A stretch of DNA of 35,567 bases from positions 1 through 35,567 of the forward strand of contig NZ_JAIXSV010000331.1 of NCBI RefSeq assembly GCF_027484505.1, read 5' to 3'. The position numbers and the translations under genes are program-made. Shown here piece by piece: positions 1-35,567 of the stretch; the stretch's first letter is position 1; each line of letters starts with the position of its first letter. The stretch is from Asticcacaulis sp. (GTDB taxonomy: Bacteria > Pseudomonadota > Alphaproteobacteria > Caulobacterales > Caulobacteraceae). The notes under the pieces are model-generated. The model saw nothing but the letters and a program-made list of their open reading frames with translations, made no database searches and had not been told where the DNA came from.

Positions 1-2
1 AA

Positions 3-62
3 TTCCACGGGGTAACCTCGGTCCCGAAGCTTTCCGCTGATCGAACTGCGGCGAAACGGTAG
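3..62 (+). other. Possible 3' end of an upstream gene
   Basis: An open frame runs in from the left edge and stops with TAG at 60-62, giving about 19 residues. It could be the C-terminus of a gene lying mostly outside the window, but the fragment is too short to recognise and nothing else supports it. Confidence 0.2.
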
Positions 63-211
63 CCGCAGACGGCAACGGGGCTATGAGGCCATCACCTCAG
101 CGATGGCATCATGGCGCTTACTCTGTGGAGGAGACGCGCCTGATGCCCGGCACTCGAAGCCCGCCGGTTGTCATGCTGATCCTTCTGAGCCCCAGCGAAA
201 GGGACAGGCCC

Positions 212-322
212 ATGAAACCCGGACACCATCTTTACCCTAACGATGAACTGACAAACGAACTTGAGGCACTGGCCAGAAAGCGCGGCGCGTCGAAGTCCAC
301 CAAAAGGGAGGGCGCGAGATGA
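212..322 (+). CDS. Small hypothetical protein upstream of the excisionase-like gene
   Basis: This is a 36-codon frame whose ATG at 212 follows a purine-rich GGGACAGG stretch. It ends in TGA at 320-322, overlapping the ATG of the next gene in an ATGA arrangement typical of translational coupling. The frame is open further upstream, to about 83, but the proline- and arginine-rich extension looks non-coding, so the internal ATG is preferred. The product is short, hydrophilic and has a basic C-terminus (several K and R). I do not recognise a family. Position and coupling suggest a small accessory gene of the same integrated element as the excisionase-like protein. Confidence 0.4.
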   Translation: MKPGHHLYPNDELTNELEALARKRGASKSTKREGAR

Positions 323-630
323 CGGTAATAATTACTCAAAACACGCAGAAGCTCGCCTACCGCATTGACGAGGCCGTCAAGGCTAGCGGCTTGGGGCGGT
401 CATTCCTGTACGAGCGCATGGCTGACGGATCGCTCAAGTCCATAAAGATCGGCGGGCGCAGGTTGATATTGAGGGACGAATTAGTGGCGTTTTTGAAATG
501 CGAGAAACCCGTTTCGCTTAGTGCCGCCGTATGCTCTGTCGGACCAGAAGGGGCGAGCGTTTCGCGTCTACAGGCGCTGCCTGGCCCCGTAGAGGCGCCA
601 AACAGTCAAATGATCTTGCCACTCGAATAA
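319..630 (+). CDS. Excisionase/AlpA-like helix-turn-helix DNA-binding protein
   Basis: The 103-residue protein has a short winged helix-turn-helix of the excisionase/MerR-like type at about residues 11-55. Its signature is the sequence around AYRIDEAVKASGLGRSFLYE followed by the basic wing GGRRLIL and the motif RDELVAFL. Proteins of this kind act as recombination directionality factors or as small regulators of integrated elements. The C-terminal half is low in recognisable features. The start overlaps the preceding stop (ATGA) and has GGGAGGG just upstream. An integrase remnant and integrase-type repeats about 160-400 bp downstream support membership of a decayed prophage or genomic island. 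Whether it works as an excisionase or only as a regulator cannot be told from sequence. Confidence 0.75.
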   Translation: MTVIITQNTQKLAYRIDEAVKASGLGRSFLYERMADGSLKSIKIGGRRLILRDELVAFLKCEKPVSLSAAVCSVGPEGASVSRLQALPGPVEAPNSQMILPLE

Positions 631-1027
631 TCACAGAAATCGGCGACTTAATTGGCATTCTATAGCTAGAGGTTTAATGCGCTTTTTCTCAAAAAGTCCG
701 AAAAGTGGGGTACACTGCGAATTCGGGGCTCATGATGAAACCCGCAAAACCTTGCCGCACAAGGACTCGTACCCAGAGCAGATTTTATTTTGGGGGTACG
801 AATGGGGGTATGGAGAATTTATCTGTCGTTTTAATAAATTGAATTCAAATACTTAATTTCACTATTCGAGTCCGTGCTCAGCGTCCGGCGAAGTTGAAAA
901 ACCCTTAAAATATGCTGTGTTATCGGTGTGCTCATCCGAGATGATCCGCTCTTGTCCGCCGTTATTCGGGCCAATTGGGGGTATTTCTAGGGGTACGCGA
1001 TAAACTCCAATTTTGCGATACCCCCAA
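631..1027. other. Gene-free stretch with integrase-type TGGGGGTA repeats
   Basis: No convincing coding frame lies here. The octamer TGGGGGTA occurs directly at 791-798, 803-810 and 976-983, a degenerate AGGGGTA occurs at 989-995, and the inverse complement TACCCCCA is at 1019-1026, two bases before the integrase-like ATG. Such boxes are common upstream of DUF4102-type tyrosine integrases and probably serve as arm-type binding sites near the attachment site. I cannot define the attachment core because no second copy is visible in the window. Confidence 0.55.
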
Positions 1028-1102
1028 ATGGCGCTCACAGACTCCGCGATCCGTTCGGCGAGGCTACGCGCATCTCGACTGGCGCACAGATGCAAGGGGT
1101 AA
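1028..1102 (+). pseudogene. 5' remnant of a DUF4102-type tyrosine integrase
   Basis: The ATG at 1028 begins the residues MALTDSAIRSAR, which match the very characteristic N-terminus of P4-like/DUF4102 (arm-binding domain) integrases. After about 12 codons the similarity ends and the frame stops at 1100-1102. The TACCCCCA box just upstream supports the assignment. The rest of the integrase (normally about 400 residues) is missing. The sequence continues into histidine-kinase coding sequence in another frame, so a deletion or illegitimate recombination appears to have fused the two. The call rests on a short match and would be strengthened by a homology search. Confidence 0.6.
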
Positions 1103-1853
1103 ACTGTGGGTTCATGTCAGCGAGAAACCGCAGATGCTTGAGGAGCAGGGCCTGGTGGAGATCGCCGAGCTTAGCCGCAGCTTCAACCGCATGACTCAGC
1201 GCCTGACCGAGATCGAGGATAATCGCGCGCTGGTTCTGGCGGGGATTTCGCATGATTTGCGCACGCCCCTCGCCAAGCTGCGGCTGACGCTGGATATGGC
1301 CTCCATCGCGGATACGGACCTGCGTCTTACTGCTGAGCGTCAGGTGGAAACTATTGAGTGCATCCTGGCGCAGTTTCTGGTGTTCGCCAGAGGATTTGAA
1401 GCGGAAGCGGTCGAATCTTTATCGCTGAATGCCGTGATAAGTTCGGTGGCTGCCGACTACGCACAGGCAGGCGTGGAGATCAGCCTGCCTGACACTGAAC
1501 AGATACTCACGGGGCGTCGCGAAGCGGTGCGGCGTCTGCTGTGTAATCTCATCGAGAATGCCTTGCGCTATGGACAAGCACCGGTGACGGTCTTTGCCGT
1601 AACCGTCGAAGAGTAGCTTCGCTTTGGGGTGCGCGATCAGGGCGAGGGGATACACCCGAAACAGGCCGAACTGCTGATCAAGCCCTTTGTCAGATGGGAA
1701 GAGGCGCGCCAGCCCGTCGCCGGTCAGGTGCCGGCCGAGGGTGTCGGTCTCGGCCTCGCCATGGCGCGTCAGATTACGCGGTTGCACGACTGGGAGTTGA
1801 CCTTCAAACAAACCAACGGTGGCTTTGAAGTTGCGATTGAAGCGGGGCGCTGA
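1064..1853 (+). pseudogene. EnvZ-like sensor histidine kinase, 5'-truncated and with an in-frame amber stop
   Basis: The frame encodes the end of a HAMP segment (ELSRSFNRMTQRL), a HisKA phospho-acceptor box (ISHDLRTPLAKLRL, His codon 1251-1253), an N-box (NLIENALRYG), a G1 box (DQGEGI) and a G2 box (GVGLGLAMARQI), in the order of an EnvZ-type kinase. The sensor domain and both membrane segments are missing, because the frame joins integrase-derived DNA at about 1064. A TAG at 1614-1616 interrupts the same frame between the N-box and the G1 box; reading continues in frame to TGA at 1851-1853, so this is a point nonsense change and not a frameshift. No partner response regulator is seen. The gene must be non-functional as a membrane sensor. 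Confidence 0.8.
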
Positions 1854-2092
1854 TCAACTGTCGAAAACAGAGGTTAACCGACGTCTATACCAATCGTAAC
1901 AGGCTCTGCGTCCTCGTCTAAAGCCAAATCTCATTTCCGCTTCGGGCGTTGGCAGGTTTTTGTCGGGAATATCCGCCTTTGGGCACTTACACGCCACCGT
2001 CGCAATGGCGTAGACTGATACGGAAATTCGACAACTGCTTAAATCATCGGGGGGAGTGTAGGCGTTTGGTGGAGTTATGTCGCCCAAAAGTC
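1854..2092. other. Gene-free stretch between two pseudogenes
   Basis: No frame on either strand resembles a known protein. It lies between the kinase pseudogene and the dnaE2 remnant and is probably decayed DNA from the same rearrangement. Confidence 0.4.
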
Positions 2093-2306
2093 CCGATTGC
2101 AGCAAGCGTCATTCCGCGAGCGAGCAGGAAGGTAGGGGAGGCAGCCGCAATGCCCGAACCCCAAGTAATTCTCAAACCCATGACGGGCCGGGGCCGGGGT
2201 GGTCGAAGACTATAATCACCTGGGCCTCACTCTCGGAACACATCCGGTCTCGTTCCTGCGCGAAGAGTTGCACCAGCGCGGTCTGATGACCTGCGAGGGT
2301 CGGTAG
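2093..2306 (+). pseudogene. dnaE2: Remnant of error-prone DNA polymerase DnaE2 (ImuC), frameshifted
   Basis: Two frames together give a DnaE2 signature. The first ends in PEPQVILKPMTG (from the ATG at 2150). The second, one frame over, starts at 2199 with VVEDY and continues through LGLTLGTHPVSFLREEL to a TAG at 2304-2306. In intact DnaE2 these pieces are contiguous (a PEP-V-L-MT-GREVVEDY-TGL-L-HPVAFLR pattern) in the C-terminal part, ahead of the OB-fold. The frame change falls in the GC-rich run near 2185-2200. More than 900 residues that would precede it and the C-terminal end are absent. DnaE2 normally works with ImuA/ImuB in damage-induced mutagenesis; neither is present here. Confidence 0.7.
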
Positions 2307-2434
2307 ACCCAAACGTCGTGAAGGCTCTGATGCACCGATTACCGAATGTTTGGGGTTCGTAATCCCTGTATCAGATGCTAATTTGGCTATGATCACAAGA
2401 CTGGCATAGAAACTCAGCCTGTGCAGGGGAGGGT
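2307..2434. promoter_or_regulatory. Leader region of the two-component operon
   Basis: These 128 bp precede the propeller kinase gene. A degenerate relative of the AACCGCATG palindrome can be read at 2339-2357 but is one base short and asymmetric. GGGGAGG just before 2435 serves as the ribosome-binding site. No clear -35/-10 pair was identified. Confidence 0.3.
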
Positions 2435-5386
2435 ATGGTGAGGCTGATAAGGCACGCAATTATCGCCCTCTTTTGCCTATGGCCGCCAGTTGCGCTGGCT
2501 CAGGCTGCCTTTTTCGAGTCCTTCACACAGGATCAGGGACTAAATGACGGCGAGGTCAGTGCCCTTGCGCAGGACGGGGACGGCTTTATCTGGATCGGTG
2601 CCGACAGCGGCCTGATCCGCTATGATGGTGTCAGGTTTCAGCACTGGTTTAATCCCGGCTATATTCTGGATATGCAGACCGCGCCGGATGGCTGTGTATT
2701 CTTCAGGACAAGAGCGCTCCTCATCTACCGTATGTGCAGCGGGCAGGCGAAAGCCTTAACCGGGCCTGATGGGGCTTTCCTTTATGCCTCAAGCTTTACT
2801 CTCGACGCAGCGGGCAGGCTGGTCGCTGTCAGAGACGGGAGTATCTGGATTCGGGAAAAGAGTGGCTGGCAGGCGCTGGCGGACGCCTGGCATGGCTCGC
2901 AAAAAGCGCGCCGGGTTTTCGCGCTGAATACCAGCGATGAGCTGGGCGTTATTACCGGCGAAGGGGCTTATCTGATCACCAGAACCGGCGGGCAAAGAGT
3001 GATAGAGGCGCGGCATCTGACTGCCATCATACGCCGTGATGCGCACAGCCTGTTCGTGGCGGGGGTTTCGGCTGACAAAGGCAGCGACGATCTCTGGCTT
3101 ATTGAAAAGGGCAGGGTGCACAACCTCAAACGTCCGGAAGGACGCTTTCTGTCGTGGGTAATGCGCAATGGCACCTTGTGGCTGTCTTCGGATACCTATC
3201 TTTTCTCCGTAAGCGTTGAAAACCGGACGCGGCTGATGCAGCAAAGCGAAGGCATAAACAGCGGCGGTCCCCTTCTGGTGGATCGGGAAAACAGTCTCTG
3301 GCTGGGAACATTCACGCGCCTCTTGCGCTTTCCGGAACCGGAGACCGCCAATTGGCAGGAGCCTCAGGGGCTGAAGGTCAACCATGTCTATCGCCTTTTC
3401 GCCAGCCAGAAGGATGTTTGGGTGACGTCCTGGAAGTATGGTGCCAACCGGTTTTCGCGCATAGAGGGAAGCCTTCGGGCCGAGAGTTTGCCGGGAGCAA
3501 AAGGCGTCGTGTGCAGCGATGGCCGTCTGGTCTGGCATGTGGGCGAAAGCGGACAGCCGGGAGGCCCTTACAGTCAGCCGGTACCGGACGCCGAAATCTG
3601 GGGGTGCTATACCGATGAGAGCGGCGCACAGTGGTTGGCGGCAAGCGAAGGTCTGTTTGTCCGTGAAGGCAACGCCGGCTATCGCCTTGCGCTCGGCGGA
3701 TTTGGCAAAAGGGTGGGGTTTGTGGCCCTGTGGCCTTCGCAGGAAGGCGGCTTCTGGTTGTCAGATGGCTTTACCACCTGCCTGTGGCGTCCGCGGCCGC
3801 GGGTTTATGAGCGGTGTTTTCAGCCGCGCGATTATGAGCGGGTCTTCGACGGCGCAGAACTGCCGGACGGGCGGCTTTGGGTGATCAAGGAATCGGATCG
3901 TCCGGAAAAGGCTCCGTCGGGCCTCTCAGAGGTGGTCAACGGCCAGTGGCGCGATCTGGCGGGCAGTACCTGGACCCCAGGACAGGGGCTGTTGCATATA
4001 CGTCCGAGTCCTAGGGGCGGGTACTGGATTTCCGGCAAGGGGACGCTGCTGCGTATCGCCCCCTGTCGGAATTGCCAGGAAGGGTGGCAGACTCTGGAAG
4101 CCCCGGCCACCGCGCAGGGACTGGCTGGCAACAGCGCCAAGGACGTGATCGAAGTCGCGAGCGGTGATTTATGGATTGCGGGCAATAACGGCGTTTGGCG
4201 CATCCCGGCGGCGGCGCGGTCCGCCCAACCGGTGGTTAAGGGCGTGCGCATCCTTCAGGTGAACATCGACGGGCGCGCCGTGATCGGCAGACAGTTTCAG
4301 ATGAATCCCCGGAATGGGGTGATGGAGATTGTCTTCACGGCCCTGTCTTACAAACAGGCCAATCTTGTCACCTACCGGTATCGGTCCGGGCCGGACCAGC
4401 GCTGGACCGATCTGGGACACCAGACGCGACTCCAATGGACGCGCCCCAGACCGGGAGACTACCGGCTACAGATTTCCGCCGCCCAAGACGGCGTTCAGTG
4501 GACGCCTCCAGCGGAGGTGCAGGTAAAGGTGGTGCCGCCGTGGTTCCAGAGCCTGCCGGCACTGATCTGTTATGCCGGCATCTGCGTGGGGCTTCTATGG
4601 GGGGCCTACTATCTGCGTGTGCGGCATCTGCTGGCGCTTGAACGACAGCGCACCCGCATTGCTATGGATCTCCACGATGAGTTGGGGGCCTCCCTGAGCA
4701 GCATCGCCATGCTGGCCACGGCGGCGCGCTATGGCCGGGAGACGGGCGATACCGACAACCTCACCTCTCAGATCGCCAGTCTGGCGCACCGCAGCGGACT
4801 GAGCCTGCGCAGTCTGGGGCAGACCTTGGCGGTACAGGCGGCGGACGCCGACCGCTTCGCATGGGAGGTCGCCTCGCAGGCGCGCAGTCTGATGCCGACA
4901 CCAACGCCGCGAGTGCATCTTGAACTCGTCACCGATGCGAAGGCCGTCTATTTCTTTGCCCATCTGCGACGTCAGGTTCTCCTGATCCTGATTGAGGCAC
5001 TCACCAACATCAAAAAACACGCTCAGGCTTCTGAAGTGATCATTCGCCTCAGGCCTGAAACGGAAGGGGGGCTGTGGGAACTGTGTGTCGAGGACAATGG
5101 AAAGGGTATGGGTGAGGAAGGACTCGGCTCGGGCATGATGCATATGCAGCGGCGGGCCGAGGCTGTGGGGGCCCGGCTTAATGTAGACAGCTGGTCTCCG
5201 GGCGGAACGCGTATCCGTCTGCTTTTTTCGCCCTCAAGGTTTAAATCGGGGCGTATTCCGCCGCCGTCCATTGCGGGGGGATCAAGTTCTGGCATTCAAT
5301 CTGTATTATCGGGTGTGGGTTTTCTGAAGAAGAGGGCGAATGTGATGCTTAGGCGCGCTACCCGCAGAGAGACGAAGGAGGGGTAG
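2435..5386 (+). CDS. Sensor histidine kinase with periplasmic beta-propeller (two-component regulator propeller type)
   Basis: The 983-residue product begins with a signal peptide (MVRLIRHAIIALFCLWPPVALAQ). A long periplasmic region follows with propeller-type repeats, for example WIGADSGLIRYDG near residue 50, LWLGTFTRLLRF and LWIAGNNGVWRI, and then a Y_Y_Y-like domain at about 620-700. A membrane segment lies near 700-722. The cytoplasmic part has a HisKA_3 box with His747 in MDLHDELGASLSSI, an N-box with Asn858, a G1 box VEDNGKGM and a final GGTRIRL. This is the architecture of NarL-partner kinases that sense a ligand in the periplasm. The last 40 or so residues after the ATPase domain form an unusual basic tail. 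The GTG at 2438 is an alternative start. The response regulator gene follows 2 nt later, so the two form one operon. The ligand is unknown. Confidence 0.92.
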   Translation: MVRLIRHAIIALFCLWPPVALAQAAFFESFTQDQGLNDGEVSALAQDGDGFIWIGADSGLIRYDGVRFQHWFNPGYILDMQTAPDGCVFFRTRALLIYRMCSGQAKALTGPDGAFLYASSFTLDAAGRLVAVRDGSIWIREKSGWQALADAWHGSQKARRVFALNTSDELGVITGEGAYLITRTGGQRVIEARHLTAIIRRDAHSLFVAGVSADKGSDDLWLIEKGRVHNLKRPEGRFLSWVMRNGTLWLSSDTYLFSVSVENRTRLMQQSEGINSGGPLLVDRENSLWLGTFTRLLRFPEPETANWQEPQGLKVNHVYRLFASQKDVWVTSWKYGANRFSRIEGSLRAESLPGAKGVVCSDGRLVWHVGESGQPGGPYSQPVPDAEIWGCYTDESGAQWLAASEGLFVREGNAGYRLALGGFGKRVGFVALWPSQEGGFWLSDGFTTCLWRPRPRVYERCFQPRDYERVFDGAELPDGRLWVIKESDRPEKAPSGLSEVVNGQWRDLAGSTWTPGQGLLHIRPSPRGGYWISGKGTLLRIAPCRNCQEGWQTLEAPATAQGLAGNSAKDVIEVASGDLWIAGNNGVWRIPAAARSAQPVVKGVRILQVNIDGRAVIGRQFQMNPRNGVMEIVFTALSYKQANLVTYRYRSGPDQRWTDLGHQTRLQWTRPRPGDYRLQISAAQDGVQWTPPAEVQVKVVPPWFQSLPALICYAGICVGLLWGAYYLRVRHLLALERQRTRIAMDLHDELGASLSSIAMLATAARYGRETGDTDNLTSQIASLAHRSGLSLRSLGQTLAVQAADADRFAWEVASQARSLMPTPTPRVHLELVTDAKAVYFFAHLRRQVLLILIEALTNIKKHAQASEVIIRLRPETEGGLWELCVEDNGKGMGEEGLGSGMMHMQRRAEAVGARLNVDSWSPGGTRIRLLFSPSRFKSGRIPPPSIAGGSSSGIQSVLSGVGFLKKRANVMLRRATRRETKEG

Positions 5387-5388
5387 GG

Positions 5389-6054
5389 TTGGGACAGGAG
5401 CGTCACCTGATCATCGTGGACGATGACACGGCTTTCCGTGAAAGCCTGCGCACGCTTATGCGGGCCGCTCATCTGTTTGAGCGCATCAGTCTCTTTGCCG
5501 ACGCCGACCAGTTTATGCGCTGGGCGAAGTCGGCACCCGGTGCTGAGACGCTGTGTGATCTCGTCCTGATGGATCTGAACATGCCCCGAATGAACGGGCT
5601 CGAACTCCTGAGGGCGGTCAAGGCGCAGTGGCCGCTGACCTGCGTTTTCATGCTGACCGTCTATGATGAACCCGCTCAGGTTATGGCAGCGGTTAGCGGC
5701 GGAGCCGATGGTTATCTGCTGAAAGGGAGTGACCCGGAGACTTTGCTTCAGGACATCTCTCAGGCGACGCGTCATGGCGCGGGCCTTTCCCCCGGTCTTA
5801 CCCGAACCCTTATTGACGCTGTCCGCCTGCTTTCACCGCAGCCGGTCGCCCACCCGCCGTCCGCGACCCTGAGTGCGCGTCAGGTAGAGATACTCAGGGC
5901 GCTAAGTGAGGGGCAGTCCTATCAGGAGGCCGCGCAGGGGCTGAACATCTCTCTGGATACCGTCCGCTGGCACATCCGCAAAATATACGGAGCGCTTGAG
6001 GTACAATGCGCCGCTCAGGCCGTGGCAAAAGCGCTAACCTTGCGTCTGATCTGA
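5389..6054 (+). CDS. NarL/FixJ-type response regulator (REC plus LuxR HTH)
   Basis: The 221-residue protein has an N-terminal receiver domain with acidic residues D11-D12, phospho-acceptor D62 in LVLMDLNMP, T90 and K112, and a C-terminal LuxR-type helix-turn-helix (LSARQVEILRALSEGQSYQEAAQGLNI, then DTVRWHIRKIYGAL). It starts with TTG at 5389, supported by AAGGAGGGG at 5375-5383 with 5-nt spacing. It follows the propeller kinase by 2 nt and is almost certainly its cognate output regulator. Proteins of this class bind palindromic sites of about 20 bp. The three AACCGCATG-type palindromes downstream are good candidates (see findings). Confidence 0.93.
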   Translation: MGQERHLIIVDDDTAFRESLRTLMRAAHLFERISLFADADQFMRWAKSAPGAETLCDLVLMDLNMPRMNGLELLRAVKAQWPLTCVFMLTVYDEPAQVMAAVSGGADGYLLKGSDPETLLQDISQATRHGAGLSPGLTRTLIDAVRLLSPQPVAHPPSATLSARQVEILRALSEGQSYQEAAQGLNISLDTVRWHIRKIYGALEVQCAAQAVAKALTLRLI

Positions 6055-6107
6055 GGCAGAGACGGGTTGAGACCGCGAGAGGGAATGCAGGCGCGTAAAC
6101 GGGTGGC

Positions 6108-6127
6108 AACCACATGTATATGCGGTT
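6108..6127. promoter_or_regulatory. Palindromic operator candidate, site A
   Basis: AACCACATGTATATGCGGTT, 62 nt upstream of the ATG at 6190. It matches site C at 17 of 20 positions and also matches site B when read on the opposite strand. Probable binding site for the neighbouring LuxR-type response regulator (inference). Confidence 0.6.
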
Positions 6128-6189
6128 CTGGGGGGACGCATATGGTGTAGGGTTGTGCGCAATATCGCTCGCGGAGCCGGTTAAGGCCT

Positions 6190-7023
6190 ATGTTTCCAAG
6201 TATCTCACAGCGTCTCCTGTGTATGATCGGACTATTACTGATGGCGTCGCCGGTCATGGCTGAGCCTGAAAGGCCCGTGCTCATGCCCTATGCCCCCGGG
6301 TACTCCGAACCGGTGGGTGTTAACGCGGAAGGGGCTGAAGGCGAGGTGCATCGCGCCCTTTCACTGGGGCCGGCAAGTCAGCCTGCCCTCTCGGGGTTTG
6401 TGTTCAGGACGCAGACCGGGGCATCGGGATGGTCTCATCTGGCCGTGACTGCGGATTCCTCCGTTGCGAGGCTGAGCCTGCGTCAGGGGGATCAGACTTT
6501 CAGATTTACCGCTCAGGCCCACTGGTGGGCCGGTACATTTGAACGGCGTGTTATCCGGCTTAAGGGCCGGTCGCGGGCGTCAGGGGCCATAGATGTGCCT
6601 GCGGGCTATGTGGCGGTACTTCAGGGGTTTGACATTCGCAGTCCACGGGCCGCCGGGCCTCTGCGGGCATTTTCCCTGACACTTGCCGATGACGGCCGCC
6701 ATGTCGAACTGGTGCTGCGAAACGGGCAGCCCTGGGAGGCCGAGATCAGTTATGTGCTTGTCCCGTCCGAACGCCTCCGCCGTAAGGCAACAGTTGATGG
6801 TACGCCTGCCGGCAGTCTGACCGTGCCGGCACAGCAGATAGGGTCTGTGGAGGCGTCTGAAAAGCGTGTGCTGACGGGTTTTGAATTCCTGCCCAAACGA
6901 CAAGGTGTTGTCACCGCGGCGCTGGGTATTGAACTGCAAAGTGCTGAGCCTCGCGTCGTTCTCGAAGGGCCAGAAGGACCCGCAGCCTTACGCTGGCGTG
7001 TGCACTTTGTGACGGTGGATTAG
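6190..7023 (+). CDS. Secreted protein with three internal repeats, function unknown
   Basis: The 277-residue protein begins with a signal peptide (MFPSISQRLLCMIGLLLMASPVMA). I do not recognise a family. The mature part appears to hold three related units of about 50 residues, at roughly 66-112, 141-192 and 226-277. Each starts with an L-x-GF motif (ALSGFVF, VLQGFDI, VLTGFEF), continues through an alternating hydrophobic strand pattern, and ends near an LRxG or LEGP turn followed by a final strand. This suggests a repeated beta-sandwich. It is located just downstream of the two-component genes, and the palindrome at 6108-6127 lies upstream of it, so it is probably controlled by that system. 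AAGG upstream of 6190 is the likely ribosome-binding site. Confidence 0.8.
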   Translation: MFPSISQRLLCMIGLLLMASPVMAEPERPVLMPYAPGYSEPVGVNAEGAEGEVHRALSLGPASQPALSGFVFRTQTGASGWSHLAVTADSSVARLSLRQGDQTFRFTAQAHWWAGTFERRVIRLKGRSRASGAIDVPAGYVAVLQGFDIRSPRAAGPLRAFSLTLADDGRHVELVLRNGQPWEAEISYVLVPSERLRRKATVDGTPAGSLTVPAQQIGSVEASEKRVLTGFEFLPKRQGVVTAALGIELQSAEPRVVLEGPEGPAALRWRVHFVTVD

Positions 7024-7100
7024 ATCAAGGACTGAGCGCCTCGCCTGGTTCAAACATTTGTTTTTATTTACTTCTAACAAATGCTTTTTGGGAGACTGAG

Positions 7101-7643
7101 ATGAAGCAACAAGCCATTAAGGGGCTGGTCGTTTGTGTGGTTGTGGCGTCGATCGCCGCCTGCGGCAAACCCTCCGAAGGTGAGGCCGGGATCAGTGAGA
7201 AAAAGACGGCTACGGCCGCGAACAGCCAGAGCGCACCGGGGACCGCTGCCGCCGTCAATCCGGGCAGCCTGCTCAAAAGTGGCCTTTGGGCCATCAGCGT
7301 GACAGGGCAGGGACCAATGGGGATGAACGCCAAGGTCTGCATCGGAAAGGACTATGGCAAGGCGTTTTCAGGAGGTTTCACCAGCCATTCAAAAGGCTGC
7401 GACAGCGTGACCGCCCGTCAGGGGGGAGGCTCAATCATCGTGGAGGCCCGTTGTAAGGCCGGGGGCGGACAGATGAACATTCTTCAGACCATCACACCCC
7501 ACGGCGACACCCGATTTACGCAGGTGACTCAGATGCGTTTTGAACCGGCCCGACCCGGTATGCCCGAGATGAAAACGACGGCAGAAGGGGTTTATGATGG
7601 GCCATGCCCTGAGGGCATGAGCGAGGGCACGCTACAGCGTTAG
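7101..7643 (+). CDS. DUF3617-family lipoprotein
   Basis: The 180-residue protein has a lipoprotein signal peptide with lipobox SIAAC (Cys near residue 21), then a low-complexity linker rich in A, S and E. A DUF3617-like domain follows: GLWAISVTG, CIGKDYGKAF, a second Cys in KGCDSV, VEARCKAGGGQMN and a final C in DGPCPEGM. DUF3617 proteins are small periplasmic or lipid-anchored proteins of unknown role that are common in Proteobacteria. The start has GGGAG about 9 nt upstream. An inverted repeat, ATTTGTT with AACAAAT, lies within 7045-7085. A strong terminator follows the gene. Confidence 0.8.
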   Translation: MKQQAIKGLVVCVVVASIAACGKPSEGEAGISEKKTATAANSQSAPGTAAAVNPGSLLKSGLWAISVTGQGPMGMNAKVCIGKDYGKAFSGGFTSHSKGCDSVTARQGGGSIIVEARCKAGGGQMNILQTITPHGDTRFTQVTQMRFEPARPGMPEMKTTAEGVYDGPCPEGMSEGTLQR

Positions 7644-7684
7644 GTGGGCCACGCCGAGAAGGCTACATCGAAGGATACCTCAAG

Positions 7685-7720
7685 AAGCGCCTCCAGGCAT
7701 AGGGCCTGAGGCGCTTCCTT
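7685..7720 (+). terminator. Rho-independent terminator after the DUF3617 gene
   Basis: A 9-bp perfect stem (AAGCGCCTC at 7685-7693 with GAGGCGCTT at 7708-7716), extended inside by AGGC/GCCT across one bulged base, is followed by TTCCTTTT. It lies between converging genes, so it may also limit read-through from the minus strand, although the T-rich tail points to the plus strand. Confidence 0.8.
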
Positions 7721-7745
7721 TTCGTGGTCTCCCCCTCCAAACCGC

Positions 7746-8930
7746 TCAGCGGCACGCAAACGGGTAGGTTTCGCTCTTGCGATCGCCTGTAAAGCGGGTC
7801 AGCGGCGACCCGTTTAAGGTGCATCGGGCCTGATTGACGCCATTGTCGCGAAAGACCATGGTCAAAGTGTCAAGGTTCCAGTTATCACCGCCCATGCCGC
7901 CTCCAAACGAGGTTCTCAGCGTCACAGACTGGATATCCTGCGGCGCAAGGCCCTCAGGCAAACTTACGCCGACGGTCTGATCGGAATGGTCGATCCACCT
8001 CTGCCCCACATTGACGTTAGACGCCTCAATGCGGGTGCCGTTTTTCAGATTCAGACTGACACTCAGATTGTCGTTGCCGCCGCGCAGATCATCTCCACCG
8101 GTTCCGAGGGTCAGGATCAGTTCCTTGGGATGGTCGCTGATGGCAGGGGGCGTCTGAGGCGTCCAGGTATTTTTCATCACAAAATAGGTCCGGAAGCATT
8201 TGGTACCATTGGCGCTGTCCATGCAGTATTTCGCTTCAGATGGAACGGGATAAAGCGCGACCTTCCGATTGCCGGAATTGGGATCATAGATGAATATTTT
8301 CAGGTCTTCCTTGTTGGCCCCAAGGTCGCCGCGATAGCGGCCCATATCGTAGCCGATGGCCAGCACGACATGGTCATTCGAGGGGTCTGCATCCAGCGAT
8401 TTAAGCCCCAGAGGGACCGGGCGTCCGGCGTCTATTTCCGCCCGCAGCTCCTGAAGGCGTCCGCCGCCAGTACCCTGAAGCCCCCAGTTGAAGAACTCAG
8501 CGTTACGGGCGCCCAACGGATTGGCATGCAGTTCGACCCACTTCGGCATGGCTCGTTCAAGCGACGTCATGTGACGGGCATATATGTAGCTCTGCAACTG
8601 CGTCCCGTTGACGGGGGTATAGGTTTGAGCCGGTGCCGCCTGCCCCTTGTTGAAATAATCCAGTGCGGCATAAACCATACCGCCGCACAGACCACCCGTG
8701 GTGATGTCGAAGACGCCTGTGACCGTTTGGAAGGAGTTTCTAAAGTGGAACCCGTTCACTGCGGGATCGAACCGGGTCATCCGCTTCGTATTCGTAAGGC
8801 TTTGCGCAACGTCCGTTGGGACCTTAAGCGGTTTGTTGACGACGGGTGTTTGACCTGTGGCTGCGCCTGCCCCCACCAGCGACAGCAACGCCGCCATTCC
8901 GAAACCGACCCGCCTGAGATAGTGATTCAT
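7746..8930 (-). CDS. Secreted papain-like cysteine-peptidase-like protein with C-terminal beta-sandwich
   Basis: The start is set at the ATG 8930-8928, which has AGGAGGGG four bases upstream and opens a clean signal peptide (MNHYLRRVGFGMAALLSLVG); the open frame extends further but lacks such support. The 394-residue protein carries TGGLCGGMVYAALDYF (Cys82), NDHVVLAIGYD (His187) and FIYDPNSG (Asp216). That is the Cys-His-Asp order and spacing of a papain/C39-like fold. A distinct C-terminal domain (about 270-375, starting LILTLGTGGDDLRGGNDNLS) resembles a PLAT-like beta-sandwich. Proteolytic activity is not proven; related GLCGG proteins are mostly uncharacterised. Palindromic site B is 55 nt upstream. 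Confidence 0.78.
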   Translation of the reverse strand: MNHYLRRVGFGMAALLSLVGAGAATGQTPVVNKPLKVPTDVAQSLTNTKRMTRFDPAVNGFHFRNSFQTVTGVFDITTGGLCGGMVYAALDYFNKGQAAPAQTYTPVNGTQLQSYIYARHMTSLERAMPKWVELHANPLGARNAEFFNWGLQGTGGGRLQELRAEIDAGRPVPLGLKSLDADPSNDHVVLAIGYDMGRYRGDLGANKEDLKIFIYDPNSGNRKVALYPVPSEAKYCMDSANGTKCFRTYFVMKNTWTPQTPPAISDHPKELILTLGTGGDDLRGGNDNLSVSLNLKNGTRIEASNVNVGQRWIDHSDQTVGVSLPEGLAPQDIQSVTLRTSFGGGMGGDNWNLDTLTMVFRDNGVNQARCTLNGSPLTRFTGDRKSETYPFACR

Positions 8931-8985
8931 TGTCCCCTCCTGAATTGAGTTCATGAATGAGTTTAGGGACTTATCTCGCACAGCC

Positions 8986-9005
8986 AACTGCATGAGCATG
9001 TGGTT
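8986..9005. promoter_or_regulatory. Palindromic operator candidate, site B
   Basis: AACTGCATGAGCATGTGGTT on the plus strand; the reverse complement is closer to site A. It lies 55 nt upstream of the start of the cysteine-peptidase-like gene on the minus strand. Same consensus and similar spacing as sites A and C. Confidence 0.6.
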
Positions 9006-9094
9006 CGTGGCCCTTACAGTCATCCGCCACGCAGCCATTCGCTTTGGGTCCGGGTTAGGGTCCAGACTCAATCAGGTTTCGGACGTGACGCGAC

Positions 9095-9180
9095 GTGAAT
9101 TTTGTGTCCGGACAGGAGGCTGGTGCGCCGTGCAGTGACCTCCACAAGCGACAGACGACGTATCCGGGCGCAAAATTCAC
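9095..9180. repeat. Imperfect 17-bp inverted repeat
   Basis: GTGAATTTTGTGTCCGG at 9095-9111 pairs with CCGGGCGCAAAATTCAC at 9164-9180 (15 of 17 positions), separated by 52 bp. It could form a long-range hairpin or mark the ends of a small degenerate mobile unit. Confidence 0.5.
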
Positions 9181-9321
9181 CGCGCCCCGAAGGGGTATGG
9201 CGCAGATCGCCCATTTTGGCGTCGCAAAAGCTTGAAAGGGTATAACCTTCCGGCGCTTTTGCTCCTGAAACTGGACAATCTGCCCTCATATCACGCCGCA
9301 GATCCTGATTGAGTCTGGCCC

Positions 9322-9984
9322 CTAAAGCAGAGGCGTTATTTCAATCGCCGATATAAGGGTCCGCTCATTGTTGGATTTAGTAATAAGACCGTTCACTGAA
9401 ACAGGGGTCATCAGGTTGGAAAGCGTGGTCACGAAGCTTACAATATGATCTGAGCATAAGGCGGGGAACGGCACCGTCGTTTCCCCCAGAAACCCCGAAG
9501 AGTCCCTCGATATCAGAGTGATTTCAGCCGTCGCTGACGCGCCTGCCGCCGTTTTGGGTTCGCTTGACACATGAAGGGTCAGCAAGATGGGTTTCAATGC
9601 CGATGGGGTTATGTTGACGGTGAATGTCTGGTATTTTTCCAAAAGGACGTGTCGGCCACCGATGAAGCTATCGGAGAGGCCCGGATAGTCAAAGCGTTGG
9701 TCATTACTGAGGACGAAGCCCTGCTCGCTTAGGTATCCGTAATACTCAAAATCGACGGCGGGCGACGGGTAGGGGGCCGAAGGGGTGATGATGACGGTCT
9801 GCCCCAGTGTCCGGCTCGTTGTGAACCCAAGTTTGCTTGCCTCTCTTATCTTGTCTGCGGCAGACAAGGGGCGAAAACCCGCACCTGCGCTATTTCCGGC
9901 CGGTGCGGCGGCAAAGGCCTGTGCCGCCATCGCAGGCACGGCCACCATGCCGGTCAGGGCAGTTCGGCGATCAATCAGGGACAT
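9322..9984 (-). CDS. Tat-exported protein of unknown function, paralogue of the upstream gene
   Basis: The ATG at 9984 is chosen because it opens a Tat-like leader (LIDRRTALTGMVAVPAMAAQAFA) and lies 14 nt after the preceding stop. The 220-residue product matches no family I recognise. It shares with the gene at 9998-10612 a PILLTLHV/PILITVYV block, an aromatic-rich central part and the C-terminus ISAIEITPLL/ISAIEITPVL, so the two arose by duplication. They are probably co-transcribed. The alternating hydrophobic pattern suggests a beta-rich fold. Function unknown. Confidence 0.72.
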   Translation of the reverse strand: MSLIDRRTALTGMVAVPAMAAQAFAAAPAGNSAGAGFRPLSAADKIREASKLGFTTSRTLGQTVIITPSAPYPSPAVDFEYYGYLSEQGFVLSNDQRFDYPGLSDSFIGGRHVLLEKYQTFTVNITPSALKPILLTLHVSSEPKTAAGASATAEITLISRDSSGFLGETTVPFPALCSDHIVSFVTTLSNLMTPVSVNGLITKSNNERTLISAIEITPLL

Positions 9985-9997
9985 GGCTGGCTCCGGA

Positions 9998-10612
9998 TCA
10001 AAGGACAGGGGTAATCTCGATGGCCGAGATGCAGAAGAGACCGCGGGCCTTGAGTTTGACCTGAATAGGCTTGGACAGGGTGCGCGGGGTGAGGGCGTGA
10101 TTGAGGATAAGGCCCGTTTCGCTGGCGGCGCAGGGATGCGCCGCATAGGGGGAGTCGGGGCCAGCCAGATCGTCCCCTATATTCAGGATGTTCTGAATAC
10201 CTTGACCGGGGCTAACGCTTTCCGAGTAGGCCACAATGTCGGGCAGGGCATCGACATAGACGGTGATCAGAATGGGACGAATGGCCTTCGGGCGGATGGT
10301 CAGCAAGGTATAGACCTGATCACCCAGGTCTTTCCATCCGGCCAAATAGAAACCGGCCCTGTTCATCTTTCCTGAATGGATCAGCTTTATCGCCGGGTTG
10401 GGCTGAGGGTGAACCGGTGTAATCAGAACCGGGCTCCCCAGCTTAGGGGCGTGGAGTTCGGCTAGGAGTTGCGTCAGCCCCCCGGACTTCTGGGCGGGCG
10501 TCAGGCGCGTGAATCGCGGCGCAGGCGAAAGGGCGGATTTATAAACCGAACCTTTCAACAGCTCACTTGCCTTTACCGAGGGGGTGACTTTGGGTTTTGC
10601 CGGACTTTCCAT
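9998..10612 (-). CDS. Hypothetical protein, paralogue of the Tat-exported neighbour but without a signal peptide
   Basis: This 204-residue protein begins with a hydrophilic, lysine- and proline-rich segment and no recognisable signal peptide. The later part (residues about 85-204) parallels the downstream gene: YTLLTIRPKAIRPILITVYV and the final ISAIEITPVL. AGGGAC upstream of the ATG at 10612 can act as ribosome-binding site. It is the first gene of a two-gene minus-strand unit with a 13-nt gap. Palindromic site C is 57 nt upstream, linking it to the propeller kinase/response-regulator system. If it is cytoplasmic, it differs from its paralogue in location. Function unknown. Confidence 0.72.
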   Translation of the reverse strand: MESPAKPKVTPSVKASELLKGSVYKSALSPAPRFTRLTPAQKSGGLTQLLAELHAPKLGSPVLITPVHPQPNPAIKLIHSGKMNRAGFYLAGWKDLGDQVYTLLTIRPKAIRPILITVYVDALPDIVAYSESVSPGQGIQNILNIGDDLAGPDSPYAAHPCAASETGLILNHALTPRTLSKPIQVKLKARGLFCISAIEITPVL

Positions 10613-10669
10613 AATGTCCCTGCCGATGGATATTTGAGTCCAGAATGAAGTAGCCCCTTAGACATCGGC

Positions 10670-10689
10670 AACCGCATGTTCATGCGGTT
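10670..10689. promoter_or_regulatory. Palindromic operator candidate, site C
   Basis: AACCGCATGTTCATGCGGTT, a perfect 9-bp dyad around TT, 57 nt upstream of the ATG at 10612 (minus strand). It is the most symmetrical of the three copies and defines the consensus. Confidence 0.65.
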
Positions 10690-10968
10690 TCACAGGATGC
10701 ACCGCAATTAAGCCTCCCTTGGAGACGAAGATTTCCCATTAAGAACAGAATGATGTTTCTTGGAATTCCTCCACTCGTGTGGGATTTTCGTCCGAATGTC
10801 TGGTTCTGGGTTTTTACGTTTGCTGCCAACCCTATGTCCGCTCCAGGCGCGTGGCCGATTTCGCCTAATCCCCAACGTACTTTGGAAGGTTCGGGCAGCC
10901 CCCCACTCTTATATTCCTATAGGTAATTAACCAAACGTCCTCTGTCACTCGGTTTCACAACTGTCGGA

Positions 10969-10996
10969 TTGACGTTAGCGTCGTGCCAGTTAAAAT
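10969..10996 (+). promoter_or_regulatory. Candidate sigma-70-type promoter for the SEL1 gene
   Basis: TTGACG at 10969-10974 and TAAAAT at 10991-10996 with a 16-bp spacer. It would give a leader of about 45 nt before the ATG at 11047. Confidence 0.45.
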
Positions 10997-11046
10997 GTTT
11001 GTTGGGGCGACCACCCATCGCGGATAGGTTGTTGATGGAGTTGGGG

Positions 11047-12201
11047 ATGAAGTGGATATCCGTAATTGTCGTCGGTCTGTCGCTCTTATGTGGGCCGGTG
11101 GCGGCGCAATCGTCACGCGAGGCGCATATTGCTGATCTGACCAAGCAGGCCGAGAGCGGACAGGCTGACGCACAGTTCCGGCTTGCTCAATCTTATCATA
11201 TTGGCAGCTTTGTTAGTGTTGACCGTGCGATGGCGCGCTTTTGGTACGAACGTGCGGCTGCGCAAGGGGACAGGCGGGCGAAACGAATTCTGAGGGAGTT
11301 CGACCCTGAGGAGGCCGTGAGACAGTTTCACGAAGACGCGAAAAAGGAATATCCAGCGGCGTACTTGGGGCTATGCGAGGCCTATATGTCGGGAGTGGGT
11401 GTGCCGAGCGACCCGGTGAAGGGTCTCAGTTATTGTCGAAAGTCAACTGACCCGGAAGCGATCTATTGGCAGGCCTACGCCTATGACACCGGATTGGGCG
11501 TTGGCACAGACAGCGCGCTTGCAGAGCGATTGTATAGCCAAGCGGCCAACGCTGGCAGCGGGCGCGCCATGACTGTGTTAGGTTTATGGGCGCTCAAGGG
11601 GCGCGGTCAGACGGCAAATGCAACAGTTGCGCTTAAGCTTTTCCAACTCGCAGCTTCGTATGGTGACGCAAACGCTATCGTGCATCTGGCGGAACTATAC
11701 GAAAAGGGGTTGGGAACACTCGTCGATCCTGAGGAAGCTATTCGCCTTTACGTGGCCGCGGCGGAGAGCGGTGTGGAAGCGGCAAAGGCATGGACGAAGG
11801 TTCATCCTGATCCACTTTCCATGACAACTGACGAGAAAGCAGCAGCATCGAAGAAATTGGTTGGGACTGAGTTGTATCTTATCAGAAAGGCAGAGGATGG
11901 CAGCGAGGAGCGCAGTTCTTTTGCAAACTTTGTCCAGTTACAAACCCTAACACAATACCCACCGCTGGCCTCGGTTGGTAACGTAGGAGGTTCTGCAACA
12001 ATAGACTGCCGGATAAACGCACTCCGCCGCTTGGACAACTGCGTACTTACCTCTGAGGCGCCGCTGTATTATGGCTTTGCTAAAGCTACGCTGGCACTTT
12101 ACAGGCACGAAATCGAAATGGCAGAAGAAGGCGTGAAATCCCGGGAGGCTGCTGGGTTTGGTCGCCGTTTCCGGACTCGGTTGGTCTGGCTAATGCAATA
12201 G
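11047..12201 (+). CDS. Secreted SEL1-repeat protein with a TonB-C-like C-terminal domain
   Basis: The ATG at 11047 is preferred over upstream ones because GGAG lies 6 nt before it and it opens a clean signal peptide (MKWISVIVVGLSLLCGPVAAQ). The 384-residue protein has several SEL1/TPR-like helical repeats from about residue 36 to 265: ADAQFRLAQSYHIG, YLGLCEAYMSGVGV, RAMTVLGLWALKGRG and AIVHLAELYEKGLG. The last 80 residues look like the C-terminal domain of TonB: YPPLASVGNVGGSATIDC, then LDNCVLTSEAPLYYGFAKATL and a final RFRTRLVWLM. The two cysteines around the strand pair are typical of caulobacterial TonB-C domains. The SEL1 part probably mediates protein contacts. A role in envelope assembly is inferred, not shown. 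Confidence 0.82.
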   Translation: MKWISVIVVGLSLLCGPVAAQSSREAHIADLTKQAESGQADAQFRLAQSYHIGSFVSVDRAMARFWYERAAAQGDRRAKRILREFDPEEAVRQFHEDAKKEYPAAYLGLCEAYMSGVGVPSDPVKGLSYCRKSTDPEAIYWQAYAYDTGLGVGTDSALAERLYSQAANAGSGRAMTVLGLWALKGRGQTANATVALKLFQLAASYGDANAIVHLAELYEKGLGTLVDPEEAIRLYVAAAESGVEAAKAWTKVHPDPLSMTTDEKAAASKKLVGTELYLIRKAEDGSEERSSFANFVQLQTLTQYPPLASVGNVGGSATIDCRINALRRLDNCVLTSEAPLYYGFAKATLALYRHEIEMAEEGVKSREAAGFGRRFRTRLVWLMQ

Positions 12202-12490
12202 CGAAGGTTTAGGCAAAGACCCAATCCCTCAGCCAATGCTCGAAATAGCATTTGGCCATTTTCAAGGAAGGCTCGGGCTTGGGTCTGCACTTTCCAATAC
12301 GGAATTTTGCCGCGATACACTGATGTCCGCAAATGGGATATTTCGGTATCCTTCGAATGACCGCTCAGGGCGCGAAAGTGACTTTACTCAGTCGGGTCAC
12401 TTTGGCCCGATAGCGGGCATCAAAGATCCAATAGTCTCCAATCAGACCGATCGAAGGGCGGGGCAATGCCAGCACAGTCTATACAGTCTA
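12202..12490. other. Gene-free region between converging genes with an inverted repeat
   Basis: A perfect 8-bp inverted repeat (AAAGTGAC 12375-12382, GTCACTTT 12396-12403) could form a hairpin between the SEL1 gene and the converging aldo/keto reductase gene. No T-run follows. Nothing else is recognised. Confidence 0.4.
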
Positions 12491-13519
12491 TTACGCGTCA
12501 AAGCCCGCGCGGTACTGACCCTGACGCTCCAGCATCCAGCCCGGATATTCGGCGGGCAGGCGCGAGGCGGCGTCCAGCGCACTCAGGTCTTCGGCACTGA
12601 GTTTCACGTCCGCGGCCTTAAGATTGTCGCTCAGTTGCTCCGGGCGTTTGGCCCCGATGATGACGCTGGTCACGTGCGGCTGATGCAAAAGCCACGACAA
12701 CGCCACCTGCGCCACGCTGACGCCCTTGGCCGTCGCCACCTTACGAAGCACTCTTATTACGGCGTCGCCGCGCGCCAGATCGACAGGTGGGAAGTTGAAC
12801 TTGGCGCGACGACTGTCGTCATCGGCCACCCCGCCAGAATACTTACCGGACAGGAAGCCCCCAGCCAGCGGGCTCCACACCATCAGGCCCAGCCCCTCGG
12901 ATTTGAGCATCGGTACGATGTCGCGCTCAAGATCGCGGCCGACAAGGGTGTAATAGGCCTGGAGCGACAGAATGGGGGCCAGCTTGCGCGCCTCGGCGAT
13001 CCCGATGGCCTTGACGATCTGCCAGGCGGCCCAGTTGGACAACCCTATATAACGCACATGCCCGTGCCGCACGAGGGTATCGAGCGCCTCAAGCGTTTCG
13101 GTGATCGGCGTCAGCGGATCGAACCCGTGGATCTGATAGAGGTCGATATGGTCCATCTGAAGGCGTTTCAGGCTGTCCTTGGCCTGCGCCATGATGTGGG
13201 CGCGTGAGGCCCCACGCTGATTGGGGCCATCGCCCATCAAGCCCATGACCTTGGTGGCGATGACGAGGTCGTTGCGGTTGAGCCCCAGATTGCGCACGGC
13301 CTGACCCACAATGCGCTCGCTTTCGCCAAAGGCATAGACATTGGCCGTGTCGATGAAGTTGACGCCCGCCTCAACGGCGGATTTGACCAGAAGATCGGCT
13401 TCGGACTGGTTCAGTTGCCCGATCAGACCCCACATGCCGTCCGACCCGCCAAAGGTCATGGTCCCCAGACACAGTTCCGATACCAGCAGGCCGCTGGGCC
13501 CCAGACGACGATAACGCAT
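12491..13519 (-). CDS. Aldo/keto reductase
   Basis: The 342-residue protein is a full-length NAD(P)H-dependent aldo/keto reductase of the bacterial type related to voltage-gated K-channel beta subunits. The catalytic tetrad is visible as Asp57 (FIDTANVYAFGESE), Tyr62, Lys90 (VIATKV) and His131 (DLYQIHGFD). LSNWAAWQ and SPLAGGFLSGKYSGG match the beta-barrel and cofactor regions. Such enzymes reduce aldehydes or sugar-derived carbonyls in the cytoplasm; the substrate here is unknown. It is divergent from an AraC-type regulator gene 162 bp away, a frequent pairing in which the regulator controls the reductase. Confidence 0.93.
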   Translation of the reverse strand: MRYRRLGPSGLLVSELCLGTMTFGGSDGMWGLIGQLNQSEADLLVKSAVEAGVNFIDTANVYAFGESERIVGQAVRNLGLNRNDLVIATKVMGLMGDGPNQRGASRAHIMAQAKDSLKRLQMDHIDLYQIHGFDPLTPITETLEALDTLVRHGHVRYIGLSNWAAWQIVKAIGIAEARKLAPILSLQAYYTLVGRDLERDIVPMLKSEGLGLMVWSPLAGGFLSGKYSGGVADDDSRRAKFNFPPVDLARGDAVIRVLRKVATAKGVSVAQVALSWLLHQPHVTSVIIGAKRPEQLSDNLKAADVKLSAEDLSALDAASRLPAEYPGWMLERQGQYRAGFDA

Positions 13520-13681
13520 GATGGATGTCCTTGACTTTGGATGACTGAAAACTCAGGCAGGGAATAACTAGGCCCAACGCCCGCGCCGCGCACCTCCTGA
13601 TTGTCGCGTAAAACTGCTCGATTCTCTCAATTGCCGTCCGTGCCTCTTCGCGGGACAGCGCGGGCGATATATAAGGAGTTT

Positions 13682-14599
13682 ATGACCGAAGCCGTATCTT
13701 CCCTGTCTGCCGATCTGGCCCCGCTGGCCGCCCATGTCCACCGTCAGTGGCAGGCGCATGGCCGCGAAAGCCCTATTCCCGGCCTGTTCCTGACCTGCGC
13801 CGAAGCCCCGTCCGGTCCGATTCACGCCGTCTATCGCCCGTCCCTGTGCGTGGTGGTACAGGGTGCAAAGACCAGCCAACTGGGGGAGCGCCTCTATCAC
13901 TATGCCGCCGGAAAATGCCTGATCACCTCACTGGAAGTGCCGGTGCGCGCCCACATCGTCCACGCCAGTCCGGAGGCACCCTATCTGGCCTTCAGCCTGA
14001 GTGTCGAGGCCGAACTGGTCGCCGACCTGCTGCTTGAGCACGGTCCCGCCGATGCGCCCGACGCGTGCGCCGCGCTTGAGGTGCAAAGCCTGCCCACTGA
14101 TCTCATTGATCCTTTGATGCGCCTCATGGCTCTTTGTGATCAGCCACGCGACCGGCCCGTTCTGGCCCCGCTGATCCGGCGTGAGATCGTCTGGCGGCTG
14201 CTCAACAGCCCACTGGGCCGCAATCTGCGTCAGATCGGTTTTGCCGATACACGGCTGTCGCGTATCGGGCGCACCATCGCCCATATCCGCGATCATTACG
14301 ACGCGCCGCTGAACGTGCCGTCACTGGCGGCCTTGGCCGGCATGAGCCCGGCAACATTTCACCGTCATTTCAAGGCCGCGACAGCTCTGTCGCCCGTGCA
14401 GTTTCAGAAGACGCTGCGCCTTCAGGAGGCGCGCCGCCGACTTTTGTTGAATGAAGCCGACGTGACTCAGGTCGGCTATGCGCTCGGCTATGAAAGCCCG
14501 TCACAGTTCAGCCGCGAATACCGCCGATTGTTTGGCGCGCCGCCGGGGCGCGATTCCACCCGCATTCGCCAGAGCCTGACCCCTGAGGTCGCCGCCTGA
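13682..14599 (+). CDS. AraC-family transcriptional regulator (AraC_N type)
   Basis: The ATG at 13682 has AAGGAG at 13673-13678, which fixes the start although the frame is open upstream. The 305-residue protein has an AraC_N (PF06719-like) ligand-binding domain, with IHAVYRPSLCVVVQGAK and ASPEAPYLAFSLSV as recognisable blocks. A C-terminal pair of helix-turn-helices follows (VPSLAALAGMSPATFHRHFK and VTQVGYALGYESPSQFSREY, ending RRLFGAPPGRD). It is transcribed divergently from the aldo/keto reductase gene and probably regulates it, and perhaps itself, from the shared 162-bp region. Confidence 0.9.
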   Translation: MTEAVSSLSADLAPLAAHVHRQWQAHGRESPIPGLFLTCAEAPSGPIHAVYRPSLCVVVQGAKTSQLGERLYHYAAGKCLITSLEVPVRAHIVHASPEAPYLAFSLSVEAELVADLLLEHGPADAPDACAALEVQSLPTDLIDPLMRLMALCDQPRDRPVLAPLIRREIVWRLLNSPLGRNLRQIGFADTRLSRIGRTIAHIRDHYDAPLNVPSLAALAGMSPATFHRHFKAATALSPVQFQKTLRLQEARRRLLLNEADVTQVGYALGYESPSQFSREYRRLFGAPPGRDSTRIRQSLTPEVAA

Positions 14600-14687
14600 G
14601 GTTAAGGGCGTGCCTTCGTACAACAACTGACCTTTCGATGCGAACCGCCGTGGCGTATCAGGATACAAAGGCCGTCTTTGGGCCGTA

Positions 14688-15980
14688 TCACTGCCGGGTG
14701 GCCTGATCTGTGGCGTTAAGCAAGACGATGCAGATCAGACTGCCAAGGGCGGGCAACAGAAAAGTGAAGGCGAACAAGGTCTGTCGGGCCGCGTCATTCA
14801 CAACGTCGGCCTGATAACCCGAATAGTTTAAGCCCAGCCCGAACAGACCGGCACCTACGCCCATGGCGGCCTTTTGCAGGAAGATGGCCCAGGCGAAAAG
14901 CTGCCCTCCCACCGCCGCCTGTGTCCTTTGTTCCAACGCATGGGCGGCGTCCGACAGCAGGGCCCAGATCAGGGCGTAGACGCCGCTGAGGCCCATTCCC
15001 GCCACGAAAGCGCAGACCATAAGCAGCGGCAGAGCTGCGTGCAGGACGGCGAAGCTCAGGGCCGCCAGCAGGAAGCCCGCGGCGCTCAGGGCGTGCGCCA
15101 CCTGCATGATGCGCGCCTTGGGCCAGCGCGGCGACAAGTAAAGCCATAGCGGCAGCCCTGCCACCTGACCGGTGACCAGCGCCCCCAGAAGCCACGAGGT
15201 CAGAGCCGCATCACCGATCCAGTGGGCAGCGAAAAAGACGCAGGCCTTGTTGAACAGGGGGAGAAACAGCGAGGCCGTCGCGCCCACCGCAAGGACGCGC
15301 AAGGCGCTGCGATCGCGCAGCAACAGGGCAAGCCCGCCCGCGTGACGGGCGAGCGGCGCGCCTGTGTCCCACGCCCGGACAGCGACCCAGGCCACCAGAA
15401 TGGCGACACCGGCGACCAGCGGCAGAAGGACCGCCACCCATACGAAGCCGGACGCCGGGTCCTCCGGCCGTATCAGGCGCGGGAGGGCTAACGCCAGCAT
15501 AAGGGTTGCCAGGGAGGAGAACAGAAAGCGCGCCAGAGCGATGCGGCCATTGTCCTGCACAGCCGCTGAAATCGGGGCCAGCAGCGCATTGTGCGACAGG
15601 TCGAGGGCGACATAGCCGATGCGTAGAAGTATCAGTGCGCCTGCAACAAGCCACAGCGAGGCCTCCATGCGGATCAGCAGAAACAGCAGGATAAAGGCGG
15701 CTACGGCCATCGGGGTGCCCAAGACGATCAGCGGCCCATAGCGGCCCAGTTGTGTGCGCAGACGATCCGCCAGATGGCCCGCCCACGGATAGAGCAGGGC
15801 GTCCAGCACCAGAGAGGCGAAGATCAGTACCCCGGCCAATCCGGCCTCCAGCCCCAGATAATCGGTCAGGAGGAACATCAGAGTCATGTCCACCGTGCCC
15901 CACAACAGGGTCTTGCCGAAATTGCCGGAGGCGTAGGTCAGAAGACGCCGGTTGGACAAGGGCTGCGCGGAAGGGGGCAT
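14688..15980 (-). CDS. MFS transporter of the GPH (MelB-like, MFS_2) type
   Basis: The 430-residue protein has about 12 hydrophobic segments and opens with YASGNFGKTLLWGTVDMTLMFLLTDYLGL. It then has the loop HLADRLRTQLGRYGPLIVLG, which matches the helix 2-3 motif of glycoside-pentoside-hexuronide:cation symporters. It would import a small sugar-like or glycoside substrate across the inner membrane with a cation. No strong Shine-Dalgarno precedes the ATG at 15980. It is divergent from the PI-PLC-like gene, and the shared region carries a copy of the palindrome found beside the first ROK gene. It is a distant paralogue of the MFS gene at 31028-32374. Confidence 0.88.
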   Translation of the reverse strand: MPPSAQPLSNRRLLTYASGNFGKTLLWGTVDMTLMFLLTDYLGLEAGLAGVLIFASLVLDALLYPWAGHLADRLRTQLGRYGPLIVLGTPMAVAAFILLFLLIRMEASLWLVAGALILLRIGYVALDLSHNALLAPISAAVQDNGRIALARFLFSSLATLMLALALPRLIRPEDPASGFVWVAVLLPLVAGVAILVAWVAVRAWDTGAPLARHAGGLALLLRDRSALRVLAVGATASLFLPLFNKACVFFAAHWIGDAALTSWLLGALVTGQVAGLPLWLYLSPRWPKARIMQVAHALSAAGFLLAALSFAVLHAALPLLMVCAFVAGMGLSGVYALIWALLSDAAHALEQRTQAAVGGQLFAWAIFLQKAAMGVGAGLFGLGLNYSGYQADVVNDAARQTLFAFTFLLPALGSLICIVLLNATDQATRQ

Positions 15981-16037
15981 GCGGATAATTTAAGGGGCGA
16001 TAGTGACAATAACATAAATCGTCGCAATTATGTCGTA

Positions 16038-16061
16038 TTAAATATCTAAACGGTATTAAAT
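16038..16061. promoter_or_regulatory. ROK-type operator candidate in the MFS/PI-PLC divergent region
   Basis: TTAAATATC, 5-nt spacer, GGTATTAAAT. It is nearly identical to the palindrome at 18395-18418, with the same spacer length. It lies 57 nt from the MFS start and 26 nt from the PI-PLC-like start, so it can control both. Confidence 0.65.
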
Positions 16062-16087
16062 TTAACTGAAGACACAGGTGGCGGCGT

Positions 16088-17266
16088 ATGGCGTGGCGAT
16101 ATTCAGCAGCAATGGCAGTGGCCATTTTGGGTGCAATTGGCGCATGGGCCGGGGCTGAACCCGCCCTAAAATCCACGGCCGTGCGCCTCAACCAGCTTCA
16201 GTTTATCGGCACGCATAATTCTTACCATGTGGCGCCTGACGCCGCCCTGTTCCGGCTTATGAACGAAACCGGCTATGCGGAGAGCGCGGAGTGGCCAGCC
16301 AGGCGTCTGGTTCCGGCGCTGGACTACACCCACGCGCCGCTGCAAACCCAGCTTGAGAGAGGGTTGCGGGTCTTCGAGCTGGATGTGCATGATGATCCGC
16401 AAGGCGGGCGTTTTGCCGATCCGGGGTTTCTCAAGGCCCTGTCGCCGGAGGTCGCGGCCACTGTGGCACCGGTCGATCCGGAAGGCGAGCTGCGCAAACC
16501 CGGTCTGAAAGTGTTTCACGCCGCCGATACCGATGTGCGCAGCCGCTGCCTGCGCTTTACGCGCTGTCTGGAAATCATCCGCGACTGGTCGCAGGCGCAT
16601 CCGGGGCATCTGCCCGTCTTCGTGCAGATCGAGGCCAAGGAAGGACGCAAACCGCCGGTGGCCAATGCCTACGTGCCCGCTGGGGCGGCGCCGTTCGGGC
16701 GGGCGGCCTGGGCGCGGCTGCACGCCGAAATCGAGGCGGTCTTCCCCCCGGCGCAGATCGTGCGTCCGGCTGAGGTGCAGGGCGCCTATGCCAGCGTCAA
16801 TGCCGCCGTGCGCGCCGAAGGCTGGCCAGCGCTGGACGCCTTGCGCGGTCGGGTTATTTTTCTGCTGCTCGATGATCCGCAAAAACAGGACGCCTATGCC
16901 GACTTTACCTCCGGCGCGGTGGCCCCGCTTTTGTTCGTGGCACGCACGGCCGATGATCCGCGCACGGCGTGGCTGATCCGACCCAAGCCCAAGGCGCGAC
17001 AGATCGAAGCGCTGGTGAAGCAGGGCTTTCTCGTCTATACGCGCGCCGATGCGGGGGGCGAGGACAGCGATCTCAGCAAGGAAACGCGGCGTCGCGAAGC
17101 CTTCACCAGCGGGGCGCAGCTCATCGCCACCGACTATCCGTGGCCAGACCGGCGCTTTGGGCCCTATGAGGTTCGTTTTCCATCAGGCTATGCGCGCTGC
17201 AATGCGGTCCTGAAAAGCCGCTGTGGCACTGAAAATGTTCAGGAATCGCCAAAAAAACGCGAATAG
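16088..17266 (+). CDS. Exported Ca2+-dependent PI-PLC-like phosphodiesterase
   Basis: The 392-residue protein has a signal peptide (MAWRYSAAMAVAILGAIGAW) and a TIM-barrel phosphodiesterase of the Ca-dependent phosphoinositide phospholipase C family (PF16670-like). Visible active-site blocks are FIGTHNSYH (His43, Asn44), LRVFELDVHDD (Glu97, Asp99), KVFHAADTD (His144) and VFVQIEAKEG (Glu182, Lys184). The family cleaves phosphodiester bonds such as that of phosphatidylinositol; the actual substrate here is not known. The gene converges on the first ROK gene, overlapping its 3' end by 28 bp (17239-17266). A ROK-type operator lies 26 nt upstream of the start, indicating substrate-controlled expression together with the divergent MFS carrier. 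Confidence 0.85.
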   Translation: MAWRYSAAMAVAILGAIGAWAGAEPALKSTAVRLNQLQFIGTHNSYHVAPDAALFRLMNETGYAESAEWPARRLVPALDYTHAPLQTQLERGLRVFELDVHDDPQGGRFADPGFLKALSPEVAATVAPVDPEGELRKPGLKVFHAADTDVRSRCLRFTRCLEIIRDWSQAHPGHLPVFVQIEAKEGRKPPVANAYVPAGAAPFGRAAWARLHAEIEAVFPPAQIVRPAEVQGAYASVNAAVRAEGWPALDALRGRVIFLLLDDPQKQDAYADFTSGAVAPLLFVARTADDPRTAWLIRPKPKARQIEALVKQGFLVYTRADAGGEDSDLSKETRRREAFTSGAQLIATDYPWPDRRFGPYEVRFPSGYARCNAVLKSRCGTENVQESPKKRE

Positions 17267-18351
17267 AAGGGCAGGGCGGCAGCCCCGATCAGGCCCGCCT
17301 GTGACCCAAGGGACGAGGCGATGACGCGCGGTCGCGGCAGCATGACGCCTTCGTTGCAGAACTGCTCATCGTCGATGCGCACCACGATCTCCTGCAGGAT
17401 ATGGTGTGGCAGGCGGCCCCCGATGATCACAGCGCGCGGGTCGATCAGGCGGGCGGTGATCCACAGGCCTTCGCGCAACTGCGCCGCCGCACGATTGATC
17501 CAGGTGCGTAGCGGGGCGCAGGTCTGTGGGCGCAACGCCTCCAGATCGGAAAAGTCCTTCACCGCCACACCCCCGGCGCGCAGGTTTTCGAGCAGGTCCT
17601 GACCCGATGGGCGCGGCCGGTCATTGGCAAATTGCACGCCGATCAGCCCCGCATTGCCGTTGACGCCGCGATAGAGCCGTCCGCCGAGGATCAGTCCACC
17701 GCCGATGCCGTGCCCGATATGGGCGAAGAAGAAATCGTCTATGGTCTGGCCTATACCCATCAGCCGCTCCCCCAAAGCGGCGCTGGCGGCGTCGTTTTCG
17801 ATAAACACGGGGCAGGGCAGGTGGGCCTGAAGCTCGCCCCCGATGTCTTCGCCGCGGAAGCCCGGAAACAGGGCGTGGGCGTTCAGGCTGCGGCGGTCGC
17901 GGATGAAGTCGCCGGGCAGAGCGAAGCCCATGCCGGTGAGGCGGGCGGGGTCTATGTCCTGTTCGGCGCATAGCCGCTCGACATGGGTAAGCGCCAGCCG
18001 CGCCACATCGCCGGGGGTGGCGATATCGGTGCGCACCTGGGTTTCGCCCAGCAGCACCCCGGCCAGATTGATCAGCCCCACCTGCACCAGACCCGTTGAG
18101 AAATAGACCCCGGCGGCGTAGGCGGCATCGGCGCGCACCATCAGCGGTCGTGCCGGTTGCCCCCGCCCGCCGGCGCGCCGCACATCCTCGGTCAGCAGGC
18201 CCTGTTCGGTCAGTTCGCGGGTGATGCGCGTCACCGACATGGTCGAAAGACGGGTGAGCGGCGTGATGTCCACTCGCGCGATCGGCCCCAGCCGCCAGAT
18301 GACGTCGAGCACCTGACGGTCGCTGTCGCTCAATATGTAGGAATCGTCCAT
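17239..18351 (-). CDS. ROK-family transcriptional regulator (ROK1)
   Basis: The 370-residue protein has an N-terminal winged helix-turn-helix (about 10-70: DRQVLDVIWRLGPIARVDIT, then RITRELTEQGLL) and a ROK sugar-kinase-like domain with FIENDAASAALGE and GHGIGGGLILGGRLYRG. The usual CxCGxxGCxE zinc motif and ExGH sugar-binding motif are missing; GNAGLIGVQFAND stands in their place. ROK regulators are usually repressors released by a sugar or sugar derivative. It is divergent from a TonB receptor, and the palindrome 18395-18418 lies between them. Because the same palindrome occurs at 16038-16061, this protein probably controls the MFS and PI-PLC-like genes as well. Confidence 0.9.
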   Translation of the reverse strand: MDDSYILSDSDRQVLDVIWRLGPIARVDITPLTRLSTMSVTRITRELTEQGLLTEDVRRAGGRGQPARPLMVRADAAYAAGVYFSTGLVQVGLINLAGVLLGETQVRTDIATPGDVARLALTHVERLCAEQDIDPARLTGMGFALPGDFIRDRRSLNAHALFPGFRGEDIGGELQAHLPCPVFIENDAASAALGERLMGIGQTIDDFFFAHIGHGIGGGLILGGRLYRGVNGNAGLIGVQFANDRPRPSGQDLLENLRAGGVAVKDFSDLEALRPQTCAPLRTWINRAAAQLREGLWITARLIDPRAVIIGGRLPHHILQEIVVRIDDEQFCNEGVMLPRPRVIASSLGSQAGLIGAAALPFYSRFFGDS

Positions 18352-18394
18352 AGGGCCTGTTTATTCCTAACGGCGTGATTTGCAAAGCGCTCCA

Positions 18395-18418
18395 TTAAAT
18401 ATCATTTAGATATTAAAT
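18395..18418. promoter_or_regulatory. ROK1 operator candidate between ROK1 and TonB receptor 1
   Basis: TTAAATATC, ATTTA, GATATTAAAT. The core ATATC-N5-GATAT is a perfect dyad. It lies 43 nt from the ROK1 start and 67 nt from the receptor start, and matches 16038-16061 at 18 of 19 arm positions. Confidence 0.7.
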
Positions 18419-18485
18419 ATGTCACAAAAGCGTGTTAGTTGAGGCGGGGGCGGCGCTGAGCCGTGAGCATGACAAGGACGGGACA

Positions 18486-21062
18486 ATGGTTAGCAAGGTC
18501 ACAGCCATCGGCGCATCGGCGCTGGCTATCGCGCTTCTGACGACGGGGGCACAGGCGCAGGTTCAGTCCTCGGACACGCAGATTAAGCCGGGCACTGAGG
18601 CGGTCACTGAAGTGGTGGTGCGCGGAACGCGTCTGTCGAACCAGCGCGCCACCGATGCCAAGCGCAAGGCGGCTCAGGTCAGCGACGTGGTCGCTTCGGA
18701 CGATCTTAACAAGCTGCCGGATCAGAATCTGGCCGAAGCGACCAGCCGCGTGGCCGGGGTCTCTACGTTTCAGGACGAAGGCGCCGGCCTCTATATCGGC
18801 GTGCGCGGCCTCAGTCAGGAATTCGTCAATGTGACGCTCGACGGGCAGGAGGCTTCGGTGGCCCCGCGTCCGTTCGACAGCAATCTGCGCGGTGCCAATC
18901 TCGAAGCCATCCCCTCGACCTTTGTGAAGCAGGTCGAGGTCATCAAGTCAGCGACGCCGGACCTTGATGGCGACGCCATTGCCGGGACGGTCAATCTGGT
19001 GACGCGCAGCGCCTTTGATGCGCGCAAGCCGTGGCTGTCGGTCGGGGTGTCTGGCGGTCGCTACGAAGAAAACGTCGCGCCAGACGACATGAAGGGCTCG
19101 GTGAAGGGCAAGCTGTCGGCGGGAACGACCTTTGGCGACGGCAAATATGGTGTGGTCTTCGACGCCAATGGCCGCTCGGTCCATCGTGACAATCTGAAGC
19201 CCGGCGCGTGGTTCGGGCCGGTCGGCGATGGGCGTGCGCTGCCGGAGGAGGTCGGCGGCTATTTCTATCAGCGTCAGGAAGACAGTTCCGGGGCCACCGC
19301 CAAGTTCGAGTTCCGCCCGGTCTCCGCCCTTCAGGTCTACGTCTCGCTGAGCTATTTCGACTCCGACATCGTCATCGACAAGAACAAGCACGCGCTTTAC
19401 GCCGCCGTGTCCAATCTCACGACCGGCACCTTTAGCAAGGCGACGGCGACGGGCCGCACGGACAAGGTGCGCTATGGCGTCGATGGCTCCCTTACCGTGG
19501 CGGGTGGTCTCGACTATGCGCTGACGGGGCGCGACACGCTGAGCCTGAAAGGCTCGTCTTCGTCCAGCACCGCCTATCAGGACGATCCGCGCGTTGATCT
19601 CTACTCTGCCGGGCCGCTGAGCGGCACCTACAGCTCTGACGGCACCACCTACGCCTATCAGTTCGATGCCGCCAGCGCGCCGAAGTTCGTCAATCCGGCC
19701 AACTACGCCTTCAATGGCTATCGTCGCTACAAGGAAGAACTGGCCAAGGACGTCGATACGGTGCGCGCCGACTGGACGCGCCGTCCGGCCGCCGGTCAGG
19801 GTCTGGGGTTCAAGGCCGGACTGAAATGGCGTGAAACCCGCATCGACTATACGGCCAGCAATCTGCGCTGGCGCAACCCGGTCGCTTCGGCCGACTTCCG
19901 CCCGTTTATCAAGGCCACCGACTACCGCTTCCCCGGCACGCCGAACGACAAGGTGGTCTATGCCGATATCGACGCTCTGTCGGCCTATGCCGAAGGGCTG
20001 GGGGCGGCGAGCTTCAGCCGCCGCGAAGGTTATGTTAACGGCATGGACTACCGCGTCAGCGAAGCGGTGACGGCGGGCTACGCCCTGGCCGACTACACGT
20101 CGGCGCGCTGGCGTGTCATTGGCGGTCTACGCTATGAAAAGACGGCGACCGAGGCGCTCAACCGCTTTAACCGCGCCGAAAACGCCGCCTTTGTCACCAC
20201 TCAGGCCGACTATAGCGACCTGCTGCCGTCGGTGGCTGCTACATACTTCATCAGCGATCAGTGGCTTCTGCGTCTGGGGGCCAGCCGCACCATCGGGCGT
20301 CCGGATATCCGTGATCTGGCGCGCGGCGAAACCCCGCCCAATGACAACGGCATCTACAGCCGGGGTAATCCGGACCTCAAGCCGCGCCGTTCGACCAATC
20401 TCGATGCCTCGCTGGAATACTATTTCGACGGCGGGCGCAGCCTGATCTCGGCGGCGGTGTTCCGCAAAGACATTCAGGACGAAATCTTCGACCTGCAAAC
20501 GCCCTACAAATATACCGACGCCACCAACCGCGTCATCGACTCCTACTATGTGCAGCCGGACAATGGCGGCGATGCGCAGATCAGCGGCGTCGAACTCAGC
20601 CTCGTCAAGGATCGCTTAAGCTTCCTGCCGGGACCGCTGGCGGGTCTGGGTTTCAGCGCCAACCTCACCCTCAATGACGGGTCGCTCGACCTGATCGGGG
20701 CCAACCGGCAGGTAGTGCGCTCCGTCGCCCCGGAAGGCCTGTCGAAAAAGCTGGCCAATGCGGCGCTGTTCTACGAGGGCGAACGCCTGTCGGGCCGTAT
20801 CGCCTGGCGCTACGCCAGTGCGCAAACCCAGCAACTCAGCGTCGATGGTTCGGGTGATCTTAAACTGGCCGCCTATGGGCAGACGGATATGCAACTGGGC
20901 TATCACCTGAACCGCCATTTCGACCTGTCGATGGAGGTGTGGAACCTGTTCGAAGACGAACAGCGCTTCACCAATGCCAATGCCGTGAAGGGCGTGCCCA
21001 ACTGGTACGAAGGGCAAAGATATGGTCGCGCCGTTTGGTTTGGCATAAACTACAAATACTGA
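18486..21062 (+). CDS. TonB-dependent outer-membrane receptor 1 (Caulobacter/Xanthomonas type)
   Basis: The ATG at 18486 follows AGGACGGG and opens a signal peptide (MVSKVTAIGASALAIALLTT); an upstream start in the same frame would only add a hydrophilic stretch. The 858-residue protein has a TonB-box-like TEVVVRGTR, a plug domain (KLPDQNLAEATSRVAGVSTF, YIGVRGLSQEFVNVTLDG, DGDAIAGTVNLVTRSAF) and a 22-strand-type barrel ending in the aromatic AVWFGINYKY. It belongs to the TIGR01782-like receptors that often import saccharides or other carbon compounds. It is divergent from ROK1 and followed by a strong terminator, so it is monocistronic. Substrate unknown; context suggests a ligand related to the phosphodiesterases nearby. 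Confidence 0.93.
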   Translation: MVSKVTAIGASALAIALLTTGAQAQVQSSDTQIKPGTEAVTEVVVRGTRLSNQRATDAKRKAAQVSDVVASDDLNKLPDQNLAEATSRVAGVSTFQDEGAGLYIGVRGLSQEFVNVTLDGQEASVAPRPFDSNLRGANLEAIPSTFVKQVEVIKSATPDLDGDAIAGTVNLVTRSAFDARKPWLSVGVSGGRYEENVAPDDMKGSVKGKLSAGTTFGDGKYGVVFDANGRSVHRDNLKPGAWFGPVGDGRALPEEVGGYFYQRQEDSSGATAKFEFRPVSALQVYVSLSYFDSDIVIDKNKHALYAAVSNLTTGTFSKATATGRTDKVRYGVDGSLTVAGGLDYALTGRDTLSLKGSSSSSTAYQDDPRVDLYSAGPLSGTYSSDGTTYAYQFDAASAPKFVNPANYAFNGYRRYKEELAKDVDTVRADWTRRPAAGQGLGFKAGLKWRETRIDYTASNLRWRNPVASADFRPFIKATDYRFPGTPNDKVVYADIDALSAYAEGLGAASFSRREGYVNGMDYRVSEAVTAGYALADYTSARWRVIGGLRYEKTATEALNRFNRAENAAFVTTQADYSDLLPSVAATYFISDQWLLRLGASRTIGRPDIRDLARGETPPNDNGIYSRGNPDLKPRRSTNLDASLEYYFDGGRSLISAAVFRKDIQDEIFDLQTPYKYTDATNRVIDSYYVQPDNGGDAQISGVELSLVKDRLSFLPGPLAGLGFSANLTLNDGSLDLIGANRQVVRSVAPEGLSKKLANAALFYEGERLSGRIAWRYASAQTQQLSVDGSGDLKLAAYGQTDMQLGYHLNRHFDLSMEVWNLFEDEQRFTNANAVKGVPNWYEGQRYGRAVWFGINYKY

Positions 21063-21069
21063 CCTTGTG

Positions 21070-21098
21070 AGGCCGCCGTCCACACCGGCGGCCTTTTT
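21070..21098 (+). terminator. Rho-independent terminator of TonB receptor 1
   Basis: Perfect 9-bp stem AGGCCGCCG (21070-21078) with CGGCGGCCT (21086-21094), a 7-nt loop, and a T-run overlapping the stem end. It starts 8 nt after the stop codon. Confidence 0.92.
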
Positions 21099-21117
21099 CG
21101 TTACCCCTCGATAGGGT

Positions 21118-22233
21118 CTATCCCAACGGCAGCAAGGCCTGATATATGGGCAGGGTAGCGGCCCCGACCGCCCCGGCGCGCGAGCCCAGATTGGACGCAT
21201 AGACGGGGGTTACGGGCAGGTCATCGAGGGGTTGCAGCACGGCGGCCAGATCCAGCCGTTCGACCAGCCCGCGCGTGATGAAGGGCGGCAGGCGACCGGC
21301 CAGCACTATGGCCTCCGGGCCAAAGAAACGGCTGATCCGGGCCAGTTCCGGAGCCAGTTGTTGCGCGGCGCGATCCATCCACGCTTCGATGGTGGGCAGG
21401 GCGTCGGGCGTCAAATCGGCGAGGGTATCGAAATCAGGGACGCAAAAGCCCGCTTTTTGCAGGGTTCGCAACAGGTCGAGCGCCGAAGGTCGCGGCTCAC
21501 CATAGGGATAGTATTGTCCCAGTATGCCGGCATTGCCATGCACGCCGCGATAAGGGGCTCCGTCTATGATCAGGCCGCCCCCGACGCCGTGGCCAATATG
21601 GACCAGCATGAAGGTGCGAAACCGTGTGCCCACGCCGATGACGCGCTCCCCCAGGGCGCAAACCCGGCCATCGTTTTCCACGATAACCGGGATGCCGAGG
21701 GCTTCGCAAAAGAAGCGGTCAAGGTGCGTGGCCTTCAGCTTCGGAAACAGGGCGTGCGGCATCAATGTGCCGTCGGCGTAGAAGTCCCCCGGAAAGGAGA
21801 TGCCGGCACCCAGCAGGCGGTTCTTCGCCAGCCGTTTGCGGCGGATGAGGCGCTCCATCTCCTCGTGGATCAGCGCCGCCAGGCACTCCGGAGAAGGCTC
21901 GCCAAGCGGTGCCTGTACCGCATCAATCACCGAACCGGCCAGATCAACAGCAACCACCTCGGCAAATGAGGTGGAAAAATTGACCCCGATGGCGAAGCCG
22001 GCCTGCCGGCGCACACTGACCGGACGGGCGGGCTGCCCCCTCAGGCCTTTGCGCGCGGCGTCTTCGCCAACCACCTCCCACTCCGTCAGGTCCTGCACGA
22101 TCTGGGAAATGGTCGGTTTAGTAAAGCCCGTTACCGAGGCGATCTCAGCCCGTGAGGCGGAGCCCTGCTGAAACAGAATCTCGACCACGCGACGATGGCT
22201 GGCGGTCAGGTTTTGCAGCAGGGGTTTGGTCAT
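21118..22233 (-). CDS. ROK-family transcriptional regulator (ROK2)
   Basis: The start is placed at the ATG 22233, ahead of LLQNLTASHRRVVEILFQQG; an ATG ten codons earlier (22263) is possible, and neither has a clear Shine-Dalgarno. The 371-residue protein has a MarR-like helix-turn-helix (ASRAEIASVTGFTKPTISQI) and a ROK domain with VIVENDGRVCALGE and GHGVGGGLIIDGAPYRGVHG. As in ROK1, the zinc motif and the ExGH motif are replaced (GNAGILGQYYPYGEPRPSA). ROK1 and ROK2 resemble each other more than they resemble ROK3 or ROK4. It is divergent from TonB receptor 2, and a distinct AAGTTA/TAACTT palindrome lies between them. Confidence 0.9.
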   Translation of the reverse strand: MTKPLLQNLTASHRRVVEILFQQGSASRAEIASVTGFTKPTISQIVQDLTEWEVVGEDAARKGLRGQPARPVSVRRQAGFAIGVNFSTSFAEVVAVDLAGSVIDAVQAPLGEPSPECLAALIHEEMERLIRRKRLAKNRLLGAGISFPGDFYADGTLMPHALFPKLKATHLDRFFCEALGIPVIVENDGRVCALGERVIGVGTRFRTFMLVHIGHGVGGGLIIDGAPYRGVHGNAGILGQYYPYGEPRPSALDLLRTLQKAGFCVPDFDTLADLTPDALPTIEAWMDRAAQQLAPELARISRFFGPEAIVLAGRLPPFITRGLVERLDLAAVLQPLDDLPVTPVYASNLGSRAGAVGAATLPIYQALLPLG

Positions 22234-22277
22234 GCGTCTTCGATGCCGTAACCCATTTGCCACGTCAAGGTGATAAA

Positions 22278-22298
22278 TAAGTTAAGTAAGATAACTTA
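22278..22298. promoter_or_regulatory. ROK2 operator candidate
   Basis: TAAGTTA, 7-nt spacer, TAACTTA: a perfect 7-bp dyad in the ROK2/TonB-receptor-2 divergent region. No second copy was noticed elsewhere in the window. Confidence 0.5.
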
Positions 22299-22368
22299 AT
22301 TTTTGTGTCACATAAGCGCGGTATGGGCTGAGCTATGCCGGGCGGTGGGCACCGGGATGGAGGCTATG

Positions 22369-24984
22369 ATGAATTGCGAACTCAGGCGGCGGGTCAGTGC
22401 GTTAACGCTTATGCAGGTTGTCTTTTTGGCAGGCATGGCGGTTCCGCCCGGTGGCGCCGTCGCGCAAATCTCTGAGGCGGTGAAAGACGATACCGATGTC
22501 GACACGGTGGTGGTCACGGCGCGTAAATCGGTCGATACGCCCTCAACCCGACTGAAACGCACGGCGACGGGGATCGTCGATTCGACCACGGCCAGCGACA
22601 TTGAAAAGACGCCGGACCTCAATCTGGCAGAGGTTCTCGATCGCGTGGCGGGCGTCAGCGCCGACAAGTTTTATGGCACGTCCGAGGCCGGCTACGTCTC
22701 GCTGCGCGGTTTCGATTCGCGTTACAACAGCATCGACATCGACGGCAATCCGATCTGGTTCTCCAGCCAGAACAATCGCGGTGCGCAGATCGGTATGTTC
22801 CCGGCCGCCATCATCAATGAAACCAGCGTCGCTAAAACCGTGACGCCGGACATGGATGCGAACTCCATTGGTGGCCATATCTCGATGCGTACCCTGCGGG
22901 CCTTCGATGGCGGCACCCGACCGTATTTTAAGGCGGGTTATCGACTGGGGTCGCCCGAAAACGCCAGTCGCGTACACGATGACCTGTCTGATCAACTCTA
23001 TGTGGCGGGCAAATTCACCTTCGGGCCGGACCGCCGCTATGGTCTGGTGTTCGGGTTTAACCGTCAGCGTACCGCCGACTACGACGATTTCGGCGCGGTA
23101 GGCGGCTATGTTCAGGCGACCGACAGTTCAGGTGCCGTTTATGATCAGATCGCCAGCAATGTTTTTACGGACAGCGCCTACGACAAGACGGTGCGCAATA
23201 CGGCCGTCTTTGCCAAGATCGAAACGCGGCAGGAAGACCGGCTCTACGCCTTTGCCTCCCTGACCCGTTTCGATGAACAGCGTGATATGTACCTGCAACG
23301 CTCCGGACCGTTTATCGCCAACAGCGGTACACGCACCGTGACAAAAACCGGAGACGGCACGGCCAACTTCACCAATGGTCAGGGGCAGGTGCGCGAATAT
23401 GACTATGACATGCAGCGCAATGCGACGGTGTTCGGGCTTGGGCTCGACTACCGCGTCTCGGACAAGGGGGCGCTCAGCCTGCGCGGAAACTATACCGACT
23501 ATGGCAATGATACCCTGACCCGTAATATTGGCGCAGGCTTTCGTCTGGAAGCCATTCGCGGCAGCTATGATATTACGGGCGATCTCCCTCGCATCACCGT
23601 CACCGATACGGCCACCTATAATGATCCGGCGAAATGGCTGTTTTCCAATACGGCCAACAGCTCGACCAGCGCCGCCTATAACCGCACCCAGCCCCTTCGC
23701 GACAAGGTGTCGAGCCTTGGCCTGACCTACAATTACAACCGCTTCGCTTCGGCTCAGGGGTTTGGATATTCAGGGGGGATCAACTGGGTGCGGCTGGACC
23801 GCGACTTCGATCAGACAGTGGTGTATTGGGCGCTGAAAAGTGGCGTCACGCTCAACCTGTCTCAGGTGACGCCTGCGGGGGCCAGCATGGCCGGCAATCG
23901 GGCGGCGCTGAACGACTACGACGCCTTCTGGAATTTCATGTACGCCAATGGCGCCGCGCGCACCGACGAGTCCCTGACTACGGACTACAGCCTGCGTGAA
24001 GACGTGTTCGCGGCCCATTCGGCGATCCATTACGCCAGAGGCGCCTTTAAGGCCCTGATCGGGACGCGCTTTGAACGCACCAGCGCCAATACCGATACCG
24101 GTCAGCTGGTATCCGGGGTCAACAAACCGCAGCACCGTGCCCATGCTTACGGGAAATGGCTGCCCAATGCGCAGGCCAGCTATGACGTCACGGCCCGCCT
24201 GAAACTGCGCGCCGCCTATACCCGCACCCTGGGCCGGCCCGACTTCGCCGATTTTGCGCCGGGGACCACGACGACCTTTGATACCAATGGCGTCACCCTT
24301 GTGCGCGGCAGCAATCCGGATCTGGGGCCGCGTCTGTCCACCAATTACGATGCCAGCCTCGAATACTATTTCGATAATGGCCTCCTCTCGCTGGCCCTGT
24401 TCAAAAAAGAGCTGACGGGCGAAACCTTCAGTCAGGTCAGCAATGTCTATAATGGCTCCGGTCAGTTGATCCAGATCAACACCATACCGCTGAATGCCGG
24501 CAGCGCTGAGGTCAGGGGGGCGGAGTTCACGGCTGCCAGATCACGGTTTGACTTCCTGCCCGCGCCCTTCGACCGTCTGGGGGCCAGCGCCAATTACAGC
24601 TATATAGAGGGCGACTGGAATGTGATCTTCAGCGACGGCAGTCGGCGCACGGTCGGAGGATTGCGCAACCAGCCGAAATGGCTCGCCAATCTCCGTCTCA
24701 GCTACGACGCCGGACCGCTCGATCTGACCCTGGCCTATAAGGCGCGCGGCAAGACCTTCACCGGCACCTTCGGTACGACGGCGGCCTCCGACATCTGGGT
24801 GCGCCCGACGGACCAGCTCGATGCCCAGATCAGCTATCGCGTCTCGCGGTCGCTGAAGCTCAGTCTGGACGCCCGAAACCTCACCGGCAGCTATACGATC
24901 CAGACGACGGGTATTGCGGACTCGCTCTATAATTCAGTGGGTAATGGCCGCAGCTACTGGCTGGGTATTCACTACAGCTATTGA
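22369..24984 (+). CDS. TonB-dependent outer-membrane receptor 2
   Basis: The ATG at 22369 is chosen because GGAGG at 22359-22363 is 5 nt upstream; two other in-frame ATGs lie within 12 nt. The 871-residue protein has a signal peptide ending near PPGGAVAQ, a TonB-box-like VDTVVVTARKS, a plug (TPDLNLAEVLDRVAGVSADK, VSLRGFDSRYNSIDIDG, DANSIGGHISMRTLRAF) and a barrel ending YWLGIHYSY. It is divergent from ROK2. The glycerophosphodiester phosphodiesterase gene starts 11 nt after its stop, so receptor and enzyme form one operon, which is the strongest clue to the substrate class: a phosphodiester, probably with a glycerol or polyol moiety. Confidence 0.93.
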   Translation: MNCELRRRVSALTLMQVVFLAGMAVPPGGAVAQISEAVKDDTDVDTVVVTARKSVDTPSTRLKRTATGIVDSTTASDIEKTPDLNLAEVLDRVAGVSADKFYGTSEAGYVSLRGFDSRYNSIDIDGNPIWFSSQNNRGAQIGMFPAAIINETSVAKTVTPDMDANSIGGHISMRTLRAFDGGTRPYFKAGYRLGSPENASRVHDDLSDQLYVAGKFTFGPDRRYGLVFGFNRQRTADYDDFGAVGGYVQATDSSGAVYDQIASNVFTDSAYDKTVRNTAVFAKIETRQEDRLYAFASLTRFDEQRDMYLQRSGPFIANSGTRTVTKTGDGTANFTNGQGQVREYDYDMQRNATVFGLGLDYRVSDKGALSLRGNYTDYGNDTLTRNIGAGFRLEAIRGSYDITGDLPRITVTDTATYNDPAKWLFSNTANSSTSAAYNRTQPLRDKVSSLGLTYNYNRFASAQGFGYSGGINWVRLDRDFDQTVVYWALKSGVTLNLSQVTPAGASMAGNRAALNDYDAFWNFMYANGAARTDESLTTDYSLREDVFAAHSAIHYARGAFKALIGTRFERTSANTDTGQLVSGVNKPQHRAHAYGKWLPNAQASYDVTARLKLRAAYTRTLGRPDFADFAPGTTTTFDTNGVTLVRGSNPDLGPRLSTNYDASLEYYFDNGLLSLALFKKELTGETFSQVSNVYNGSGQLIQINTIPLNAGSAEVRGAEFTAARSRFDFLPAPFDRLGASANYSYIEGDWNVIFSDGSRRTVGGLRNQPKWLANLRLSYDAGPLDLTLAYKARGKTFTGTFGTTAASDIWVRPTDQLDAQISYRVSRSLKLSLDARNLTGSYTIQTTGIADSLYNSVGNGRSYWLGIHYSY

Positions 24985-24995
24985 TTGGAAATCCC

Positions 24996-25988
24996 ATGAA
25001 AACCATGCTTTTGAGACATGCGGCCGTAGCCCTGATGGTGGGGTCGATGCTTGTGTCGGCACCTGTGGCCGAGGCCACCACCTGTCCGGCCACGCCGGAG
25101 GCCTTTGCGCGCCTCAAATCGCGCGTCCTGCATCCCGACCCCAAACATATCGTCGTGGTCGCCCATCGCGCCTGCCACAGTACGGCCCCGGAAAACACGC
25201 CTCAGGCCATCGAGACCTGCTGGAAAATGGGGGTTGAGGTGGTGGAAAACGATGTGCGCCTGACCAGGGACGGCCACATGGTCATCTTCCACGACGACGA
25301 AATCAGCCGGATGACCGATAAATGGGGCTATGTCGAGGATCAGACCCTGGCCGCGCTGCGGCAGGCCCGCCTTAAGGAGCGCAGCGGCGAGGCGGGAACC
25401 TATCTGACGGACCAGCCCATTACCACGGTCGAGGACTATTTTGCCGCCATCAAAAACAAGGTGATGGTCAATTACGAAATCAAGGCGTCCGGGGCGCAGT
25501 TCGTGGCGATGTTCAATGACTCTGTGGCCTTGGCCCGTCGCATGGGCGTGCTCGATCACATTATTTTCAAGATTCCCGATCTCAAATCCCATGGAAAGAC
25601 GACGGCGAAGCATATATTGCAAAGTCTGGTCGTCCCCGATGATGTGATGATCATGCCGATTATCTGGGAATCAGACACCCCGTTTGAAAACCGCGTTAAC
25701 GAGCTGGAAGCTTATAAGGGCATCGGCTACGAGCTGCCGTTTCAGCATCAGGCCTATGTGGCCCCTCTTTCTAACGATCCCCGTCTGGGGCGAAAAGCGA
25801 CCATGATGATCGCGCTTCAGCCCTACTGGAGCGGCGGGCTGGATGACCGTCTGGCAGCGCGTGATCCGGATGCCGCCTGGGGGCGGCTTATCGACCTCGG
25901 TGCGGACCTGATCATGACCGACCGACCGGAAACCCTTGTGAGCTATCTGGAACGCAAGGGCCTGCGGCGGACAGTATGTGACAACTGA
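24996..25988 (+). CDS. Exported glycerophosphodiester phosphodiesterase (GDPD family)
   Basis: The ATG at 24996 opens a signal peptide (MKTMLLRHAAVALMVGSMLV, cleavage near VAEA). The 330-residue protein shows the GDPD active-site order: VVVAHRACHSTAPENT (His57, Arg58), VEVVENDVRLTRDG (Glu84, Asp86), VIFHDDE (His99, Asp100) and VMVNYEIKA. The family hydrolyses glycerophosphodiesters to glycerol-3-phosphate and an alcohol, usually metal-dependently. HRA replaces the more common HRG, and the acidic site reads END rather than EID/EFD, so specificity may differ. It is translationally close to TonB receptor 2 (11 nt) and probably degrades what that receptor imports, in the periplasm. A run of hairpins follows the gene. 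Confidence 0.88.
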   Translation: MKTMLLRHAAVALMVGSMLVSAPVAEATTCPATPEAFARLKSRVLHPDPKHIVVVAHRACHSTAPENTPQAIETCWKMGVEVVENDVRLTRDGHMVIFHDDEISRMTDKWGYVEDQTLAALRQARLKERSGEAGTYLTDQPITTVEDYFAAIKNKVMVNYEIKASGAQFVAMFNDSVALARRMGVLDHIIFKIPDLKSHGKTTAKHILQSLVVPDDVMIMPIIWESDTPFENRVNELEAYKGIGYELPFQHQAYVAPLSNDPRLGRKATMMIALQPYWSGGLDDRLAARDPDAAWGRLIDLGADLIMTDRPETLVSYLERKGLRRTVCDN

Positions 25989-25990
25989 AG

Positions 25991-26112
25991 CCAACGGCCG
26001 AAGAGGCTGACGGCCTCCGGTCGTTGAAGACACGTGAATTTTCCACATGTATCAGCGACATGGAAAATTCTCGAAAAGGATACCAAGAGTCATTTTCAAT
26101 GACGCTTGGTAT
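25991..26112. repeat. Cluster of three hairpins between converging genes
   Basis: Three consecutive inverted repeats are visible: an imperfect one framed by CAACG and CGTTG (25991-26025), GAATTTTCCA with TGGAAAATTC (26036-26045 and 26061-26070), and ATACCAAG-GTCATT with AATGAC-CTTGGTAT (26080-26112, one mismatch in the stem). None has a long T-run. They may act as a bidirectional terminator or mRNA stabiliser; the last resembles a REP-like element. Confidence 0.55.
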
Positions 26113-26128
26113 GAGGCCCTAAAGAGAT

Positions 26129-26926
26129 CTATTGCAGGAAGAACTGCCGTTCAAAGGCGAACATGTCCTTGAAAACGCAGAATTCCGGCGGGCCTAGGGT
26201 GATAACGGGGGCGGTTTTTGACAAGGTGGCGCGCCATTGCCGGTGGGCGCGGTCAAAAGCCTCAGCCTGCTCAGGCGTAAGGGGCTTGATCCAATAGGCA
26301 AGCGAGATGTGAAAGCCATAGGTGTCCGGATCGCTGATACGGATGCCGGTGGCCTCAGATAGGCGGCGGCGCAGGTCGCGCAACTGTCGCGACTGAGCGG
26401 CATCGACCGGTAGCAAGGGCAGGGTGATGGCCCCGCCTTCGGGGGTCGGTGCCGCCAGATCGACCTTCATACGGATAGGCTGGGTCAGACCGGAGCGAAA
26501 GCCTTTGAGGCGTTCGGCCATCAGGCGATGACAGGCCTCTAGCGACAGGTCGCTGGGCACGCCCTGCGGCCATTGGCCGGACCGTTTGCGACTGTTTTCC
26601 GTGACCCCTTCAAATACGGTCATATGATAGCTGGAGGGCGGCAACAGGGTGGCGTTCGACAGGAAGGGGTAGTCGGCGGCCGTGCGATAAATGTCGAGCA
26701 GGGCGTTAAACGCGACGCTGTCCGGACCCTGCTGCGGCAAATGGCAGACGAAGGTATTGCCGGGGTATTTTTTCACCCTTCCATCCGCATGGAACTTCCC
26801 CCCGACCGCATTGGTATTTATCGCCGCCTGTGCGGGGACGGTCATCAAGGCCTGAGCCCCTGCCATGCCGAAGGCCGAGGCGGAGGCGAATTGGTTGATA
26901 AACCGGCGGCGGGAGTAATCGGACAT
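26129..26926 (-). CDS. Tat-exported 2H-type phosphoesterase (DUF1868 family)
   Basis: The 265-residue protein starts with a twin-arginine leader (SRRRFINQFASASAFGMAG, cleavage near AQAA). The body matches DUF1868: KFHADGRVKKYPGNTFVCHL, PPSSYHMTVFEGV and TYGFHISLAYWI. The two H-x-T/S motifs (His101-Met-Thr103 and His206-Ile-Ser208) are the catalytic pair of the 2H phosphoesterase superfamily, whose members open cyclic phosphates or cut similar bonds. It follows TonB receptor 3 by 62 nt with a hairpin between, so it is probably in the same operon. An attractive but unproven role is hydrolysis of cyclic phosphates made by a PI-PLC-like enzyme. Confidence 0.86.
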   Translation of the reverse strand: MSDYSRRRFINQFASASAFGMAGAQALMTVPAQAAINTNAVGGKFHADGRVKKYPGNTFVCHLPQQGPDSVAFNALLDIYRTAADYPFLSNATLLPPSSYHMTVFEGVTENSRKRSGQWPQGVPSDLSLEACHRLMAERLKGFRSGLTQPIRMKVDLAAPTPEGGAITLPLLPVDAAQSRQLRDLRRRLSEATGIRISDPDTYGFHISLAYWIKPLTPEQAEAFDRAHRQWRATLSKTAPVITLGPPEFCVFKDMFAFERQFFLQ

Positions 26927-26944
26927 GGGTATCTCGGAAAATAC

Positions 26945-26966
26945 CCCGGATGGACAGCCATCCGGG
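26945..26966 (-). terminator. Intercistronic stem-loop after TonB receptor 3
   Basis: Perfect 9-bp stem CCCGGATGG/CCATCCGGG with a 4-nt loop, 22 nt past the receptor stop on the minus strand and followed by GTATTTTCC. It ends only 18 nt before the phosphoesterase start, so it is likely a partial terminator or processing site that lowers downstream expression. Confidence 0.6.
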
Positions 26967-26988
26967 AAGGGGTGTGAGGGACACAGGT

Positions 26989-29706
26989 TTAGAAATTGGC
27001 GCTGAGGCCCAGCATGTATACGGAGGGTACATACAGACGCTTGGCGGCAATTTCCTGATCGTTGCCGATATTGGTATCGGCGCCCTGATTGGTGATATTG
27101 CTGCCAGATAAGGAGACCGTATAAACCCGGTTTAGCTTGTACGACAGGTTGAGATCAAAATAGTCGCGCGGGGTATTGTAGGCGAGCTTGTAGAGGCTGG
27201 CGGTTGAGATATTGTCCGCATTGGGCAGGTTGGTCGAACCGCTGATACGGCCATCCCAGGCCTGCCCGGTGTGATTCCAAGCTATACGCGCCCGGAACCC
27301 TTGTTTGTCTTCATAAAAGAAGGCCAGATTGTAGGCGTTTTTCGCCTGATCGGGGAGGGTTTTGAAGTTGTAGGTGCTGCCGTCCGACAGCCTGACCGGG
27401 AAGCGCGTTTTCATAATGACCCCATTGGCCTGCATCCCCAGATTGGACCACAGACCCGGCAGGTCATTGAAGTGTTTTACGAAGTTGAATTCCAGCCCGG
27501 TGACCTTGGTGGTGTAGGGAGAGTTCACCGGCCGGGTCCACAGATAATCCGTACCGTCCAGTGTCGCCAGGGTTTGCACCTTGTAGATTTCGTTCTGCAC
27601 GGCCTTATGGAACAAACCAATCGTGAACAGACCTTCACCCTTATCGAAATAGAATTCCTGTATCAGGTCGAAATTGTCAGAAACGCGGGCTTCCAGATCG
27701 GGGTTCCCCGATGTGCGCGTCGGCGTCGCGCTGGTGTAGTCGATGACGCCGCCACGCAGGCTTTTCTGCGTCAGGCTGGGGCGACCCATTGTGCGGCTAT
27801 AGGCAAAACGCGCACGGCTTTGCGAGGATGTATTATAGATGAAGCTGAACGAGGGCAGGAGATCGGTCTGTTTGTCGCTGGCCGTGGCATAGACGTAGCC
27901 GGTCGCCCCCGTGCCGCCGCTGACATTATTATAGCCCCACGTCGCATAGTCCGTCTGTTCGGCGCGCAGCCCGCCCTGCGCCTCCCAGGTCGGGGTACGC
28001 CAGCGCATCATGACGAAGCCCGCGGCGATCTTTTCGGTGGTGCCAAAGCGGTTGCCGATGGCGCTGTTATTGACCGTGGCGGCAAGGGCATGGGTCAGGT
28101 CGGACAGTTTGCCCATATCGGCCAGCGGGATACAGACATCGCAACCCGGTCCGCTGAGATATTGACCGGTGACGACCGAGCTAAGCAGAATGCCGCTGGC
28201 AGACGAGCCGTAATCCGTGCGGCTATAGTCATCGCTGCGGCTGTTGCGACTGAACTTGAAACCGCCGGAGACGCCGAAGCCTTCGTCCGCCAGCGTCAGG
28301 CCATAGTCAAGGCGCGCTTCCATTTCCGTGAGTTGCGCGTCTGTGGAGAAGCGCTCCTCAAGATTCCGCCCGCCGCTGGCACCGCTCTGTCCGCCGCCAT
28401 TGGCTGTGGAATAGTTGGCAAAATTGGCGGCCTTGGCCGGGAAGGTCGTGCCGATCGGGGTCCAGATGAAATAGTCCCCTTGCTGACGAATGGCGTAATA
28501 TTCGTTATTGGCCGCAGGCAAAGAGAAACGATTGAACAACTGCGGATTGTCAAACGTGGCCTTGGACGTGCCCAGTTTCACTTCACCGGTCATCTTGTCC
28601 GTGAAGCTGTGGTTTAGGGTCAGGTTGAGGCCGCTGATTTTACGTTCGAAACCCGCTTGCAGATACTGGTACAGGCTGGCGATGTCGTCCATCTCGGCAT
28701 AGCCGTCTGCGAAGTTTTTGGCGTCGTAGTTTGAGCCGTTTTGCGCCGGATCCAGCGTGGCTTCGTTGCGAACAAAGTCCTCTTTCTGATCCAGCACATA
28801 GGCCCCGATCGACAGTTTCGTCAGATCATCCATGCGCCACGACAGCTTACCATAAAGGGCTGAGCGTTCGCGCGTGTCGTCGTAATTGTGCGAAGTGCGG
28901 GACGAGGGCACGGACTTGTAAGTTCCGCTATAGGGATCGAAAACGACGGCCAACCCTCCTGACTTAGCTGTGGGCCCGAAGGAATAGGCATCGCCGCCAT
29001 TTTCATACTGGGCGATGTTCATCTCGCGGCGCCAGTAGGAGCCGGAAAGCGCCACGCCGAACTGATCACGATTGCCGAAACGGCGCGTTGTCAAAAACTC
29101 CGCCTGATAGGTTTCGCGGTCGCCACCATAGCGCTTTTTGTTGTCGGTTACGCCGCTGCGCACGGTGAGGCTGTTGCGGTTACGCTTGCTGTCCAGCGCA
29201 TCTGGCACCGAGAAGTTGACGCTGCCGCCGACCGAATGTCCCTCCATATCGGCGGTGGAGGTTTTCAGGACGGTGATGCGGCTGGCAATATTCGACGGCA
29301 GGGCGTCCATGTAAAACTGACGGCCGCCGCCATAGTTGGCATTGTCTGGCGAGGCCATCATGAAGCCATCCACCGTGGTGGTATTGTAGCTGGTGTTGAA
29401 GCCGCGAATGGTCACAAAGCGTGGCTCACCCAGATAGGTCCACACATTGACCCCGGCCACCCGGCGCAGCGCCTCACCGGCATTGAAATCAGCGAGCTTG
29501 CCCACATCATCGGCTGAGACGACATCAACAATGCGGCTATCCTGACGTTTGACAACAATGGCGGACTTGTCCGCTGCCCGCTGACCGGTCACCACGACTT
29601 CGGTCACGTTGTCTGTCGTTTGCGCCACGGCCGAGGCGGCACCAAGGCCCGCCAGGGCGGCGCTGAGAAAAAGGCGGTTACGCCAGTGAGAGCGGTGGTT
29701 GGTCAT
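26989..29706 (-). CDS. TonB-dependent outer-membrane receptor 3
   Basis: The ATG at 29706 has AGGGGA about 6 nt upstream. The 905-residue protein has a signal peptide (WRNRLFLSAALAGLGAASAVAQ), a TonB-box-like TEVVVTGQR, a plug (GKLADFNAGEALRRVAGVNVW, VTIRGFNTSYNTTTVDGFM, DMEGHSVGGSVNFSVPDAL) and a barrel ending YMLGLSANF. An unusual CDVCIP (two cysteines) lies in an extracellular-loop-like stretch near residue 520. It is divergent from ROK3 and precedes the 2H phosphoesterase gene on the same strand, so import and hydrolysis again appear coupled. It is a TIGR01782-like receptor with unknown ligand. Confidence 0.93.
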   Translation of the reverse strand: MTNHRSHWRNRLFLSAALAGLGAASAVAQTTDNVTEVVVTGQRAADKSAIVVKRQDSRIVDVVSADDVGKLADFNAGEALRRVAGVNVWTYLGEPRFVTIRGFNTSYNTTTVDGFMMASPDNANYGGGRQFYMDALPSNIASRITVLKTSTADMEGHSVGGSVNFSVPDALDSKRNRNSLTVRSGVTDNKKRYGGDRETYQAEFLTTRRFGNRDQFGVALSGSYWRREMNIAQYENGGDAYSFGPTAKSGGLAVVFDPYSGTYKSVPSSRTSHNYDDTRERSALYGKLSWRMDDLTKLSIGAYVLDQKEDFVRNEATLDPAQNGSNYDAKNFADGYAEMDDIASLYQYLQAGFERKISGLNLTLNHSFTDKMTGEVKLGTSKATFDNPQLFNRFSLPAANNEYYAIRQQGDYFIWTPIGTTFPAKAANFANYSTANGGGQSGASGGRNLEERFSTDAQLTEMEARLDYGLTLADEGFGVSGGFKFSRNSRSDDYSRTDYGSSASGILLSSVVTGQYLSGPGCDVCIPLADMGKLSDLTHALAATVNNSAIGNRFGTTEKIAAGFVMMRWRTPTWEAQGGLRAEQTDYATWGYNNVSGGTGATGYVYATASDKQTDLLPSFSFIYNTSSQSRARFAYSRTMGRPSLTQKSLRGGVIDYTSATPTRTSGNPDLEARVSDNFDLIQEFYFDKGEGLFTIGLFHKAVQNEIYKVQTLATLDGTDYLWTRPVNSPYTTKVTGLEFNFVKHFNDLPGLWSNLGMQANGVIMKTRFPVRLSDGSTYNFKTLPDQAKNAYNLAFFYEDKQGFRARIAWNHTGQAWDGRISGSTNLPNADNISTASLYKLAYNTPRDYFDLNLSYKLNRVYTVSLSGSNITNQGADTNIGNDQEIAAKRLYVPSVYMLGLSANF

Positions 29707-29735
29707 AGCGGTCCCCTAAAGCCGCGCCCAAATAC

Positions 29736-29835
29736 ACACAATGTGTAAGGTGAGGCGCGAAATTTTCGTGTCAGGCCCTCGTTAACACACTTTAAGTGTA
29801 TTTAATGTGACAAGATACAAATAAAGTGTATTTTT
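29736..29835. promoter_or_regulatory. ROK3 operator candidates between TonB receptor 3 and ROK3
   Basis: Three related elements: ACACA-A-TGTGT (29736-29746), ACACTT-T-AAGTGT (29787-29799) and a half-site AAAGTGTATTT (29824-29834). TTTAAGTGTATTTAA and ATAAAGTGTATTTTT repeat 30 bp apart. All share an ACACTT/AAGTGT-like core. Confidence 0.5.
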
Positions 29836-29860
29836 ATATAAAATGGGGTATGAGGCCCGC

Positions 29861-30991
29861 ATGCAGACCGATATCCCTTTGATTCCCGACCTTGGCCGCA
29901 ATGATCGGCGCGTTTTGGGCCTGTTGTTCCGCCATCGCGCCCTGACCCAGTCCGGGCTTGTCGAACAGACGCAACTGACGCAGCAGTCCGTTTCGCGCAT
30001 TCTGGCGCGGTTAGGCGAGACAGGGCTGGTCGGCACGGGTGGGCGGGTCAGCGCCGAGGGGCGCCGGGGCTATCCCAGTACGGCCCTGTCTCTGCGGCCT
30101 GAGCACGGTTTCAGCCTCGGCATCGCGGTTCTGGCCGGGCGTGTCTCCATGGTCATCAGCGACTTTTCAGGTGCGGCCCGCACCCAGAAAGGGCTGTCGC
30201 TCAATCCGGTGGGGGTGTCGCGAACGCTGAACGCTGTGGATGACGCGCTCGATGAACTCTGCGGTTCGTTCGGCTATGCGCGTTCGCAGTTAACCGGCAT
30301 AGGGATCGCCGTTTCGGGCTCCTTCATCGCCGGCGGCGGGTTCAACACGCCCACCTATCTAGAGGAATGGGCGGGGATAGATATCGAGCGGCTGTTCGCT
30401 GACCGCTTCGGGGTGATCGCTATCGCCGATAATGATGGCAATGCCGCCGCCGTGGCCGAAAGCCAGTTTGGCGTCGGGCGCTGGGCGGACAGCTTCGCCT
30501 ATCTGTATATTTCGGCCGGCGTCGGGGGCGGGGTCATCCTTGACGGGGAGCCTTGGCGTGGGCGGCACGGCAATGCCGGTGAATTTGCCGGTGGCCTGCC
30601 GCCACACATTTTTCCTTTTCCGAATCTGGAGCTGCTGCGGCAACTGGTGGTGCGCGAGGGAGAGGCCTTCGACACGGTCGATGCGATGGTGCAGGGATTT
30701 AACGCCGACTGGCCCGCAATTGAAGAATGGATCGCGCGTGTGAAGGATTCTCTGTCTATTATCGCCTCGAACGCCACGGCCATACTCGATGTGGACGCTA
30801 TTGTTCTGGGCGGGCAGATGCCGACGGAACTGGCACAACGCGTCATTCCGCACATCGAGCTGTTCGATCAGAAACGCCGCAGCGTGCCGCGCCCTCTGGC
30901 GCGCATCGTTCCGGCCGAAGCCTCTGGAGAGGTCGCGGCTATCGGCGCCAGCCTTTTGCCGCTGAAGCGATTGTTTTTCGGCGCTGAATGA
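29861..30991 (+). CDS. ROK-family transcriptional regulator (ROK3)
   Basis: The ATG at 29861 is favoured by GAGG five bases upstream; an earlier in-frame ATG at 29843 has none and abuts the repeats. The 376-residue protein has an N-terminal helix-turn-helix (LGRNDRRVLGLLFRHRALTQ, then QTQLTQQSVSRILARLGE) and a ROK domain with IADNDGNAAAVAE and YISAGVGGGVILDGEPWRG. The zinc-binding cysteines are absent: GNAGEFAGGLPPHIFPFPNL occupies that place. This sequence closely matches the same stretch of ROK4. It is divergent from TonB receptor 3, and converges on the second MFS gene with 36 nt between stops. Confidence 0.9.
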   Translation: MQTDIPLIPDLGRNDRRVLGLLFRHRALTQSGLVEQTQLTQQSVSRILARLGETGLVGTGGRVSAEGRRGYPSTALSLRPEHGFSLGIAVLAGRVSMVISDFSGAARTQKGLSLNPVGVSRTLNAVDDALDELCGSFGYARSQLTGIGIAVSGSFIAGGGFNTPTYLEEWAGIDIERLFADRFGVIAIADNDGNAAAVAESQFGVGRWADSFAYLYISAGVGGGVILDGEPWRGRHGNAGEFAGGLPPHIFPFPNLELLRQLVVREGEAFDTVDAMVQGFNADWPAIEEWIARVKDSLSIIASNATAILDVDAIVLGGQMPTELAQRVIPHIELFDQKRRSVPRPLARIVPAEASGEVAAIGASLLPLKRLFFGAE

Positions 30992-31027
30992 AGTCAGCAC
31001 GTCGCGTCGGCAGCCCGCTCGGTGCCT

Positions 31028-32374
31028 CTACGGAGATGGGCTTTGCAGCGTCACCCTGCGTAGACGTAAGGAAATGAGCGCAACGGCCAAAGCCCCGGCG
31101 AGCGAAGGCAGCACCATCAGAGCAACGATGGCGTCGGCGCCCTGACCGGTGGCGCGATAGGGGATGCGTTCCAGTCCTATCCCCACTGCGTACACGGCGG
31201 CGGCCTGTGCCAGCTTGGCCCCGAAGGTGAACAGGCCAAACCATTTGGTGGCCTGCGCTGCGTCGAACGCCACGGCCTTGGCGAATAGCCCCCAGGTGTA
31301 CATGGAGACACCCCCGCCAGCGGCCCCATAGAGGAGGCCAATGCTCAGGGTGAGGGGCGGGGTCAGGCGGCTCAGGGTAAAAAAGGCCACGCAAGCGGCA
31401 GCCAGAAACAGGGCGGCGAGCGTGTAGAGGGCTTCCGGTGCCTGACGACGGGTCAGCCACGCCCACAGCGGCTGACTGAGCAGCTTGCCCAGTGCCACAA
31501 AGGTCATGAAGCCCAGCGCTGACACGGCGTCCGGCGCGGCATAGGCGGTGAAATAGGGTTCCAGCTTATCGAAGAAGGGTCCGGTGGCAGAAACGCACAC
31601 CATGGCCGCGATAAGATAAAGATAGGCCGGGCTGGGGCCCGCACCCGCCGTGAGAGTCAAGGGGGCGGCCGGGGCTGGTGTGTGTGGTGAAGCAATGACT
31701 TCGCCCGCGTGGTGTCGCGACAGCAGGAAGGCGAAGCCGCAAGACAGGGTCACGAGCGCCAGAGAGATTAGAAAGAAGTCCGGGCCGGACACCGCGCTGA
31801 TCTTCCCCATATGGTGCAGGCCGGTGTGCCTCACCCACGAGGCTGTGACGCCGGTCAGAAACAGGGTCGCCGCACCGCTGGCGATATAGCGGATGGAGGC
31901 GAGACCGAAACGGTCCGAGTCCGAAGACGAGGCCAGGGCGAAATAGGTGTTATGCGGGACGTCGTAGAGGGCATAGGCGATGCGAAACGCCATCAGAGCG
32001 GTGATGGTGTAGACAAGGCGCGCCTCCTGCGGCACGCGACCGGCATAGGCGAAGAGGACGAAGCATAGCCCGGCCAGTAGGCTGCCGTAGAATTGTGCTC
32101 GCGCCGCCGCGGCGGCGCGGGAGACAAACCGCGTCATCAGACGACCGATCACTAGGTCCGCTACGGCATTGAGCACGAGTGAAGCGCCGATAATGCTACC
32201 GGCGACATCCGGAGCGAGGCCCACGGCTTCGGTCAGGAAGAAGATGAACAACAGGCTTGAGGCGTTCCACAACAAGGCTTTGCCAAAGCTGGCCAGACCA
32301 TAGGCAAGCTTCTGACGCGACGGCGAGGGCACGTTGGCAAGGTTCACGAGGTGAGCATAGGGATCATTGTGCAC
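31028..32374 (-). CDS. MFS transporter of the GPH (MFS_2) type, second copy
   Basis: The start is uncertain: a GTG at 32374 lies 16 nt after the ROK4 stop and is preferred, since the open frame further upstream overlaps ROK4; GTGs at 32347 and 32332 are alternatives. The resulting 448-residue protein opens with YGLASFGKALLWNASSLLFI and FFLTEAVGL. This parallels the start of the MFS protein at 14688-15980 and fits a GPH-type cation symporter with about 12 membrane segments. It is probably co-transcribed with ROK4, an arrangement in which the regulator controls its own carrier. Substrate unknown; a sugar, polyol or its phosphate-free derivative fits the context. Confidence 0.85.
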   Translation of the reverse strand: MHNDPYAHLVNLANVPSPSRQKLAYGLASFGKALLWNASSLLFIFFLTEAVGLAPDVAGSIIGASLVLNAVADLVIGRLMTRFVSRAAAAARAQFYGSLLAGLCFVLFAYAGRVPQEARLVYTITALMAFRIAYALYDVPHNTYFALASSSDSDRFGLASIRYIASGAATLFLTGVTASWVRHTGLHHMGKISAVSGPDFFLISLALVTLSCGFAFLLSRHHAGEVIASPHTPAPAAPLTLTAGAGPSPAYLYLIAAMVCVSATGPFFDKLEPYFTAYAAPDAVSALGFMTFVALGKLLSQPLWAWLTRRQAPEALYTLAALFLAAACVAFFTLSRLTPPLTLSIGLLYGAAGGGVSMYTWGLFAKAVAFDAAQATKWFGLFTFGAKLAQAAAVYAVGIGLERIPYRATGQGADAIVALMVLPSLAGALAVALISLRLRRVTLQSPSP

Positions 32375-32390
32375 ACCGATATGACAGGGC

Positions 32391-33527
32391 TTACAACAGT
32401 TCGGTTTTGAACACCCGCAGCTTAAGCGGTACGGCGGCGGCCCCCAGAGCGGTGGCGTCGCCAGTGACTTCTGAGGGAACGACGCGCGGCTGCGGCCGGT
32501 CAAAGCCGCGCCTGGGCGCATGGCGCATATCCACGCGCTCGATCATGCGTTCGGCCAAGGCGCGCGGCACGCGGCCCCCGATGACGATGGCCTGCGGATC
32601 GACGATGGCAGCGCAGGCCGAACAGGCGAGAGACAGGGAATCGCTGATACGGTTCAGCCAGTCATTGACCGCAGGCGAGTGGATATCCAGCGCGTTAAGC
32701 ATGTCGCCTATGGTGTCGTATTCCTCGTCCCGGCGCGCGAAGCAGTGGCGCAGCAATTCCAGTGTGGGGGGGGTGTAGATAAATTTGGGCAGGGCGCCGG
32801 CAAATTCTCCGGCATTGCCATGCACACCGCGCATGAGTTGCCCGTTGATCACCAGCCCCCCCCCGAAGCCCGTAGCGATATACATATAGGCAAAGGTGCG
32901 CGCCCAGCGGCCAATGCCAACCAGACTTTCACCGGCGGCGGCGACATTGCCGTCATTGTCGGCCCAGGCGGGCAGACCAAAGGCGTCTTCGAAGATTTCG
33001 GCCACATCGACACCGGCCCACTCATCAAGGCTGCGTGGGCCATTAAAGCGTCGCCCGCCTTCCAGCGCAAACCCGGTAATGCCGATGCCGATGCCGATAA
33101 CCCGCCGGGGGCTGATGGCCGCGTCAGTGCAGAGATCGGCAAAGGCCTGCTGCACGCCGTCCAGCACCCCTTCGCGCGACATGACCGGCGGGGTGAAGCG
33201 CCGAGAGCCGCGATCCTGCCCGGCAAGGTCCATCAGCAGGACAGAGACGGCGTCGGCCATGATGGAGACGCCCAGCGTAAACAGATGGTCGGGATTGAGC
33301 GACAGGGCTGTCCCCGGCGGGCCGCGACGTCCGGAAGCGACGCGGTCTCCGATGAGCAGGAAGCCTTGTTCAATCAGGTCACCTACCGTACGCGACACGG
33401 TCTGCTGTTTGAGACCGGTGTGTGCCACGATATCGGCCTGGGTGGTGGCCTGACGGCTCTGGACCAGACTGAGTATGCGGCGTTCAGTGGTGGAGGTCGG
33501 CAGCAACGGATCGGTCAGGGCAAGCAT
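32391..33527 (-). CDS. ROK-family transcriptional regulator (ROK4)
   Basis: The ATG at 33527 is chosen because it leads into the helix-turn-helix (TERRILSLVQSRQATTQADI, then TGLKQQTVSRTVGDLIEQG); a longer open frame upstream runs through the operator-like repeat and is unlikely to be coding. The 378-residue protein has a ROK domain with WADNDGNVAAAGE and YIATGFGGGLVINGQLMRG. GNAGEFAGALPKFIYTPPTL replaces the zinc motif, nearly as in ROK3. It is divergent from TonB receptor 4. The second MFS gene begins 16 nt after its stop. Two 25-bp repeats in the divergent region are its probable operators. Confidence 0.9.
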   Translation of the reverse strand: MLALTDPLLPTSTTERRILSLVQSRQATTQADIVAHTGLKQQTVSRTVGDLIEQGFLLIGDRVASGRRGPPGTALSLNPDHLFTLGVSIMADAVSVLLMDLAGQDRGSRRFTPPVMSREGVLDGVQQAFADLCTDAAISPRRVIGIGIGITGFALEGGRRFNGPRSLDEWAGVDVAEIFEDAFGLPAWADNDGNVAAAGESLVGIGRWARTFAYMYIATGFGGGLVINGQLMRGVHGNAGEFAGALPKFIYTPPTLELLRHCFARRDEEYDTIGDMLNALDIHSPAVNDWLNRISDSLSLACSACAAIVDPQAIVIGGRVPRALAERMIERVDMRHAPRRGFDRPQPRVVPSEVTGDATALGAAAVPLKLRVFKTELL

Positions 33528-33677
33528 TAAGGGGTCCAGATAGGCGGCGTTCGGGTCATAAGGAGGCGCAGGGCAAACTCGCTGCCAGATACCTTGGCGT
33601 TGCGAAGGGTGCAAGGCAAATGCGGCGTCGCATTTATAACACGGGATACGTAAATATAAACCAAACTCCGCCCTTAA

Positions 33678-33786
33678 AATACGCATATTGGGTGTAAATT
33701 GCGCTATAGATGCCCATGCGCCGGGCGTATTTCCGGATTTTTCAGTTCAAATGTCATAAATAATACGCATAATGGGTTTAATTGCG
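33678..33786. promoter_or_regulatory. Twin operator repeats between ROK4 and TonB receptor 4
   Basis: A 25-26 bp sequence beginning AATACGCAT and ending TTGCG occurs at 33678-33703 and 33762-33786 in the same orientation, differing by two substitutions and one base. Copy starts are 84 bp apart, about eight helical turns. The first is near ROK4, the second 33 nt from the receptor ATG. Confidence 0.65.
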
Positions 33787-33819
33787 GCGTCATCACAATT
33801 CGGGTGCTGGAGGCTGATT

Positions 33820-35567
33820 ATGTGTAAATCCCAACTAGGTCTGGGCGTTTCGACCCTGACCCTGGCTATGATGGTTACGGGCGTTGTGTCCGCTCACGCG
33901 CAGGAAGCGCCTGCGGCTGAGTCGGTGCAGGAAGTGGTTGTGACGGGCTTTCGTCTGCAAAACCGTCAGCTGATGATCCTGAAGGACGCCGATGAGCGCA
34001 TCGCCGAGTTCATGACCGGCGATGAACTGGGGCAACTGCCTGATTATAACATTTCCGACGCCTTCCGTCGCATGCCGGGCGTGCAGACCGAGTTCGATGA
34101 GGACGAAGGCCGCTTTGTCGGCATTCGCGGTCTCGATCCCAACTTCACCGTCGGTTCGTTTGATGGTTCGACCATCGCCACCTCCGAACGCGGCAACCGT
34201 CAGCTCAATCTGGAGTCCGTGCCGACCTCGGCGGTGAAGCGCCTGGAGGTGTTCAAGTCGCGCACGCCGGACATGGAAGGCAATGCTATCGGCGGTACGC
34301 TCAATCTGATCACCCGTTCGGCCTTTGACCGCAGGGGGCTCTATTGGGTCGGCAGCGCCTTTGTCGGCACCAGCGACAGCCAGAAGGTGCCCGGCAAGGG
34401 CTATGGCCGTAGCAGCGACGACGGTGCCAATTTCCGTTTCGACGGCACGGTTTCGACGACCTTCGGCAGCCAAGATCAGTTCGGCGTCCTGTTCACCGGG
34501 GCCTTCTCGCGCAAGCGCCGCGATCAGGAACGTTTCGTCCCCGGCAGCTACAGCCTGACCAATGGCGTTCCGGTGCAGTCGGCGCATCTGTGGTCGAGCT
34601 ACCCCAACTCGGTCGATCGCTACGGCGGCACGCTGAAGCTGGAATGGCGTCCCTCCGAGACGCTGAAGACCGCACTGACCACGACCTACTATATTCAGGC
34701 CGATAACGAACTGCGCCATTCGCATCAGTTGACGCGCGGGGCGGTTTCGACCGACACGGCCCTGACCTCCGGCAACAAGGCGCGCGTGACGACCGCCGGC
34801 GGCTTCGTCCGTTTCAACGACTTCCCCATCGACAAGCCGCTGACCATTGTACAGGCCAGCGCCGACTGGACGCCGGACGATCATAACATCGTCAAGTTCC
34901 GCGCCGCCTATTCGGAAGCCTCCTTCGTCGAAGCCTCCAACCAGTTGCAGTACAATCTCGCCACTTCGGCGGCCAATGCCTATAATTACACGATCAATGA
35001 CGGCATCCCGACGGCGGTGCTGGATAACCCGACGACCTTCCTCAACCCCTTCAATTACAAGTTCAACAGCTACACTCCGTACGAGGACGACAGCGACGAA
35101 TATATCACCGAGGCGTCGCTCGACTGGCGTTTCAATATGGAGCGTGGTGATCACGGCTGGGGCTTTGGGGCCGGGGCCAAGACGCGCGATCTGACGCGCG
35201 ATTTTGACCGCTATCAGGACGTTTACGCCTTGGCGGCGGGTCAGACTTCGACTCTGGAGGACGTTTTGATGCCGGCCGACTACACTTCGGTCAATGCCAC
35301 GACGCGCCAGTTGTTTATCGATTTCGACAAGTTTCAGGCGGATCGCCGCGCCAATCCGACGAAGTTTGTTCTCAACACCGCCACCACGGCGCTCAACCGC
35401 ATCAGCAACGACTACGTAGTGACCGAAGGCGTCGATGCGCTCTACGTGCAACTGCGCCACGCCGGTGAACGCCACAGCCTGATCTTTGGCGGCCGCTACG
35501 AGGATACGGCGACCGAAGTGAATGGTTACCGCGTCAATGGCAACACGGTCACGGAGCTGAATCGCAA
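33820..35567 (+). CDS. TonB-dependent outer-membrane receptor 4 (cut by window end)
   Basis: The ATG at 33820 has GGAGG at 33809-33813. The frame is open to the window edge (582 codons and 2 bases), so the C-terminal barrel is missing. Visible features are a signal peptide (MCKSQLGLGVSTLTLAMMVT, cleavage near SAHAQ), a TonB-box-like VQEVVVTGFRLQN, and a plug with LGQLPDYNISDAFRRMPGVQ, FVGIRGLDPNFTVGSFDG and DMEGNAIGGTLNLITRSAF. It is a TIGR01782-like receptor like the other three. It is divergent from ROK4, with twin 25-bp repeats between them. A long open frame on the opposite strand (33835-35475) is a shadow of this gene. Confidence 0.92.
   Translation, partial: MCKSQLGLGVSTLTLAMMVTGVVSAHAQEAPAAESVQEVVVTGFRLQNRQLMILKDADERIAEFMTGDELGQLPDYNISDAFRRMPGVQTEFDEDEGRFVGIRGLDPNFTVGSFDGSTIATSERGNRQLNLESVPTSAVKRLEVFKSRTPDMEGNAIGGTLNLITRSAFDRRGLYWVGSAFVGTSDSQKVPGKGYGRSSDDGANFRFDGTVSTTFGSQDQFGVLFTGAFSRKRRDQERFVPGSYSLTNGVPVQSAHLWSSYPNSVDRYGGTLKLEWRPSETLKTALTTTYYIQADNELRHSHQLTRGAVSTDTALTSGNKARVTTAGGFVRFNDFPIDKPLTIVQASADWTPDDHNIVKFRAAYSEASFVEASNQLQYNLATSAANAYNYTINDGIPTAVLDNPTTFLNPFNYKFNSYTPYEDDSDEYITEASLDWRFNMERGDHGWGFGAGAKTRDLTRDFDRYQDVYALAAGQTSTLEDVLMPADYTSVNATTRQLFIDFDKFQADRRANPTKFVLNTATTALNRISNDYVVTEGVDALYVQLRHAGERHSLIFGGRYEDTATEVNGYRVNGNTVTELNR

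What the first reader, a model, noticed from the sequence alone, without database searches (positions are those of the whole stretch)
6108..10689. Three copies of a 20-bp palindrome mark an apparent regulon of the propeller two-component system
The dyad AACCGCATG-NN-CATGCGGTT occurs at 6108-6127, 8986-9005 and 10670-10689. Each copy lies 55-62 nt upstream of a start codon: the three-repeat secreted protein, the cysteine-peptidase-like protein, and the paralogous unknown pair. The constant spacing on both strands and the nearby LuxR-type response regulator (5389-6054) suggest one sensor/regulator pair controlling a set of exported proteins of unknown function. This could be an undescribed secreted system triggered by a periplasmic ligand.
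Basis: partly seen in the sequence, partly recalled or inferred. Interest (0 to 1): 0.85.

Follow-up and report, generated by a model that had tools for sequence, protein, structure and literature searches.

The report
Small local operator set, probable regulon
Three near-identical 20-letter palindromes sit just in front of genes beside a bacterial sensor-regulator pair in an Asticcacaulis genome; they look like binding sites of one regulator, probably the neighbouring one, making a small accessory regulon of an ordinary kind that controls unusual, mostly exported proteins.

Summary
The dyad is at the three stated places, but only 10670-10689 is perfect; 6108-6127 and 8986-9005 each differ at two positions. 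The cluster is far from chance: 0.03 matches expected in the window. In the 4.66 Mb genome only these three, plus one 3-mismatch match inside a coding frame, come within three mismatches. The degenerate motif is absent from the 397 other genomes of the order sample and occurs once, inside a frame, in the 384 others of the class sample. Start-codon distances are 62, 55 and 57 nt. Three of four asymmetric pairs are mismatched in the transcribed strand, so DNA operators fit better than RNA hairpins. Best reading: a three-promoter local regulon of the adjacent NarL-type response regulator, partner of a propeller kinase. That link is inference, and one result speaks against it: the only close relative (Asticcacaulis W46) keeps kinase and regulator under purifying selection, but its assembly shows neither the sites nor any of the four proposed target proteins. 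"Set of exported proteins" is only partly right. Interesting locally, of a known kind.

The parts
2435..5386 (+). Sensor histidine kinase: Reg_prop propeller, Y_Y_Y, HisKA_3, HATPase_c (983 aa)
   Evidence: Pfam above curated cut-offs for all four; PDB sequence relatives include two-component sensors 3v9f, 3ott, 4a2l and DesK-type kinases; dN/dS 0.24 against W46
5389..6054 (+). NarL/FixJ-type response regulator (221 aa, TTG start), proposed binder of the palindromes
   Evidence: Response_reg 81.9 bits and GerE 40.3 bits; best NCBIfam model NarL, 112 bits, below its cut-off of 250; dN/dS 0.09 against W46
6108..6127 (+). Palindrome site 1 (2 mismatches), 53 nt between regulator stop and site, 62 nt before the next ATG
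6190..7023 (+). Target 1: 277-aa protein with signal-peptide-like start, no family match
   Evidence: No Pfam, NCBIfam or PADLOC match; start; found only in the own genome among 249 of the family
8986..9005 (-). Palindrome site 2 (2 mismatches), 55 nt before the ATG at 8930
7746..8930 (-). Target 2: 394-aa cysteine-peptidase-like protein with signal-peptide-like start (frame continues to a TTG at 9071)
   Evidence: Weak Peptidase_C39_2, E 0.038, below cut-off; Cys (GLCGG), His (NH/DHVVL-like) and Asp (YDxN) motifs shared with Haloferax and Microvirga plasmid proteins
10670..10689 (-). Palindrome site 3 (perfect), 57 nt before the ATG at 10612
   Evidence: gene-proximal half kept beside a gene remnant in another Asticcacaulis
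9998..10612 (-). Target 3a: 204-aa protein, no signal-peptide-like start, no family match
   Evidence: 64-aa remnant at 77% identity in G011
9322..9984 (-). Target 3b: 220-aa paralogue with a Tat-like start, probably cotranscribed with 3a (13 nt between 3a stop and this ATG; start chosen by me, the frame opens at an earlier ATG, 10146)
   Evidence: 29% identity over 171 residues to 3a; own genome only among 25 of the genus

Best explanation
The three palindromes are operators, two-fold symmetric DNA sites for a regulator dimer, at three promoters of one small local regulon. The binder is most likely the adjacent LuxR/NarL-type response regulator (5389-6054), phosphorylated by the propeller kinase (2435-5386) when its periplasmic part senses an unknown ligand. 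Bound 55-62 nt in front of the start codons, it would switch on the 277-aa protein, the cysteine-peptidase-like protein and the paralogous pair. Shown: the sites, their rarity and clustering, their promoter-proximal places, the domain make-up of the pair. Inferred: who binds, activation rather than repression, the signal, and the joint task of the targets.
For: Three sites in 4.6 kb and, in the rest of the 4.66 Mb, only one 3-mismatch match, inside a coding frame. The degenerate motif (made from the sites) is absent from the 397 other genomes of the order sample; in the 384 others of the class sample there is one copy, inside a frame. Site 1 lies 53 nt after the regulator's stop codon. The substitutions are transitions that keep the half-site consensus; three of the four asymmetric pairs are A-C mismatches in the transcribed strand, and only site 3 folds well as RNA (-4.2, -2.6, -9.6 kcal/mol). 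The regulator scores best against NarL in NCBIfam, and NarL-type dimers read inverted repeats with a 2-bp centre (PMC9314961 and PMC2718512, passages), the centre spacing seen here. From palindrome to ATG, promoters 2 and 3 are similar (score reached by 0.25% of 2,000 shuffles), as for related promoters. Kinase and regulator are under purifying selection.
Against: No site in front of the kinase-regulator operon. In W46 (G001, a MAG) the pair is kept, but homology ends about 20 nt after the regulator stop, at a dispersed repeat that runs to the contig end; none of the four proposed target proteins is found in its 95% complete assembly, and the only match to the dyad there has 3 mismatches. So conservation of sites with the regulator could not be shown and may have failed. 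Near-matches with 2-3 mismatches are more common in the genus than the reversed control (84 against 32 forward matches in 25 genomes), so the loose pattern alone is weak evidence. No consistent -10 element at a fixed distance, and the sigma-70 scan lists none near the sites. The half-site differs from the NarL heptamer (TACYYMT, recalled).
Confidence: 0.6

Rival explanations
1. The palindromes are operators of another dimeric regulator encoded elsewhere (activator or repressor), and lie beside this two-component pair by chance of gene order.
For: No site before the kinase-regulator operon; W46 keeps the regulator without sites beside it; many regulator families read 18-20 bp dyads (recalled).
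Against: All three sites lie within 4.6 kb beside this regulator, with no comparable copy elsewhere in the genome, as for a local regulator; among the proposed genes of 5389-10612 that were scanned with Pfam, only the 5389 gene has a DNA-binding domain.
Confidence: 0.27
2. The palindromes act as RNA hairpins in 5' leaders (regulatory leader or stability element).
For: Site 3 would fold well (-9.6 kcal/mol); the sites lie 55-62 nt before the ATG, within possible leader range.
Against: Sites 1 and 2 fold weakly in the transcribed strand (-4.2 and -2.6 kcal/mol) and three of the four asymmetric pairs are A-C mismatches; no Rfam match at gathering scores in the window.
Confidence: 0.06
3. The copies are traces of a spread repeat or duplicated promoter, without a present binder.
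For: Promoters 2 and 3 share further similarity downstream of the palindrome; mobile-type repeats occur in this window and genome.
Against: Upstream flanks show no similarity (scores reached by 46-84% of shuffles) and promoter 1 shares only the palindrome; differences keep the symmetric consensus; no other comparable genomic copy.
Confidence: 0.07

Closest known systems
NarX/NarQ-NarL/NarP type two-component systems with 7-2-7 inverted-repeat operators
   Same: HisKA_3-type kinase and GerE-type response regulator; inverted repeat with a 2-bp centre
   Different: Propeller sensor part; 9-nt arms AACCRCATG, not the NarL heptamer (recalled); local, three-promoter set
Propeller (Reg_prop/Y_Y_Y) two-component sensors with solved structures (3v9f, 3ott, 4a2l; Bacteroides hybrid systems, organism recalled)
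   Same: Propeller and Y_Y_Y sensor architecture
   Different: Separate kinase and LuxR-type regulator here, not one hybrid chain (hybrid make-up with AraC-type output recalled); no polysaccharide-utilisation family among the site-led genes
Cysteine-peptidase-like proteins of Haloferax and Microvirga plasmids
   Same: 29% identity over the core with the Cys, His and Asp motifs
   Different: Different further domains and gene neighbourhoods

Membership tests
Reg_prop/Y_Y_Y histidine kinase | Reg_prop, Y_Y_Y, HisKA_3 and HATPase_c domains in one chain | tested here: met
   All four above Pfam cut-offs
NarL/FixJ (LuxR-type) response regulator | Receiver domain plus GerE helix-turn-helix | tested here: met
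   PF00072 and PF00196 above cut-off
NarL proper | Scores above the NCBIfam NarL equivalog cut-off | tested here: not met
   112 bits against a cut-off of 250
Operator of the adjacent response regulator | Two-fold symmetric site repeated at several promoters | tested here: met
Operator of the adjacent response regulator | Conserved with the regulator in relatives | tested here: inconclusive
   One relative only; its contig ends in a repeat soon after the regulator; no comparable site and none of the four proposed target proteins in its 95% complete assembly
Operator of the adjacent response regulator | Bound by the purified regulator | not testable with these tools
   Needs gel shift or footprint
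Peptidase_C39_2 | Above the Pfam cut-off | tested here: not met
   15.0 bits, cut-off 24

The most novel reading that the evidence does not exclude
A self-contained accessory module: propeller sensor, dedicated regulator with its own operator sequence, and a secreted cysteine-peptidase-like protein plus otherwise unknown proteins as its only outputs, an undescribed inducible exported system in Asticcacaulis.
Probability: 0.15. Interest if true: 0.5.

Novelty: new member of a known kind. Interest (0 to 1): 0.33.

Why it matters
If true, it gives a ready operator and three reporters for a propeller sensor whose ligand is unknown, so the ligand could be screened for directly. It would also tie proteins without a Pfam or NCBIfam family (277, 220 and 204 aa) to one signal. 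The regulatory logic itself is ordinary.

Tried and rejected
Phylogenetic footprinting: only one close relative of the regulator was found (97%, W46). The next full-length matches are 33-37% identical (shorter pieces reach 46%). Around three of them (own paralogue on C82, G007, G008) I read the listed frames; their neighbouring kinases show no propeller by eye (not scanned), so I did not use them. Of the 13 stretches, L095 served; the other nine were not analysed.

Search for the regulon beyond the window: none found. The single G409 copy lies inside a 138-aa frame (L109 1501-1520 in 1366-1782); about one chance match per 10^9 bases is my estimate. The 2-3 mismatch matches in other Asticcacaulis genomes (list cut) were not examined one by one.

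Promoter position: a class II (-42-like) placement was considered, but -10 candidates are not consistent.

Single-sequence structure predictions of the 394-aa and 277-aa proteins gave mean pLDDT 42.3 and 44.0: not used. PADLOC found nothing; the PDB sequence match of the 394-aa protein (E 0.95) is not significant. Plasmid searches gave one 5% DNA match and no kinase protein match at E 1e-30.

Literature (listings only, except two papers read in passages): the half-site string gave 93 papers, the 10 listed unrelated by title; Reg_prop with Y_Y_Y, LuxR, response regulator and histidine kinase gave none, propeller with palindrome none, Asticcacaulis with LuxR one, not opened. Absence in print is limited to these searches.
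Full report
What is there. At 2435-5386 lies a 983-aa sensor kinase with Reg_prop, Y_Y_Y, HisKA_3 and HATPase_c, and at 5389-6054 a response regulator with receiver and GerE domains. Three 20-nt dyads follow at 6108-6127, 8986-9005 and 10670-10689. Only the last is perfect; the others carry two substitutions each. The six half-sites fit AACCRCATG with at most one deviation each.

Is it more than chance. In the window 0.03 matches are expected and three are found. A matrix made from the sites scores them at about 29-31 and everything else at 11.5 or less. In the whole genome (4,661,110 bases, 369 contigs) there are the three sites plus one match with three mismatches, which lies inside a 540-aa frame that looks like a cytosine methyltransferase (label by eye). 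The backward-read control gives three matches per strand. Across 25 genomes of the genus, 24 have some match at up to three mismatches; the forward total is 84 against 32 for the control, so loose near-matches exceed the control. The rows seen outside the own genome have 2 or 3 mismatches; the list was cut. The degenerate pattern AACYRCATRNNYATGYRGTT, made from the sites, was found in 1 of 398 genomes of the order (the own one, three copies) and in 2 of 385 of the class (the own one, and one copy in G409 inside a 138-aa frame). The reversed control of that pattern appears in 0 of 398 and 1 of 385. The two samples overlap. A free shuffle test gave 1 of 600, a looser one 11 of 300; both criteria were set after seeing the sites.

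Position. The palindromes end 62, 55 and 57 nt before ATG codons of a 277-aa protein (+), a 394-aa protein (-) and a 204-aa protein (-) followed by its 220-aa paralogue. The 394-aa frame has an earlier TTG at 9071 that would put site 2 inside it; the ATG is preferred for the AGGAGGGG stretch before it and the signal-peptide-like start. Between palindrome and ATG, promoters 2 and 3 are similar (score reached by 0.25% of 2,000 shuffles); promoter 1 is not (13% and 57%), and upstream flanks are not (46-84%).

DNA or RNA. In the transcribed strand, sites 1, 2 and 3 fold at -4.2, -2.6 and -9.6 kcal/mol. Three of the four asymmetric positions are A-C mismatches there, the fourth a G-U pair. That argues for a DNA dyad. 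No Rfam family reaches its gathering score in the window.

Who binds. The adjacent regulator is the natural candidate. Its best NCBIfam model is NarL, below the curated cut-off. NarL-type dimers use inverted repeats with a 2-bp centre, and a single such site 65, 55 or 32 bp upstream of a -10 element suffices for activation at ogt promoters (PMC9314961, passages; also PMC2718512, passages). The dyad here also has a 2-bp centre, but longer and different arms. There is no binding evidence, and the kinase-regulator operon has no copy in front of it.

The result that speaks against. The regulator is found at 97% in W46 only; the next full-length matches among 41 genomes are 33-37% identical, and among the 31 loci of the larger collection again only W46 is close. 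Between the two strains dN/dS is 0.24 for the kinase and 0.09 for the regulator, though 1.7 for the kinase's last 48 residues, so both are kept. In W46 homology ends about 20 nt after the regulator stop, at a dispersed repeat that runs to the contig end. None of the 394-, 204-, 277- and 220-aa proteins was found there; its one match to the dyad has 3 mismatches. Either these genes lie in the unassembled 5%, or W46 lost or never had them, or the regulator has other targets. This keeps confidence at 0.6.

Remnant. G011 holds a 64-aa start of the 204-aa gene (77%). Its upstream stretch aligns up to and including the gene-proximal half-site (CATGCGGTT in gene direction, fully kept), then homology ends inside the dyad. 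It shows that the promoter was once shared, and nothing about binding.

Targets. Signal-peptide-like starts: 277 aa and 394 aa; Tat-like (DRR motif, by eye): 220 aa; none: 204 aa. The 394-aa protein is papain/C39-like by motif: Cys, His and Asp shared with Haloferax and Microvirga proteins, though below the Pfam cut-off. In the family sample (249 genomes) the 277-aa protein is found only in the own genome, the 204-aa one also as the G011 remnant. The 220-aa protein is in 1 of 25 genomes of the genus. The 394-aa protein is in 1 of 385 class genomes and 2 of 25 of the genus, the second only over its C-terminal part (residues 257-389, 31%). The claimed three repeats are not significant (0.14, 0.32, 0.14 of 1,000 shuffles).

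Verdict. A real, small set of operator-like sites of an ordinary kind with unusual outputs: an accessory locus, probably one regulon, probably under the adjacent regulator.

Noticed in passing
window 9055-9325: MITE-like element: 22-nt terminal inverted repeats (95% complementary), about 271 nt in all; 5 copies (own included) in 3 of 25 Asticcacaulis-genus genomes, the other four 82-88% identical to this one. It sits between the cysteine-peptidase-like gene and the paralogous pair.
   Followed up: partly
window 25985-26130; L044 7440-7552: Dispersed repeat of about 125 nt: 36 matches in the own genome, matches in 6 of 25 genomes of the genus (scored candidates capped at 34 a genome), no Rfam family at gathering score in the window. 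One copy follows the regulator directly in W46.
   Followed up: partly
window 975-1855: Sensor-kinase remnant with HisKA (and weak HAMP) in front of the propeller kinase; the W46 counterpart has other stops and lacks a longer stretch.
   Followed up: no
L096 1784-4729 (Haloferax larsenii plasmid): A 981-aa archaeal protein joins repeats resembling H-type lectin (by eye) to the same cysteine-peptidase-like core.
   Followed up: no
window 17250-25990: Two ROK-like repressor frames beside TonB-dependent-receptor-like genes and a glycerophosphodiester-phosphodiesterase-like gene (read by eye, not scanned).
   Followed up: no
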